Below, one piece after another: positions 1 to 64,000 of a stretch of 64,000 bases of DNA. The stretch covers positions 186,001-250,000 of the forward strand of contig JBBPFI010000002.1 of the NCBI GenBank assembly GCA_037974965.1, read 5' to 3'. A program made the position numbers and the translations under genes. Within the stretch, counting starts at the first letter, position 1. Each line of letters starts with the position of its first letter. This DNA is from Dacryopinax spathularia. Its lineage: Eukaryota; Basidiomycota; Dacrymycetes; Dacrymycetales; Dacrymycetaceae. The notes under the pieces are model-generated. The model saw only the letters and a list, made by a program, of their open reading frames with translations. It had not been told where the DNA came from and did not search any database.

Positions 1-101
1 ACAACCGCTCGACTTACTGTACTGTCAGACAACTGAATAATCGTTGTGGTCTTGTCACCGACGATATCTCCTTACTCTTCGACCACGGTATCGCAAGGAC
101 G

Positions 102-2068
102 ATGACGAGCACCACCCCACCCCCGGCAAAGGCGACACTCGCGACCCTTCCACCTGAGCTCTATACGCACATCCTCTCCTTTATTACGCCATCCCAGAGC
201 TCCTCTACGACCTTATCGCTCACAAGAGCGATCCCACGCTCCCCGGTCCCGCAACACAACCTCTTCACACATGTCGTCCTGACCAAGCCGGGTCAGCTGC
301 TGCAGTTCTACTTACGGTTGTCGCGTGGAAAGACCGAAGAGGAGAGGGAGAGGAGGGAGAGAGAGCGGAGATGGGTGAAAGAGTTTGAGCTGAGGGAATG
401 GAAGTACGATCCGGATGTAATGATCAAGTCCGCCTCCTATTTCCCATGCCAATACATGCGTGGTGCTGACATCAAGACAGTACAGTACTCCTCCTTCCTC
501 GACTCCAAACGCTCACCATCTGGATCGGCTACAACTGTGCCCCGGAGCACATCGCCGAGCTCTTCCTCTCCCGCCCTTTCCCCGAGCTCGAATCGGTCAA
601 CCTTCGCTTCCGAACCTGGACCGACCATGCCAACTACCTCCCTTTCCTCAAAGGGTCATACTACGACAGCACATTCGACGCGATAGCCCGTTCCCCTCCA
701 CCGAAGCTGAAGCATTTTGGGGTGGTGCAGGACGTACCGAGTCGGGATCTGTTCGATCATCCGGACGAGGAGGGCACAGCGGCGGCGAGGAAGAGGGAAG
801 AGGAAGCGAGGAAGGCGTTCTTGCTTTCTCCTGCGCTACGGAGGAACTTTGCCCCGCCTATCATCCTCTTCGCTACTACGTGTCTGACCCATCTCACGGC
901 TTCAGCATCGATACACGCGTCTTTGCAATCTTTACGATTAAGGTTCCCGCAACGGCCAATTCTGCAGCACCTATCGCCGCTGCCGAATTTGGAAGCGCTC
1001 GATCTAAGTACCACGACCCTCACGCCCGCCGACCTCAGGCACGTATTCATCAAGTTCCCCCGCCTCCGCCACCTCATCCTAGACCACACCGGGTACTTCA
1101 TCGGTTCCGGAAAAGATGGAGCGGCCGAAGAGTTCCGCGAAGCCGGTCGGATCTGCGCGATGTGGGGCGTCGGCCGAGCTCGAGACGTAGAGAAGGAAGC
1201 GAAGGACTGGTGGGCGCTTCAGATGGCGAAGCAGGCTGGTGGGCCGGATGGAGGGGATAGTGCGCCCAGTAGCGATGCGGAGGTTCCTGCGCCTGGACCT
1301 GGACCTGGCCCGGCGCCGGCTGCGAGGGATACGGGGTTGAGGAAGGCGCCGAAGAAGGGTAGGAGGGGTATCGCCACTGCCACGATCTCGCTGCGCGATC
1401 ATCCGATTGCGTCTACCTCCTCAGCTGCTCTGGCCCCACGGACCACGCCAGGCCAGATCCAAACCAAGTTCCATGTTCTTCCCCCTCTACCCTCTCTGGA
1501 GACCATTGCCCTCGGCGTCACGGACCGGGGCGTCACCCCCTCCCTCCGCACGACCTGGACGACCGAATTCGCCCAAGGCTGGCTCGAAGGCCGCCGCCGC
1601 CTCATCGAGTTCACCCGTCGATACAAGCCCACCCCCACCTCTCGGGTCTTCCGCCTCCCGGCCGAGCTCGCCCATCTCCCAATCCCGCAATGTTTGGAGG
1701 AAGTGCGAAGTGAGCAAGAGTGGCAGGCGTATGTGGACCGAGCGGCGAGTATCGCGGAGGACGGGCCGGGGATGTGTTCTGTTCCGGATCCGGAGACTGG
1801 CGTGCCTGCTAGAAGAGGGTTTGGAGGAGGGAGGAAGAGCAGGAGGGCGGCGACGCCTGCTCCTGCTGCTGGCTTACCGCCCGTCGACGCCAACATTCCC
1901 GCAACGGATGCTGGGGTTGATGCGCCTGCTGCTGTCCCGGTCGCCAATATGGGGACAGATATCGAACATGACGGTGACGAGCACGATGATGCTGTACCTA
2001 CTCTGGAAGAGCATCCTAAGGGGTGCGCGCACCACAGGTGGATCGAACTCGTAGGCAGTACGGATTGA
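102..2068 (+). CDS. F-box-like / leucine-rich-repeat protein
   Basis: Two-exon model: exon 1 102-403, intron 404-480 (GTACGA donor, GCTGAC branch site at 463-468, ACAG acceptor), exon 2 481-2068, giving about 629 residues. The N-terminus carries an F-box-like stretch, LPPELYTHILSFI (about residues 16-28). After the splice come leucine-rich segments such as LPRLQTLTIW, LPNLEALDLSTTTL and FPRLRHLILDHTG, typical of fungal F-box/LRR proteins that act as substrate adaptors of SCF ubiquitin ligases. The C-terminal third is Ala/Pro/Gly-rich and probably disordered. Without the intron the 5' frame stops at 686 and the LRR part would lose its start, so splicing is well supported by the fit of phase. 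The partner and substrate cannot be told. The F-box itself is weak, so this could be an LRR-only protein. Confidence 0.72.
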
Positions 2069-3228
2069 GAGTAACTGGCCTAGAATTGAGACGCCCATAC
2101 CCATCTTGTACGTCCATTATCATTATTAATCGGCGATCTCCTGTTGTAGTTACTACATTACTTCTAGCCGTGCAATCCTACCATTAAGAAGCCTTCCGGT
2201 AGTCTTCAGGGCCGCGATTCTCGGTTTCAGGCGAAGAACACGTAATGGTCTGCGGCGACGCGCGGTCGTCAGGGCCACCGCAGCCACATAAGATTCCGGC
2301 CTCGTGTTTCTGTCAAAGGGACCGGGTTCGGCCGCTATCATGCCCCGAAACAAGGAGAAGTGGGCCGCTGTCAGAAAAAGGGCTTGGCATGTCATGACAG
2401 CCCGGTTCGAAATCCTGGAAATTTCGGCGAGGCGTCTTTCGCCGGCCGCGTCTGCAAATGCGTTGTCAGCTCGTGTGCGTTCCGGTGCCTGGCCGCCTTG
2501 CTTGTGTTTGCACCGTCCTGGCTGCATTACCACGTAATTTCTGAAAGAAATCGGCCGTAGTTCGATGTCAAGGCTCGCCCCGCTGGCCTGTGAATCCATT
2601 CATTCCGAAATTTACTGGATGAAGGATATCATCGGCTCGGATCGTTACTCGGTATAATCCCGTTTTTGAATAAGAGACGCCATACTCTGACGAAAACAAA
2701 GGAACTCCGGCGATTCCCCTCCTGGCTGTTCCGTGTCTTCTGTTGGAACTCTTCGTCCCGCGATGAAGACGTATCTCGCTCGCGTGTGGACTGCGATAAT
2801 ACAAGCGAAGAGCTTTAGTCTCCGCATTCTTCCTTGTCCGCATCGTGTTTTGGTGTCCATCCCCAAAATTGGGCCAGTGCTCCCTTCCTGAAACACGCGT
2901 ATCATCGAAGATTTTCCATACCGTCGCAAATCCACCCTTAGAGCTTTTAGTCTGCCTGGTCACCGGAGTGTTACGACATTTTCTTTGTAAGACGGCGTTC
3001 AAGGTCGGCCGAACCTTTGATGGGCAAGAAGACTGCGACGCTTATCACAAGCCTGTTCCGCGTTCTACATCGAAGTTTTCACGCCACAGAGACCCGTTTG
3101 TCCCGACTCTGTGCCTGGATCGCGTTCGTCAAACGCGTGGAGCATCATACAAAACCATGGAGACCTGCCCGGTGTGCTCGAGTTCCTTTCGCCCTTCTCC
3201 TCACCTCTACTTTGGCAAGATGCTCGCC
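2069..3228. other. Intergenic region, 1.16 kb
   Basis: No gene recognised. Only short overlapping open frames on both strands, none with a familiar motif. The right part should hold the promoter of the secreted-protein gene at 3229; a 15-nt segment at 3111-3125 recurs upstream of its paralogue. Confidence 0.5.
3111..3125 (+). promoter_or_regulatory. Upstream element shared by the two secreted-protein paralogues (copy 1)
   Basis: The sequence GTGCCTGGATCGCGT lies 118 nt before the ATG at 3229. The same 15 nt occur at 5061-5075, 134 nt before the ATG of the paralogue, while the surrounding upstream DNA is largely different. It may be a conserved regulatory or 5'UTR element, or simply a surviving piece of the duplicated unit. 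Confidence 0.35.
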
Positions 3229-4504
3229 ATGAAGTTGCTCTCAGTCCTCGTCCTGTTATTGGCAAGCACGGGGCAGGTCAGCGCAAAGAGCCTGAACAAT
3301 GCGGAGCGTCTAGCTCGGGGAATGTCGGTGGCAAAGCCCAAAAGGCTCTTTGATCCTACACGGGTGCAACGTGAGTGTCGACGTTTATCTGCGACAGTTG
3401 CTTAACACTCATCTGCATCATCAGATGCAAAGCGTTCTGCCGCTCCTCTACCGCCGTGAATCTCATACTATGTTCGCCCTTGCTAGAACTGACCAAGTGC
3501 AGGTCAGCTCGTATCGGGGTGTCGAGTGTGGTGATTCCTTTCTCTCCGGGAAAGCGGGAAGTCGTCTCTGCTCGTGATCTTAAGCGTCAGGCGCAGAAAC
3601 AAGCGATTGCAGCTCGCCAGGGAAGCACATCCTTGCCTGTCTTCACGGAGTGGCTCGCGCCGGCCTCGGGAGTGACCCCAGCCACTGTAACCACCGTGGG
3701 CACTCCGGATGCGGCCGCCATCGTGGACTACACATTGAGCGGGGAGACCGCCCTTTCGGTGAGCGAGTTCGCGATGAATGATGACCAGGCTGCGCTGACG
3801 TGCGGAACAGATGTCGAGCGGCGCCAATACATTCTACATCAGCACTTGCTGCACGTCGAGTAGGTTCTGCTTCATCAGCCCCAATGACGGCTCGTGCGTA
3901 TCCCCGTTATTGCCTGTGGACTTCAGTTGAGTAAGGCGCCAGTGCGTTGTCCTTGTCCTGGACGGGAGTTGCGGGTAAGCTCGACTTGCTGCATTGTGTT
4001 CCTCGGTTAATATGGAGGCGCCCATAGCCCCTGCGGGTTACTACCCAGGCGGTCCCAACCCACCCACGGGTGGAGGGATATGTCAGTATATGGAGTCCAC
4101 CTTCGTATGTCCACTGCGACCATGCCACCTGGCCTTGATCCTCACTGTGCCCCTTTCGATGCTAGTTCACCGTCGATCCCACCACCGGAGAAATCTCTAT
4201 ACAATACCTCAATCCTACCAGTGCGAGTTTCTATAACCCACAGTGTACGTCACTCAAAATACTATTCCCTGTACACTGGCTGACGCCGTACTGTTCTGAA
4301 TGACAGATACGATTCCTCCAGAAGAGACGGAAACGTACATTGTCCAATACGGATCCTCCTTCTACCTTACGGGAGATCCTGTGGCCTTCGCAAGGCCCCT
4401 CGGTGGCGGAGCGTCCCTCGTGGTGAGTTGCACGAATCCGTCATGTTTTTCCAAGCACTGATCGTGCAACCTAGACGTTCTACGTTGACTATCTGTCCCT
4501 TTGA
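3229..4504 (+). CDS. Small secreted protein, family A copy 1 (nine exons)
   Basis: Model: exons 3229-3370, 3425-3455, 3503-3758, 3811-3893, 3943-3974, 4028-4104, 4166-4244, 4307-4422, 4475-4504; 281 residues. It starts with a signal peptide (MKLLSVLVLLLASTGQVSA), followed by SLNNAERLARGMSVAKPKR, a pattern I associate with a family of basidiomycete secreted proteins of unknown function. The mature part has conserved cysteines (FYISTCC ... RFCF), a PAGYYPGGPN segment, FTVDPTTGEISIQYLNP and ends in TFYVDYLSL. Every internal intron phase matches the paralogue at 5195, and exons 2, 4, 5, 6 and 7 have identical lengths in both (31, 83, 32, 77, 79 nt), which strongly supports the model. An ATG at 3220 in the same frame is an alternative start but weakens the signal peptide. 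No enzymatic motif was seen; an extracellular or cell-wall role is inferred. Confidence 0.8.
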
Positions 4505-5194
4505 GAGTTTCAGACGCGCGATATACAGCCCATACTTTCCTTCCATAATCACTCCTTAACACCGTCGCTCGTTATCCTTCTGGTTTGTGCGCTCGGGGTG
4601 ATTGCCTCGAAGCTGACAGATGTCTGAGCGAATCAAGCGAGCTGCCCCGGGAAAGACCGTTGATGACAGCACCTGGATCATATCGTAAACTCGGCGACCG
4701 TCCCTACCAGGGGCAATGAACCCCCGAAATCAGGAGGCGCCACGCGCTTTGTCTCCGTTGCTCCGCGTGTTTTGACGCGACGCGCGCTTTCCGATTCTCA
4801 TTTTGGATAGCTCCTCGATAAGGAAGCCCCTTCGTCGTTATTATTTACTTTCGCTCCAGGTCTGCGAGGCCACACGGTATATGGGGTTCTCATCAGTAAC
4901 CTCACGTATTGTGTACATAGAGACAGACGACCTGACGAGCTGGTTCTGAGGTTGTCGGCTGCACTGCGGGCGACGAGAAAGACAAATGCCGGCGGCATCT
5001 CGACCGCGCAGGAAGCCACAGCTTCTCTTTCGAACATCGCCTACCCCGCAAACGCGCTCCGTGCCTGGATCGCGTCTTCCAGGGTGGCCGAGCAACGAAA
5101 GCATGAGTAACCGCAAATTCTCGTCCTCTATTGATCTTCTGCTCCCCCTGCCCTGTTCTCGTATCCCTGTACTCCTCTTTGCCCGATTACGGTC
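4505..5194. other. Intergenic region between the secreted-protein paralogues
   Basis: Contains the 3' region of copy 1 and the presumed promoter of copy 2, including the shared 15-nt element at 5061-5075. No other gene seen. Confidence 0.5.
5061..5075 (+). promoter_or_regulatory. Upstream element shared by the two secreted-protein paralogues (copy 2)
   Basis: Exact second copy of GTGCCTGGATCGCGT, 134 nt before the ATG at 5195. See the first copy at 3111-3125. Confidence 0.35.
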
Positions 5195-6505
5195 ATGGTC
5201 GCTGTCAACTTTTTCTCGTTCGTTGTACTCCTCATCGTCAATGCGGCCTTGGTCAGTGCAAGGAGCCTGACGAACGCCGAGCGGCTCGCACGCGGGTTGT
5301 CTTTGGCACCTCCGAAGCGGCTTTTCGAGCCCTCACGAGTGCAGCGTGCGTCTTACAGTGTTTGCAACCTTGCGGGCAGCTCTTGACAACCCGGTGACTA
5401 GATGCTAAGCGCTCGGCCGCCCCCGCTCCTACGTCAGTTCAGATACTTTCGTTTTCAAGTGGTAGCATTGAACAATGACTCAGGTTCACTGCCGCGGTGG
5501 GCATCTCCCGGGTGACCATCCCGCTGCCAGCACCTACCCTGCGCAAGCGGGATGTTACACCGGCATACAAGCTCAAGCGAGAGGCACAAGAACAGGCGCT
5601 CGCGGCTCGTTCGACCAGTATCTCCGTGCCCGTATTCGACACCTATATTGCGCCTGAGTCCGGGGCTGTCATCTACGTACCGGAGGTGACCACTGTGGGA
5701 TCCCAGAGCGAAGCTGCTGCACTGCAGTACACCGTGGGCGGGGCGACGAGCTTCGGGGTACGTGGCACGTTCACCTGAAACTCGAAAACGTCCTCATGAA
5801 GGTGCAGATGTCCAGCCCGCCTAATACGTACTACATCAGCACGTGCTGCCGGGAGACGACGAGCTGCTGGATCAACCCTGCTGACGGATCGTGCGTGCTC
5901 TCCTGATTGTCCCCAGATATGAGTGCTCACGTGTTGTCAGGTACCTTCCTCTAATCTGGACCTACGCCGCCTGTGAGCATCAAAGATCCTTGCGTCTATC
6001 CCAATACTCATGAGTGCTTCTCAGCGCCCGCAGGCTTCTACCTCGGTTCAGGGCTCCCAGGCCAGAGCGAAGAATATTGCGCCAACTTGGAGTCGACCTT
6101 CGTACGCCTTCCATACTAATATCCTCCAACCAGAGAAACTGACACTGTCCGCCTGTCCAGTTCTCCGTCGATGCCCTGACAGGCGAGGTTGACATTCAGT
6201 ACTTGAACCCAACAGTGGCGGGAGCCTATCCCCCGAACTGTGCGTGACCCTCTCCTTTTCCCCTGTACTCTCCGGGCGCTGATATTCGGCGTCTGCTCAT
6301 CTCCAGACCAAATCCCGCCCCATGAGCCGGAAACGTACATCGTTCTGATTAACAACAACCTTTACCTCACTGCTAACCCAACCGCGACGGCGGAGCTCCT
6401 TGGGAGCGGAGACCTTGTGGTGAGTCATCTCGCCGGCGCTCGTCATATTAGTCAAAGCTCACAGGATTGGCGTAGACGCTGTATGTTACTGGCGCAACCT
6501 CCTAA
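5195..6505 (+). CDS. Small secreted protein, family A copy 2 (nine exons)
   Basis: Model: exons 5195-5345, 5402-5432, 5484-5757, 5808-5890, 5941-5972, 6025-6101, 6161-6239, 6307-6419, 6476-6505; 289 residues. Signal peptide MVAVNFFSFVVLLIVNAALVSA, then SLTNAERLARGLSLAPPKRL. Further matches to the tandem copy at 3229 are HAKRSAAPAPT against HAKRSAAPLPP, YYISTCC against FYISTCC, PAGFYLGSG against PAGYYPGGPN, FSVDALTGEVDIQYLNP against FTVDPTTGEISIQYLNP, and PPHEPETYIVL against PPEETETYIVQ. The 31-nt second exon is needed to keep the frame between exons 1 and 3. Function unknown; a secreted extracellular protein is the safe inference. The protein divergence suggests the duplication is not recent. 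Confidence 0.8.
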
Positions 6506-8578
6506 TGGACTGGCCTGTTCGGAGGGATGCGGAAAGGACCGCGGGCGTCCGGAAGGCGTAGGGCGGTAGTGTCGATTAAGTAAACTAAAATTAGCGTAAT
6601 CTTGTCGCTCATTACACCATAACCAACTTCCTTTTTCCGACGTTGCCCAAGCAAGCGTTCATATGGCTTGGGCTGCTTCGGTGAACCGCGACTAGTCCAT
6701 ACATGTGTTATAATGACGAGCGGAATGCTAGGGAACCCGCAGGCAAGGGTTGGTATTCGGTTGCAATTATACAACCCTCGCTTGTATTACGTTGCGCACA
6801 GGATCGGGCAAGCGCTCTCCAGCGATGAACGCCAGAATATATCGGCTTAGGATGGATAGGAGCGCGAGGTGAGATCTACCTGGATCAGCTCGAGCATGTG
6901 CGGTAAACCCGTCTGCACGGACCCGACTGAGCAGTCTCTGGCCAGCGCGCTCGTGTCCCGTCGTCGAAGGGTATGCCAAGGGGATGCCGACGCTTGTTAG
7001 CAAGTGGTGCGGGGAGCCAAGACTGCTGCAGCGGGAGAGCGAGCCAGCAATGCGGAGCCGCAACCCACTTGCCTCGACCACGTTTTTCCGGTGAGGCGCT
7101 GATTTTGCAGCTGATCGTTATCGAGAACACGCATACGAGAAGTGAAAAGTCAACTGCCGCATAGTAGCACCTTCAAGCGGCAAGCCCTGGAGCGGGATCC
7201 TTTTCGCAGTGAACAGGGGCATGCGAGCTTCCACGAAGGCATGAAGAGGATCACTGTCTGGCCGGCGTACATATGCCAGTATGCAGAAGAGTGAATGCCG
7301 TCTTCCTGTGAAAGCTCGCATAGCCTTGTCGACAATGATTTATAGCGCATCTCGGATCTCGCTCGATTGGCTATATCGCAAACAGTCGCTAGCCTTATTC
7401 TCCCTGGGCAGGAAGTAGGAAGGCAGTCACTGAGCCGCAGTTTCGTCTTCTCGAATGGCAGGCTGGGAAGATCGTCGGACGATGAGCAGCCGTGAGCCCC
7501 ACGTGAGAAGGATGGTCACGACGGAGGTGCGACTCCGGTACCACCTCTTGGAGATCGCGGCGACTTGTCGTCGACCCAGATATACCGCTCAGGGAAGCAG
7601 ACGTGCCAGACGGGACCAAGTGAACAAGACCAACCTGAGATAGCCTCCCTGCGGCTCACACCTCAGATAGACTGCATGCTGAGTCCGCGCCACGGCATCT
7701 TCCCGTCGTCTGTTGAGGAGGCGAGGTTAGGAAGAGGGGCGCACTGCAGCGGTCCATCTCTGGTGTATTCCGAGCGAGTAGCTCACAGACCGCAGCGCCA
7801 AGAAGTCAAGCAGACAAACAATCAACCGGAGACGTAGCGGCCGTCGCCCACAGAGGCCCATGTAGGTAATGAACGAGCAGGCAGATGGGGCCTGCCGCCT
7901 ACAGAAGCGCGAAAGGGCAGCTCGACAAGAGTGCTAGAACAGCGCCAGTTAGTAACTCGTCGTTCAACCTGAAGACCAATGTCGCCAGTCAAAACCTAGA
8001 CGTCAGGTACAGAGATTCGTTGGCCGGCGGATCCTCGAATGATAGGGCGGCCGCCTCGATGGTGAAGGTAGTGGAGGAAACGACCAACGCAGCCATCCAG
8101 TAGGATCCATGAAGAGTGGGTAGGGCGCCGCATCTCCTCCGGGCAGGAAGACTCGCCGCCTGAGTGGATGAGCGTATCTAGCACGACTTGGGTCTGGCCG
8201 TGTGATGGTGGTCAACCGATAGGAGGCCACTATATATACGAGAGCGGTGACCAAAATGTCTGTGATATTCGAAAGAGCGCCCAACGATGGACACGTACAA
8301 AGGTCGTCCAGATCGACGGTAAAGTGGAGCGGCGGAGAGGGCTACTCGGTGTGATGGAGAAGTAGTGTATGTGATCAGTCAAGAGATGTAACTGCGAGGC
8401 GCGCGAAAAGTGCAGATCTTTGGGAGAACCCGATTCCGCTTCCGGCCGATCACGGAAAAAAATTGCTGACTTCGGCCCACCTACTCCGGGTCACCATTCA
8501 AAAATAGCAAGCCGGTTTCTCTGAGTCCGACAAAACAAAAAAAAAAAAGGGGAAGAATAGAACTAGCAAAAGATCAGT
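6506..8578. other. Gene-poor region, 2.1 kb
   Basis: No gene could be supported. Short open frames occur on both strands without recognisable domains or a convincing chain of splice sites. A multi-exon gene that I failed to resolve is possible, especially on the minus strand. Confidence 0.4.
8537..8548 (-). terminator. Likely RNA polymerase III terminator of tRNA-Gly
   Basis: A run of twelve A on the plus strand (T12 on the minus strand) lies about 30 nt past the 3' end of the minus-strand tRNA. Runs of T on the non-template strand end Pol III transcription. Confidence 0.6.
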
Positions 8579-8667
8579 TGCGTGGACCGGGAATCGAACC
8601 CGGGGCCAGTCGAATTTTCGTTGTCGTTTGATGGCAACGACTGAGGTTACCACTACCCCATCCACGC
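8579..8667 (-). tRNA. tRNA-Gly (anticodon GCC) with an 18-nt intron
   Basis: On the minus strand the acceptor arms GCGTGGA (8667-8661) and TCCACGC (8586-8580) pair perfectly, followed by discriminator A. The T arm contains GGTTCGATTCC. The anticodon stem AGTCG/CGACT encloses TTGCCA, the start of an anticodon loop as in other fungal tRNA-Gly(GCC). An insertion after tRNA position 37 (about 8614-8631) fits a canonical nuclear tRNA intron. The mature tRNA would be 71 nt before CCA addition, the usual length for tRNA-Gly. The D arm has the expected GTAGTGGTAA. Confidence 0.92.
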
Positions 8668-10354
8668 GATAGATTTCAACACAGCATGTCTTTGGCAGTC
8701 GTTGTAGACTGTTGCATAGGAGCCCTCACAGTTGAGATGACTATGGGCGTGCGGAGAGAGACTTCATTCCCGATCAAAGAGCCAAACAAGGGAACGTTGT
8801 CCGTAAACCGGAACCCCGTCAGCCGTATTACCCGAATGCTCCACAATAACTACTCCCTTTCGGCAAGCACTTTGGGCATCCGTTACCTGCGAAAACGCGC
8901 GCTGGAATCGAGCCCAGTTTCGACCCGAAGCAAGGTGTAGTAGCTCAATATCCGAGTTAACAGCCAAGTCTTAGGGAGACCGCGCATGGTGTCGAACTCC
9001 TACGCCGCCCCAGAGCAGACAACCAGATTGAAGGAACGGAACTCCAAAGCTCAGTAGTCGGTGAACGCACGCTCACTTACCACTAGCCAACCAGCCACCT
9101 TATCGTAACCAACTCCCACACAGGGAGACCCCGATCGCTAGATCAGGACTGTGCGCGAGCCTGGTCTGCGATGGTTCAGAGGGATGAGCGTCGTTGACCG
9201 GTTACGAGCTTGTCCATCGTGGCGCCAGATGCTCAAGATGTAGATATTGGAGATGCAGAGCATCAAACGGCACGAGGCGCTGAGGCGCATTGGTTTTGCT
9301 GAGTCACAGAGGACTAGTGAAAGCCTTGGCTGGCCTGCACGCCGGGACGGCAACACATCCTATGCAGCTGAGTGTCCTGGCACGTTTGGGGCATATTTCT
9401 CCGTCCAAGGTAGAAACTTGAGATGGAATTGGAAGCCTGAGGGGATGAGCCCGTACTCGAGTGGATAACGCAGAGCAGGAGGAGCGGAGAATAAAGCGTT
9501 CAATGCAGCGGCAGGGCATAATTGACGAGCGATTCGAAGAAGTCGCACAAGCAGATAGACGGCCCAAGCGCAGGTCACCTCATTGAAGAATACCAGAGAA
9601 CATGTGAGACTTCCGAGTGCTTCCGGTCGACAACGCCCAGCCGCACAACGACACAATGCCGGACACAAGGCACAGCGCAGCTGGCCTGCCGGGATGCGTA
9701 CAATGTACGGCTGAGCATTATCTACCCGAAGTGAAGCGCAGTCCAATCCGGTATGGGTGAGAAGAGCAAAGATAGGAATGACGCAGAAGTGGGTGGGACG
9801 ACAGCAGGAATGCAGGACGGGGGAACACGAGCAAACACCCGGCCAGCTGCTCATACTCGCAGACCCACGAGCCTACAAAGGTCTACAACGATGAGAGAGC
9901 AAAGACGGGTTTGATGCTAGTGTCGCGGCATCAGCCGCATTCTGCTTGCCTATCCCCACAGAAGAACCAACGAAGCATGAAGTGAAGAGCACCACGTTCG
10001 GCGAAGAGACCAGCAAGAGCCGTCTTTGTCAAGTCGAGGAGGAGTATGACGGAGAGCACGGCGATGGGGAAGAGGCTAGGATATACGTTGACGAAGATGG
10101 GACGCTGAGCCGCCGCAGGCTGCTATACGCCGCAAGACCCGACCGAGCTGCAGTTGAAGTTGTTGCCTTTGGTGCGGGTCTGCTCGTGCAGAAGCCTCCG
10201 GCGGCTGAGCGTCGTCGTCCGGACTAGAGGTCAGGACGACACCCAACGGTGAAGAGGAACGAGCGAAAAAGCAGAGTAGGAGACGAGGCGAGAAAGTCGA
10301 ACGAGTGACAGACGCATGCTACACCGAGTCAGGTGGGTCGCGTGAGGCCTTCGC
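8668..10354. other. Gene-poor region, 1.7 kb
   Basis: No supported gene. A 164-codon minus-strand open frame (9360-9854) has hydrophobic, Cys-rich stretches such as FFNEVTCAWAVYLLVRLL, which could belong to an exon of an unresolved membrane-protein gene, but no family was recognised and no full splice model could be built. Confidence 0.35.
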
Positions 10355-10701
10355 TCAATGAGAAAGCATCGGCGGGCAGCGACCGTCCGGCGTCCTGTAG
10401 AGTACGCATGCGTCGATCAAGTCGAAAGCGTTTTTGGGGAGGGAGCCAGCCGTCGAACGGAAAGCAGAAGACCTAGAGAGCAGTCGAGAGGTTAGCCGAC
10501 TAAGCCGGGGGGCGCATGCCTGGAATTGTGCCATATTGTCGTCACATCATCGACCTACCGCGACAGCGGCCGATAGTGTGCGGAAGAATGACCCTGTCCG
10601 GGCGTGCGTCCCCCAGCCTTGCCGGAGTACAGCGTCGGCGATGAAGAAAAGGCCTGGCGGAGAGGAAGGCGAGGACGAGTGAGACAGGGGCATAAAGGCA
10701 T
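10355..10701 (-). CDS. Candidate small two-exon gene (86 codons)
   Basis: Speculative model: exon 1 10701-10559, intron 10558-10473 (GTAGGT donor, GGCTAAC branch site, CTCTCTAG acceptor), exon 2 10472-10355. The signals are good, and a TATAAAAG box lies about 50 nt upstream on the minus strand. Exon 2 ends with NAFDLIDACVLYRTPDGR. No family was recognised. Alternatives are a longer gene with other exons, or chance splice signals in non-coding DNA. Confidence 0.2.
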
Positions 10702-10747
10702 GGACGGGCCGACCGTGTGTAGCTCATACGTCGACGGAAGAGAGTAC

Positions 10748-10757
10748 TTTTATATCG
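10748..10757 (-). promoter_or_regulatory. TATA-box-like sequence
   Basis: On the minus strand it reads TATAAAAG within TATCGATATAAAAGT. It points toward the small candidate gene at 10701-10355. Weak by itself. Confidence 0.25.
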
Positions 10758-10872
10758 ATAGACGATGAGCGGTTGGCTATTCATCCGGTCGACAGGCTGC
10801 TCCAGACGACGCATCAGCAGGACAGGATCCTTGCAGGGCCCATTCGTTTCGCGGGGGCGGCGTTTGGGGAGG

Positions 10873-10920
10873 TGGGGGTTGGAGGGGGGGAGGGGGGGGA
10901 GGGGGGGGGAGGGTGACGGG
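10873..10920 (+). repeat. G-run tract able to form G-quadruplexes
   Basis: Six or more runs of four to nine G, mostly separated by single A or T bases, on the plus strand. It is followed directly by the palindrome CGCATATATATGCG at 10929-10942. Read on the minus strand it is a C-rich tract such as fungal promoters often carry. Confidence 0.7.
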
Positions 10921-11133
10921 AGGGGAGGCGCATATATATGCGTTCCTGGAGGGAAAGCAGTGTGATTCCTAGAGAGAAGAGGTGGTACGATACGTGCGCT
11001 GATGTGCATCCGCCGGCGAGCGGTAATCGATCGGTGGGCCTGACCGTGTTCTGTTCGTTGGAACTCACGGATATGATCGCCAGACGCTCATGATCGCCAG
11101 CAGAACCCAGCTAGGCAGCCTAGGCTGACCGGA

Positions 11134-11160
11134 AAGGAAGGAAGGAAGGAAGGAAGGAAG
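11134..11160 (+). repeat. GGAA microsatellite
   Basis: About six to seven perfect units of GGAA/AAGG in a row. Confidence 0.9.
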
Positions 11161-11776
11161 ATCTTTAGTACTTGCAGTAGGAGCGGCTTCTTTGCTGGAG
11201 CTTCCTCTTGGTGAGAGACACAGCCACTACGCCCCACGCTCCGGAAATGCCGATCAGAAGAATGAAGAAGTGTGATTACTCGTGACCATACTTATTGAGA
11301 GGCCTGGTCAACGTCTGTGGATTGCCACAACGCGTTTCCATCGGCGTTAGATCCGTAAAGTCCCTTCTATTCCAGAGAACAGCAGAACAGCAGAACTAAG
11401 CTACAGAGGCCACCAGTCTCACGGAAGACAGACGAGTCCTACATTATCTGATATCGTACCCTGCTCGAAAGAGGAAGGGAAGATTCTAAGGACGAAAGGG
11501 ATACATAAAAGTGGAAGACGTTCGTGCTGGACATCGTGGACAAAGTGTGAGCGGAATGTGGTGGAACGTGGGAGGTAGAAGCCTGGGAAAATGGGAGGAA
11601 GATGGGAAGAATATGGTTGGGTAGGTATTGCGTGAGAACTTGAGCGGTGAAAGTGTTGAGCAAAGAAGAAAGAGTGGCCACAGGAGAGGAAAGAGGATAA
11701 AGTATATGTACACTGACCAGTTGACAGACCAAGAGCCGAATGACAAGCAGCAAGCGGAGGAGAAGCTGAAGCACGA
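11161..11776. other. Intergenic region downstream of ATG13
   Basis: Holds the 3' untranslated region of the ATG13 gene on the minus strand. The long minus-strand frame at 11419-11976 overlaps the ATG13 coding end and looks like a shadow. No other gene seen. Confidence 0.5.
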
Positions 11777-14700
11777 TCAGTCCGTAGGGACTCTCCTCCA
11801 CCCTCTGCCCCCCGTCCCAGCACCAGCCCCAGCACCAGGGGTCGCATCATCTCCCTCACCCTGCTCCAGCCTGCCAACGACAAGCTCGTCCGATCCTGAC
11901 GCAGTCCGCGCACCTCTCGGTCTCGCCCCCCTGCTGCCATACGGCTGGGGTTCGGCGTCATCGTCGTCCTGCGCAAACGGGTCCAGCGCCGGAGTCTGGA
12001 GGTTCGCGGACCTCAAGCGACTTATCCCGCTCGGCCCGGCCTGAGCTGCAGGCTGGATCGGAGCTCGTTGGGAAGGCGAAGAGCTGAGGGTATTGAGCGA
12101 GCTATCGAACCTTTCTTCGAGCGCTCGGATCTGAGCATCTCGGGATCCGCCTTCCTGTCTCTGTCCAACGGCTTGTATTGGTGTGCGGAGCGAACCACTC
12201 CTCTGCTGTGACTGTGACTGCTGCGCAGACTGAGAAGCCAGGCTGACAGTACTGAGCGAACTGGGCCTCGGCGAGCTCGACACGCCCGCTATGAACCCGG
12301 ATCCTCCTGGTGAGCCGGAGAGCCGAGGACCAGAATCGAGCATATGCAGGAAGTTCTGCAGGTCCGGGTCGTCGACTTGCGGTGTCGTCTGAGCTGGTGC
12401 GCGTTGGGGCAACGGTCCTGCGACAGCAGCGGAGGAAGGAGAGGGCGAACCGCCCAATCCTGGCCGAGCGAGGCCAGCGAGCTCAGTAGTACTCCCTGCG
12501 CTCCCGCCTCTTACTCCGATACCTGACGACCCAGAGCCAGCCGAAGCACCAGAGGCGCTCGACCCTGCTGTAGCCAAAACAGGCCTGCGCTGGCCGAAAC
12601 TGCTCGAATACCTCCTCCCGCCTCCCCTCCCAACGGCCTCTGCGCTCCCTGTCCCAGGTGGGCCACTCCCACTCCCTCCGCTGCCTGAGCCGCTCAAACT
12701 TCCCAGAGCGCTCCCGCCTAGGCTCCCTCCTCCTCCACCGCCTCCTCCCGCAGCACCAGCAGCACCAGCAGCAACGGCAGACGCCGAAGCAGAAGAGGTA
12801 GAAGGCACGCTCCCCTCCGGAACGCTCTCTACTCTCCCTGCTCGTTCCCTCTCCGCCCCTGCAGGCCCAGCGGCGCCCTCGCGCCCACCAAAGCTCGCCC
12901 GACTACCATAACTCCCCGGTCCTGCAAGGCCGCCTCTCGAGCCGGAGCCGTAGGACCCTCCGCTGCCTGCAAGTTGGCTCTGGGAAAGACTCTGGGAGAG
13001 ACTGCGCGCTAGGAGACTTGGGGAGCCTGAGCCTGCCGTGCCTGTTCCTGTTCCTGTTCCTGTTCCTGAAGAGCGGATGGCGATCGGTACCGGACTCGTG
13101 CCTGGCGCAGCGGCACCTCCTCCCGCTCCCCCGGATAAGGCCCCAGTGGACGTATTACTCCCACTCGAATACCGATGCGAAAAACTGCTCGAATACCTCG
13201 TCCCTCTTATCGGCGGTCTTTCCCCTCCCGCTCCTCCTCCTCCTCCTCCAGAGGACGTCCCAGGCTCAGCTAACGCACTCTCCCCTCCACCTCCCGCTCC
13301 TCCCGCACCTCCCCCTCCGGAAATGGAAGCAGTAGAAGAAGTCGGAAACGGGAGTTGGCGAGGCGCGTATGCCGCTAACGGCGACGGTGGGTGACTCGGA
13401 TGACTCGACGACCCTAAGCTCGTTGTGCTCCCTCCTCCTGGTCCTGCGCCGAGAGCTGTCAGGCCCCCGAGGCGCGGAGAGCCGGACGATGCCGATCCCG
13501 GATCGGGGGGCTTGAACGGGTGTGGGGCGTTCAGGGAGGGGCGGCGCGGTTGAGAGGGGGGGAGTTGATGTCCCTGTGGTCCGAGGGAGGTGTTGGACGG
13601 CTGCTGCTGGGAAGAGAGGGGGAGAGGTTGGGGGAGGTCGAGGCTGCTTCCGCTTCCGCTTGCTAGACTGACTAGACTCGCCTTCCTCTCCCTCTCCCTG
13701 TGTTCTCGCTCCCGAAGAAGGGAGAGGGACGGCGAAGGCGATGAACTTGAGGAAGGGACGGCGAATGGTAGGTCCTTGGAAGAAGGAAGTGAGGCGAAGT
13801 ACCCTCCTGCTCCTGTATTTCGTGGGCTGCCTGATAGTCGAGGAGGGGAAGTAGGGCTGTCGGGCCTTCTGTCACCCCGAGCGGCGGACGAAGACGCATA
13901 CATCGACCCTCCCTGTGGCTCGCGACTTGGCTGGAGCTGCTGAGCCTGCAAAGAGGACGGTACGGAGGCCTGCCGGCTCTGACTCGCGTGTAGTGCCGCT
14001 TGAGCTCTGAGGGACAAACTGCCGGGCGAGCTTCCCAGGCTTAGGCTGCCCGCTCCTCCCCCATGGGCTTGAGCTACCAGCCTGGCGGCCGTATCCGGTG
14101 AACTCGAGAACCTTGCCAGGCTTGGAGGGAGCGGGTCTGCCAGTCCATCATCCCCTCCTGCCGCGGTATTGGTGGGGTAGAGCGTACTCTCCTCCATCTC
14201 GTCATACGAACGCCCCCCCGCCGCTACTGTGGGAGCATGCCGCCTTTGCTGGGAACGGGAAGCGGCCCGCCGGTCTTGTGTCATGAAGTTTGCTGAGAGG
14301 AGGGACTCTTTGTTCGCCAGTGCGAAATTGGGGTGGGAGAGGTATGTGCAGGCGATGTTGAGCTGGCCGTGTGGGGTTGGGACGGGGGAGAGGCGGTGGG
14401 TTGCCGTTCGGGGGGAAGGGGAGACGAGGGTGGCTAGTGCGTCTGTTGCATACAGTCAGCAATGCGGTGGAATGTGGTAAGGGTAAGGAATGCGGGCACG
14501 CACCGAAATCTAATACACCGCGCTCCTCGCCTTCCCTCCGCAGCACCATCCTCAATCCTCCCATCCCGTCTTCTGCACCTCTCCTCCCCCTCGCTCCTCC
14601 CCTCCCACCAATAGCAGCCGTATACCCCCCTCTCACCGCCTCCCCTCCCGCCGTCCCAGCCCGAAGCTTGCGCATACATCCCCACGCTGGCATCTGTCTC

Positions 14701-15479
14701 AACAGCTGGAAATGCGCTCGAAAGAGAGAGATCCCGCGTTTATAGACTCGTTGGAGGGGCTCGTCTTCCCCTCCCGGAGGCATGGGGGCTGGATAAGGCG
14801 GCGAAGCGGCCGTCCTCTGCGCCGGTGGGGAAGGCAGCGAGGACTGGGATGCAGAGAGGGGGATAAGGTCGATCGTCCATCTTTCCAAGACGATTGCTCT
14901 CGGGCTCGGGCTGAGCACCTGTGGGCCCCCGGAGGACTCGAAGTCCTCGGCGTCGCGTGAAGAATTGGTGGAGGAAGTGGAGCTTGACGGGCTTGGCGGT
15001 GGGGGGTGGAGGACGAGCAGCTGGGACGGTGCGAGAGGCGGGATAAGCAGGAGAGTGAGGATGGTGAGTTGTGCTGGTGGGGTCGGGGAGGCTGAGAGGG
15101 TGCGATAGGCTGCTAAGAGGGGTGCGAGGGACGGAGGGGGTGTGTCGGGTGTCTCGATGTTGAACTATCGCCAGATTCCGCGCTTATCAGCTTTTCCCAT
15201 TCTCGGAAATAGAGCAGGCAAAGAGCGAGAACGCACCCATTTATCAGGCTTCCGACCCCGCCCGCCTTCCCTATCCGACTCCTCCGCTCCTCCTGCTCCT
15301 CTATCTCCCGCTCCAGATGACGAGGAGGGTAGAGGCGGCGGCTGGACATGTGACTCCCTAGCCTGAGCGAGCAAGAGAGCAGCTTTGAGGTAAAAGCGGT
15401 GGACGATCTGGTCTGCTTTCTTGTTTGCGGACGTGGAGGAGCTGGCGGATGCGCCGCCCGAAGGAGCAGGGGCGGACAT
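11777..15479 (-). CDS. ATG13: Autophagy-related protein 13
   Basis: Three exons: 15479-15237, 15164-14504, 14442-11777; introns of 72 and 61 nt; 1189 residues. ATG13 is the regulatory subunit of the Atg1 kinase complex that starts autophagy; TORC1 phosphorylation controls it in yeast. The N-terminal HORMA domain (about residues 15-330) opens with DQIVHRFYLKAALLLAQAR and KPDKW, then FNIETPDTPPPS, AIVLERWTIDL, YKRGISLFRAHFQLLRQMP and GQLNIACTYL. HORMA ends near NKESLLSANFM. The long tail is Ser/Gly/Pro-rich and disordered and holds typical fungal Atg13 motifs: TRYSSSFSHRYSS, RRYSSSFGQRRP and DDPDLQNFLHMLDS. Poly-Gly and Gly-Thr repeats make it long for the family. The start ATG comes just before the conserved helix and has no rival upstream. 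Confidence 0.92.
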
Positions 15480-17302
15480 CGTCTGCCCAGAGAGAGATCA
15501 GTCGCTGGATGGGGTACACGGAACAGGAAGGGACGTACGGGGACGGAGTAGGTGTAGGGTGATTGGTGGGTGATTGGATATGCGTGCGTGTGTGCGTGGG
15601 GAGTGACGGGGCGCTATGAATGGCGCGATGAGGGGATCATCGTGCTCCTGTAATCGGTGGCGAAGGGATCGGGGGCGATGGGTCGCACGCAAGCGGGAGA
15701 CGAAGATCGGTGGTCGTTTACGGATAGAGCTGCGCGTCGAGTCGCCGGCTCAAGTAGTGCAGGAGACCAAAGGGAGAAGTGACTAGTCCGGCAAGGTGCA
15801 CAGGTGTGATAGAGTGAGAGCGAGGGATGAGTCGCCCCTAGTCACTCGCAGCCAGGGTGTACAACCGCGCCTCCAGCTAAGGGGACGATACGGTACTCGC
15901 CACAAAGGAGAGGGAGAAGGGGAAGGATAGGATAGGATAGGGGACGCGTCACTCCCCGTCTCCGTCTTCTTCTTCCACTTGTCCAAGCGGTCGCTTCTGG
16001 TCTAGCCCTTCGTCGGCGATCAACGAGCAACGAGCAACGAGAGGGCAACCAAGCGAGAGGCAAGCGCAAGGGCGTGGGAGAGGCGTGTCCTCAGCTTGGG
16101 GACCTCACCTGGGGACCTTGGGGGTACGGGTGCGCGCCTGACGCCTGGCCAGCGGGAACGCGGGTGGCGTGCGCTGCGATGAACGGGGGCACGCGATCGG
16201 CTCCGATCGGCCCCTGTTTTATCTCCGACAAACGAGAGCGCCGATCTGATGGGCTGGCCGGGGCGAGATGATGAGATCACCTCGCGCGAGGGGGGCGTAA
16301 TCTGTTCCCAGGCTTGCGATGTGATTGAGTTCTGGGCTGGCGACTCGTGACCACTGGTCTGCACCTCGTCGCACACCAACGCCGTACTTATCAGACAAGC
16401 ACCTCTCTTTCTGCAAGAGAGAGGACAGATCTAGAGGACAGCGTCAAACTGCATCACTGCCCGGTCAAGGGCCAGATTCTTTTCCGAAATCACTGATGAA
16501 CATCATCAATCACAAGTACATTACTTCCTATCTTCGCCATATCACAAGTATCACACTTCCCCGCTCTTCCGATCCTGCGACCCGTCCCCACAGTCTCGGG
16601 CTGAGTGGCTGTGCCTTTCATCGTCATCTTTCTTTTTCGTACGACCACTCCATACTCTCTGACTGTTTTGCGAGCGGTTCTCTGGGTGATGCGTCACTTC
16701 TCTGTGCCATTTAACGACTCCCCAGTCGATTCCTCTGGCGGCTACACGTTACCGTCGTTCTGCCCAGCGAGAACGACAGGCCACCAGCACATTTTTGCAA
16801 ATCACATCCCGCCTCCCTCAAGTCCGCATATATACCGCCCCATCTCCTCCACCTCTGCCCCCCGAGCTCTCCTTCCTTCTCCTCCTCTCGCCGCTCCTCC
16901 GTGCAAACTCGCGGACCCGTCAGTCACGCAGCCCTCCCCAGCGCAGCTCACTCATCCCCCCCGGCCCTCCTCCCTCGAAAGGAAGACGAACAGGAAGAGG
17001 CACGATGATTGTCCCATGTGCACTTGGGAACGCGGCTGTGTCTCCGTCGGATCCGATCGGGCGAGTCCTCCTCTTTCTGGCTCTGGACTTAGCGTCTTCT
17101 CTGAACTCTGGAGATGCCTTTGGAGGGGCACCGCGCATCATGCATCGCCCGACTGGTATCCTACGCTGGCGCATCATTCTGCCAAATTGGGTGTCGGGCT
17201 GCGGCTGCCGAGCGTGCTCTTCCTGGCTTTTGTTTGCCTCTGGTTGGATCTCTCACCCGCCCGCACTTCGGGGATTCGAAGTTACGAGCCTGCACTCTCC
17301 GA
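15480..17302. other. Intergenic region upstream of ATG13
   Basis: Contains the ATG13 promoter on the minus side. On the plus strand a TATA-like GCATATATACCG (about 16827-16838) and a pyrimidine-rich tract precede overlapping open frames (16605-17474; 16795-17328, with an internal ATG at 17005). They contain no domain I recognise and contradict each other and the minus-strand frame at 17303, so no gene is called. Confidence 0.35.
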
Positions 17303-17692
17303 TCATCTCCGCGCTAGTCTGCTCATAACTGTCGACACGGCGGTCGTCAAGCGCACGCAACCACTCTCCGACGCGCGGCTCAAAATTTCCTTGATCCCCT
17401 CCGTACCCTTCGGGATCGCGAGTACATCAAGGTTAAAGTTGATTCGTCGACGGAGCGTGCTCGTGTCGTCCTGATCCAGCCAAATATACTCGCCTCCTCG
17501 TCCTCCCATTTCGTTCGCCAGCCTCGGACTCTTCATGCCCCTCCGGGCTGCCGCCGATTCTGGCTGGAGCTGGTACCTGGCCGGGATACATAGTGTGGTG
17601 TGGCATGGTGGTCGGTTCTCAGCCGCATAGGTGCCCTCGGAAGCCCAAGCGCCGCTAACAGGTCCGCTTGTGGATATCGTCGGGAGGACCAT
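17303..17692 (-). CDS. Hypothetical protein (129 codons), possibly a partial gene
   Basis: An intact frame starting MVLPTISTSG whose C-terminal half looks protein-like: EYIWLDQDDTSTLRRRINF, NLDVLAIPKGTEGIKEILSR. The N-terminal part is less convincing, so the true gene may begin further upstream with other exons. I do not recognise the family. Overlapping plus-strand frames exist; this strand was preferred because of its amino-acid composition. Confidence 0.3.
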   Translation of the reverse strand: MVLPTISTSGPVSGAWASEGTYAAENRPPCHTTLCIPARYQLQPESAAARRGMKSPRLANEMGGRGGEYIWLDQDDTSTLRRRINFNLDVLAIPKGTEGIKEILSRASESGCVRLTTAVSTVMSRLARR

Positions 17693-18630
17693 GCTGTTCA
17701 GTATCGTCCGACCTCTGCTTGTTGAGTCTTGACCGTCCTTCCGAGTGCATTTTTCGACCGCGCGTTCTCTCCGCTCGATACCCTAGGCGTTGTCTGTGTT
17801 GTCTTGGCTTGTGCTGTAGCACAACAGCAGGCCTTTCCCACGGTTTGAGCGACTCGGAATACAGTGAAGGCATTATGTCACCCCAGTGCGCTCCTCCCGT
17901 AACCCCTGTACGCTCTACTTGAGAACCATGTAAGCTCACAACTCACTTTTCTACGGCCCCTGGAGTATTGCGATTCCATCCCACGACGCTCAGTCGCACG
18001 CCACCATGTTGATCTGAAGAGAATCGTAGCGAATCGCGCTTCCTCTGTGTGTCCACATGCTTATATGCGGCTGCTCGTCGTTCCGCTACTGTCCGGTTCA
18101 ATGCACACCCCAGACAATGTCTGTTATGCCCAGGGCCGGTCCATGACATTGAGCGATCTCGTCACTGCCTTGCCATTCAGCTGCCATCTCCTGGCCCAGT
18201 ATCATCTCCAGTAAATACAGCAGTTCAACTTCGCCCTACAACCCAAATACTGTTGCTGACAATAGCGAAACGCTGCACGTTGTGTTCACTACCCTTTCGG
18301 CGTCGTTCCGCTAATCGTGCGTGAGATGCAATTGATGCCGCGCCGCTCTCGTTTGCTGACGTCATGCATGTTCATCATTATGACAGCGCTCTGAGTTGAT
18401 TACTCGAGGGAGATTTCGGGCTGCGTCACTAGAGCGTAGCGGAGTGTTCGGAGCCAGAAGTAGGAAAATACGTGTTGCTCCATCATCATGTCACAGCGCT
18501 TGATGATTATGTAATGGTGTGCGGTAGAAACACTTCTTCGCTGGCATCCGCCGGCGTCCTCCAACTCCCTTGACGCGCCCCAATCAACTGCTCGAGTCTA
18601 TCCATCCAACCCGTGTCGATCAGTCAGCAG
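17693..18630. other. Intergenic region, 0.94 kb
   Basis: No gene recognised. Upstream of the F-box-like gene at 18631. Confidence 0.45.
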
Positions 18631-19836
18631 ATGCCGGCTCGAGCAACGCTGTGCGCTGACGTACTATATAAATTGCTTGAATGTGTAGCTATGGACGCGT
18701 TCGAGGAGGCCTGCGATGCGCGAACACTGTACGGACGGGATGGACCTCGAGCGCCGGCGCATCCCCTTCTGTCTTGCTTGTTGGTTTGCAAGGAATGGAA
18801 GGTACATCATATCCCCTCCATCCAATCAGGTTTCATTTTGATATCGCGCCAGCCGATCGCAGAGAAGATGCTCTTCCGCTGGATATCGGTGCACACGACG
18901 AGCGCGTTGTTGTGGCTAGTCCGTCGACTGGAGCCATCATATATATCGCCGGCTAACTCGGTCGCGTCCTACATCCGTCACCTCGAATTTGACTGGGACA
19001 CCTGGAGGCGAATCAACGAAGAGGGCAGAGCGACCCTGTTCTCTCAAGCACGAAACCTCGTAACGTTGACCAATGTGACCTGCACAGTCCAAGAGATCGA
19101 CTCTCTCGCGGTTGCGAGCAGTGAGACTCTTCGATACTTGGAAGCTGCGCCGGAGGACGAGGAAAGTGACGAGAGCTTTCTGCAAGCTATTTCGAAACTG
19201 AAGGCACTGCGATGCCTGACCTTGCACATGTGGCGTGCCGTTCGGTCTAACGAGTCACATATCCGGCGCTTGGAGTTGCCCCTCCTGCACACGCTGACTA
19301 TCCGCGGCCTTCGCACCGACCGTTGTTTCCTCTCATCGTGGGACTTGCCGGCAATGGATGCGCTGAATCTGCACTCCCTGGACTTCGACCAAAACACCCT
19401 CGACTCAAATCACGAACTGGGACGGTTTCTACACTGCCACGGTCGATTCATATCGACCTTGGGGCTTCGCAATCTCTGGACACCCCTTCCAGCCCATGTC
19501 TTCCCTCAGTTGAAACATCTAACTCTTGACGCATCGCTGTTGCACTCGGAGCTACCGCTGGCAAACCTGCGTTCGCTGCCTGCATCGTGCGAACATTTGC
19601 ATCTTCCGATTATATCTTACTACGACTATTTCGACTTTGCCGAGCTTTTCTCCAGTACTTGGGCTAGGAAAAAAGACCTTCCGGTCAAATTCATTCACCT
19701 GGACAATCCGTGGTTTTCTTACACCATGGCCGAGGGAGATTCAGCCATGAGAGGATACTGGTCGAGGTTGGCAGTACAGCTACAGCAGGAGCGAGGCATC
19801 GTACTGTTGGATAAGGACGGCAGAAGTGGCCCTTGA
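18631..19836 (+). CDS. F-box-like LRR protein, tandem copy 1
   Basis: Model: exon 1 18631-18801, intron 18802-18852, exon 2 18853-19836; 384 residues. The N-terminus has an F-box-like pattern ending HPLLSCLLVCKEWK, followed after the splice by PIAEKMLFRW. The rest contains degenerate leucine-rich repeats (LKALRCLTLHM, LPLLHTLTIRGL, MDALNLHSLDF). Such proteins usually recruit substrates to SCF ubiquitin ligases; the substrate is unknown. The tandem copy at 20544 has the intron at the same residue and phase. The 51-nt intron is a multiple of three without a stop, so an unspliced message would also encode a full-length protein. An in-frame GTG at 18613 is ignored in favour of the first ATG. Confidence 0.75.
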   Translation: MPARATLCADVLYKLLECVAMDAFEEACDARTLYGRDGPRAPAHPLLSCLLVCKEWKVHHIPSIQSGFILISRQPIAEKMLFRWISVHTTSALLWLVRRLEPSYISPANSVASYIRHLEFDWDTWRRINEEGRATLFSQARNLVTLTNVTCTVQEIDSLAVASSETLRYLEAAPEDEESDESFLQAISKLKALRCLTLHMWRAVRSNESHIRRLELPLLHTLTIRGLRTDRCFLSSWDLPAMDALNLHSLDFDQNTLDSNHELGRFLHCHGRFISTLGLRNLWTPLPAHVFPQLKHLTLDASLLHSELPLANLRSLPASCEHLHLPIISYYDYFDFAELFSSTWARKKDLPVKFIHLDNPWFSYTMAEGDSAMRGYWSRLAVQLQQERGIVLLDKDGRSGP

Positions 19837-20543
19837 CCTGGATGGACGAAATCCTTCTTGTCCTTGCCTCCGCCGGAAGAGTTCGAATCGGCCGAGCTGG
19901 GCAGATGTTATTGCGGCACGTTGCCACCCGGTACGCTGAAACCGTCGCGATGGTAGGAATCTGTTGCTGATCAGGACCGCGCCGGGCATGGGGCTTCGCA
20001 AGAGTGGGAAGGGCACGAACATACGTGTAGCTCCTATGCTTGCTGTGTTCCACGGCCTTCTGGGCTAACAGCGAGAACAGAGTTCCCCTGCATCGAGCGA
20101 CTTCCGTACAAAATCGTGCCACTCTCCCCTGACGCGACTAATGCCCACCCAATTATGTCATCAGTCAGGCCATGACGCTACCGTATCGCTTCGCTTGTCC
20201 TAGAGCCCATGCAAAAGCAGGAGGACGATGTTATAAGGCAGAATGCAGGTTGTTTTCGAACCTTTGCCTCTGGCATGCATTCCACGTTTTGTTTCGGAAC
20301 CTGTTGCCATTATTTAACTATCGTTGCGTCGACGCGAGCCACCCGACTAACTGGGTTCCACTTTGCCCGAGCACACCAGTCTCGGAACCTGACCTGCCTT
20401 GAAGGAGGCTGCTCATGGGAGCTGCGGAGACTTCACATCTTGGTCCCTACCACCACAGTCATCATTCCTAGGTTATAACCGGCTGCCCCGGCAACGCTCG
20501 CTCCAAACCTGGTGTCATAATATCTCCACAACGCCAAGATAGA
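19837..20543. other. Intergenic region between the F-box-like paralogues
   Basis: No gene seen. Presumably the terminator of copy 1 and the promoter of copy 2. Confidence 0.5.
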
Positions 20544-21763
20544 ATGTCAACGCAAAAGAGAGTTAACGCCGACGTCCTACCTCTAATATTCGAGGTTATT
20601 GAGACGGAAGAGGGCAACTTCCGGACGACTGGGATGCATCCCTTGTTGTCATGCATGTTGGTGTGCAAGGAGTGGAAGGTATGACGACTAGATATCTCCG
20701 TCAGGATCCCTCGAGTACAGCACACTGATGCAAACCTCTGTCGTAGCCCCTCGCCGAGAACATGCTATATCGTTCTCCGCGCTTGCGCCAATCCGCAAAT
20801 GTAGCTCAATTCGTTAGCCGCGTGCGATCCTGCGATGTTCCGGAGCGGTCGATTGCACACCATATTCGTCACTTATTCATCCGAGAGGATGCCTGGCAGA
20901 AGAGCGACTCGGAAGACAGATTACTCCTACTCTCGAAAGCAACAAACCTCGTAACTTTGACCAGCCTTACCTGTACGATAAAGGAGATCGACCTTATCGC
21001 CGCCGGCTGCCCTACGACTCTGCAAAGCCTGAACGCAACTATCGAGAAAGGGGAAGATGCTCGGCGATTCTTGGAAGGCGTTTCGAAGCTGAAAGCACTC
21101 CGATCACTGTCGTTGGGAATGGCGCAAGCCACCTGGTCTCCCGAGCCTGCCCCCGGTGCACACCAGCCGCTCGTAGAGCTCCCCTTACTTCACTCACTCA
21201 GTCTCGCATATGGCTTCCTGAGTTTCTCAGGCTTCTTCAGGGGCCCTTTCCTCGCACCATTCAACTTGCCGGCACTCAGGGCGCTCGATCTGTATACGGT
21301 GGTTCTGAACGAAGACTGCCTTGATGCGAATCACGAAATAGGCCGTCTTCTACATCGTCACGGGCCCTCCATGGTAAAGCTCGAGCTCAGCAATATCAAC
21401 ACACCGCTTCCTGAAGATTTCTCACCACATCTACAACAGCTCACTCTCTGGACTGATCAGTACGGTCTCTACAGTACAGTCCTGCGTTCCCTCCCGGGCA
21501 CCTGCAAAGATCTACATCTACCGAATGTCCGTGTGACCCTGCACGACTTTGATAGACTTGCCTGGCTGTTCTCGCACAACTGGACTACGGACCATGCGAA
21601 CCCGATCAAACACGTTCACCTTGGCGTTTCGTGGACGACAATGCTAGAGGACGAAGATTCATCTACGATAGGACGCTGCGCGAGGCTGGCTGTACGTCTA
21701 CAGCGCGATCAAGGGGTTTCCCTGCTGGACAGAAACGGGTTGAAATGGTCCTTGAGTACTTGA
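20544..21763 (+). CDS. F-box-like LRR protein, tandem copy 2
   Basis: Model: exon 1 20544-20678, intron 20679-20746 (GTATGA donor, TCGTAG acceptor), exon 2 20747-21763; 383 residues, one fewer than copy 1. Shared features: NADVLPLIFEVIE then HPLLSCMLVCKEWK|PLAENMLYR at the splice; ATNLVTLTSLTCTIKEIDL against ARNLVTLTNVTCTVQEIDS; EIGRLLHRHG against ELGRFLHCHG; and the C-terminal ARLAVRLQRDQGVSLLDRNG against SRLAVQLQQERGIVLLDKDG. The 5' exon lies outside the longest open frame and was found through the paralogue. Probable SCF adaptor; specific role unknown. Confidence 0.75.
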
Positions 21764-21999
21764 TTCACATGGATTAAAACACCCCCCCCCCCCATTTGTC
21801 AGAGCCCACCGGCTCGTCCACCTACTCCTCCGCGTACGGATCGAGAGGATTTTTGGGGCAAGTGTAGGAGAACTTGTATCAGTGGGTCTTGTACTGGCAC
21901 GCCTTGCACTTGAAGTTGCACTTTGTGAGGCGAAAAAAATAATAGATAGACGCAATAAAACAAGAAAACATCTACCGAAGCCGTTCAAACCCGGTATGA

Positions 22000-24531
22000 T
22001 CAAACAGACTCTTTATCATCAAGCTGCTCATCGCTTGACGCATACACACCCTTGCCCCTCCTGTCGGCATAGTCAAGTTCCGCGACAGGCTCCACCTGAC
22101 TCTCAAGCTGATCCCGCGCCTTGCGTTTGTCACGCCGAACAAAGAAGAGAACGACTGAGTTCCATACGACTTTTGGTTTCCGACGTCAGCACGAAGGTAA
22201 GGCTCAAATTAACAGACGACTAACTCAAGAGGCAGGATAGGATGATCGACCATTTCATTCCCTTTGTAGCGGCAGGGAAATCAGTGGTCTTCCACACAAA
22301 GTTTGGTGCCTGTGAGAATATGGGTTAGGGATCGGAACAATCGGCCGATGGATGAAGGGAGACGTACGACAGCCTGCACGACATATGCGAAGTCGTTACC
22401 CATCGCTACCAGAATGGCACGTGCTTCGTTCTGGAATCCCAAGATCAGATATGGACCGGCCAGTGTCGCACAGCAGGCTTACATCACCACTCGAGATCTC
22501 TCCAATCCAGTTCAGTATCATCGGTCCTGCCGAGTTCTGTTGCTTATCAGTTTCCAGATCCCGTGGACATGTGGCTGCACATACGGCTACATTGCTTAGG
22601 TAATATACTGCGAAATGACCCTTGATGCTCTGATATAGGGGCAGTTTGAGTAGCGTGGCAGCGAAGATGATCTAGCCAATATGGTCAAGCATATGCAAGG
22701 TAGAAATGCAACGTGACGTACGACGAGAACCGCATTGAGGTAGATGAAGGGCCAGCGCGTACCGCGCAAAGGGCCATCTGCGATCCAGGCCCACGCAAGG
22801 GAGTTGACAACGCCAATAGCATTGCCCGGTAGAGGGACTAGCAATTCATCAGACATGGCTAAGCGAGGAAGAGGATATCGGTTACATACGTAGGTTGATT
22901 TGGGAGACTGTGAAGGTGGTACCCGGCACGGGGTGAGGCGTGTTGTTGAAGCTCTTCAGCCAGTAGCCCATTGGGCTCTGGATACCAGCATTGTTCCAGA
23001 TGACGTAGAGAAGGGCTCATTGCAGAAGTCAGTACTGGTTGACGGTCAGCGTTGCAAGCTACATACGCAGAATCCAGAACTGCCAGCTTGTGAGGAAGCG
23101 CTTCAACTTCGCTCTCGTCCACGGCTCGCTGCCCTTCCGCCCGATTGCCTTCATACGCGCGCGTGCAATCTCGATTTCCTGTTATGATGTTAGCGCCGTC
23201 AACCTTCACACCACAGCACTTGGGCAACAGCACAAACCTTCTCGGTAAGCCAGAATGTCGGCTTTGCGTACCAAGGCATGGCGGGAAGAAGTGCAAGGCC
23301 AAAGAGTGCGATAGGGAGAGTAATAATAGCATCGACGATGAAAAGCCATCTGGTCGGAATTAGCGTCCTGGAACTGTGATAGAGCCGGGCGGGGTACTTA
23401 CCTCCAACCTTGCAGGCCGTTTACGCCGCCGAGATTAGTGTACGCTGAGATTTATCAGTTTCTGTGGTCCTATGATGAGAGTACGAGAGCGGACCTGCTG
23501 ATTGCAAGAAGCCGCTGAACATGGTTCCGAGGCTGCCAGAAACCCAGAAGATGTAGCTCCGCTTCGAGAGCTCACGAGGCGTGTACCTATCTACGTCAAC
23601 AGGGAATGACGGCGCCAGTTGAGATCACTCACCAGCACCCGAGGATGTAGTGAATGCCGGGGTAGAAACCGGATCTGGAGTACTCGTCAATATGCTTGTT
23701 TTTATGACAGGGAGCGCGTCATACTCGAAGAAACCAACAAGGAAGCGCAGTGCATATAGCGCCTTGATGTCCTTGACCGCATAATTACCGAGCGTCGCCA
23801 AACCCCAGCCGATTTCAAGCTACCAGGCTGATCAGCAAAGCGATGTAGTGAGACGGAGGTATCGCATACCCCAGGAATAAGCCAACGAGGTGAAACCCGA
23901 GTGAGAATAAGGTTTGACGGGATCTGGTGCGCCTCTTAGTAACAAGAATCGAAGCATGCCAATCTGACCTACCTGGCCGATAACGTAGCCCACGGTCCAG
24001 ATGGATGTAGCGGTAACCAGCTCATTGCCATACATGCCGCTGTGTATTATTTGATGAGTGCATGTCCTCCTGCCTCAGTTTCGACGGGAACTGACAGGTC
24101 TTCCTTCATGCCACTCAGGAACTGCGTAGACGATGAGACCAGAGGCATGATACCACAACAGAGAGTAACTTACAGCATTGTTAATGTTTGACTATGATGA
24201 AAGGGTTGTCAGTAACGAAGATACGGGTGCATAAGATAATCGAGTCCCACCTGATCCAAGTTCTTCAGGAAGTAGCCCAGCTTGAATGTTCGTTAGCATC
24301 TGATTATAGGTAAAATCCGAAAGGACGAACCGATGCGAAAGTCAGTAGGATGCCATCCACCTTGAATAAGAGCCATCGTTCCTCAGGAGGGAGGTCTGCC
24401 GTATCCCAGAAGTAGCCAAGCCAAGAGATCTTCTGTTTCTTTTGGTCGACGATCTCTACGGCGACTACCTCGGAGTTGTCGCTCTTCTCGACCTCCACAA
24501 CCGTCAAGTTGTCCTTAGGTCTGGTAGACAT
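22000..24531 (-). CDS. MFS anion:cation symporter, allantoate/pantothenate permease type
   Basis: A multi-exon gene (ten or more short introns) from ATG at 24531 to stop at 22000. Recognisable pieces in order: PPEERWLLFKVDGILLTFAS, the LGYFLKNLDQ and SNINNA segments, FLSGMKEDL, MYGNELVTATSIWTVGYVIG, LKALYALRFLVGFFE-like and SGFYPGIHYILG segments, TPRELSKRSYIFWVSGSLG, WLFIVDAIITLPIALFGLAL, WLTEKEIEIARARM, ISQINL-like and GNAIGVVNSLAWAWIADG. This order matches the Dal5/Liz1/Fen2 branch of the major facilitator superfamily: plasma-membrane proteins with twelve membrane spans that take up allantoate, ureidosuccinate, pantothenate or related carboxylates with protons. The C-terminal tail RRDKRKARDQLESQVEP is cytosolic. 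Substrate cannot be decided from sequence. Exact exon borders were not all fixed. Confidence 0.85.
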
Positions 24532-25270
24532 GGCGACTAGGCAGATCAAAGGGAGAGAAGGCGATAGAGTAGCTCGGAAGCCTGCATGGCAGCGCCTTTT
24601 TAGCGGGCAGGGGCTCTACCCCGGAGGAGGCGCCGAGAGCGACGACAATATCTCCGCAATTGCCACATCATGGCGTGCTCCACATCGTAGCCTCACGCGC
24701 CCTCATCCATTATCCCGATTGCTCATCCAATTCGGGACGAGGATATCGAATCTCCGAGGAAGCAGTCGATCATAGCCAGGGCAGAGAGGGAGGAAGTAAA
24801 CGGCGTGCGAGTCAAAGTGCGCACCAACAGGGACCCTTCCTCGCGCGGCGACTCTGAGCGCTTTGCTTCGCTTGGCACGCAATATCGCGCCATGCCGCGT
24901 CATGGTTGAGTCCCATTTCAAACCTCACGATGAAAGACTCCGACCACTACTAACCTCAATCACAAAGTTGCGACAATATGCCGCCATTGCGAGCGCACTC
25001 GCAAGGTCGTCTGACGTCTTTATAGACAGCATGATCTCTGCTAGGGCGTCAGAACTGGCCTTTCGCGCACCACTCCGTCGCAGGAAGCGTACCTCGGAAG
25101 TCGTTTGTAGAGCGCTTCTAGTTTCTGCTCAATTGGGATCATCAGGCACAAGATATTCGAGTGGCAGGGACGATCAGCACGATCAACATGCCAACGCAGC
25201 CGATCCGGGCGCTCCACCAATCAGGAATGTTCAAACAATGATAAGTCCGTGCCAGAGATGCAATGCGATA
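24532..25270. other. Intergenic region with MFS permease promoter
   Basis: Upstream of the minus-strand permease and downstream of sedolisin 1. No gene or clear TATA box seen. Confidence 0.5.
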
Positions 25271-27418
25271 TTACAGAGATAATGATAGGAGACTCATCAG
25301 CATGGTGAAGTTGGGTGAGCCAACTCCGGTAACAGGATCCCACCCTCCAACAGCGGTAAATCCGTTCGTACCGCAACCAGGGTTAGAGCCGCTGCTGATG
25401 TCGTTGAAGCCAAGCGAACCGACGATATCTGCCAGTGCAGGTTAGTGTCATTGCCTCGCAAGCATGGGCGAAGAAACCCACATAGCCAAGGATTGAGAAA
25501 TCCTAGCGGCGATTTCCCCCGAGAGATGAGAAAATCGTTCAGGAGCGCAATAACGCCGGCGAAAGTCGGACATGAACAAGAAGTGCCATAGCCGGATGTG
25601 AAGTTTCCACTTTGCATGATGATGAAGTTATTTCCTTGCGCCGAGACGTCTTCCGGTGGGTATTAGCCGAGCTCCGTGCCAAGGGAACGAGGAAACGTAC
25701 CTGGGTAAGCACGGCCCGAAGTGTTGTACAATGCCGAGTAAGTTTTCGGGATTTGTAGTGCGTAGGCGTTAACTGCTCCATCTGTAGCGCCATTGTCAGC
25801 CACATGGCGCCAACCATCAATAACACGCACTCACCCTGCCAATAAGGCCGCGGAAAATAGTTTGAGAAACCTCCTCCACTGAAGTACGCAGCCACTTCTG
25901 GTACACCCGATGTGGCACCCACAGCGGTCACGAAAGGGCACGAAGCGGGGAAGACCGGGAGGAACATGGGCGTGTTGTTGCCGTCGTTAGAGACGCAAGC
26001 GTGTGATTGCTGATTTGGACCTTGGCCGTCGCCCACGCCACCGTCCCCTGAACTGAAGAGGACGCTCACACCCCGTGCACCCAGCTGAGCGAAGAGGTTG
26101 CAGATTCGTACGGCGTATGAGTACGGTACAGTCTGCTCTTCGTCCCTTCACCAGCCATCAGCTACATGGGAATCCCACGAAAGACGCACACACGCACCCG
26201 TACGAAGTCGACAATACGGTCGGAAGCTCGTCATTCGACTTGTTCAGCATGTATGACAGAAATTCCGCATACGGCTCATTCGTATTCTGCGGCGTGTTTT
26301 GCGACGGGTCGAAGGGCGGCGATCCGCCGGTGGAGTAATATGTATATGGGATGGGAAACGAGATTCCACCACCATACTGAACGTCAAGGTTTCCTTCTAG
26401 ACTGGCGGACAGCAATGACTGGTCATTGAGTCCGCCTGTTCCACGCCTTCTCAGTCGGCTGATCGAATAACAGAAAGAGGAATGGACAGACCATTGACCA
26501 GCTCCACCGAAAACATATAATCATCGTCATACGCCTTGGGAACGAATTCCTCAAAGAACGCCCTTGTATCGTTCATATTTGCGTAGCTGGCCAGATATCC
26601 AGCAATTCCAAACCGGTTTGGAGCGCTGGCATTCGCGCGGTAGCCTTCCAGGCCATATAGTTGCTGTATGCAGGCTGGGGTAACATGTGCAGAGCAGTTT
26701 GTAGGGTTGGAGAGTGTGATTCCGTGGCCGATCAAGGACTGGTCGGAGTGGACAAAAGAGCGTTGCGGTTTTGGACGTGCTGTCTTCCTTCAGCAATGCT
26801 CTCCTCGCCAAGGTAAACAGCGCTTACAGAAAATAGTGGTTGGCTGGACAAACTCGATATGATCGTGCAGTTCTGCTGGTAATGACCAGCTCAGGCAGCG
26901 AACGAGTGAAGATCCGTCTTCATGTTGGTATATATGGTATTCGGTGTCTAGCATTTCTTCTGCGATATGAATGGGAATGGAGAGAGTGAGCCAGTCGCCA
27001 GCATGATTTCTAGTGATAGCAGATCCGGGTATTGCATGTTTGGCGAGCCAGGCTTCTGCTGCTTCAACAGAGCTCTTTCCAACGGCATAAGTGATGAACG
27101 TGCCTGCAAGCGTAGAGCATTTACCTCGTGTGGTTTGACGAGTTCTGCAACATCCTCCTTCCCCAGATATCTGCCATATCCTTCCCGCCGTGGGTCGCTC
27201 ACATCCAAGAGGACATCATACAGCCTATCCGGGTCGGCTTGACGTAGACCAAGCTGAAGGTGTAGCACATGCTCAGGAGGCGCCCCTACGACAGGTTTCC
27301 ATCCGCGCGGGATCGCAGGCAAAGATTCCTTGACAACCAGCGCAGGCGGAGCCGCCAAAGACGGCAGAGCGAATCGGAGAAGCAAGAACAGCCGTGCTAG
27401 GTCTACAAGACAAAGCAT
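25271..27418 (-). CDS. Sedolisin (S53 family) peptidase 1, tripeptidyl-peptidase-like
   Basis: A multi-exon gene from ATG 27418 to TAA at 25271. Signal peptide [22 protein letters not shown], then the activation pro-domain ([29 protein letters not shown]) and the catalytic domain. Visible catalytic features: EGNLDVQY (Glu and Asp of the Glu-Asp-Ser triad), [10 protein letters not shown] (oxyanion Asp), [13 protein letters not shown] (nucleophile Ser) and the C-terminal Ca-site region [14 protein letters not shown]. Secreted sedolisins are acid peptidases that release tripeptides from proteins outside the cell. It resembles sedolisin 2 at 42652 closely ([10 protein letters not shown] against [20 protein letters not shown] against [10 protein letters not shown]). 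The active-site motif reads GTSCSCP where the paralogue has GTSASCP. Not every exon border was fixed by hand. Confidence 0.88.
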
Positions 27419-28056
27419 CTTCTATGAAAGTGATTGCTAGCGGGTGTGAAGAGAGTTTGCCATAGATATGCGCTGTATCAAACAGACGCTTGTCGGGCTA
27501 ACTTTCGACCCAAGATCAGTCGGCGTGGCACCTTGCTGTGCAGGTTATTTATAGACCTCGGAAGATAGTTGACAGTGGGCGATGTTCAGGCAGCCATAAA
27601 TAGAGTACGATATCCCAAGGATAGATAATCCAGCCAGATCAAAGAAAGACAAGTGTGGTTGTTGTCAGCAATACGCCCCGGAGTGCAAAAGTTGTGCCCA
27701 CGCAAGGCTGCGGAGAATGCATAGCAACAACCGCCCGATCATTCCATCATCAGGGACCGCGCTCGACAAGGCAGTGCACGGTCACGTGACGTCTCCGCAG
27801 TTCTCGGCCCGCATGGACCAGGACCCCTATTTATGACGTCTTTGGTGGTCAGGTCCCGTGCGCGCCCGATCAGCCCCTGCGCAATCGACTGTGCAACGTC
27901 GGTTGGAGCTCGAGCTCCGGAGATGGGAGTCTGAGGGAGTACATAAGACGAGCTCGAGGTTGAGGTGGTTGAGCAGCTTACGACGACCTTTGAACTGTAC
28001 ACTACTGTACTACAACCAAAACCTCGTACATATCTGTATAACTCTCACGACCAATA
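27419..28056. other. Divergent promoter region, sedolisin 1 / small protein
   Basis: The two flanking genes diverge from here. A TATA box for the sedolisin lies at about 27545-27554. No other gene seen. Confidence 0.5.
27545..27554 (-). promoter_or_regulatory. TATA box of sedolisin 1
   Basis: The minus strand reads CTATAAATAA about 130 nt before the sedolisin ATG, a near-consensus TATA box. Confidence 0.45.
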
Positions 28057-28397
28057 ATGTCTTCCGACAAGAAAGAAGAACCCGTCTACAACATCCTTCC
28101 CCACCCGGCTGTACGTGCACTTCTGGCACTGACGAGTCGTATCAGAATGCTAACCTCGTTCGCAGAAGGACAATAACCCCGAGCAACCCGGAGAGGGGAT
28201 GAACTGGGGCAAATTCGCCGGTGCAGCTGGCGCATTCCACGCGCACGGCCCTCAAGTGGTTAGGTGCGCCTTGCTCCCCTTGCTGAAGAACCGAGCGCAT
28301 GCTGACGCGTCGTGACAGCCAAGAACAGGCCCAGAACCTCGGGGAACCGCTCAGCCGTGAGGAGCTTAAGCGGAAGGCAGAGGAGCTGAACAAATGA
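28057..28397 (+). CDS. Conserved-looking small protein, 76 residues
   Basis: Three exons: 28057-28110, 28166-28263, 28319-28397, with introns of 55 nt each carrying good signals (GTACGT...GCTAAC...CGCAG; GTGCGC...GCTGAC...GACAG). The protein begins MSSDKKEEPVYNILPHPA, continues with NPEQPGEGMNWGKFAGAAGA and ends REELKRKAEELNK. It is too small and too split to appear as a single open frame. The Gly/Ala-rich middle and charged helical end suggest a small soluble or membrane-associated protein. I believe similar short proteins occur in other basidiomycetes, but no function is known to me. Confidence 0.7.
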
Positions 28398-30344
28398 GCG
28401 CGGCTTTGGAGGAGAATATTATGAAATGTATAGGAGTGCGTAGTACTGTATGACAATGCTGAGATTATGGGAGGAGCTTGCCATTCCCGTCTCTCGGCTG
28501 ATTTGCCGAAAAACACCGATCGTGCTCGTTCTGAAAGTGTAGAAGTAACCGGCTTTTCAGTATGGACGATCATATTCCGAAGCCGTTGTGTCTGCCTGGT
28601 TCCTTGTTATTGGTCCAATCCCGTCCCTAGCGAAGATCTCAGTAGAACTCGCCGGCCTCGGAAGTCGCTCGGTGCTTCTCCTCGTTCTCCCCCTCGCATC
28701 CATATTAGATATTGTTCAAGAAGATGCCATATCGTCGGTCAGGGTTGAGAACACCAGCCGGGACCGCCCCAATAAAGCAGCTGATAAGGTCTTTCTCCGA
28801 TAAGCGACCGCTGTCAGCGAAGCCTAACCTAGAATAAAGACCCGCAGCCCGCTCTAGGCTTCAGCCAGAAGTGGGCTGTACCGTGTTCGGATCACCGCCG
28901 CAATTGGAAGAGACGCATGAGACCGCTAGGGGTCCCACTAGAATGGATATTCCGCGAAGTCACCTCCGTATTGGGCTTCATAGTCCAGACCATAGGACAG
29001 AGAGCCGCGAAATATATGCCGAAGGACCAAAGTGATAGGTGTTAATCAGATCACGAAGTTGCCGAAGGCGCGTTTGGTATGCCGGATGGTCTTGCAGGAA
29101 GTAGGACGGGTATGGCAATGGTGTACCGGTGATCTTGTTGTACGGATCTGGAAGGTGTTCAAGAAGCAGTGGAAGTCACAGCAGAAGAAGACTCTGCATC
29201 TACGACAGAAAGCCACGCCGCGGTCACCGATGAGATGCTATGTTGAAAGAAGCAGTCTTGGTTCTGGCAGGAAAGCGCCACAGCGAATGAGGCAGGCATG
29301 CAGAAGCATCGGGTAAGACGGGGAGCTGCTGTTGTCGGATGGTTGGTTGATAAAGACACCAGGAGAGGGTGCAGCCGATGGACAGCAAGGCTCCTTGGGA
29401 TGCCTCGGAAGCGCAACAGCTGGGAATTTCCTGTCCGGCAAAGAAACATAAGCTAAGAAGCCAGGCGCTGCTAGAGTAGACCATCCAGCAAGCATCAACG
29501 AAATCTACAGCGCAGCACAAGGAGCTGGAAAAGGAAGCTGGCTTGCTTCGCTCTCTTTCAGCTCTTGTTGGGGTCTTGGGGCAGAGCTTTCCTTCCGTCT
29601 TGCTTCAAGCTTCCTTTTCAGCTTGAGTTGAAGTTTCCGACCCTGTCGGGCAAGGCGCCGACCACGCACAGAACGCACGTTTGTAGCCAAGAGAGCTCGG
29701 CGGACGGTGCGGAGCCCGAGGTTCTGGTCCCTGGAATGCTGCCTATTCGAGCAGAGCGTCCGCTGATGCGGCGGAAGAGTGCCTGAAGTGATCAGGCGAC
29801 TTGTAAAACTTGCAGAAGTTGTGCCTTGTCCTGCCTTTCTTCCAGCACAGTTTGACCCGTCGCAGGCGGATCAGCGGTCGCTGGAGGCACGGCGGAACAA
29901 GGGAGCGGTCGAGGGACAAATGCCGCACGGACGCGTGGCTTGTGAACCCTTCAGGTCCCGGTGTTTTGCGTGGGTCGCCGCCCCAGAATAGCAACCGGAA
30001 GGCTACGTCACTGTGCCGAGTGAGCCCGATCTCCCGCAACTCCGGAGTTACGTCGCTCCGCCAACGGCGGTTCCATGACGCCCTCTGCGGTAGAGGAACG
30101 AAGGTGCGGATCGGGGAGTGGAACAGCGGCGAGTGGTCGTGGTATAATTCAGTATGCACCGTTCTCTGCACGTTACGCCACACCATATCTCAGACTACTT
30201 TTTATCAAATCATCACTCAACCAGCGCACACGCTGTGTGATAACGACGAGCAACCACTCTCCCACGCCCAGGAACACCACCGAACTACCCCACGCCTCCA
30301 TCACCTCCCCTAATACATAAGCCACACCGGCGCCAGCGGACACC
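28398..30344. other. Intergenic region, 1.9 kb, with a coding-like fragment
   Basis: Holds the 5' region of the trehalose phosphorylase gene on its right side, with TATA-like GGTATAATTC at about 30141-30150. A coding-like fragment at 28938-29173 on the minus strand is listed separately. Otherwise only short frames. Confidence 0.45.
28938..29173 (-). pseudogene. Coding-like fragment, possible gene remnant or last exon
   Basis: Minus-strand translation gives a natural-looking stretch, LPDPYNKITGTPLPYPSYFL followed by QDHPAYQTRLRQLRDLINTY. A second frame starting near 28998 continues with SLSYGLDYEAQYGGDFAEYP before the stop at 28938. The change of frame without obvious splice sites points to a decayed host gene, or to an exon pair I failed to join. 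No ATG or upstream exon was found, and the family was not recognised. Confidence 0.3.
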
Positions 30345-32806
30345 ATGACTATCGTATCCTCTGTTCCTAGTTCGCCTTCCGTCGAGCTCAAATTCGACTT
30401 CAGCACCATCCCGTCATCACAACAGGTCGAACGGATGAAGCTCGACAAACGGATGTGGGAGCCACTTGAGGGGGTTCCGAAGCAGAAGCTGGCGGGGTTG
30501 ATGGGCACCATTGTGGCGGACGACGGGGCAGATATAGACGAGGCATTGGCAGACGGCGAGGTTGCAGACGGCGAACCAGGCTTGTGGGTGCATAATATCA
30601 AGGTACGCTGCTCCCGCTGCATCTCATGCTAGCTTGAGCTAAGTATATGCGCTGCGCAGACCATGCATATCGGCTTGGCGGCCGCGAAGACAGGACCGAA
30701 TGAGATCCAAATTGGCTACTCCGTGTCCGATGGCGTCTACTCGATCGACTTTGCCGTGCATACGGTAGACACTTCTCAACTAGACGATGTTCCTCATACG
30801 ATCGCTTTCTCCGTACTGGAAGGCATCATGGCGTTCTCCGGGCGGCATTTGGTCAAGTTCCTCTGCGCCGGCGTTGGCTCGCGCCTTGTCGAGATTTGCC
30901 CGCGCTTGCCAAGCCTCCTTTGGAGCAAGCTCGATATCATCCCGTACATCATGCCTATCGGTGAATTTGACGGAAGCGCACCGGTCGACGAGATTGCAGA
31001 CAGTATGGTCCGCAAAGCGACAATGTGGATTGGTCCACAGGAGATCCCGCGGTTAGACATTGGAAGCCGGAACCAGGTGAACGTCGATGCTGGTGGGATC
31101 CATATATGCGACCTGCAGGACTATGAGAGGAGCGTTGGCGAGCCGCTTTGGAAAGCGGTTAACGTACTATGCAAGGATCTGCGGGAGAGGAGGGTGAAGA
31201 TCCGGTTCTTCAGTGCCACGCCGCAAGGTGCGCATATAGCTTGCTTCTCGCACCAAAAGGCGACCTAACATGCTGTAGGTGGTGGAGTCGCTCTCATGCG
31301 GCATTCCATCGTCCGATTCTTCCGTCTCATGGGCGTGGACTGCCAGTGGTTCGTCCCCAAGCCGAACCCCGCAGTCTTCCGCATTACCAAAAACAACCAC
31401 AACATTCTCCAAGGTGTAGCCGACCCAGACAAGCGCCTGTCAGACGAGGACAAGCACAAGTGGAATCAATGGCTCCAAAATAACGCCGAGCGCTACTGGT
31501 TCAAGAAAGGCGGTCCGCTCGCGGACGGCGGAGCAGACGTGGTCATCATCGACGACCCGCAAATGGTGCGCGCACCATACGCAAATCTCCGCAGATTCCC
31601 CGCAGCATGCTGACCTCGCCCGAAACAGGTCGGTCTGATCCCCATGATCAAGCAACGGCATCCCAACCTGCCGGTCATCTACCGCTCGCATATCGAAATC
31701 CGGAGTGACCTGACCAAGATCCCGGGATCCCCACAAGCCGGTGTATGGCAATTCCTATGGGAGAGGATCAAGCTTGCCGACTTGTTCATCGCCCATCCTG
31801 TCAGCGGGTTCGTGCCAAATGAGGTGAACATCGCAGAGGTTGGCATGATGCCCGCTACAACGGACTGGTATGTACTTCTGTACCCGGACCGCATTGTTAG
31901 CTGATGGGCTACTCAGGTTGGATGGATTGAACAAGCCTATTGCCCAATGGGACACACAGTACTACCTGCGTCGGTTCAACAACATGGCGCACGCCGACCG
32001 CATGACGCCCTTGGCATTCCCAAGTCGTGGTTACATCTGCCAAGTCGCTCGCTTCGATCCTTCTAAGGGTAAGCCCATCCTTCATTCGTTACCAAAGAAT
32101 ACACACTGACACACTCACAGGCATTCCTGATGTCCTGGACTCATATGCCAAGCTCCGGCAGCGGTTGGAGCGGGAAGGTATCGCGACCAACGATACCCCA
32201 CAACTCCTCATTTGCGGTCATGGTGCCATTGACGATCCGGACGGCACCATCATCTATGACCAGACGCTCAAGACCATCGATGGTGAAGGCCTGAGGGCGT
32301 ACAAGGACGACATCGTGGTCATGCGACTTGGACCCAGCGACCAAATGCTGAACATCCTCTTATCGAACTGTCGCATCGCCCTTCAGTTATCGCACCGTGA
32401 AGGGTTCGAGGTTAAGGTCTCGGAGGCGCTGCACAAGAACATCCCTGTCGTTGCCTACGCTGCAGGCGGTATTCCGTTACAGATCCGGCACGGACACAAC
32501 GGTTTCCTCGTCCCCGTCGGGGATACCCAGGCCGTTGCTGATCACCTGCACGAATTGTGGCTCAACACCGATGGCATCTACGAAAAGCTGCAGAAACACG
32601 CGGACTGCCTTGTCTCGGACGAAGTGAGCACTATCGGGAACGCGGCGTGCTGGGCGTATCTTGCCGGCAAGCTGAGCAAGGGTGAAAAACTTCACCCTCA
32701 CGGCCAATGGATTTACGACCAGATGCGGGAAGCTGCGGGAGTGCCACTGCAGAAGGATGAGCAGGTGCTTCCACGGAAAGGACTTGATCTTCAGAGCAAC
32801 AAATAA
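30345..32806 (+). CDS. Trehalose phosphorylase (retaining, GT4 type; clock-controlled-gene-9 family)
   Basis: Six exons: 30345-30602, 30660-31227, 31279-31565, 31629-31867, 31917-32068, 32121-32806; introns 49-63 nt; 729 residues, the normal size. The enzyme (EC 2.4.1.231) reversibly splits trehalose with phosphate into glucose and alpha-glucose 1-phosphate in the cytosol, the main route for trehalose turnover in many mushrooms. Recognisable segments: GLWVHNIK, HIGLAAAKTGPNEIQIGYS, GGGVALMRHSIVRFFRLMGV, CQWFVPKPNPAVFRITKNNH, NILQGVADPDKRLSDEDK, HPNLPVIYRSHIEIRSDL, YICQVARFDPSKG and SHREGFEVKVSEAL, the last carrying the E-x7-E motif of GT4 transferases. Internal splices restore phase exactly. 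The start ATG lies in an ordinary context after a TATA-like box about 200 nt upstream. Confidence 0.95.
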
Positions 32807-35800
32807 TTACGCCGATCACCGAGCCATTGGAGCGTGAATTGACCGGAGTTGTATGATAACCGGAGGACGTGGGAGGCAGAGGTGGAGGATCAGAGCGGGA
32901 ATGCAGTCGGAAACTATCGGAGCCTAGAAAGCAGATAATCGGACGATTTACGAAACGAACGTTTGCAAGGCGGTGAGAGGCGAGCGCAGATGGAAGAGAA
33001 GCTCACAGATGCGGGAAACCTAGATATGCACCCCATTTTGTATTAATCAAATTTTGCAGTTACTGCTTCCAACCTTCTCTGGTCCTTATCGGGTTTCGCC
33101 GAGTAATTTCGCTCCCAAAGTTGTTGCAATGCTGTTACGTATCTGTTCCATTGACAAACAAACTGGTATGTCATGAGACCGGGAGGACTTGAAAGAAGCT
33201 GGAAGGCTTCATGCTGTGTCAATGCCGTGTCCGCGGCTCAGCCGGGGTGGAGAGCCATTGTGAAAGTGAATCGATGAATGGATCGTCTTTATAAGTCGAT
33301 ACGCTTTCACGTTGCCTTGGTGTGGCACACGCCGTGCGCATGCGGCGCGACAAGGCACGGGAGCGCGGTGCGAGGGGAGCAGTGCGGCAGCGAGCAGGAG
33401 AACCCGCGGGTGCCGCACGGCTACCCAGGGTACAGCAACCAACCGTCCTGCCGGCGGGACAGGGGCGGCCGCCTTGGTTATGCGAGGAGTCTGGCGAACC
33501 GTCCGGACACCTTCCTTATATACGTGCCCGGAGCATCAACCGCCCGAGTCCGGGTCTCTGGAGAGCTGTGGCGCATCAGCCCGATCAGCTCCAACGACGC
33601 TTCTTTTCTTGCGAGAAGAACGAAAAAGAAAATCTCCGTTGATGATCCCCATCTATCTCAGGGTCACGGGGCTGTCTCACAGCATGGGCGGCCAAGCGGC
33701 ACGAGCATTGTGGAAAGTGAGGGTGCAAGGAGAAGATAGCGCAGCGTTAGAATGTGGCGAATAAACTGAATGGGCCGCAGACAGTCGGAGTCGGAGTTCC
33801 ATCTTTTTGGTTGATCCATGCTGGGATGCGTGTGCCAGCGTGCGATGGGAGAAAGAGAAGAGGTGGAGGTGCCGGCCGATGGACGAATGAGCCGTTCGGA
33901 GTTTGGCAGGTTTAGGCGGCACCCGCCTGCGGGCCTTCTTTTCCTCCTGTGTCTTCCTGATTGGAAGCCGCATGACTACCGCTGCTGAGTACCAAACCTG
34001 TCAAACTCAGCTCGCGACTGGACTTTCGAACGGGTGTGCTGGCAGTCACCTTGCCGATGATTACGGACCAGAAAGGAGGCTGTAGGACGACGAAAATGTG
34101 AAGTCTGAGGCGATGTTAGTGGTGAAGCAGGGCGATAGACGGGGCCTATCGCGGGCTCGCCGTTCGATAGGAGGTCAGAAGCAGACAATTACGAAGGGCG
34201 GAGCGGACCTCGGTCCGATACCGTCCATCGAGCCCAGAAGGACGGGAGAGGAGTCACGATCGTAACTGCCCCGGTTTACCATTCATGGGCTGGTGAAATT
34301 GACGTCGGTTGTACGAGAAATAGGGGTTTTCTGGTCGACCCGGATCTCAGAGGAAGGCATCGTTGTCAGTTGGAATCGTCACAAACGGGTGTTCCACGTA
34401 GTCCCATTCAAGGCAATTTCCGGCGTCTGGGAAAGGCAGCCCGATGCTCCCGGGTGTTCACGCGCCATCCGCAAGGGGAGGCAATGGGGAGGGGGTGTAT
34501 GACAGAATGTCAGTTCCTTCCGCGATTATCGCAGATAAAATTCCAGTCACAGTCGGGGTTTGACATTGACATTGTACCGAACCAAACCGGCGTTCCTTTG
34601 TGTGCTTGATATGAATATCGCTCGTATTCAATTGAGTGGGTAATTCGCAGCTCGTCATTGATGCTCATCATCCCGATTAGAGTTGCAACAAGAGAAGGGG
34701 AGAAGGGCCGAAGCTGACTTGTATGGGCCGCCCATGCTGCCCTGGGTCGCCTTTGGGCCGCATGAGAGCGCGCGCGTTTTCTGCCGCCTGTCACTATGCG
34801 GAGTGATCAGGTGCCGTGTGTGTGTGCGAATGATGCGGAGGTTAGGCGGACACGGCATCATTGTCTATTGTGCATGGTAGTCGCATTAGGCAATAGCCGT
34901 CCATGAAGTCGGTATACGCTGCCAGTATGGCATTTGGTCGCAGGCGAATACGAATACGGGGGTCATCCCCGTTCGCCGTGCCGCGCCGTGTTACGCACAG
35001 CGGGAACTCTTCGCGCGCGTCGAGCAAAAGTGGGATGATCCCCAATGATACGTCCTATCGATGCGTCGATTATCATAAACCGCCCCGTTGCTACAATATC
35101 TTCCCCCTCGGGCGAATAACGTACCAGATTGTCACGTCGAATCGCTGGCCGAACACGGGCACCTTCGCAAATCCAACGATTTTGTCTGTCGCATCGGACC
35201 CAACCGCCGGAAGACGAAACCCTTGGCCGGATTCGCGTAGTGGGAAAGTACGGAGGTGCCGGAAGAGCCGCACAAGTTCTGATCGTACAGATCGCCGGAT
35301 GATGGATTTGATGATGAGATGGAGGGCGGCCTCGTGGACGGCTGCGACGTGGTGTCATCTGCACCATTTGATGGATATGCAGATGGGGTTCATGCGTTGA
35401 TGGAATTTCGGCCGGCCTCCCAAGCGGCGGTTGTTGTTCCTCTCTGCACCCTGTGGGTTGGGGCCCGCTCAGCCGGTGAGAGATGGGATGGAGGAAGGGA
35501 GGGGCGAGGAGGGGGGGCGTGGTCGAAGAAGGAAAGGAAGATCTGCGACCCATTCCTATGATACCACAACTGCCCTTTGGATTGCTTGGATTGGACAATG
35601 CCAACACGGGTAAGGGGCGGCGGCATATCGTTCGTCAGGTACTTATTCAGAGCCACTCCCTCCCCCGCTTCACCTTCTCCCGCCAAATGCCCCACTCTCC
35701 CTCCCCTTCCCTCCCTTCCCCTTCCCTCTATATCGCTTCATTACTTCCCTTCCTTCTCTTTCAACTGACAAGGGCTATACTTATCCCCATCCCATAGTTC

Positions 35801-35843
35801 CCCCAACACTTCCTGCCTTTCAGCAACCGCCGTACACACCATT
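32807..35843. other. Intergenic region, 3.0 kb
   Basis: No gene recognised. Overlapping mid-size frames occur on both strands (for example 33278-33739 plus, 34963-35607 minus) but lack motifs and consistent splice signals. The last 200 nt are pyrimidine-rich with CTCTATATCGC near 35725, likely the promoter of the methyltransferase gene. Confidence 0.4.
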
Positions 35844-38068
35844 ATGGCCGACTTCTGGTCCGTAGTCGGTAGACCATCCTCGCCGCCTTCGAGGAGCTCA
35901 ACCGTAACGACGACTACGACCCTAGTCAGTACGAGAACTGCTGAGGACGCGAACTCGTATTGTACGCACGGTCGTCCGACTCCTCATCTGTTGTACTGAA
36001 CCCTCAACTAGACGTCCCTCGCGTCCACCCAACTCACCGCTCAGCCTACGCGACCTCAGCACCTCAATCCACCATTGGGAACCCCTCTCAACCGGACACC
36101 CAGAACCGCTTGCATTTCTCCAGCAATCATCCTCAGTTGCCTTACGACAATGATCGTTATCATGACGGCCGTGGGCACCAACTATTGTCCCCTCCAAGGG
36201 TCCAACCTGCGAGCCCCGAGACATCCGTCGCCGCGTACAGGCAGAACATTCCATACCCCGACCCGCACAATCTGCCTGGATCTCACGCAAACTTCCATCC
36301 TACGCTGTTTGGTGACGCCAATCCAGGTCCGCCTGTGAACCGCGATGTCTATGTCTACCCTATCCAACGCCGTCCTCTCGGTTCGTACTTCGAGGAGTAC
36401 CAGCGAGAGCTTGAACATCACCCAATGCCTGGGAGGGCACGGGCACCCAGCCCCGAGGAACGAGCGCCCCCTCCTCGGCAGCCGGAGCAAGCTACTGTTG
36501 CGCCTAGCAGGCAGGCGGAAAACGACAGAGCGGGCAAGGGATCCGCCTCCGAGCCGGCAAACTGGGACGACGAGCAGTGGCAGGACTTTTTCGATTTCAT
36601 CGCAGGGAGGCAGGTGCCCCGCAGACCATGCGTTTACGGCCTGCCGATCGATCCCGAGTGTGTACCCTTCCCTTCTAGCTACATCTTCCGCTCCATGCTG
36701 ATGCTGATCACAGGGAGCACGCTGTGAGTCCGACCATACGTGGTCCCGTACGGAGCATGTGCTGATCGTCACACCCGTGCAGCGGCTCGATATAGGACAC
36801 ACGATGATCATCCAAGCGCTGAAGGAGCTCTTCGTCGGACCCGTTGAGGAGGTCCTGCGCAATGTCCCCGGACAGGTCAAACGCATCCTGGATATCGGAA
36901 CTGGTGCGTCATAGCCCGCAACAGATCTGTACATGCCGATGATGAAGCCCTGTTCTAGGCAATGGTACCTGGGCGAAGGACATGGCCAGACGGTTCGAGC
37001 ACACACTCATCGACGTCATCGACCTCCTTCCCCCCAAGTAGGTCGTCCCCATCAATGCTATAATTTTGATCTTATTCTATCATAACAGGAAAGCCGATCT
37101 ACCTCGCAATATCGAGTGCGCCTCTTCCTGCATGTGATTACCAGTGTTCGACGTGGCTGACACAGCCTGCCTTTTTCTCTCGCAGACCATACAGGGCAGA
37201 CGTGACCCGCGGACTGCGGTTCCCCGAGGGCCGATACGATTTTGTACATGCCAGGAACATTCAGCTGGGCGTAAGTTATTTCCTTTCCCGGCAAGGTCAA
37301 ACATGAATTAACGCCCGTCATCATCTTCAGATTCCTCAGTACCCGGAACTTATCGATGAGTGCGCAAGAGTGCTCAAGAACGGCGGCCTGGTTAATCTCA
37401 TCGAGGGGGTGCGTCCTTCATTCACTTTGATTCTATTCATGTAACTCAGCCGAGCTCATCGCCGTTACCAATGTAGGATTGGGACGTTTTTGACGCCGAT
37501 GGCAACCCGGTGACGCTTTACAAGAACCCCGGCTGGTTCAATTGGATTCAAGCGTGGCGGGGTGCGGTCATGGCGAAGAACATTGATCTGCAAGCGCCGC
37601 AGAAGACCGAACAGTGGCTGAAGGACTCACCTTACTTCACGGAGGTGAGAACCCTTGCTAAATGGATGCCTGTCGGACCGTGGACGAACGGTACGTGGCT
37701 CCATACATCTGAATACGGAGGGGCCACTGCTGACTGAGCCGATAGATTCGTCAATGAACGAGCTCGGTATCCACGTTTGGGAGAACCTCAAGTACCTCAT
37801 CCCCTCTATTCGGCCCCTGCTTACGGAGTACTACTACGGCGACCAGTCCGTGGCCGACAGGATCGTGCAGCATTGCTGGGCGGAGCTTGCAAGCCCGCAC
37901 TCCCACGTGTTCATGCGCTGGCGATTCTTCTCCGCGAAGCGCAACGCAAGGGGCTACAACTCGCCCGCCCCGCGTCCGTTACCGGGCCGGCGCCCGCGTA
38001 AGGGGAAGCCGTCTGACAGGTCTGGGCCAGCCCCTTCGCAAGGTGAAGCGAGCAGGAGCCGCGCCTAG
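35844..38068 (+). CDS. LaeA-like SAM-dependent methyltransferase
   Basis: Ten exons: 35844-35961, 36012-36657, 36714-36723, 36783-36903, 36959-37037, 37089-37115, 37186-37270, 37331-37408, 37477-37690, 37746-38068; 566 residues. The first 220 residues are Pro/Ser/Thr-rich and disordered (MADFWSVVGRPSSPPSRSS). The class I methyltransferase domain starts near residue 250: RLDIGHTMIIQALKELFVGP, SAM-binding motif I ILDIGTGNGTWA (about 293-304), IDVIDLLPPK, RADVTRGLRFPEGRYDFVHA, RVLKNGGLVNLIEGDWDVFD and KWMPVGPWTN. Fungal relatives are generally orphan methyltransferases resembling the secondary-metabolism regulator LaeA; substrate unknown. Exon 3 is only 10 nt and is required to keep the frame into RLDIGH. 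The basic C-terminus (RRPRKGKPSDRSG) could be a nuclear signal. Confidence 0.85.
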
Positions 38069-39782
38069 GCGGGCGAGCGAAATTGCAGACTTGCTTCGTC
38101 CTTCCAAGATACCCGCAAATAATGAATGTATGTAACGCAATCTAGACATCGGAAAGGAGGGGAAATATGTGGGTACGCAGAAAGGGGCTGGCCTCAGCGT
38201 GGCTTCGGTGCATGTACAAATGTAATCTCATTTAGCGGATATGGAACTCGTTGCAATATTTTCTGTGGCTTCACGTATCACCGCCGGTCCTCGGACCCGC
38301 CGCGTAAGCTGGAAAGCTTCTGTCGCCTGTCTCGGAATGTTTCGACCTTACTCGGAGCCGTAAAGGGATTTGAGTCCTGACTAGTGAAGATCACACTGTG
38401 ATACTTAGCCGCTCACAACGGATCTTGGGCCGAGCTCTTGGCTTCTCATCGTCGATTATGAGACATAAGAGGCGTGCGGTGTTTCACGACAATCAGCGGT
38501 AGTCCTTTTCCACGATATTGGTTAGACCATCGAAGCTAACGCTTCCTGTTTGTGGGCGAGTGCAATCCAGCACATACACATTGTCCTCACAGACTTGCCT
38601 CCCGGCTTCGTCTTGGCATCGGTAGACGTGGGACGCTTGGTTAGAACTTAGCTCAGACCGGGGATGAAGGTCACAGACCTTGATGTAAGGATTACTAAGG
38701 TTGGAGGCGAGAACCTCGGCCGACCGTGGTCTCTAGAAGGCCGACAGGGGGAAGAGCTCGTAAACAGTACTGGGATCAATGATGTGACAGCGAATACGTC
38801 AATCCCGACCAGCCGAAGGAGAGCTAGCGATTTTCGTTCGTGCTTTGCACGAGGGGCTTCGGGGTGCATCACTGGCAAAGCGCTTCGTTACAAACTAATC
38901 GTCCACAGTCGTCCTAGATACTGGCCGTTGCGCTCCACCAAAACAGCAGGCTCCGTGCTGGACATCAAAAGTACCTCTTTCCTGAGGAAATCAGGTGTAA
39001 TTCATAGTCTACTAGCCGGGTATAGAAGGTGGGTGGGCGCATCCGCTGCAATAATTCGCCGTATGCGTGCTGGAATGCTTCATCAGAGCGTAAGGGATGG
39101 GGCGCTGATGTGGACGCATCATCATTCGGGCGGATTTCATGGGAAAACCGGAGCTGTCACCTTCCTTCTCTCGCAATCTCAGGTGTCGAAGGGTGATGTG
39201 AAAGGAATGTCGAACCCAGTGCAGTCTTGGTACACGCGAAACGGTGGAGCGGGCTTGATACCCCTGAGGTTTCGGGGGATTGCCGGCGTGACTTCAAGTT
39301 CCCACAGTGACTGCAAGACGTAAGAGCCCACGCAGGGAATTTGTATGTCGTTTACTCATCCGATAGGTTGGAACCGGCCGGACATGTGCAATGGAACAGC
39401 CGACGGCATAATACACCCCGCAAATGGGAAAGAGAGGCCGATTGAGAGATTGAGAGTGTGCGACGTGTCTTTCGGTGCGGGCGGAAGACACGTGCAACTT
39501 CTCCCCATCGAGCACTCAAGATGCGTCCAGAGACCGTCATACCATTAGCACATTCATCACCAATCCCGAGAGTCATGATAGTAGTACACCCAGTCCTCTG
39601 CGACCACGTCCAGCTGATGTCGCATCCTATCCCATCCTTAGCTCTTTCGGAGACATGGTACGTTCACAGGAGCCGGAAGGACTTGGGTTCGTCTAACCTT
39701 GTCGTTTGATTTCTTCATAACCAGGCGGCGGACCAGGCGGCTATTGGACATTGAGCATGAGGCATAAATGACAAGGGAGCGG
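38069..39782. other. Intergenic region, 1.7 kb
   Basis: One fairly long plus-strand frame (38664-39323, 219 codons, starting MKVTDLDVRITKVGGENLG) is present. It shows no domain and no convincing splice or promoter context, so it is not called. The rest holds nothing recognisable. Confidence 0.35.
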
Positions 39783-40276
39783 TCATACCGGAGCATATAT
39801 GCGTTGTTCTGATTGCACGGCGGGTTCAGGCAACTCTGCTTGCTGCGCTTGAACGGGATACTGCTCCTTTGGGGGAATGACGGTCATTCCCTCGGGAGTT
39901 TCGACATCCGCTGTCCTCACCCCACGTCCGCCGCGAAGCCGTCTACCCATCCCGCCGAACGATGCCAAAGTGAGACATCCGCAACAACAGCAGCCGAGTA
40001 CGATCAGGATAGCGAGCACTACGGCTGCGGCGATACCGATACCGACCCAGTCGCCGGTCGATAAGCGCCGAACGCCGCTAGTCGAAGAGCTGTGCACGTT
40101 CACGTCAGGTAGATATATCTAGCGAGTCTCATCGTTTTTACTGACTGCGGTCTGGCTGTCGCGTAGGTATACACGGTCGAGGTTAGAGCGCGAACCGCCG
40201 TCGAAGTCGGCCGACGTGACGAGGTAGTAGTGGTATGACGAGTGGAGGTACGAGACGTAGTTGCTTCACCAGCCAT
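39783..40276 (-). CDS. Single-pass membrane protein with Ser/Thr-rich N-terminus
   Basis: Two exons: 40276-40146 and 40089-39783; intron 56 nt with CCTGACG branch site and CACAG acceptor; 145 residues. The N-terminus is Ser/Thr/Arg-rich (MAGEATTSRTSTRHTTTTSS) and lacks a signal peptide. One membrane helix, VGIGIAAAVVLAILIVLG (about residues 59-76), is followed by CCCCGC, probably palmitoylated, and a cytosolic tail with Arg-rich and Pro-rich parts. The layout resembles fungal stress-sensor or mid2-like proteins in miniature, but no homology can be shown. A signal-anchor topology with the Ser/Thr region outside is inferred. Confidence 0.6.
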
Positions 40277-41046
40277 CTTTCCGAGATCTCGAGATGATCG
40301 ACAGAGAAAACGGTGCTACTCGCCAACGCCCCCTTATATCCCCGCCCAGCGCAGTTTGTGCGGCCCTAGAAGGCCGTGCCCGGAAATGGAAGGGCTCAAG
40401 CGAAGCGCAAATCCGCGCGGAAGGGTCCGTGCGCTAACTGTCTGCACCGCACGTGAGTCATCTAGCTACCTCTTTGTTCTCGCCACATTTGCCCTTTGGT
40501 CGATAGTGGCGACTGCTATCCATTTAGTCGTCCAGCAGTTACTCCCACGCCAACAGAGCATAGCAACTCAGCGATGATGTATGGCGAGTGCAATGCGTCG
40601 ACCCCTCCTCTGACACGTGTGCTCCATCGTCTCGGCTTTACTGCTTCCTTACTTCGAAGTCAGAGCAAGATTGCGCATGACGACTATGCTCCCCACGGAC
40701 CTGATGCTGAGGATTGGACAGGTCAAAACAAGGCACGCGGTCAGTGCTGTTGACCCCGAAACCGATCAATCACACTTTCCCGCAACGTCGGTCGGAACAT
40801 CACTCTGAGTAGCTGCTCCAAAGACGCATCCTCCCACAGACAGACGGGGGCCAGATCACCGATGCGAATATGAAAAGGATACCACGGCCATCTTCAAGTG
40901 AATCACGAGATATTGCTGGAATGCTACTGATACAGAATGCTGATCATGAAATCTCGATGTAATGTCCGTCTGCGAACACGCATCAGCCCTGTCAAACGGG
41001 ATACAAGAGATATCCTCACAATCGATGTGATCCTCACCTGGTCCGC
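40277..41046. other. Intergenic region, 0.8 kb
   Basis: Includes the promoter of the minus-strand membrane protein. A plus-strand stretch near 40400-40460 reads KRKSARKGPCANC, faintly like the start of a zinc-cluster motif, but the further cysteines are missing. No gene called. Confidence 0.4.
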
Positions 41047-41430
41047 CTACTTATCCTCTGCTGTCTCAGTCGAATCTGTGTCTGGTGGGAATGCCTTTGC
41101 TCGTTCCTGGTGTGCCTTTGTGGTCGTTGGCGACTGCATCTCGAATGATTGACCGCTCATTGCTCCCTGTCTCGCAGCTCGAACCGCCCTCCTATCCGCA
41201 TCCGCCTCCGTATCTGGAAGTCGACGTCGTCCTCTTGTCGAGCCGAAGCAAATCAGGTTGTACGCGCACCAAACGAGCGTTGCGAGGATCGATAACGAAA
41301 ACAGGGATGCTAAATTTAGGTTGCTGTCAGTCCCTGGGCTGTGACGTGTGAACCTCGCCAGGACAGCAAGTAATTACCAAAAATGACCCCAACGTATATA
41401 CCGCCCTCCCAGCCCATGTCCCTTCACCGC
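41047..41430 (-). CDS. 3' exon(s) of an unresolved membrane protein gene
   Basis: The minus strand holds a convincing C-terminal exon (about 41323-41047): the hydrophobic segment SLFSLSILATLVWCAYNLIC, a basic GSTRGRRRLPDTEADADRR and an acidic/Thr-rich tail ending TDSTETAEDK. Just upstream, after a possible short intron, EGGIYVGVIF could belong to the preceding membrane helix. The 5' exons were not found between 41430 and 42600. Function unknown; probably an integral membrane protein with a cytosolic tail. The exact left splice site is uncertain. Confidence 0.35.
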
Positions 41431-42651
41431 ACCAGCGAATGAGAGGGTGAATAGGCCAGCGCGATGGTTTGCAAGAGGTCAATGGGACGCCAGAGGCCCG
41501 CCAGCATCGCTTTCTACTCGTCGCCCAACGGGCCATCATATATAACATTATTGCTCGCGTCGCTTTCACTTCTTACATCACGCCCAATGATCTTGAGAAC
41601 AGCGGATCGAAGTCGCCATGCGGACGGGAAGCAGCGGGCGAAGGATGCCGAAAAGAAGCGTGTCGTGGTCTTAAGCGTTCTCGCCTACGAACAATGTAAA
41701 AAGCGGCGCGGCACGAAAGGGATCCGGATGTCGGCGCTTCGTCCCGAACTAGGAACTTGAACCGCACGATATTGAGCGGGTTAGTGGCGTTCAGTACTGC
41801 ATACTCTAACTATGATCAGGGTCGTCAAAGAACGGTGGGATTGGGCCGGTCGTCCAACGGGCCTATTTTGGATTATGACTACAGTCGAGCACAGTCTTGG
41901 GATGGAACAGGTCAGCGACCATGGTCCATTTTGCGCCCTGGATTCAATCCAGCTTATGTCACCAACCTCGTAAGCCCGATGGAGCGAAAAGAAGACGGCT
42001 AAAGGCAACGAGTACGTACATTACTGGTATTCCTGGCACGCGAACGTACATGACTTTCGTGCTTCTCTTCTTCGGGCCTGCGAGATGTTCGGATAAACCA
42101 TTTAGCTCAGATGCTGCTGGACCAAAGTGCAGCAAATAGTCGCATATAGTAACTTGTCTCGAGCATGATCAGGATTCTGACTGAGCCGGATGCCCGGCGA
42201 TATCCATTCGTTAATGCCGCGAAAGCGATGTATACTTTGATTGGGTTTGTTCCCAGGGGCTGAGCATGGGGGTGTCTCGAAGTCATAAGCTTATGACACA
42301 GGTAGCGCCCCGCTGGCCAACTTCCTGATGGCGCCTGTGTATAAGGAAGGGCTAGCCCCGAAAATCGAGCTTGGCAAGCTGGATGAAGCACGATCGATAC
42401 TCAATACCTTAGGCTCAGCCTTCAGTTCTTCGGACTGTAGGCCACGGACAAGAAGCAAGCAGCCTCTAGCTGACGTCATACGTATGGGCATCGAACCATG
42501 GTACGAGCCTCAGTTTCCAGCCAACATTCTGACCAATTTGCGTGCACGAGGTATTCGAAAGCGACTTCCTGAAATTCATCATTTCATCACAAATCATCAA
42601 CATACATAAAAAGTCCCTTCGTAATACCCTCCTCTAAGGCATCCACCCTGG
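41431..42651. other. Region with no resolved gene, 1.2 kb
   Basis: May contain 5' exons of the membrane-protein gene ending at 41047 and the 3' region of sedolisin 2. Nothing could be supported in detail. Confidence 0.35.
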
Positions 42652-44578
42652 TCACAGCAATTCGAGGATCTTGCCAAAGTTCGGCGAGCCCCACCCAGTC
42701 ACCGGGTCCCAACCAGTAGTAGCGTTAAACCCATTCGTGAAGCATCCCGGGTTGTTCCCGATCGTGATATCGTTGAACGCATAGTGTCCTACCGCATCTG
42801 TCCAACATGTCAGCTGCCTTTCCCACGCGAGACTAGAGAGAGAGAGAGAGGAAGAGGAAGAGAGGAAGGCGACGTACAGAGCCAAGGATTCAGGAACCCA
42901 AGAGCGGGCTTTCCGTGCGTGATCAGGTAGTCATTCACCAACGAAATGATTCCCGTGAACGTCGGGCAGCTCGCGCTCGTCCCTGCTTCCAGCACCCACT
43001 CGCCCCCGACGTTAAGGGAGAAGTTGTTGCTCTGCGCGGCGACGTCCGGATAAGCGCGGCCGAACGGGTTGAACAGCCCTTTATACTCCTCGAGGTAGGA
43101 CGGGTGCCAGGCGAGGTAGCTGTCGACTGCTGCTGCTTGATAGCCGGGCTGGGAGAAATAGCGGCTGAACCCGCCACCGGAGAAGGGTACGGCCCATTCG
43201 GGGCCTTCGTGGTATGTCCCTCCCACCGCTGTCACGTACGGGCATGAAGCGGGGAAACCGGCCAGGAAGGTGGAGGTATTCTTCCCGTCGTTGGTGTAGC
43301 ACGTCGTAGGGCCGTAGGCTTGATCATTTGGCCCCAGACCGTCCCCGACACCGCCGTCACCAGAGGAGAACATCACACTCACTCCTCTCGCGCCGAGCTG
43401 GGCGAACTCGTTGCATACCCGCACGGCGTAGCTGTACGGCACCGTCTGCTCGTCGTCCCCATACGAAGTTGAAAGCTGGCGAGGCAGGTCCGCATCCGAT
43501 TTCGCCAGGATGTAAGCCAAGAACTCAGCATACGGCTCGTTCGTATCTGTCGGCGTGTTCAGATCGGGGTTGAACGGCGGGCTGCCTCCAGTCGAGTAGT
43601 AGATATTCGGGATCGGGTACGAAAGGCCGCCAGCATATTGAACGTCCAGATTGGCCTCGCCGCCAGCTTCGCTCTCGTTCTGCGAGTTCAGCCCGCCGTT
43701 GATCAGCTCGACGCTGAACATGTACCCTTGGGCGGCGGCCTCGGGCAGGTAGACTTGGTAGAACCAGTTGGTGTCGTTTATGTTCGCGTACTCTTCCAAG
43801 TAGCCAGCAATACCGAGTTTGTTCCCGCTCGTTGCGCTCGCCGTATAGTTCCCAACGTTATAGATCTCCTTAAGGCAGGCAGGGGTGATCGTGTGGTTGC
43901 AGCTTGCCGGGATGGGAGGGGCGGCGGCGGCTGGGACACTCGCGCTGATCGCTTGGCCGTGAAGGGTGTTCCGCTTGGGCTGCAGACGGGCGAAGGTCGT
44001 ACTGGGCTGGACGACGTCGACGTGCTCGTGCAGGTGGGAGGGAAGGGAGTACTGAAGCGTGCGGACGAGGTAGTCGCCTGAGGCGGCGTGGCGGAACACG
44101 TGGTACTCGGTGTCGAGCAGTTCTTCAGCGAGCGAGACGGGGAGGGTGATCGTCACCCAGTCATTGGCAGGAGAACGGGAGAGGGCACTGAGGGGTATTC
44201 CGTGTTCCTCGAGCCATTCATCGACGAGGGTGAGCGAGTCCTGGCGCATATATTCAGCGTGTTGCCTCGGGAAAGCAGTAAGACGGGAAGGCGCACCTCG
44301 CGTGGCCTGATGAACTCGTGGACATCCTCCTGGCTCAGGTGCATGCCATATCTCTCACTCCCAGGGGTGCTGACCTCCCACAACGCTTTCTCGAGCTCAT
44401 CGAACCTCGGCTGAGTGAGACCAATCTTCAGCTTGAGCTGGTGGGACGGTGGGGCGCGGGTGAGCTGCTCCCATCCCGGTGGAGGGGCAACGAGGGACTC
44501 CTTGAGAGCGTACCCCGTGCGAGGGAGGGGAGAGGCGAGCACAGTCGCTGCCAGCGAGAGGAAGGCGAGGAGCTGCAT
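42652..44578 (-). CDS. Sedolisin (S53 family) peptidase 2, tripeptidyl-peptidase-like
   Basis: Three exons: 44578-44297, 44240-42878, 42797-42652; introns 56 and 80 nt; 596 residues. Signal peptide MQLLAFLSLAATVLASPLP, a pro-domain (HQLKLKIGLTQPRFDELEKA, YGMHLSQEDVHEFIRP), then the catalytic domain. Catalytic features: GGEANLDVQYAGG (Glu and Asp), [12 protein letters not shown] (oxyanion Asp), EAGTSASCPTFTG (nucleophile Ser), and the Ca-site region TTGWDPVTGWGSPNFGKI at the C-terminus. It is a secreted acid peptidase cutting tripeptides from proteins. The second intron contains an AG dinucleotide repeat. It is a paralogue of the gene at 25271 but has far fewer introns. Confidence 0.93.
42835..42850 (+). 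repeat. AG dinucleotide repeat inside an intron
   Basis: Eight AG units followed by a purine-rich tract, within the second intron of sedolisin 2. Confidence 0.85.
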
Positions 44579-44638
44579 TGCGTGCCGACGAGGGGGAAGC
44601 CGACAGAGACGAGCTGACCAGGGTGGGCCAGAGGGCAG

Positions 44639-44646
44639 CTATATAC
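44639..44646 (-). promoter_or_regulatory. TATA box of sedolisin 2
   Basis: The minus strand reads GTATATAG about 60-70 nt before the ATG at 44578. Confidence 0.45.
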
Positions 44647-44775
44647 CCGTTCTGGGTGCAATATTAACCACTCGACCGACGGAGAAGTGGACAGAGCATA
44701 CGACAAGGCACACATTCCCAGCTCACATCACCCCACTTTGTGTAGATAGACGCTCTCGATGGTTCTCCCCGACCT

Positions 44776-45206
44776 ATGGACCGTTATCGCCCGCACTCAT
44801 CTCCTGCCCTTTCCCACCGCCGCGCCGATGCACCGCGTCGTCATCATCGCGAACCGTGTCGTTCGTCGCCATCCTTCGACGCATCTCACGGAGGAACGGA
44901 TATCAGAACCGGAGAGTCTGGAATTCCACAGCCGATATTTTGGGATGATAGCGAAGCGTTAGCGTCGTGCGAGCGCATACAGCTGCGTTTTTCCGGGCAC
45001 GAGGTGCGCATGGACGAGAAGCATCAACAAGGCTACCCACCACGCGTCACATTATGGGACTGGAATGTTTACCACGTGAAGGTGCGTCATCAATGTATTC
45101 ATTCAGTAAACTGAGTAAAGGAGTGTGGCAGCTCGCGGGAGTCGCCATCTCTTTGACATCGCCACATCAGGTGGTCCGTTCTTATCAGAAAGAACTATTG
45201 GTGTAA
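44776..45206 (+). CDS. Putative small protein, 113 residues
   Basis: Two-exon model: 44776-45081 and 45171-45206, intron 45082-45170 with GTGCGT donor and ATCAG acceptor; no strong branch site. The protein starts MDRYRPHSSPALSHRRADA, is Arg/His/Ser-rich and ends with VTLWDWNVYHVKVVRSYQKE. No domain recognised and no signal peptide. It diverges from sedolisin 2 with about 200 nt between the starts. It may be a real lineage-specific gene or chance coding. Confidence 0.38.
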
Positions 45207-45699
45207 GTCATGGATGGCGAGAGTTGGCAAACGCTCAAAAGATCGGCCAACATCAACACGCCTAGTTGATGCGATCGACCGAGTGACTGCGCATCGGATT
45301 TTAGGTGCTTTACACTCCATTGTTATCGACGAACATTGCCAGCAAACGACCGAGATCCGCTTTGTCTGTGCCGCATGGTTTTCCGGCAGCACATAGCGCT
45401 TCCATGCCCAGAGCGGGAAGATACGCAGTCCAGTCATTCCCTCATTATTCCCAAATTGGGTCAAAGGAATATCATTCCGGACCTGAAGGGCATAGTACGT
45501 GACCTGGCATATAAACATAACGTGACCGTATCCAAAGAAAAGAAGAATGCATCATGGAGGCAAGGAGAAGAATGTTCGTGGCCGTTTTGAGAAAGGAGAA
45601 GACTTGATCGAGGATGCAAACAGTGCTTTGGTGGGCGAACTCCGCTGACTAGGAGGTGTGCTGTGCGGGGGCGGAGTCCTGGGCCGTTCCGGGTTAAGT

Positions 45700-48270
45700 T
45701 CAGGCGACGAGCGGGGTGGTGACTGCTTGAAATTCGCCAGTCGCTGCTGCGGCGCCCTCGGTGATGGACTCCGACTGCGAGGAGAGGGTGACGGTCGTCT
45801 CGCTGGATGAGGCGCTACGGGTCAGGGTGGACGTGCTCGATGAGAAGGTGGCCTTCTCGCTGACCGATCCTCCCTGAGCTGCGCCGTGAGAAGTGACGGA
45901 GGCGTAGGTCGCGGAAGAGAAACCGCCCGATCCGCTCTTGACGTCGACGGTGATGCTGCCGCTCGGCGAGGAACTCATGCCCATGGAGGCGGCACCACCC
46001 TCAACGAAGGCAGTACTCTCCTTAGCAGGGCTGTTAGTCCTGCTGTTGACAGCGCTGCCGTAGCTCGGAAGACGCGGGAGAGGGGGCGTGTGGAGTCCGA
46101 TTCCGACTCCTCCACCGTTATGGAGATGGTGAAGGTAGAGGTACTTTGACTCCTCGGTGAGATCACTACGCATATCGTACATCCAGTCGACGTTCTCAGC
46201 CAGGTTGCCCTGAACGTGAACGAGGCGGTCGGAAAGATTCCGGGTGACGTTGCGCTCATGCGTGTGCGAAAGACTAAGCTCAGAAAGCCGACGCTCGAGC
46301 ACGGCCCTGACACCAGAGAGCGCGCGGAGCTCATCGTCCTTCTGCTCGTAGGACTTAGACAGCTGCGACAGCTCGGCACGGACAGCCTGGAGTGCCTGCT
46401 CGACGATGACGACGCGAGCCTCGACGGCGGTCTTCGAGTACTTGACCTCGACGAGCTCGGACTGCAGCTTCTCCTTCTCGGTCTGGGCGATCCTGAACGC
46501 TTTGGCGGTGTCCTGGTAGCTCTGCTCGAGGCGGGCCATGACAGCAGTGATCTCGGACAGCTCCTTGCGGAGCGTCTGGACCTGCTGCTCGTACAGGGCC
46601 TTCCATGCAGCAGAGTGTTTGATTACGACCTCGTGACCGGTGATCGTAGTCTCAGCCTTCTCGAGCCTGGTGCGAAGTGCGGTGCGCTCCGACTTGAGGT
46701 CGGAGTTCTGCAGCTTCAGTGCCAGCAGCTCGCGACGAAGCTCATCGGTCTCGGTCTCCAGCGTGGAGCACTTCCTCTGCATGAATGCCTTCTCCTCGGC
46801 AGTCTGTTTCAGGGCGGCCTCTTGCTTGCGGTACTCGGCGGACAGCCGCTTGAACTTCAAGCTCGTCTCGCTGAGGTCGTGCTTGAGGGTGGCGTATTCA
46901 GACACAACGCGCCTTGACTCCTCCTTCATGGACAGACGCTCCATGTCGACGGTGGAGAAACGCTCGTGCGCAGAGCTGAGCTCTCGGTACATGTCCGACT
47001 GGTCCTGGTACAGGAGGGCCATTTGCAGGTCGCGCTCCTTGATCTCGGTGTTGAGGTGGGCATAGTCGCCGTAGGTCCGCCCAATGTTGAGAAGACGAGC
47101 ACTGATGGTACGGTCCTGCTCAGCGAGCCTGGCCTCGGTGATGCGGAGCCTCTCTTCCAGCTGCAGGCGATCCTGGGCGGTGATGAGCTCCTTGGCTTCC
47201 TCCATCTCCGCCTTGCTACGTGCAAAACCGACTTCGAGGTCGGTCTTGTGCTTGAGCTCGAGCATATCGCGGATGTGCGCCTCACGTTCGCGTTGATCCT
47301 GAATGAGATCTTCGGAAATGTGAGCCTCCAGGCCGTGCACGGTGCTCTTCAGCTTTTCGATCTCGGACTGGGCACTTTCGAGCTGCAGGTTCATTTCAGC
47401 AACCTGGAGCTCATGGATCGCTTCGATCATGAGGTCGTCAGCCTCCTCGGCAGCGAGCTGTTCGCGCAGCTTCTCGACCTCGCTCTTGATACCACCGAGC
47501 TCCTTCTTGGCATTGATTAGCTCGAGAGCCTTGGTATCCAGGTCGCGCTGGTATTTAGCCCGGTCTTTGGCGTCCTTGAATTCGTCCGCCTTGATCGCAG
47601 ACTCCATGGAGGCGACCTGTTTCTTGAGCTCGGAGACGGTCTTGTTCTGGCTGGCAAGAGCATCCTTCTTCGTCGAGATCGAAGTCTTCGCCGCGGCGGC
47701 AGCCTTCCTCGATGACTTCGACCGCTTGGAGTTCGACGACTTGGACTCAGTGTGAACCTCCTCAGTGATGCTGACCTCTTTTGTCGACGTGGACTCGGTA
47801 TTGGAAGAAACCTCCTTCGAGGAGGCAGAATCCTTGGTGACGCTAGCGAAGAGCGTACCGTCCTCCAGAGTCTTCACGTCGCTAGACTCCTGGGCCGACT
47901 TCGTCATGGAAGCGCTGTGCGTCTCAACAAGGACGGTCTGTTTCTGGAACGAGATCATGTTATTGTCGAAGTCGATGATCTGCAGGAGATCGTAGGTGTC
48001 GTTGGTCCAGTCGTTCGTGCCCTCAGCGGAGCATGCCTTGTAGTGGATCTTCCAAGGGTCTTTGGCATCGAGGCGGATGTCGTTGGTCAACTTGCTGGAG
48101 AAGAAGCCGGTCTGCCCGTTGGTCGCCTTACGACCAGACACGCCGATCACATCGTCCAGCTTCTCGGTGAAGTGGACGATGGAGCCATCGGGATGGCGGA
48201 AGTCAACGTGGAAGACGCCATCCTTGTCAATCTTCTGACCGTAGAAGAGCTCTTTGGGTACAGGTGCCAT
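45700..48270 (-). CDS. CVNH-like domain / long coiled-coil protein, paralogue 1
   Basis: Single-exon gene, 856 residues. Residues 1-110 resemble, distantly, a cyanovirin-N homology domain: FTEKLDDVIGV, GFFSSKLTNDIRLD, WKIHYKACSAEGTNDW and YDLLQIIDFDNNMISF follow the CVNH pattern of two repeats with D-L...N-N-x-I/L. There is no signal peptide. A Ser/Thr/Glu-rich linker (about 115-200) leads into a long heptad-rich coiled coil (about 200-730), including LKYSKTAVEA-type repeats (VKYSKTAVEARVVIVEQAL). The conserved C-terminal block VQGNLAENVDWMYDM ... ESKYLYLHHL ... LPSYGSAVNS follows, then a Ser/Thr-rich tail absent from the paralogues. A TATAA box lies near 48401. CVNH domains in fungi bind mannose-type glycans; the role here is unknown. 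Other readings of the N-terminal domain are possible. Confidence 0.75.
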   Translation of the reverse strand: MAPVPKELFYGQKIDKDGVFHVDFRHPDGSIVHFTEKLDDVIGVSGRKATNGQTGFFSSKLTNDIRLDAKDPWKIHYKACSAEGTNDWTNDTYDLLQIIDFDNNMISFQKQTVLVETHSASMTKSAQESSDVKTLEDGTLFASVTKDSASSKEVSSNTESTSTKEVSITEEVHTESKSSNSKRSKSSRKAAAAAKTSISTKKDALASQNKTVSELKKQVASMESAIKADEFKDAKDRAKYQRDLDTKALELINAKKELGGIKSEVEKLREQLAAEEADDLMIEAIHELQVAEMNLQLESAQSEIEKLKSTVHGLEAHISEDLIQDQREREAHIRDMLELKHKTDLEVGFARSKAEMEEAKELITAQDRLQLEERLRITEARLAEQDRTISARLLNIGRTYGDYAHLNTEIKERDLQMALLYQDQSDMYRELSSAHERFSTVDMERLSMKEESRRVVSEYATLKHDLSETSLKFKRLSAEYRKQEAALKQTAEEKAFMQRKCSTLETETDELRRELLALKLQNSDLKSERTALRTRLEKAETTITGHEVVIKHSAAWKALYEQQVQTLRKELSEITAVMARLEQSYQDTAKAFRIAQTEKEKLQSELVEVKYSKTAVEARVVIVEQALQAVRAELSQLSKSYEQKDDELRALSGVRAVLERRLSELSLSHTHERNVTRNLSDRLVHVQGNLAENVDWMYDMRSDLTEESKYLYLHHLHNGGGVGIGLHTPPLPRLPSYGSAVNSRTNSPAKESTAFVEGGAASMGMSSSPSGSITVDVKSGSGGFSSATYASVTSHGAAQGGSVSEKATFSSSTSTLTRSASSSETTVTLSSQSESITEGAAAATGEFQAVTTPLVA

Positions 48271-50970
48271 TGCTGAAAGGTATGTGGGGTGAGGAGGGAA
48301 CAGGTGGTCAGGCGAGGAGCGGAGTGGGAGTGCGAGGAGCTGAGAGTTGGGGGATCCCTTAGGTTGTTGGGAGACGGTCCGACCTCGAACGGGTCTCGTC
48401 TTATACCCTGCGAAACCGTAAGGCCATGGTGAAATAGGCGAAACCCCAGCCTGTGCTGCGCTCGAAGAGCCGGCGAGCTAGCACTACCGATATAGCCATC
48501 GGCGCATCTGTCCTCTCGATCGCGCATTGGACCTCTAAACCAGCATGTTTTCAGCCCTCCGCTAGAAGCAAAGGAGACTAGAACTAGATCGCGTACCAGC
48601 CTTTCCTGCTCCACCAAGGCTGAAAGCGCGAACAGAAAGCCGAGCTTGCCCCTTCGGAACAATGTACCATCCGGAGTATTAATGTAGAGCCCAAAGCAGA
48701 TACAGTGGACAGCCAGCAGACGTGTGGTCCAGGACGTTGACAGTAGTGGGGCGACGGCATCAGAGGTACCGAGGCCGCCAGGATGCTTGTTTCTGGTCGT
48801 CTTCCGATGATGATAGGTTTAAGACGCGAGTAAGCAACGAGACATAGAATATAACCCAGGAACAGGACTCCTAAAGTGAGCGTAGGAGACCGGGACTTGC
48901 AAGCAGCGGAGACACACGTGATGCGGCATGCACTTGAGGCATGGGAATGCTTCCCCAGGCTTCAGTTCGCATTCCGCATAGCACGCATCGAACGAGCACA
49001 TTGACTACTGCCGGGTACCGCTTTACTGGGCTTTCGATTTGGGCTTCCGAGAGATGCATTGCTGCTCCGAGTCGGTTCGCAAGACGTAAATCTATCAACG
49101 GGGGAAGCCACTTTAAGCAACGGTCAGCAGGAGGGAGAGACGGCCTGACTGCGAGAGCAGGAGAAGCTCGAGCTTACACGAAGACATCAGAGCATCCTCT
49201 AACGATCCTGAGCACCGACTTCGCAGCCTGGCCCACCCGCAGCCCATCTGTGGCTCAGTACACAACACGGGGCCTGTCGAAGGACCGAAACGATTCGCTG
49301 TCAACATGCCGCGGTCGAACTCTATCCGAATCAGGCCTTGTCGTAGGGCAATGTATTGTGCTGGAGAAATCCGCGTCTCGTTCTGGGCAAGACCCCTGGC
49401 CAGCGCGCATTCGGCGTAATACAAATGGGTAGCAACCTCTGTTGATTGCGCTTCTGGCGCCGGCTGCCATCGCCGGCTGCCCTCCTAGCGCAAAGCTCGT
49501 ACGATGAATTTGATCCATACTGAGGATGGCTGAAGGGTGGCGGGCGGAGCACATCCCCATTCGCAGCTAGCGAATCTCGAATCATCTGCCGGGATATCCC
49601 AACACGTTGTCGGTGCGTTTTCAATGGGTTCCGGTTGCTCACAGCCCATGGCTCTGCAAGGAAATGGAAGTTGCGGCGCCTTGCTCAGTTGGAGCCAACC
49701 CACTACTTGTGTGATGGACGTAGAACTGGCGAGCAGGACGTAGAGATGATCACGAGGTCCAGCTGTCCCTGCCACTGGAGCGCGGATTTATGCATGCATG
49801 TCGTAGCAAGCAGCCATTTGCTGGAACATCTTATCTTGCCAAATAATCAATGAAATGAACGCGTTGAGAGCGATGTGCGCGTACGATTATGCCAGATCCC
49901 TCTTCTGCACCCCACTCTCAACCGCCATATCTCCAGCTCAGAAGGCTATCGGAACCCTACATGATCCGCCAAAGGCATCGCCATCGCCGGTGCCGCAATT
50001 GTTCGAAGTCGTGCAGATGTGCTCCTAGGTTCCCTCTTTCTGGGTGCAGCCTTTGGGGTTGTCCGGTCTGGCGAGAAAGGGTACGAAACTAGTGCGTGCG
50101 CTGTGCTATGCTGCAGGTTTGGAAGGAAGAAGGCTGAGGGTCTGCCAAGCATGTCAGTGTCACGGCGACCGTGAGAGAAGCACCACTGGCAGCACGGCGC
50201 TCCCAAGCACCCGACCATCTCCTTCACCAATACTGACCCACTTTATCTTTCTTGCCATGGAGCTGCTGTTTGCCGTTTTTGTCTGACCAGTTTCAACAGA
50301 CTGCTATATAAAAGCTTTCTCGCCGCAAGGATGCGTGCGATGCTGTCGACGCATGCTTCCGCGCCTCTTTTGTGTGCCAGAGCGTGCTGATACGTCGGTT
50401 CGCCGAGCTGACCGCATACACGACCTTCAGGCTCCTCCAAGGCAATCGAGCATGATGAAAGAGTCCGCAAGTTCAACCCCAGCCGATTTGGACGTCCATT
50501 TTGGACGTCCCGAGTTGTGGTTCTCTCACTCCACTAGTTCGACCTCGACCATGACTGACATGATGAGATGATAGACCTCATCTTGGGACCATTCGCTATC
50601 CCATTCTCCGGCTCTTCTATCTATGCCAGGCAGGAGATACCGTCATGGGATGGGCCATGCCTAGAGAGCCGCGCACGTCATCACACCATTTCTGCAAGTC
50701 CTCTCGGCGGTATCCCGCGCTCAGCCATGCCATAAAACGGTCTTAGACAGTAAAGGGAAGGCAATATATGCATTCGAGGAGACGACTATCTCTTCCAAGC
50801 AAGCAAGTTCAGTGAGGAACAACCGGAGCGCTTCCCACCTGTACAAGGCAAGGAAAGGGAAGGAGAGTGAGGAGAAGGAAATGTGACCAACAAATGAGAA
50901 AGCAGGGGTATCAGTCAGGTTACGGCTGAAGTTTCGCAGACGCAATCGAAAATGGGAGCGAATGGGCATT
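48271..50970. other. Intergenic region, 2.7 kb
   Basis: Lies between paralogue 1 (start 48270) and the stop of paralogue 2 (50971). It contains the promoter of paralogue 1 (TATAA on the minus strand at 48401-48406). No other gene could be supported. Confidence 0.45.
48401..48406 (-). promoter_or_regulatory. TATA box of CVNH/coiled-coil paralogue 1
   Basis: The minus strand reads GGGTATAAGACG, about 131 nt before the ATG at 48270. Confidence 0.4.
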
Positions 50971-52998
50971 TCACGCAGAGGCCACGGCAAGCGGCGCAGC
51001 GGGGGTTGCCTCTTCGACGACAGCGATCTTCACGTCGGCAGGCGCGACCTCAGGAGCAGCAGCGGAGTATTCGATAACCTCCTTGAGAGGAGCGACGGTC
51101 CCACGGGATGGGCTTCCAGCGGGGCTGTTCACGGCACTCCTGTAACTGGGGAGGCGGGAGAGCGAAGGCGACTGCAGACCGAGACCGATCTCTCCACCAT
51201 TCTGCAGGTAGTGGAGGTAGAGATACTTGGAGCCCTCACCGAGACCATCACGCATCTCGTACATCCAGTCGACATTCTCCACGAGGTTGCCCTGGACCTG
51301 GACGAGGCGCTCAGAAAGCTCCCGACTGACATCGCGTTCGTGCAGGTGGGTGTTGCTGAGGTCGGCCACCTGGCGCTCCAGAACAGCTCGGGCACTCGCG
51401 AGAGCACGGAGCTCATCGTCCTTCCGGTCGAAGGCGGTAGTCAGACGAGACAGCTCCGTCCTCGACGACTTCAATGCATCCTCAACAATGCGGACGCGAC
51501 CTTCCACAGCAGTCTTGGAGTACTTGACCTCAGCGATGTCGGACTGAATCTTGGCCTTCTCGCGCTCGGCGACCTCGAACGACTTGGTGGTGTCCTGGCA
51601 ACCCTGCTCGATGCGGGTCTTCACAAGCGCGAGCTCAGCAAGCTCCTTGCGGAGCGCTTGGATCTGCTGCTCGTAGATCACCTTCCACATCCCGAAGTGG
51701 CGGATGACCGACTCGTTCTTGGTAATCGTTTTCTGTGTATTCTCGAAGGCGAAGCGGATGTCAGTACGCTGTTTCTTCAGGTCCGTCGTGAGGACAGTGA
51801 GCCCAGCATTCTCCGTTCGAAGAGCTGCCAGCTCTAGCTCGAGAGCTGCCTGGCGACGCTCGAACCGTGCGGTCTCCTCCAGCTCGTGCTCCAGCTCAGC
51901 CTTCTGCTTGCTTGCCTCGAGGGTCACACGAGACAGCTTGGCGGTCGTCTTGTCGAAGCTCTCCATAAGCTCGGCATAATCGGCCCGAATGCGGTGGTGC
52001 TTCTCGCTCAGCGCAATGCGCTCGGAGTCGAGAGTCGAGTAGCGTTGGTGGGACAGGCTGAGGGTGCGATAGAGCTCGGCCTCCTCCCTCGCAAGAGCGA
52101 CCATCTTCTCGTCGCGCTCCCTCATCTCCCCGTTGAGCCACATACCACCACCCAACGCCTCGGCAACGGTCTGCTCACGAAGACGGATAGTATTGGCTTC
52201 CTGCGTCAACTTGATGTTGGTGAGCTTGATCTGTTCCTCGATCTCGCGCAGGTCCTGTTGAGTGTCTTCGGACTGCGCTTCCTTTTTTTCTGCCTGGACA
52301 TCGTGGCTTCCTCGCTTGTAGGCGGTCTCAGTCTTGACCGCCGCGAGTTCGGCTTCGAGCGTCGCCTCCTTCTGGTCGTTGAGCTTTTTCGCGGCCGCGG
52401 CAGCTTCCCTCAGCTTCCTCTCAACCTCAAGGTCGCGTTCGTGCTGGGCCTCAGCCGCGGCGGCCAGCTTCGCATCGTTGATCTTATCCTCGGCGACAGT
52501 TTTGGCTAGGTCTGCTTTCGTGTCCGCCGCAGATTCCTTAGCCTTCTTTTCGATCTCATCGGACTTCTTGGCGCTCTCAACTGCAGCAGCCTCGCGCTCA
52601 TTCTCCTTGGCGATTTGGGCAAACAATTTCTCGTTATCAGCGCGGTGCTTCTCCAGCTCGACGGGGTCCAGGGTGACTGGCTTGTAGTACTCCAGCTCTT
52701 TGCCGTTGAAACGAATGCGTTCACCGAGGTTGATATTGTGGAGCTTCCATTCCTTGTTGCCGTAGGTGGCAAGTTTGGTGACTAAAATGCCGCCTTTCAG
52801 TTCGTAGGGATCATGGCTCGCGGAATGGGTGATCTTCTCTCCTCCCCACTGAGGCTCCCCATTGTGATTGCCGAGGAACAGGTCGATATCGATTGACGGC
52901 GTCTTAGGGCTCTTCTTGTCGACCTGATGGAAGATCAGGTTGCGAGCGTGCGGCTCGTGATGCAGCGAGAGGGGGAGGTAGACGGCCTTCGGTGCCAT
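50971..52998 (-). CDS. CVNH-like domain / long coiled-coil protein, paralogue 2
   Basis: Single-exon gene, 675 residues, starting at the first ATG (52998; the frame is open further upstream without an ATG). Residues 8-105 fit CVNH well: IDIDLFLGNHNG (36-47), WGGEKITHSASHDPYELKGG, then WKLHNINLGERIRFNGKELE (84-103), i.e. two repeats with the D-L...G-N-x-N-G signature. Residues 110-600 are heptad-rich coiled coil with Ala/Glu/Lys-rich composition and the segment VKYSKTAVEGRVRIVEDAL. The C-terminal block reads VQGNLVENVDWMYEMRDGL ... SKYLYLHYLQNGG ... LPSYRSAVNSPAGSP. No signal peptide, so probably cytosolic. A TATAAAAG box lies about 90 nt upstream. Function unknown; a cytosolic lectin-scaffold role is only an inference. 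Confidence 0.8.
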   Translation of the reverse strand: MAPKAVYLPLSLHHEPHARNLIFHQVDKKSPKTPSIDIDLFLGNHNGEPQWGGEKITHSASHDPYELKGGILVTKLATYGNKEWKLHNINLGERIRFNGKELEYYKPVTLDPVELEKHRADNEKLFAQIAKENEREAAAVESAKKSDEIEKKAKESAADTKADLAKTVAEDKINDAKLAAAAEAQHERDLEVERKLREAAAAAKKLNDQKEATLEAELAAVKTETAYKRGSHDVQAEKKEAQSEDTQQDLREIEEQIKLTNIKLTQEANTIRLREQTVAEALGGGMWLNGEMRERDEKMVALAREEAELYRTLSLSHQRYSTLDSERIALSEKHHRIRADYAELMESFDKTTAKLSRVTLEASKQKAELEHELEETARFERRQAALELELAALRTENAGLTVLTTDLKKQRTDIRFAFENTQKTITKNESVIRHFGMWKVIYEQQIQALRKELAELALVKTRIEQGCQDTTKSFEVAEREKAKIQSDIAEVKYSKTAVEGRVRIVEDALKSSRTELSRLTTAFDRKDDELRALASARAVLERQVADLSNTHLHERDVSRELSERLVQVQGNLVENVDWMYEMRDGLGEGSKYLYLHYLQNGGEIGLGLQSPSLSRLPSYRSAVNSPAGSPSRGTVAPLKEVIEYSAAAPEVAPADVKIAVVEEATPAAPLAVASA

Positions 52999-53085
52999 GA
53001 GATAGCGGTGGATAACTACTGGTGTAGATGTTCGCGGTGATTTGGGCAAGGTAGAGTTGGTTGTGTGGTTCGTTTGTGAAGGTCG

Positions 53086-53093
53086 CTTTTATA
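53086..53093 (-). promoter_or_regulatory. TATA box of CVNH/coiled-coil paralogue 2
   Basis: The minus strand reads TATAAAAG 88-95 nt before the ATG at 52998. Confidence 0.5.
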
Positions 53094-54440
53094 ACTTCCT
53101 GACGCTGACGATAGGAGTAAGGCACGACCTGAAGCTGAGCCTCCCGCTTTCGTTGACAAGGACCCAATGCAGCAAAGCTCGGAGAGAGAGAAAGCGCCGT
53201 AATGGCGAGCGGTCAGTCATTCTCCGCAGAACGACAGGGTTGTGAGAAGAGCTTGTCGGTTTCACGGGAAGACGACCGCCGGATGCGTTGCCCACCAATC
53301 GCGGTTGTCAGAAGGCATCCGGTAAGCTTGGCGCCATATCGCACTGGAGCTTCATGTCAGTCAAATCAGGAGTGCAAGTCCGGGTTGACAGGCCCTAATC
53401 GGGCTGATGAGAGGCGCTGATGCAGGAACAAGGGAGAGGCTCCAACTCCGGAGAGCAATTGCACCCGCTCCGGTGGTGTGCGGTTGCACGCGAGCCAGGT
53501 ACCATCAGGCGTACGCTCAATCACTCTTTCGGCCGGTGCAACAGTTGATCTGCATGCAGCTCGGTGCCTGACGGTCAGACGACAAAGACGGCTGGTCAAT
53601 GGGGTCAGGGCCGCCTCCAATCCAACGCCACGTTTGGTGGTGAGGCGCAACTTCAGGGTTTGGAACCGGCCGGCGCTCATTGATGGTCTGCGGGCCGGTG
53701 TCGTCGCGTTCCAGCATTTCTCGTATTCGCGGTCTTCTTCGGCGGCGTGCGGTGGAGTCGAAACGTCGAAACGAATAGCAGGTATCAGAGTCGTCGTCCA
53801 AAAAGTGAGGGAGCTACCCCACAGAACGAAGCTTGATGCCGTGACACGTGGAAGACCAAGAAATGTTTGCCAGTTTGGTTCCGCCAAGGTGTGCGGGGTT
53901 CTGAGCGGACGATTCCTTCATTCAGCCCGTCCCCATTGTACATTCCAAGGCTCCGGTGTCTTGACCCTCCGGCCAAGTCCGCCTTCAATGGTTGCACCGC
54001 CAGATCAGTCACAATGAAGATAGGCTCGAGCACGATTGGGCGACATACCGATCAGCTCTTGCCTCAGGCACACGCTTCCGCCCCGGAGATGATCTCTTTT
54101 TGCCGGTGCCACTCCACAGTCAGCACTGCTCTCGTTGCTGTCAGTTAGCTCTTCCGCCCAAGATATTCTGCGTCCTGATGGCGTGTCCCGGTTCAACTGT
54201 CCCTGAATGATTCTGCAGCCCTCCTCAAAAGGAGGTCGTTCGAATGTTCGCCGGAACTGGACTCATTCCTCTGCGGTCGCTTTTCTGCACCGGCAGAAGC
54301 ATGAGCATACTCCCGATACCACCTGATGGTGAAGATGCAGGGACTCTCCCGCAGGTGTTGCGGACCTATGCGACCGCCGGTGCCTGAAACCCCTGTACGG
54401 AATTGGGTAGCGAGCCAGCATCAGTGGGAGTAATTAACCG

Positions 54441-54448
54441 TATAAAAG
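54441..54448 (+). promoter_or_regulatory. TATA box of CVNH/coiled-coil paralogue 3
   Basis: TATAAAAG 96-103 nt before the ATG at 54544, nearly the same spacing as in paralogue 2. Confidence 0.5.
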
Positions 54449-54543
54449 ACGATCGATCTGAGACGGCTGAACCGCACCGAGCAGCAACTCCCTCAGCATC
54501 TCAACTCCAATCTCCCCATCAACTCGAATTTTATCTAAGCGCC

Positions 54544-56571
54544 ATGTCACTCTCCCTTCACTTCGAGAACAATGGCAACGACAAACAACGCGTCTATCAC
54601 AAAGACGCGAAAACCGGCGCACGCACTCCCGCCTTCGACCTCAATGCTATTCTAGGCAACGACGACGGCAAGGCGAGGTGGGGCCTGAAAGGCATCAGCT
54701 TCCTCGCCAAAGATCTCTCCATCCACGACGGTCACATCTTGAAGGGTCTTCTGTACCAGAGGTCCCGCAAGTGGGAGCCGGTTAACGAGGACCTCGCCAA
54801 ACATATCCGCCTCGCGAACGGCAAGAACGAGCTCGAGTCTTTCGAAGTCCCCTTTGTTCCGAAGGACGAGATGGAGGCACTCGAGAAGAAAAACGAGGAG
54901 CTCCGCATCTTGCTTGCTCAGGCTGAACAGGCTGCCGCCGCCGAAGAGAAGGTCGCCGATAAGGAGAAGAAGGAGGCCGACGAGGCTCTGGAGCTCGAGC
55001 GACAGGCTAAACAAGAGAAGGCCGACTGGGAGAAGAAGAACAAAGCCGAGGATGATGCCCGTGCGGCGGATGTAGCAGCCCACCAGCAGTCTCACAAGGT
55101 GGCCCAGCAGGAGATCATTGCAAAGGCCGCGGAAGAGGAGCTCGCTAGCCAGGAGCGTCAAGCCGAACTCCAGTTCGAAAGCGCCGCGACTGTCGTCGAA
55201 GGCTTCATAGGTTCGCTCATGGCCGATGCGAAGGCAGCCGCTGAGGAGGAGGAAGAGCTCCGGTTCGCCGAGTCTCGATTGCAAAAGGAGCGGGAGCTTG
55301 CCCATCTGCAGAAGAAGCTCGCCAATCAAGCTCATGACATCAGCGGCCGCGAGTTCAACCTGAGCAAGATGTACGGAGATCATGCTTGGTACGACGCCGA
55401 GCTGAAGGAGCGCGACCTGAAAATGTCGTTCCTTTTCCAGGAGAGTTCGGAGCTCTACCGCGAGCTGAGCGAGTCGCATACCAAGTTCTCAGCTGTGGAC
55501 AAGGAGCGATTGGCGCGAATCAAGGAGGAAAGGCATATCAGTCGGATCATTGAGAGCGTGACTGAAGCCCGGAACGACCGTGCCGCCAAACTGGCTAAGG
55601 TCACGCGCGAGTGTCGCGATCGAGAGGCGCAAATCAAGGGCACGACGTTCAAGAAGACACGTGTTGCCGCCAAATGCAGCGAGCTCGAGCGGGAGATCGA
55701 CACCCTTCGTCGGGAGAACCTTGCACTGAAGACGCTGACCTCGGACCTCAAAGCCGAGCGCAGCGCTATCGAAGCCAAATTGACGCGTGCGAGGACCACT
55801 GTGGCCGGCCAGGAGCAAACCATCGAACACTCCAAGAAGTGGAAGCAGGTGTACGACGAGCAGGTCGCCGCTCTCAAGCAAGATATTGCTGAGGTCCAGA
55901 AGGCTATGGTCGTTCTGGAGGAGGGATACCGCGCTGTGACAGATGCGTTCCGAGCCGCCCAGTCTTCGAAGGAGAAGCTGCAGGCCGAATTAACGGCATT
56001 GAAGTACTCCAAGACTGCCGTCGACGCCGAGGTTCTCGCCGTCGAGCAAGCTATTCAAGAGACGCGTACGGAGATCTCGCAGCTCTCCAAGTCATTCGAA
56101 GAGCGCGACCGGGAAGTCCGGGCGATGGCGAGTGCAAAGGCCATCCTTGAGCGTCGCCTGTCCGAGCTCACTCTCTCGCACCTTCACGAGCGCAACGTCA
56201 CGCGGAGCGTCTCCCAGCGCCTCTTTCACGTTCAGGGCAACCTGGCCGAGAATGTCGACTGGACACACGATATGCGCAACGATCTTACGGAGGAATCCAA
56301 GTACCTATACCTGCATCATCACCGTCATGCGGGAATCGCGTTCGCAGAGGAGCGGCCTGGTCTCACGCGTCTACCAAGCTACGGGACGGCTATCAGCGGA
56401 CGAAATGGCGGCCCTGCTGAAAAGGTTGCTGCTGCTTCTGAGCAGCTCGCCGAAGCGATCGAGAAGGCGGAGGCCATCCCCATCGCTCTGAGCCCCGCCG
56501 CGGAAATCAAGGTAGCAGAGGACTTTCAGGCCCCTCAAGCTCAGCCCCTCGCCGCCGTCGCAGCGGCTTAG
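54544..56571 (+). CDS. CVNH-like domain / long coiled-coil protein, paralogue 3
   Basis: Single-exon gene, 675 residues, the same length as paralogue 2. The first ATG (54544) was chosen; it lies about 100 nt after a TATAAAAG box, and the open frame upstream has no ATG. Residues 2-104 give the clearest CVNH pattern of the three: SLHFENNG, FDLNAILGNDDGKARWG (31-47), ISFLAKDLSIHDGHILKGLL, WEPVNEDLAKHIRLANGKNE (77-96). A Glu/Lys/Ala-rich coiled coil follows (about 110-600), with LKYSKTAVDAEVLAVEQAI. The C-terminal block is VQGNLAENVDWTHDMRNDL ... ESKYLYLHHHRHAG ... RLPSYGTAISGRNGGP. No signal peptide or membrane helix. It stands head-to-head with paralogue 2. Function unknown. Confidence 0.82.
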   Translation: MSLSLHFENNGNDKQRVYHKDAKTGARTPAFDLNAILGNDDGKARWGLKGISFLAKDLSIHDGHILKGLLYQRSRKWEPVNEDLAKHIRLANGKNELESFEVPFVPKDEMEALEKKNEELRILLAQAEQAAAAEEKVADKEKKEADEALELERQAKQEKADWEKKNKAEDDARAADVAAHQQSHKVAQQEIIAKAAEEELASQERQAELQFESAATVVEGFIGSLMADAKAAAEEEEELRFAESRLQKERELAHLQKKLANQAHDISGREFNLSKMYGDHAWYDAELKERDLKMSFLFQESSELYRELSESHTKFSAVDKERLARIKEERHISRIIESVTEARNDRAAKLAKVTRECRDREAQIKGTTFKKTRVAAKCSELEREIDTLRRENLALKTLTSDLKAERSAIEAKLTRARTTVAGQEQTIEHSKKWKQVYDEQVAALKQDIAEVQKAMVVLEEGYRAVTDAFRAAQSSKEKLQAELTALKYSKTAVDAEVLAVEQAIQETRTEISQLSKSFEERDREVRAMASAKAILERRLSELTLSHLHERNVTRSVSQRLFHVQGNLAENVDWTHDMRNDLTEESKYLYLHHHRHAGIAFAEERPGLTRLPSYGTAISGRNGGPAEKVAAASEQLAEAIEKAEAIPIALSPAAEIKVAEDFQAPQAQPLAAVAAA

Positions 56572-57198
56572 GGTGCAATCCGATCCTTCCCCCCACGCCA
56601 GGACCAAGTCACGCCCTCTATTCCCTGCTTCTATCAAGTCGGCACCTTTCGCCAAACGGCGAAAACTCTTTCCCTCCGTTGATATGTGATACCCTTTCTC
56701 TGTCAGTTTTGGCTTGAGCTCTCTTCTAGTACGCTACGCTATCAGTTGCTTGATCTGTCCTGTTCAATGCGATCTCCATTGCCCCTCTTCCGAGATTACG
56801 CTATGAAGCAGCACCAGAACTGAATCCGATCCCCTGCTAGCCTTAATGATGTGTGATCTTTCCTCAAGCCGAGCCTGGGCGTTTGTTCTCCGAACGACAG
56901 GACGAGCTGGGTCGGAGATGCGCCCAGCGCTGACTCACTTTCGTAGTTGCTGCGATGTGACTCAGTGGACAAAGTTGAGCGACAGAGGTCCTGCCTCCGC
57001 AAAGTGAGTTGGGAAGGAAACGCCTTGGTGGCATCACGCGCCTATCTCGCAGGGATGGTGAACGATAGATAGGATCATGGACGACTACAGTACAGAGTTT
57101 TGCTCTAACAGAACAGGGACACGCAGCGCTAATCGTAACAGAGGTTGTCACGGCAGTGATAGAGAATTATATCATACATTGTCCGGAAACCTGGCGTC
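56572..57198. other. Intergenic region between converging genes
   Basis: 3' regions of CVNH/coiled-coil paralogue 3 and of the acyltransferase, which converge here. No gene seen. Confidence 0.55.
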
Positions 57199-59204
57199 TT
57201 AGAGCGTCTCGCGCCAGACGCCCCTTGCCCCACCCTTGCTGAAAAGGATACTCCCTGTTGATACTTGTTAGCGGTGCAAAGCCAAGAGACTGAAGAGGAC
57301 GTACAGAAACGGCTCCAGATGGTCTGGGGTTCTTTGGTGGATGGGGTGATATCGGGTAGCGGAGGAAGGTGAATCGAAGAGGTGCGTTTCTCGGTTGACT
57401 TTACGTTGTCGACCTCAAGCAAGGCTGGTTGTGCGGGTTGCGGTGCAGGCACATCCTCCGCCTGCGTCGAGTCAGTATGATAACATTGTGTATCGAACGG
57501 AGATCGGAACGTACCAGTTTCTGTAGCAGATCGGCAAACCTCTCAACATACCCATACAGCGTAGGCACACCCTCCTGATCACGTTCTTTCTGCTCCTCGA
57601 CCGTGCCCATATGGGCATTCGAGAAGCTGCAGCTGATATACAGCTGCCCTTGCCAGGTATACGGACGAACGAGCGCTCCGGTCTCTTTCGGCTTGTTAGG
57701 GCCCATGCCGAAGAAGAGCGGTTTGGAGATGGAGAAAACGGGGTTGGTAGTGTGTGCGGGATAGGTCGCGGAGAGGGAATCGTCAATCACTCCCATGGAT
57801 TGGATGCTGACGTGTCGGTATTTGGGTTCCGGGCTGATACACCTAAGCTCCAAAAAGCAGAGAAAGGGAAATGGAGACTTACGGTTGAATCGGATTCAAC
57901 GACGCGTTGATCAGCATCCTTATCCCGTCCGGTCCCCAGTGAGCGGCACTCGGCATATATGCGCCCTGCTCGGTCACCTGCTCCTGCAGTTCCTTCGCCA
58001 CTGTCCACACATCTCGCTTGAGATCCTCGCTCTGCAAGAACCTCTCAAGATGCCGGCACGTGAAGACCCCAAACCCGAGTGCGCTCGCTATCTCCCACGT
58101 ACTCCGATCCTTTTTGGCTGCTGGACCACCTTTCAGGTACTTCGCCCGCAGGTCGGAAGCACTCGGCAGCATGCGGCCGTATAGTTCCCCATCGAATTCG
58201 GTCGGTGGACTCATTGAGAGTAGGACGAGATAGCTTGCGGCGGCGAAGACGCTGAAGACGCCGACCCCGTGTGCTCGTGCAGCTCGCCGTAGCTTGGCTG
58301 CGAGCGGAGGAGGCACCATCTTCATGAACGTCCCGCTCGTCCTCGGCGGCGCGTCTTCATGCAGAAGAGGAAGGCCGAATTGCACCTGCGGTGTATATTA
58401 GCCTTTGAGCCGACTCAGACAGAAACCGCTTACCGGCGGCATATTCATCACCTCGGCCATCGCCTTCAGGATCGGGTTATTCTCCGGCTTCTCCGATGGC
58501 GGCTGACGATCCGGCACAGCTCTTGCAAGCCTCACAGCCTCCTCCCCCCACTGGAACTCCTCCGGCTTGTCCTGCTTCAGGACGCTCGCCAGCTCATGCA
58601 GCCATAAATCGAGCACTTCGAACGTCCCGATCCCATCCAAAATCGTATGCCCCGTCCGGAGCATGACTCCATACTGATTCGACGCCGCGTCGCCGATGAA
58701 GTTGACTTCGAACATCCATTTCGAGCGCGGGTGGTACATATCGGCGATCTCGGCTTGACGCGCTTCTAGAGCTCGGTCGAGGTCCCCGTTCGCCTCTGCT
58801 AGCAAGGAGCTCCGATCGAGGACGACTTCGTCCAGGTAACGGGAGACCTCTTCCTCTCCTGTGGCGGTCCGGTAGACGAGCCGACCTTCTCGTGGCTTGA
58901 ACTCGGCTGCGTTGGTGAATGGCGGGAAGGCGATGAGGGCGGCGATACCGGGATGATGCCATCGAAGTGCGCGAGTAGCAAGCCGAGCGTGCTCGATTGT
59001 CACAGTAGTCGACTTGGGAATGTCGAGATGACATGAGAGCACCATGTCCGTATAGCTCGTATGCATGGTGGCTACGATAGCGAAGGTGTATTCGCTCGCC
59101 CAGAACGTCCGATGCCAAGTCCGGGCCTTGGTGTCCTCCGAGATGTCCGGCGAGTCGACCTCGAAGTCCGGCGGAGCATGCTGCCAAGCATAGGAGCTGG
59201 CCAT
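57199..59204 (-). CDS. HxxxD-type acyltransferase
   Basis: Five exons: 59204-58434, 58385-57883, 57842-57515, 57461-57305, 57254-57199; introns 37-53 nt; 604 residues. The HTILDG motif (His186, Asp190) fits the HxxxDG active site shared by BAHD acyltransferases, alcohol acetyltransferases and NRPS condensation-type domains, which transfer an acyl group, commonly from CoA, to an alcohol or amine. Other segments: LATRALRWHHPGIAALIAF, MFEVNFIGDAASNQYGVMLR, FSVFAAASYLVLLS and SIQSMGVIDDSLSATYP. The plant DFGWG motif is absent, as in many fungal members. No signal peptide; cytosolic. A TATAAA box lies about 80 nt upstream. Acceptor and acyl donor are unknown; no other natural-product gene adjoins it. 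Confidence 0.8.
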
Positions 59205-61509
59205 TGTACGCGGGGAGGGAATGGAAGGATGCGGGCGGGTTCGACTTCGCAATAGGTACACATGGTTGACGCCCTCTGACTTTATACGCCCCGTGGCGAA
59301 GAATGACGAATCAAAGCAAGCGCAGTGCCTATCAGAGATCACGACCAGGAAGGTAACGACATAGACGACGGTGTGTGCATCCAATGTTGATGGGAATGGT
59401 GTTCAAGGCGCCGGATGGTCAGGGCCACAAGAAGCAGATCATCACAAGGCACTCGGATCCCTCGACATTATTCGGCGCTTCCTTTGAGCCCGCAACGGCG
59501 GTCTCCAACCACCGAACGGCTAAGAATATTCCGCATAGGTTCATCATCTTCCATCAAGGGCCGGTTTCCGTCTTCTATCCCGCTAGATAAACCGGCTTTG
59601 CTCAACTTCAATTTGGATATTTGATGACTATGCCTCTTACTGGATCCCTCCTATACGGCTCCGACTTGTCCACAGGTGGTTGATGAAAAGGTGGTGTGCG
59701 ACTGAATTGTGGGCGATTGACGGCGTCACCAACGCCCTTGATTCCGCTCTTGGGCGTCTGCTACGTCTATTTACGCCTCAGGTTTCTGTTTCCGTCCTAC
59801 CTGCTTGGGCCTGCCTTGTGCCATCTCCATCTCTCTCAGTCACAGAAACGAAATTGCGATTCATTTCCCCATCCATCTTGCTACGTATCCTATCTCATTT
59901 TATTTCAAACTACATGATACCGACAGGCGACGCGGCCCCCGCGGGTCGAGCACCTTCACCAATCGTTCCTTGGGGGCCCGGGCTAGCACGCGGAATAATT
60001 GATGGGCGGTGTATTGTTCCTGATTTTCACAATACTGGGCCAAACTCGACCAAATCACTCGACGAACCGAGGCACAGGGGACCCTATCTACCAGATACAG
60101 TTAAGAAGAACGGATGTCTTCGGTACTTCTTGCCCTGTCACACGCACTGTTCAATTCGCGTGCTTTCCGCCGGCGACTGTGCTACGCGCGGGCGTTCCCA
60201 TAGTTGACACCGGTGCCGAGTTGGAGTGTGACTCCTGCGGACGGCAAGAGGTCGGCGGCGGCATGTAATGTCCTCCTTCTTTGGAGGGACATAGACTTAA
60301 TTATGACTACATGCTGGTTGCGCCGCCCTCGTACTGAAGAAGAAACGGCCCGAAAAGTAGCTTACGTCAACTCTCCGCTCCTTCCGAGGCATTGGGAAAG
60401 AAACAACGTAATGGCACCCGCGAGGCTATCACACCCCAACACGAGCCAGAGTCCAGCTCGGAAGTGCCGTCGGTACTCTCTGGGAAGGCAATCAGAGCGG
60501 AAGGCCCGTCGGGTGTGAAGTGAAACTCGACATGCATCCAGGCGAATCGCGAGATGATCATACTGGCCCGGATTTGAGCGGATTTGCCGGCGAGTAATGG
60601 GTCAAGATTGGTTAAACTATTTTCGTCTGATTTGGGTGGGCGAGTTGGGAAAGATGGTTGTACAATGTGTCAATGCCAGGATCCAGTTCGGGCTTTCGCC
60701 ATGTGCATGTTTCTGAAAGGGATTAGCGACGCCTCGTTGTGACTGAGCACACGTATAACTCAGCGCGACTCCATCGGCGGCGCTCAGCCCGAGGTCCCGA
60801 ATACTGGCAGTCCGACGAGTCGAGCGAGATCCATATGATTCCTTTTCGTCCCTCGGATTTGCAGCTTCCGTACCGTTCGGTTGCCACCTTCTGTACCAGG
60901 AACATAGACTGCCGCTCTAGCCTTCCAGCTCAATGGGTCATATGCTCCGGTCGGTCAATCCGTGCCTGGTCTTTGTAGTCTCCATCCTATTCAGGCGGCT
61001 TAGGCTAGATCGGCTGGGAACGGGATTGGAGATGCTTCTTCCCCACCGGGTGGGTCGGACGTTCTCGTTCCAAGCTTGCGGGGAGGCGGCCGTTGACCTA
61101 TCGGTTTTCCGGTCGTTCGAGACTTGCCGGTCGTATGCTGAACACGCGTAGAAGGCAGGTGAACCGCAGACCACTGATTGTAGTACGGTCATGAGATGGA
61201 GATAAGAGTGGAGTGGGAGGACAATGCGCACCTGATAGCTATCTGCTGGCAGGGAGCAGCTCGTTCTTTCGGGAGCAATAGATGAGCCGAGAATCAGTAT
61301 TTGCCAACAATGACTCGCTCGGTCGTAATAGAACCCAGGACTAGTCAAGCTCCAAAAGCGACGAAACCAGCGTAAGTATGCCCCCACACTGCTCACGAAG
61401 TACAGTTACGATAGGTTCGTCCGCACGTTCGGCTTTCCAGATAAAGATACATATAGATTCGGATGCGAGTTTCTTGATACAACGATAATGACAACAGATC
61501 ACAACATCG
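59205..61509. other. Intergenic region, 2.3 kb
   Basis: The left end holds the acyltransferase promoter. A 175-codon plus-strand frame (59680-60207) has no recognisable motif. Nothing else could be supported. Confidence 0.4.
59281..59287 (-). promoter_or_regulatory. TATA box of the acyltransferase gene
   Basis: The minus strand reads GTATAAA about 77 nt before the ATG at 59204. Confidence 0.45.
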
Positions 61510-62797
61510 CTATTTCGGCTTATTCTTATTCTTCAACGTTAAGCCAGGAAGACTAAACATCTGCCCACTTGTTAGCATCTAATGGCACCCGTATAACGGT
61601 CAGCACGGACCTCAAATATCGCCTCCGCAGGCACGCCCCAGCCCTTCTGACCTCGCTGTACTCCTTCTACTCGATCTCCGACTACGACGCCTACTACTGC
61701 CCCGCTCTCCTTTGAGACGATTGGTCCGCCGGAAGAGGATCCGGTAGGAAGGGGAAGGAAGAGAAGATGGGCGAGATGGTCATATGTGCCCGGCTAAACG
61801 ATACGATCGGGTCTGTTAGGCGCGTGCAACGTGAGCTAGGATGGTTGGAAAGCGCACCTTCGCATCTCGCCAGGCTTGATCCTTGTATCCTTCGATATGC
61901 CCCATCCCCCATCTCCGCCTGATCTTGCCGTCTATCCAGCGTTCCCATCCTTGCAGCCCTCCCTTAGCCAATAACGTGCTCTCCTCGGAGGAGTTATGCA
62001 CTCCGACTTCTGCTTGCTCTGGAAGCGGGTAGGGCGAGACCGGCAATGGGCGGAAGTACGATTCTGCCTGTTGTGGCACTGAGAGCAGGGCGAGATCCCG
62101 CCCTGGAAGGCTGGACGGGATCGAAGTAGCGGGGATGGGCCGGCCAGAAGAGGTGAATATAAGCGTGGCTCCGCCCGCTTCTGCAGGCGATATGAATTGA
62201 ACCTACGACTAGAGCGCATCAGAGGTGCATCATCTCAATTATCAAGCAACCAAGACGCACCTGCTCGATCGTATGCGTGCAAGTGACGATCAACGTCCGA
62301 CCGCCGTGCTCGGGCTTGGGACCATACCGCGTTCGTACAGGAAAGCCGGAGCAGACGACGACCCGTTCTTGCCCGGCGGGCTCGGCGACGATATGCGCGA
62401 TCAGGACCGTGCCGCCATCATCTTCCGCCTTTGATAGATCGACACGCTTGCCCTCTGGAGGTGCAGGCTCGTAAGGCAGATACTCGTCCAGCACCCGCTC
62501 TCTGTTCTCCTTGTACTCCCTCAACAGCTTGCCCAGCGGAGTGACGCACGATGAGGACCGCACGCGCTGGAACCGTGAGAGGATGTACTCATCCAGCGCG
62601 CTATGGCTGGGCTGCGGATCGCGGGCGGGCGGTGGTGGTGGCGTCGACGGTCCAACGCTTGCACCGGGCGCTTCGGGCACGGGCGGAAGGTTGGGCGGTA
62701 AGGCTGAGGATGGCAATGGGATTGCTAGGCGCCGCCTGGACTGCCATCCCAGTGAAGATATGTTTAGTACATTGGATCGTAGTCGTGGTCGATGCAT
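61510..62797 (-). CDS. Trypsin-like (HtrA-type fold) serine peptidase
   Basis: Four exons: 62797-62261, 62202-61858, 61793-61611, 61560-61510; introns 50-64 nt, all in phase 0; 371 residues. The triad can be read in order: His175 in LIVTCTHTI, Asp215 in PGRDLALLSV (the HtrA-like D-L-A-L-L pattern) and Ser315 in TGSSSGGPIV. This is a trypsin-like peptidase domain without any visible PDZ domain after it. The N-terminus (MHRPRLRSNVLNISSLGWQS) is rich in Arg/Ser/Leu without acidic residues, like a mitochondrial presequence. The inferred role is protein quality control or processing in mitochondria. The third and fourth exons were found by matching the GSSSGGP motif and splice phase; the protein ends LTLKNKNKPK. 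Confidence 0.78.
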
Positions 62798-63220
62798 TCG
62801 ACGTAGACGAGGTCGTCGTCGGTGAGGACGCGAGTGTTACTTGGCGTTGCGGGTGGAATCGGCAGTGGGCGGCGCGTTATCTATTGTGCCGAACATTATC
62901 CGGGGCAGTTGATGCTAGCACCAGGATGATAATAACATTGGCAGCCATTGATAGGAGTCCCTTTGCAGCTTAACCACAAAGTTATTGGTCTTGAGCTCAT
63001 CCTGGGCAATTGCACATGGTGCAGTCCCGATACAGGAGAAATCGAACACTTTAGAGACACGCACTTTTACTCAGAACTCGCAAAGCCGCATCATTCATAC
63101 AACTACTCTGCTACAATCCTACATTGCTTCTTCTCGTAAACACTTTTTCGTTCATTTCGTAACTCATTATCCTTGCTTTGACCACCTCTCGCCTGCAACA
63201 AGGCCGGGTATATCGGAGAC
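62798..63220. other. Intergenic region
   Basis: Promoter side of the peptidase gene and 3' region of the NYN-domain gene. No gene seen. Confidence 0.5.
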
Positions 63221-64000
63221 TCACTCCAACAAGTCCCATCCCCACTCCTCCAAACCCATAACTCTCAATCTTTCCTCAACATCCCGCACCGAGTTCCGAC
63301 CACCAGGCCACTTCTCCTCCTCACTTCCGCTCCCGCTCCCCTCGGCCTTAGCCTCAGCCCGGAGCTCCTCAAGCATCTTCCACCATCCTCTCCCGACACC
63401 TCCATTCGCCCATCCAACCACTTCTACATTCCATCCCATCCTCACCGCTGCCCTCGCGCACCCGACGAAGCCTTCTTCGTTGAACTCCGAGCTCGCAGCG
63501 TCGCCCGTAGCGATCACGAGTGTATTCCGCGCTTTGCTCCGACTGGGCTGAGGACGGGAGAGGATAGACTTGTAGATATGTAATTGGAGCAGCTCGTCCA
63601 CTGCTTGTTCCTTGAACCTCGGCGGTCGGCTGCTTGAGCTGCTTGATCCTCCGACCTGCACAGACGTGGCGGAAGGAGCGAGCAGACTCTGCCTCATCGG
63701 GGTGGCAGGTGCGAGGTCGGTGTCGCTGCTGTCCGCGCCCTGCTTCTGCGTGGACTTGACAGGGACGCCTTTCTTCCTGAATTGTTGCTGCTGCTGTGTC
63801 ACGCTGACAGCTTTGGCCGATTGAGGGCTATTGCCCTTTCCAGACTTGCCCGGCGAAGAACCTTTCGCCCGGCTAGCAGCCTGACTCACCCTCTCGCGCG
63901 CCTTCTGAGGTACGCGCTGGAGGACGCTCACTTCATATCCACAATGCTCGATCGGCTCCAAGCTAGAATAAAGCGGCGAAGAAGCCACCAGGACCCGTTT
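63221..64000 (-). CDS. NYN-domain (predicted ribonuclease) protein, 3' part; 5' end beyond the window
   Basis: The minus-strand frame is open from the window edge to the stop at 63221, about 259 codons, so the gene is truncated by the window. VLVASSPLYSSLEPIEHCGY, VDELLQLHIYKSIL, NTLVIATGDAASSEFNEEGF and CARAAVRMGWNVEVVGWAN match the second half of an NYN domain, a PIN-like fold of predicted RNases, with the acidic GDAA and following Glu residues near the metal site. Between the first two segments lies a low-complexity insert (Ser/Gln/Lys-rich). The N-terminal part with the first acidic residue would lie past 64000. Likely an RNA-binding or RNA-cleaving protein in RNA turnover. Confidence 0.75.
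   Translation of the reverse strand, partial: KRVLVASSPLYSSLEPIEHCGYEVSVLQRVPQKARERVSQAASRAKGSSPGKSGKGNSPQSAKAVSVTQQQQQFRKKGVPVKSTQKQGADSSDTDLAPATPMRQSLLAPSATSVQVGGSSSSSSRPPRFKEQAVDELLQLHIYKSILSRPQPSRSKARNTLVIATGDAASSEFNEEGFVGCARAAVRMGWNVEVVGWANGGVGRGWWKMLEELRAEAKAEGSGSGSEEEKWPGGRNSVRDVEERLRVMGLEEWGWDLLE

What the first reader, a model, noticed from the sequence alone, without database searches (positions are those of the whole stretch)
45700..56571. Cluster of three paralogues joining a CVNH-like lectin domain to a long coiled coil
Seen: three large genes whose first ~105 residues follow a two-repeat pattern (DLNAILGNDDG ... EDLAKHIRLANGKNELE in copy 3; IDIDLFLGNHNG ... INLGERIRFNGKELE in copy 2; a weaker version in copy 1), then about 500 residues of heptad-rich coiled coil and a shared end block. 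Known: cyanovirin-N homology domains occur in fungi as single domains or fused to LysM-type domains, and bind mannose-rich glycans. Inference: these are cytosolic, multimerising lectin-like scaffolds, an architecture I do not know as described. A tandem family inside one 11-kb stretch suggests active diversification, as in defence or self/non-self systems, though a structural role at septa or organelles is equally open.
Basis: partly seen in the sequence, partly recalled or inferred. Interest (0 to 1): 0.82.

Follow-up and report, generated by a model that had tools for sequence, protein, structure and literature searches.

The report
Jelly-fungus lectin heads on rods
A jelly fungus carries a small family of neighbouring genes whose proteins look like sugar-binding cyanovirin heads mounted on long coiled-coil rods; the combination appears undescribed, but what it does is untested.

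Summary
The observation largely holds. Three intron-less genes (c1 45700-48270 -, c2 50971-52998 -, c3 54544-56571 +) encode 856, 675 and 675 aa proteins; scaffold lengths identify Dacryopinax spathularia. The c2 and c3 heads are CVNH domains: the head profile hits 18 cyanovirin-type PDB sequences first, the c3 model's 22 best Foldseek matches are cyanovirins, Pfam scores straddle the cut-off. c1's head stays undecided. A rod follows, with heptads over about residues 232-600. The genome holds five members; c4 and c5 lie about 35 kb away. Relatives were found only in Dacrymycetes and two unnamed JGI proteins, by searches that miss some. c2/c4 share a nearly identical rod but divergent heads, and c3/c5 are 96% alike over most of their length: probable gene conversion. 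Asn42 with Ser for Thr57 survives in 4 of 7 heads; the other sugar site looks lost in 7 of 7. Best reading: a cytosolic, rod-multimerised lectin or glycan cross-linker, about as likely as a scaffold. Function is inferred. New architecture for a known domain.

The parts
45700..48270 (-). c1, type I gene, 856 aa, intron-less; N-terminal domain of unproven fold, Ser/Thr/Lys-rich linker, rod, end block, Ser-rich tail
   Evidence: relatives P0005, P0007, P0010
47896..48270 (-). c1 N-terminal domain (residues 1-125), 90 and 78% identical to P0005 and P0007, 50% to P0010 over residues 1-121; CVNH relation undecided
46111..47160 (-). c1 rod (about residues 371-720, limits approximate)
46006..46317 (-). 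c1 end block (about residues 652-755, overlaps the rod end)
50971..52998 (-). c2, type IIa gene, 675 aa, CVNH head plus rod
52669..52998 (-). c2 CVNH head (residues 1-110), Pfam 22.2 bits alone (cut-off 24.5), 20.1 in the whole protein; Asn42 kept, Thr57 is Ser
51193..52305 (-). c2 rod (about residues 232-602, by alignment to c3)
51007..52188 (-). stretch of c2 93% identical in DNA to c4, while the head parts of the two genes are far apart; probable conversion tract
52999..54543 (.). intergenic region between the divergently transcribed c2 and c3; 53623-53778 is 66% alike to a stretch of the c4/c5 intergenic region
54544..56571 (+). c3, type IIb gene, 675 aa, CVNH head plus rod
54544..54861 (+). 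c3 CVNH head (residues 1-106), Pfam 24.9 bits alone (cut-off 24.5), 21.8 in the whole protein; model of residues 1-113 at pLDDT 82
54862..55236 (+). c3 charged, proline-free stretch without clear heptads except at its start (about residues 107-231)
55237..56349 (+). c3 heptad rod (about residues 232-602)
56164..56463 (+). c3 end block (about residues 541-640, overlaps the rod end)
54540..56395 (+). stretch 96% identical in DNA to c5 (C2:275215-277070); probable conversion tract or recent copy

Best explanation
These are probably cytosolic rod proteins of jelly fungi (Dacrymycetes). Each has an N-terminal head (a CVNH domain in the type II copies c2 to c5), then a long coiled-coil rod and a conserved end block. 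Inferred mechanism: rods of the same or of related copies pair through the heptads and end block into oligomers that present several heads. Because each head appears to keep at most one cyanovirin-type mannose site, avidity would come from the rod, as in a multivalent lectin that cross-links mannose-rich glycans, either of an attacker when a hypha is damaged or eaten, or of an own glycoconjugate. Type I (c1), the copy best conserved towards Calocera, would be the common partner or scaffold. Supported by calls: domain kinship of type II heads, heptad rod, copy number, conservation, conversion-like mosaics. Inferred: oligomers, sugar binding, target, location.
Confidence: 0.35

Rival explanations
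1. Structural scaffold: the CVNH fold is reused as a protein-protein or end-capping module, and the proteins build a class-specific filament or tether, for example at septa or organelles; sugar binding plays no part.
For: 31 of 73 invariant columns lie in the end block; in type II the rod is as conserved as the head or more so in 21 of 21 pairs. The c1 domain is 90 and 78% identical to two relatives without being a recognisable lectin. Sugar-contact residues are partly lost. Named relatives found are all Dacrymycetes.
Against: No known septal or cytoskeletal family matches above its Pfam cut-off; the strongest, crescentin rod in c1, has 30.6 bits against a cut-off of 100. Asn42 is kept in 6 of 7 heads, which a pure scaffold would not need, although it may be structural.
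Confidence: 0.35
2. Recognition family: heads diversify while a common rod is kept alike by gene conversion, so that mixed oligomers sample different ligands, as in self/non-self or defence families.
For: c2/c4: dS 1.24-3.47 in the five bins of codons 1-275 against 0.08-0.40 in the six bins of codons 331-640. Intergenic regions of the two divergent pairs are alike only over 158 bases at 66%, although c3/c5 dS is 0-0.19 in the ten bins of codons 1-550.
Against: No positive selection shown; dS of the c2/c4 heads is saturated and exceeds dN in every bin. c3/c5 heads are 97% identical, so conversion or copying is not confined to the rod. No population data.
Confidence: 0.2
3. The two pairs are alleles or an assembly artefact: the strain is highly heterozygous (5.09%, PMC11066560, passages seen) and an uncollapsed haplotype was placed next to the other.
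For: c3/c5 differ by about 4%, close to the stated heterozygosity.
Against: Within window plus the next 30 kb, besides the genes themselves only a 158-base intergenic match and a 267-base inverted copy of the c3 3' end were seen between the two parts (beyond 44 kb of the window), and c2/c4 heads are saturated at synonymous sites. Three D. primogenitus members share one contig length.
Confidence: 0.06

Closest known systems
CVNH (Pfam PF08881), cyanovirin-N homologues such as TbCVNH, NcCVNH, GzCVNH, CrCVNH
   Same: Heads of c2 to c5: two-repeat pattern and sequence kinship; predicted fold of the c3 head
   Different: No cysteine in the heads of c2 to c5; only one of two sugar sites partly kept; joined to a ~500-residue proline-free, largely heptad stretch
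MoCVNH-LysM of Magnaporthe oryzae (type III CVNH with LysM inserted; PMC4392113, passages seen)
   Same: A fungal CVNH in a multidomain protein; appears in the fold list (rank 22)
   Different: Partner is a LysM inserted within the CVNH, not a coiled coil after it
SsCVNH of Sclerotinia sclerotiorum (PMC4632110, passages seen), whose authors find more than three CVNH architectures
   Same: CVNH domain
   Different: [quoted passage not shown] no rod mentioned in the passages
Animal collectins (recalled, from no call)
   Same: Works-like comparison only: lectin heads multimerised by a coiled-coil neck
   Different: Unrelated head fold, collagen part, secreted (all recalled)

Membership tests
CVNH domain (PF08881) | Profile score over the curated cut-off of 24.5 bits | tested here: inconclusive
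   Heads alone: c3 24.9 (over), c2 22.2 (under), c1 none. Whole proteins: P0008 25.8 (over); c2 20.1, c3 21.8, c4 17.5, c5 21.6, P0004 14.2, P0009 24.1 (under); c1, P0005, P0006, P0007, P0010, P0011 none (P0006 and P0011 lack the head region). Own-genome search: c3 stretch 24.7, other members not listed
CVNH domain (PF08881) | Sequence kinship of type II heads with solved cyanovirins | tested here: met
   19 of 27 PDB sequences at E up to 1 are cyanovirin-type, the first 18 without exception; profile of c2, c3, c4, P0004, P0008, P0009 heads
CVNH domain (PF08881) | Cyanovirin fold of the c3 head | tested here: met
   Foldseek ranks 1-22 and VIA rows 1-22 are cyanovirins; a prediction with moderate scores, not a solved structure; only the c3 head of the type II copies was modelled
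CVNH domain (PF08881), c1 head | Sequence or fold kinship | tested here: inconclusive
   No relevant PDB match; hhalign score 15.88 reached by 16 of 200 shuffles, rotations median 14.2 and maximum 15.88; model pLDDT 56 with cyanovirins among unrelated rows at like scores
Mannose-binding cyanovirin-type lectin | Sugar-contact side chains of domain B (Glu41, Asn42, Thr57) | tested here: inconclusive
   Asn42 kept in 6 of 7; Thr57 is Ser in 4 of 7 and Leu in 3 of 7; Glu41 is Gly in 7 of 7. Backbone carbonyls make most of the contacts (abstract passage of PMC8091458), which this does not test
Mannose-binding cyanovirin-type lectin | Glycan binding | not testable with these tools
   needs an assay
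Coiled coil | Heptad periodicity over a long stretch | tested here: met
   22 of 33 overlapping windows at shuffle fraction up to 0.05, 12 sequences averaged; single sequences weaker, 4 to 10 windows of 32 to 43 in 8 proteins
Coiled coil | Oligomerisation in solution | not testable with these tools
   needs purified protein

The most novel reading that the evidence does not exclude
A class-specific modular recognition system: one conserved rod and end block, kept compatible between copies by gene conversion, carries interchangeable CVNH-fold heads of differing specificity, so that mixed oligomers form combinatorial multivalent lectins inside jelly-fungus cells.
Probability: 0.15. Interest if true: 0.75.

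Novelty: new variant of a known kind. Interest (0 to 1): 0.5.

Why it matters
A survey of fungal lectins states that the function of cyanovirin-type proteins in fungi is not elucidated (PMC8227253, passages seen). A CVNH head on a long rod would be a natural multivalent cyanovirin, something made in the laboratory as tandem dimers (3s3y and 3s3z). The family so far marks one fungal class, and its apparent gene conversion separates head from rod in c2/c4, so head and rod functions can be tested apart.

Tried and rejected
Judged unlikely: haplotype artefact as the origin of the second pair (see rivals). Rejected: filing by the Pfam coiled-coil matches (crescentin rod, FlaC, Shugoshin, BRE1 and others): all are under their cut-offs. 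Not filed: c1 head as CVNH. One search gave P 0.029 with three sequences, but with a fourth it was 0.052, 16 of 200 column shuffles reached that score, and 100 rotations had median 14.2 and maximum 15.88, equal to the observed score; reversed profiles scored 10.2 and 10.6. The three-sequence score (17.17) was not shuffled.

Led nowhere or limited: the search with full-length c3 (7999 candidates scored, capped) found only P0004, although P0008 and P0009 are 45 and 41% identical to c3. So the search misses real relatives, and confinement to Dacrymycetes, resting on (3052 candidates; 7994 scored, capped), is provisional. Paper searches, open-licence library only: CVNH with coiled coil, 0 papers; cyanovirin-N homology, 20 listed of 3345; cyanovirin-N lectins, 20 of 115; Dacrymycetes genomes, 25 of 60; CVNH domain, 15 of 905; cytoplasmic lectins, 5 of 5; septal pore, 15 of 22; cyanovirin-N contacts, 10 of 18; cyanovirin with Dacryopinax or Calocera, 10 of 25, none listed with cyanovirin; CVNH architectures, 10 of 130. 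None of the listed titles or abstract starts describes a CVNH on a coiled coil. Passages were seen in PMC11066560, PMC8227253, PMC11857070, PMC8091458, PMC9725752, PMC4392113 and PMC4632110; the rest are listings. In PMC8227253 the words coiled, Dacry and Calocera do not occur in the main text. The alignment-averaged periodicity test was made after the single-sequence one had proved weak; the fragment P0011 was left out of it. The dS values come from a script of my own (counting method with a simple correction). Absence of other folds from the VIA lists shows nothing.

Full report
What is there. Three long uninterrupted frames lie at the stated places. Taking the Met that aligns with the starts of relatives, c1 is 45700-48270 (-, 856 aa), c2 50971-52998 (-, 675 aa) and c3 54544-56571 (+, 675 aa). 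c1 is 40% and 37% identical to c2 and c3.

Where it is from. The window is C2:186001-250000 of a 29,246,034-base genome in 24 contigs. Contigs C2 and C4 are 3,126,553 and 2,217,289 bases long, exactly scaffold_2 and scaffold_4 of Dacryopinax spathularia in PMC11066560 (passages seen), which reports 24 scaffolds; its printed total, 29,247,333, is slightly larger. The identification rests on these lengths.

More copies. A search of the same genome with c3 finds five members, all on C2. c4 (C2:271810-273837, -) and c5 (C2:275219-277351, +) form a divergent pair like c2 and c3, about 35 kb further on. The DNA between the pairs holds other frames without resemblance to the family (judged by eye, most not scanned).

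Relatives. One search found one relative, P0004 of Dacryopinax primogenitus. A search with the c1 end region found six proteins among 3052 candidates: P0004 and P0009 (D. primogenitus), P0006 (Calocera cornea), P0007 and P0008 (Calocera viscosa), P0005 (unnamed, JGI). A profile search found eight among 7994 scored candidates, adding P0010 (D. primogenitus) and P0011 (unnamed, JGI). P0004, P0009 and P0010 share the longest-contig length 961,128, and P0007 and P0008 share 383,192, which suggests clusters there too. No relative outside Dacrymycetes was found, but one search shows that the tool misses real ones.

Types. In a tree of the rod stretch c3 260-430 (12 sequences) the CVNH-headed proteins (c2 to c5, P0004, P0008, P0009) form one group with support 100; within it c2 and c4 go with P0009 (99) and c3 and c5 with P0004 (93). 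Trees of the two shorter stretches support this poorly or partly (45 to 94 for the same two groups, with other branches mostly under 50), and in the head tree (7 sequences) P0009 falls with c3, c5 and P0004 (71), not with c2 and c4. I call c1 with P0005, P0007, P0010 (and, by its rod and with weak support, P0006) type I, and the rest type II. Type I rods of c1, P0005, P0006 and P0007 are 78 to 86% identical to each other, P0010 only 51 to 53% to them.

The head of c1 is undecided. It is 90, 78 and 50% identical to those of P0005, P0007 and P0010. It has no Pfam match and no relevant PDB match. The profile comparison with type II heads scored 15.88; 16 of 200 column shuffles reached that, rotations reached 15.88 at most with median 14.2, and reversed profiles scored 10.2 and 10.6. 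The model is poor (pLDDT 56). Cyanovirins occur among its best fold rows, but mixed with unrelated proteins at like scores, and none of 658 Foldseek matches has E up to 0.001.

Sugar site. On the alignment to cyanovirin-N, Asn42 is kept in 6 of 7 type II heads (Val in P0004), Thr57 is Ser in c2, c4, P0008, P0009 and Leu in c3, c5, P0004, Glu41 is Gly in all 7, and the domain A residue Asn93 (role recalled) is replaced in all 7. PMC8091458 (passages seen) reports that N42A abolishes binding, E41A or E41G reduces it and T57A leaves low-millimolar binding; it also says that several contacts go to the protein backbone, which residue identity does not test. So c2-type heads could keep one weak site and c3-type heads probably not; this is inference.

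Rod. The longest proline-free stretch is 493 to 516 residues in the seven type II proteins and 656 in c1, where it includes part of the head and the linker. Averaged over 12 sequences, 3.5-residue periodicity is significant in 22 of 33 overlapping windows: 21 of the 24 that start at residue 232 or later, 1 of 9 before. Hydropathy shows no membrane stretch and no signal-like start in 8 of 8 proteins (simple averages, no dedicated predictor). Of 73 invariant columns in the 11-sequence alignment, 31 fall in c3 residues 541-640.

Mosaic evolution. c3 and c5 are 96.05% identical over 1848 bases; c2 and c4 are 92.98% identical over 1182 bases that cover only the C-terminal part. Synonymous divergence of c2/c4 is 1.24 to 3.47 in the five bins of codons 1-275, 0.65 in 276-330, 0.08 to 0.40 in the six bins of 331-640 and 0.76 after that. 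For c3/c5 it is 0 to 0.19 in the ten bins of codons 1-550, 0.54 in 551-605 and 1.4 to 1.8 beyond. The intergenic regions of the two pairs are alike only over 158 bases at 66%. An old duplication of the pair followed by gene conversion explains this; partial recent duplication is possible, and no formal conversion test was run. The last part of c5 is unlike c3, while a 77% copy of the c3 3' end and downstream DNA lies inverted at C2:265294-265550, which suggests that a rearrangement cut off the original end of c5.

How it works. See the best explanation and its rivals: a rod-multimerised lectin and a scaffold are about equally likely on present evidence. A defence role in the cytoplasm follows the known case of nematotoxic mushroom lectins such as CGL2 (PMC2798750, start of the abstract seen in the listing), not any datum here.

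Verdict. A real, apparently undescribed architecture of a known domain, in a family found so far in one fungal class. Interest 0.5: solid anatomy, open function.

Noticed in passing
L010 5295-5551 (C2:265294-265550), against window 56525-56789: Inverted 77% copy of the c3 3' end and downstream DNA, apart from the five genes of the family; c5 has a different 3' end. Suggests an inversion or other rearrangement that cut the end off c5.
   Followed up: partly
P0010 (D. primogenitus, 1196 aa): The type I relative carries a long array of short Ala/Gln/Ser-rich repeats between head and rod; the linker of type I varies greatly in length between species.
   Followed up: no
G000:C4:2100131-2100424 (L001): A separate CVNH gene with cysteines and without a rod in the frame seen, Pfam 54 bits, in the same genome.
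   Followed up: partly
window 18574-19836, 20747-21763; L009 6326-7324; L010 6026-7078: Several frames that look by eye like F-box/leucine-rich proteins around the cluster; the two in the window gave no Pfam match at 0.001, the other two were not scanned.
   Followed up: partly
window 42810-44354: Frame with a pro-kumamolisin activation domain, Pfam 73 bits, probably a sedolisin-type protease.
   Followed up: no
window 46150-46917, 50887-51837, 54652-55488: Long open frames antisense to the family genes, in my judgement an effect of codon use in the helical stretches rather than genes.
   Followed up: no
window 14202-15164: ATG13 (autophagy) match, Pfam 59 bits.
   Followed up: no
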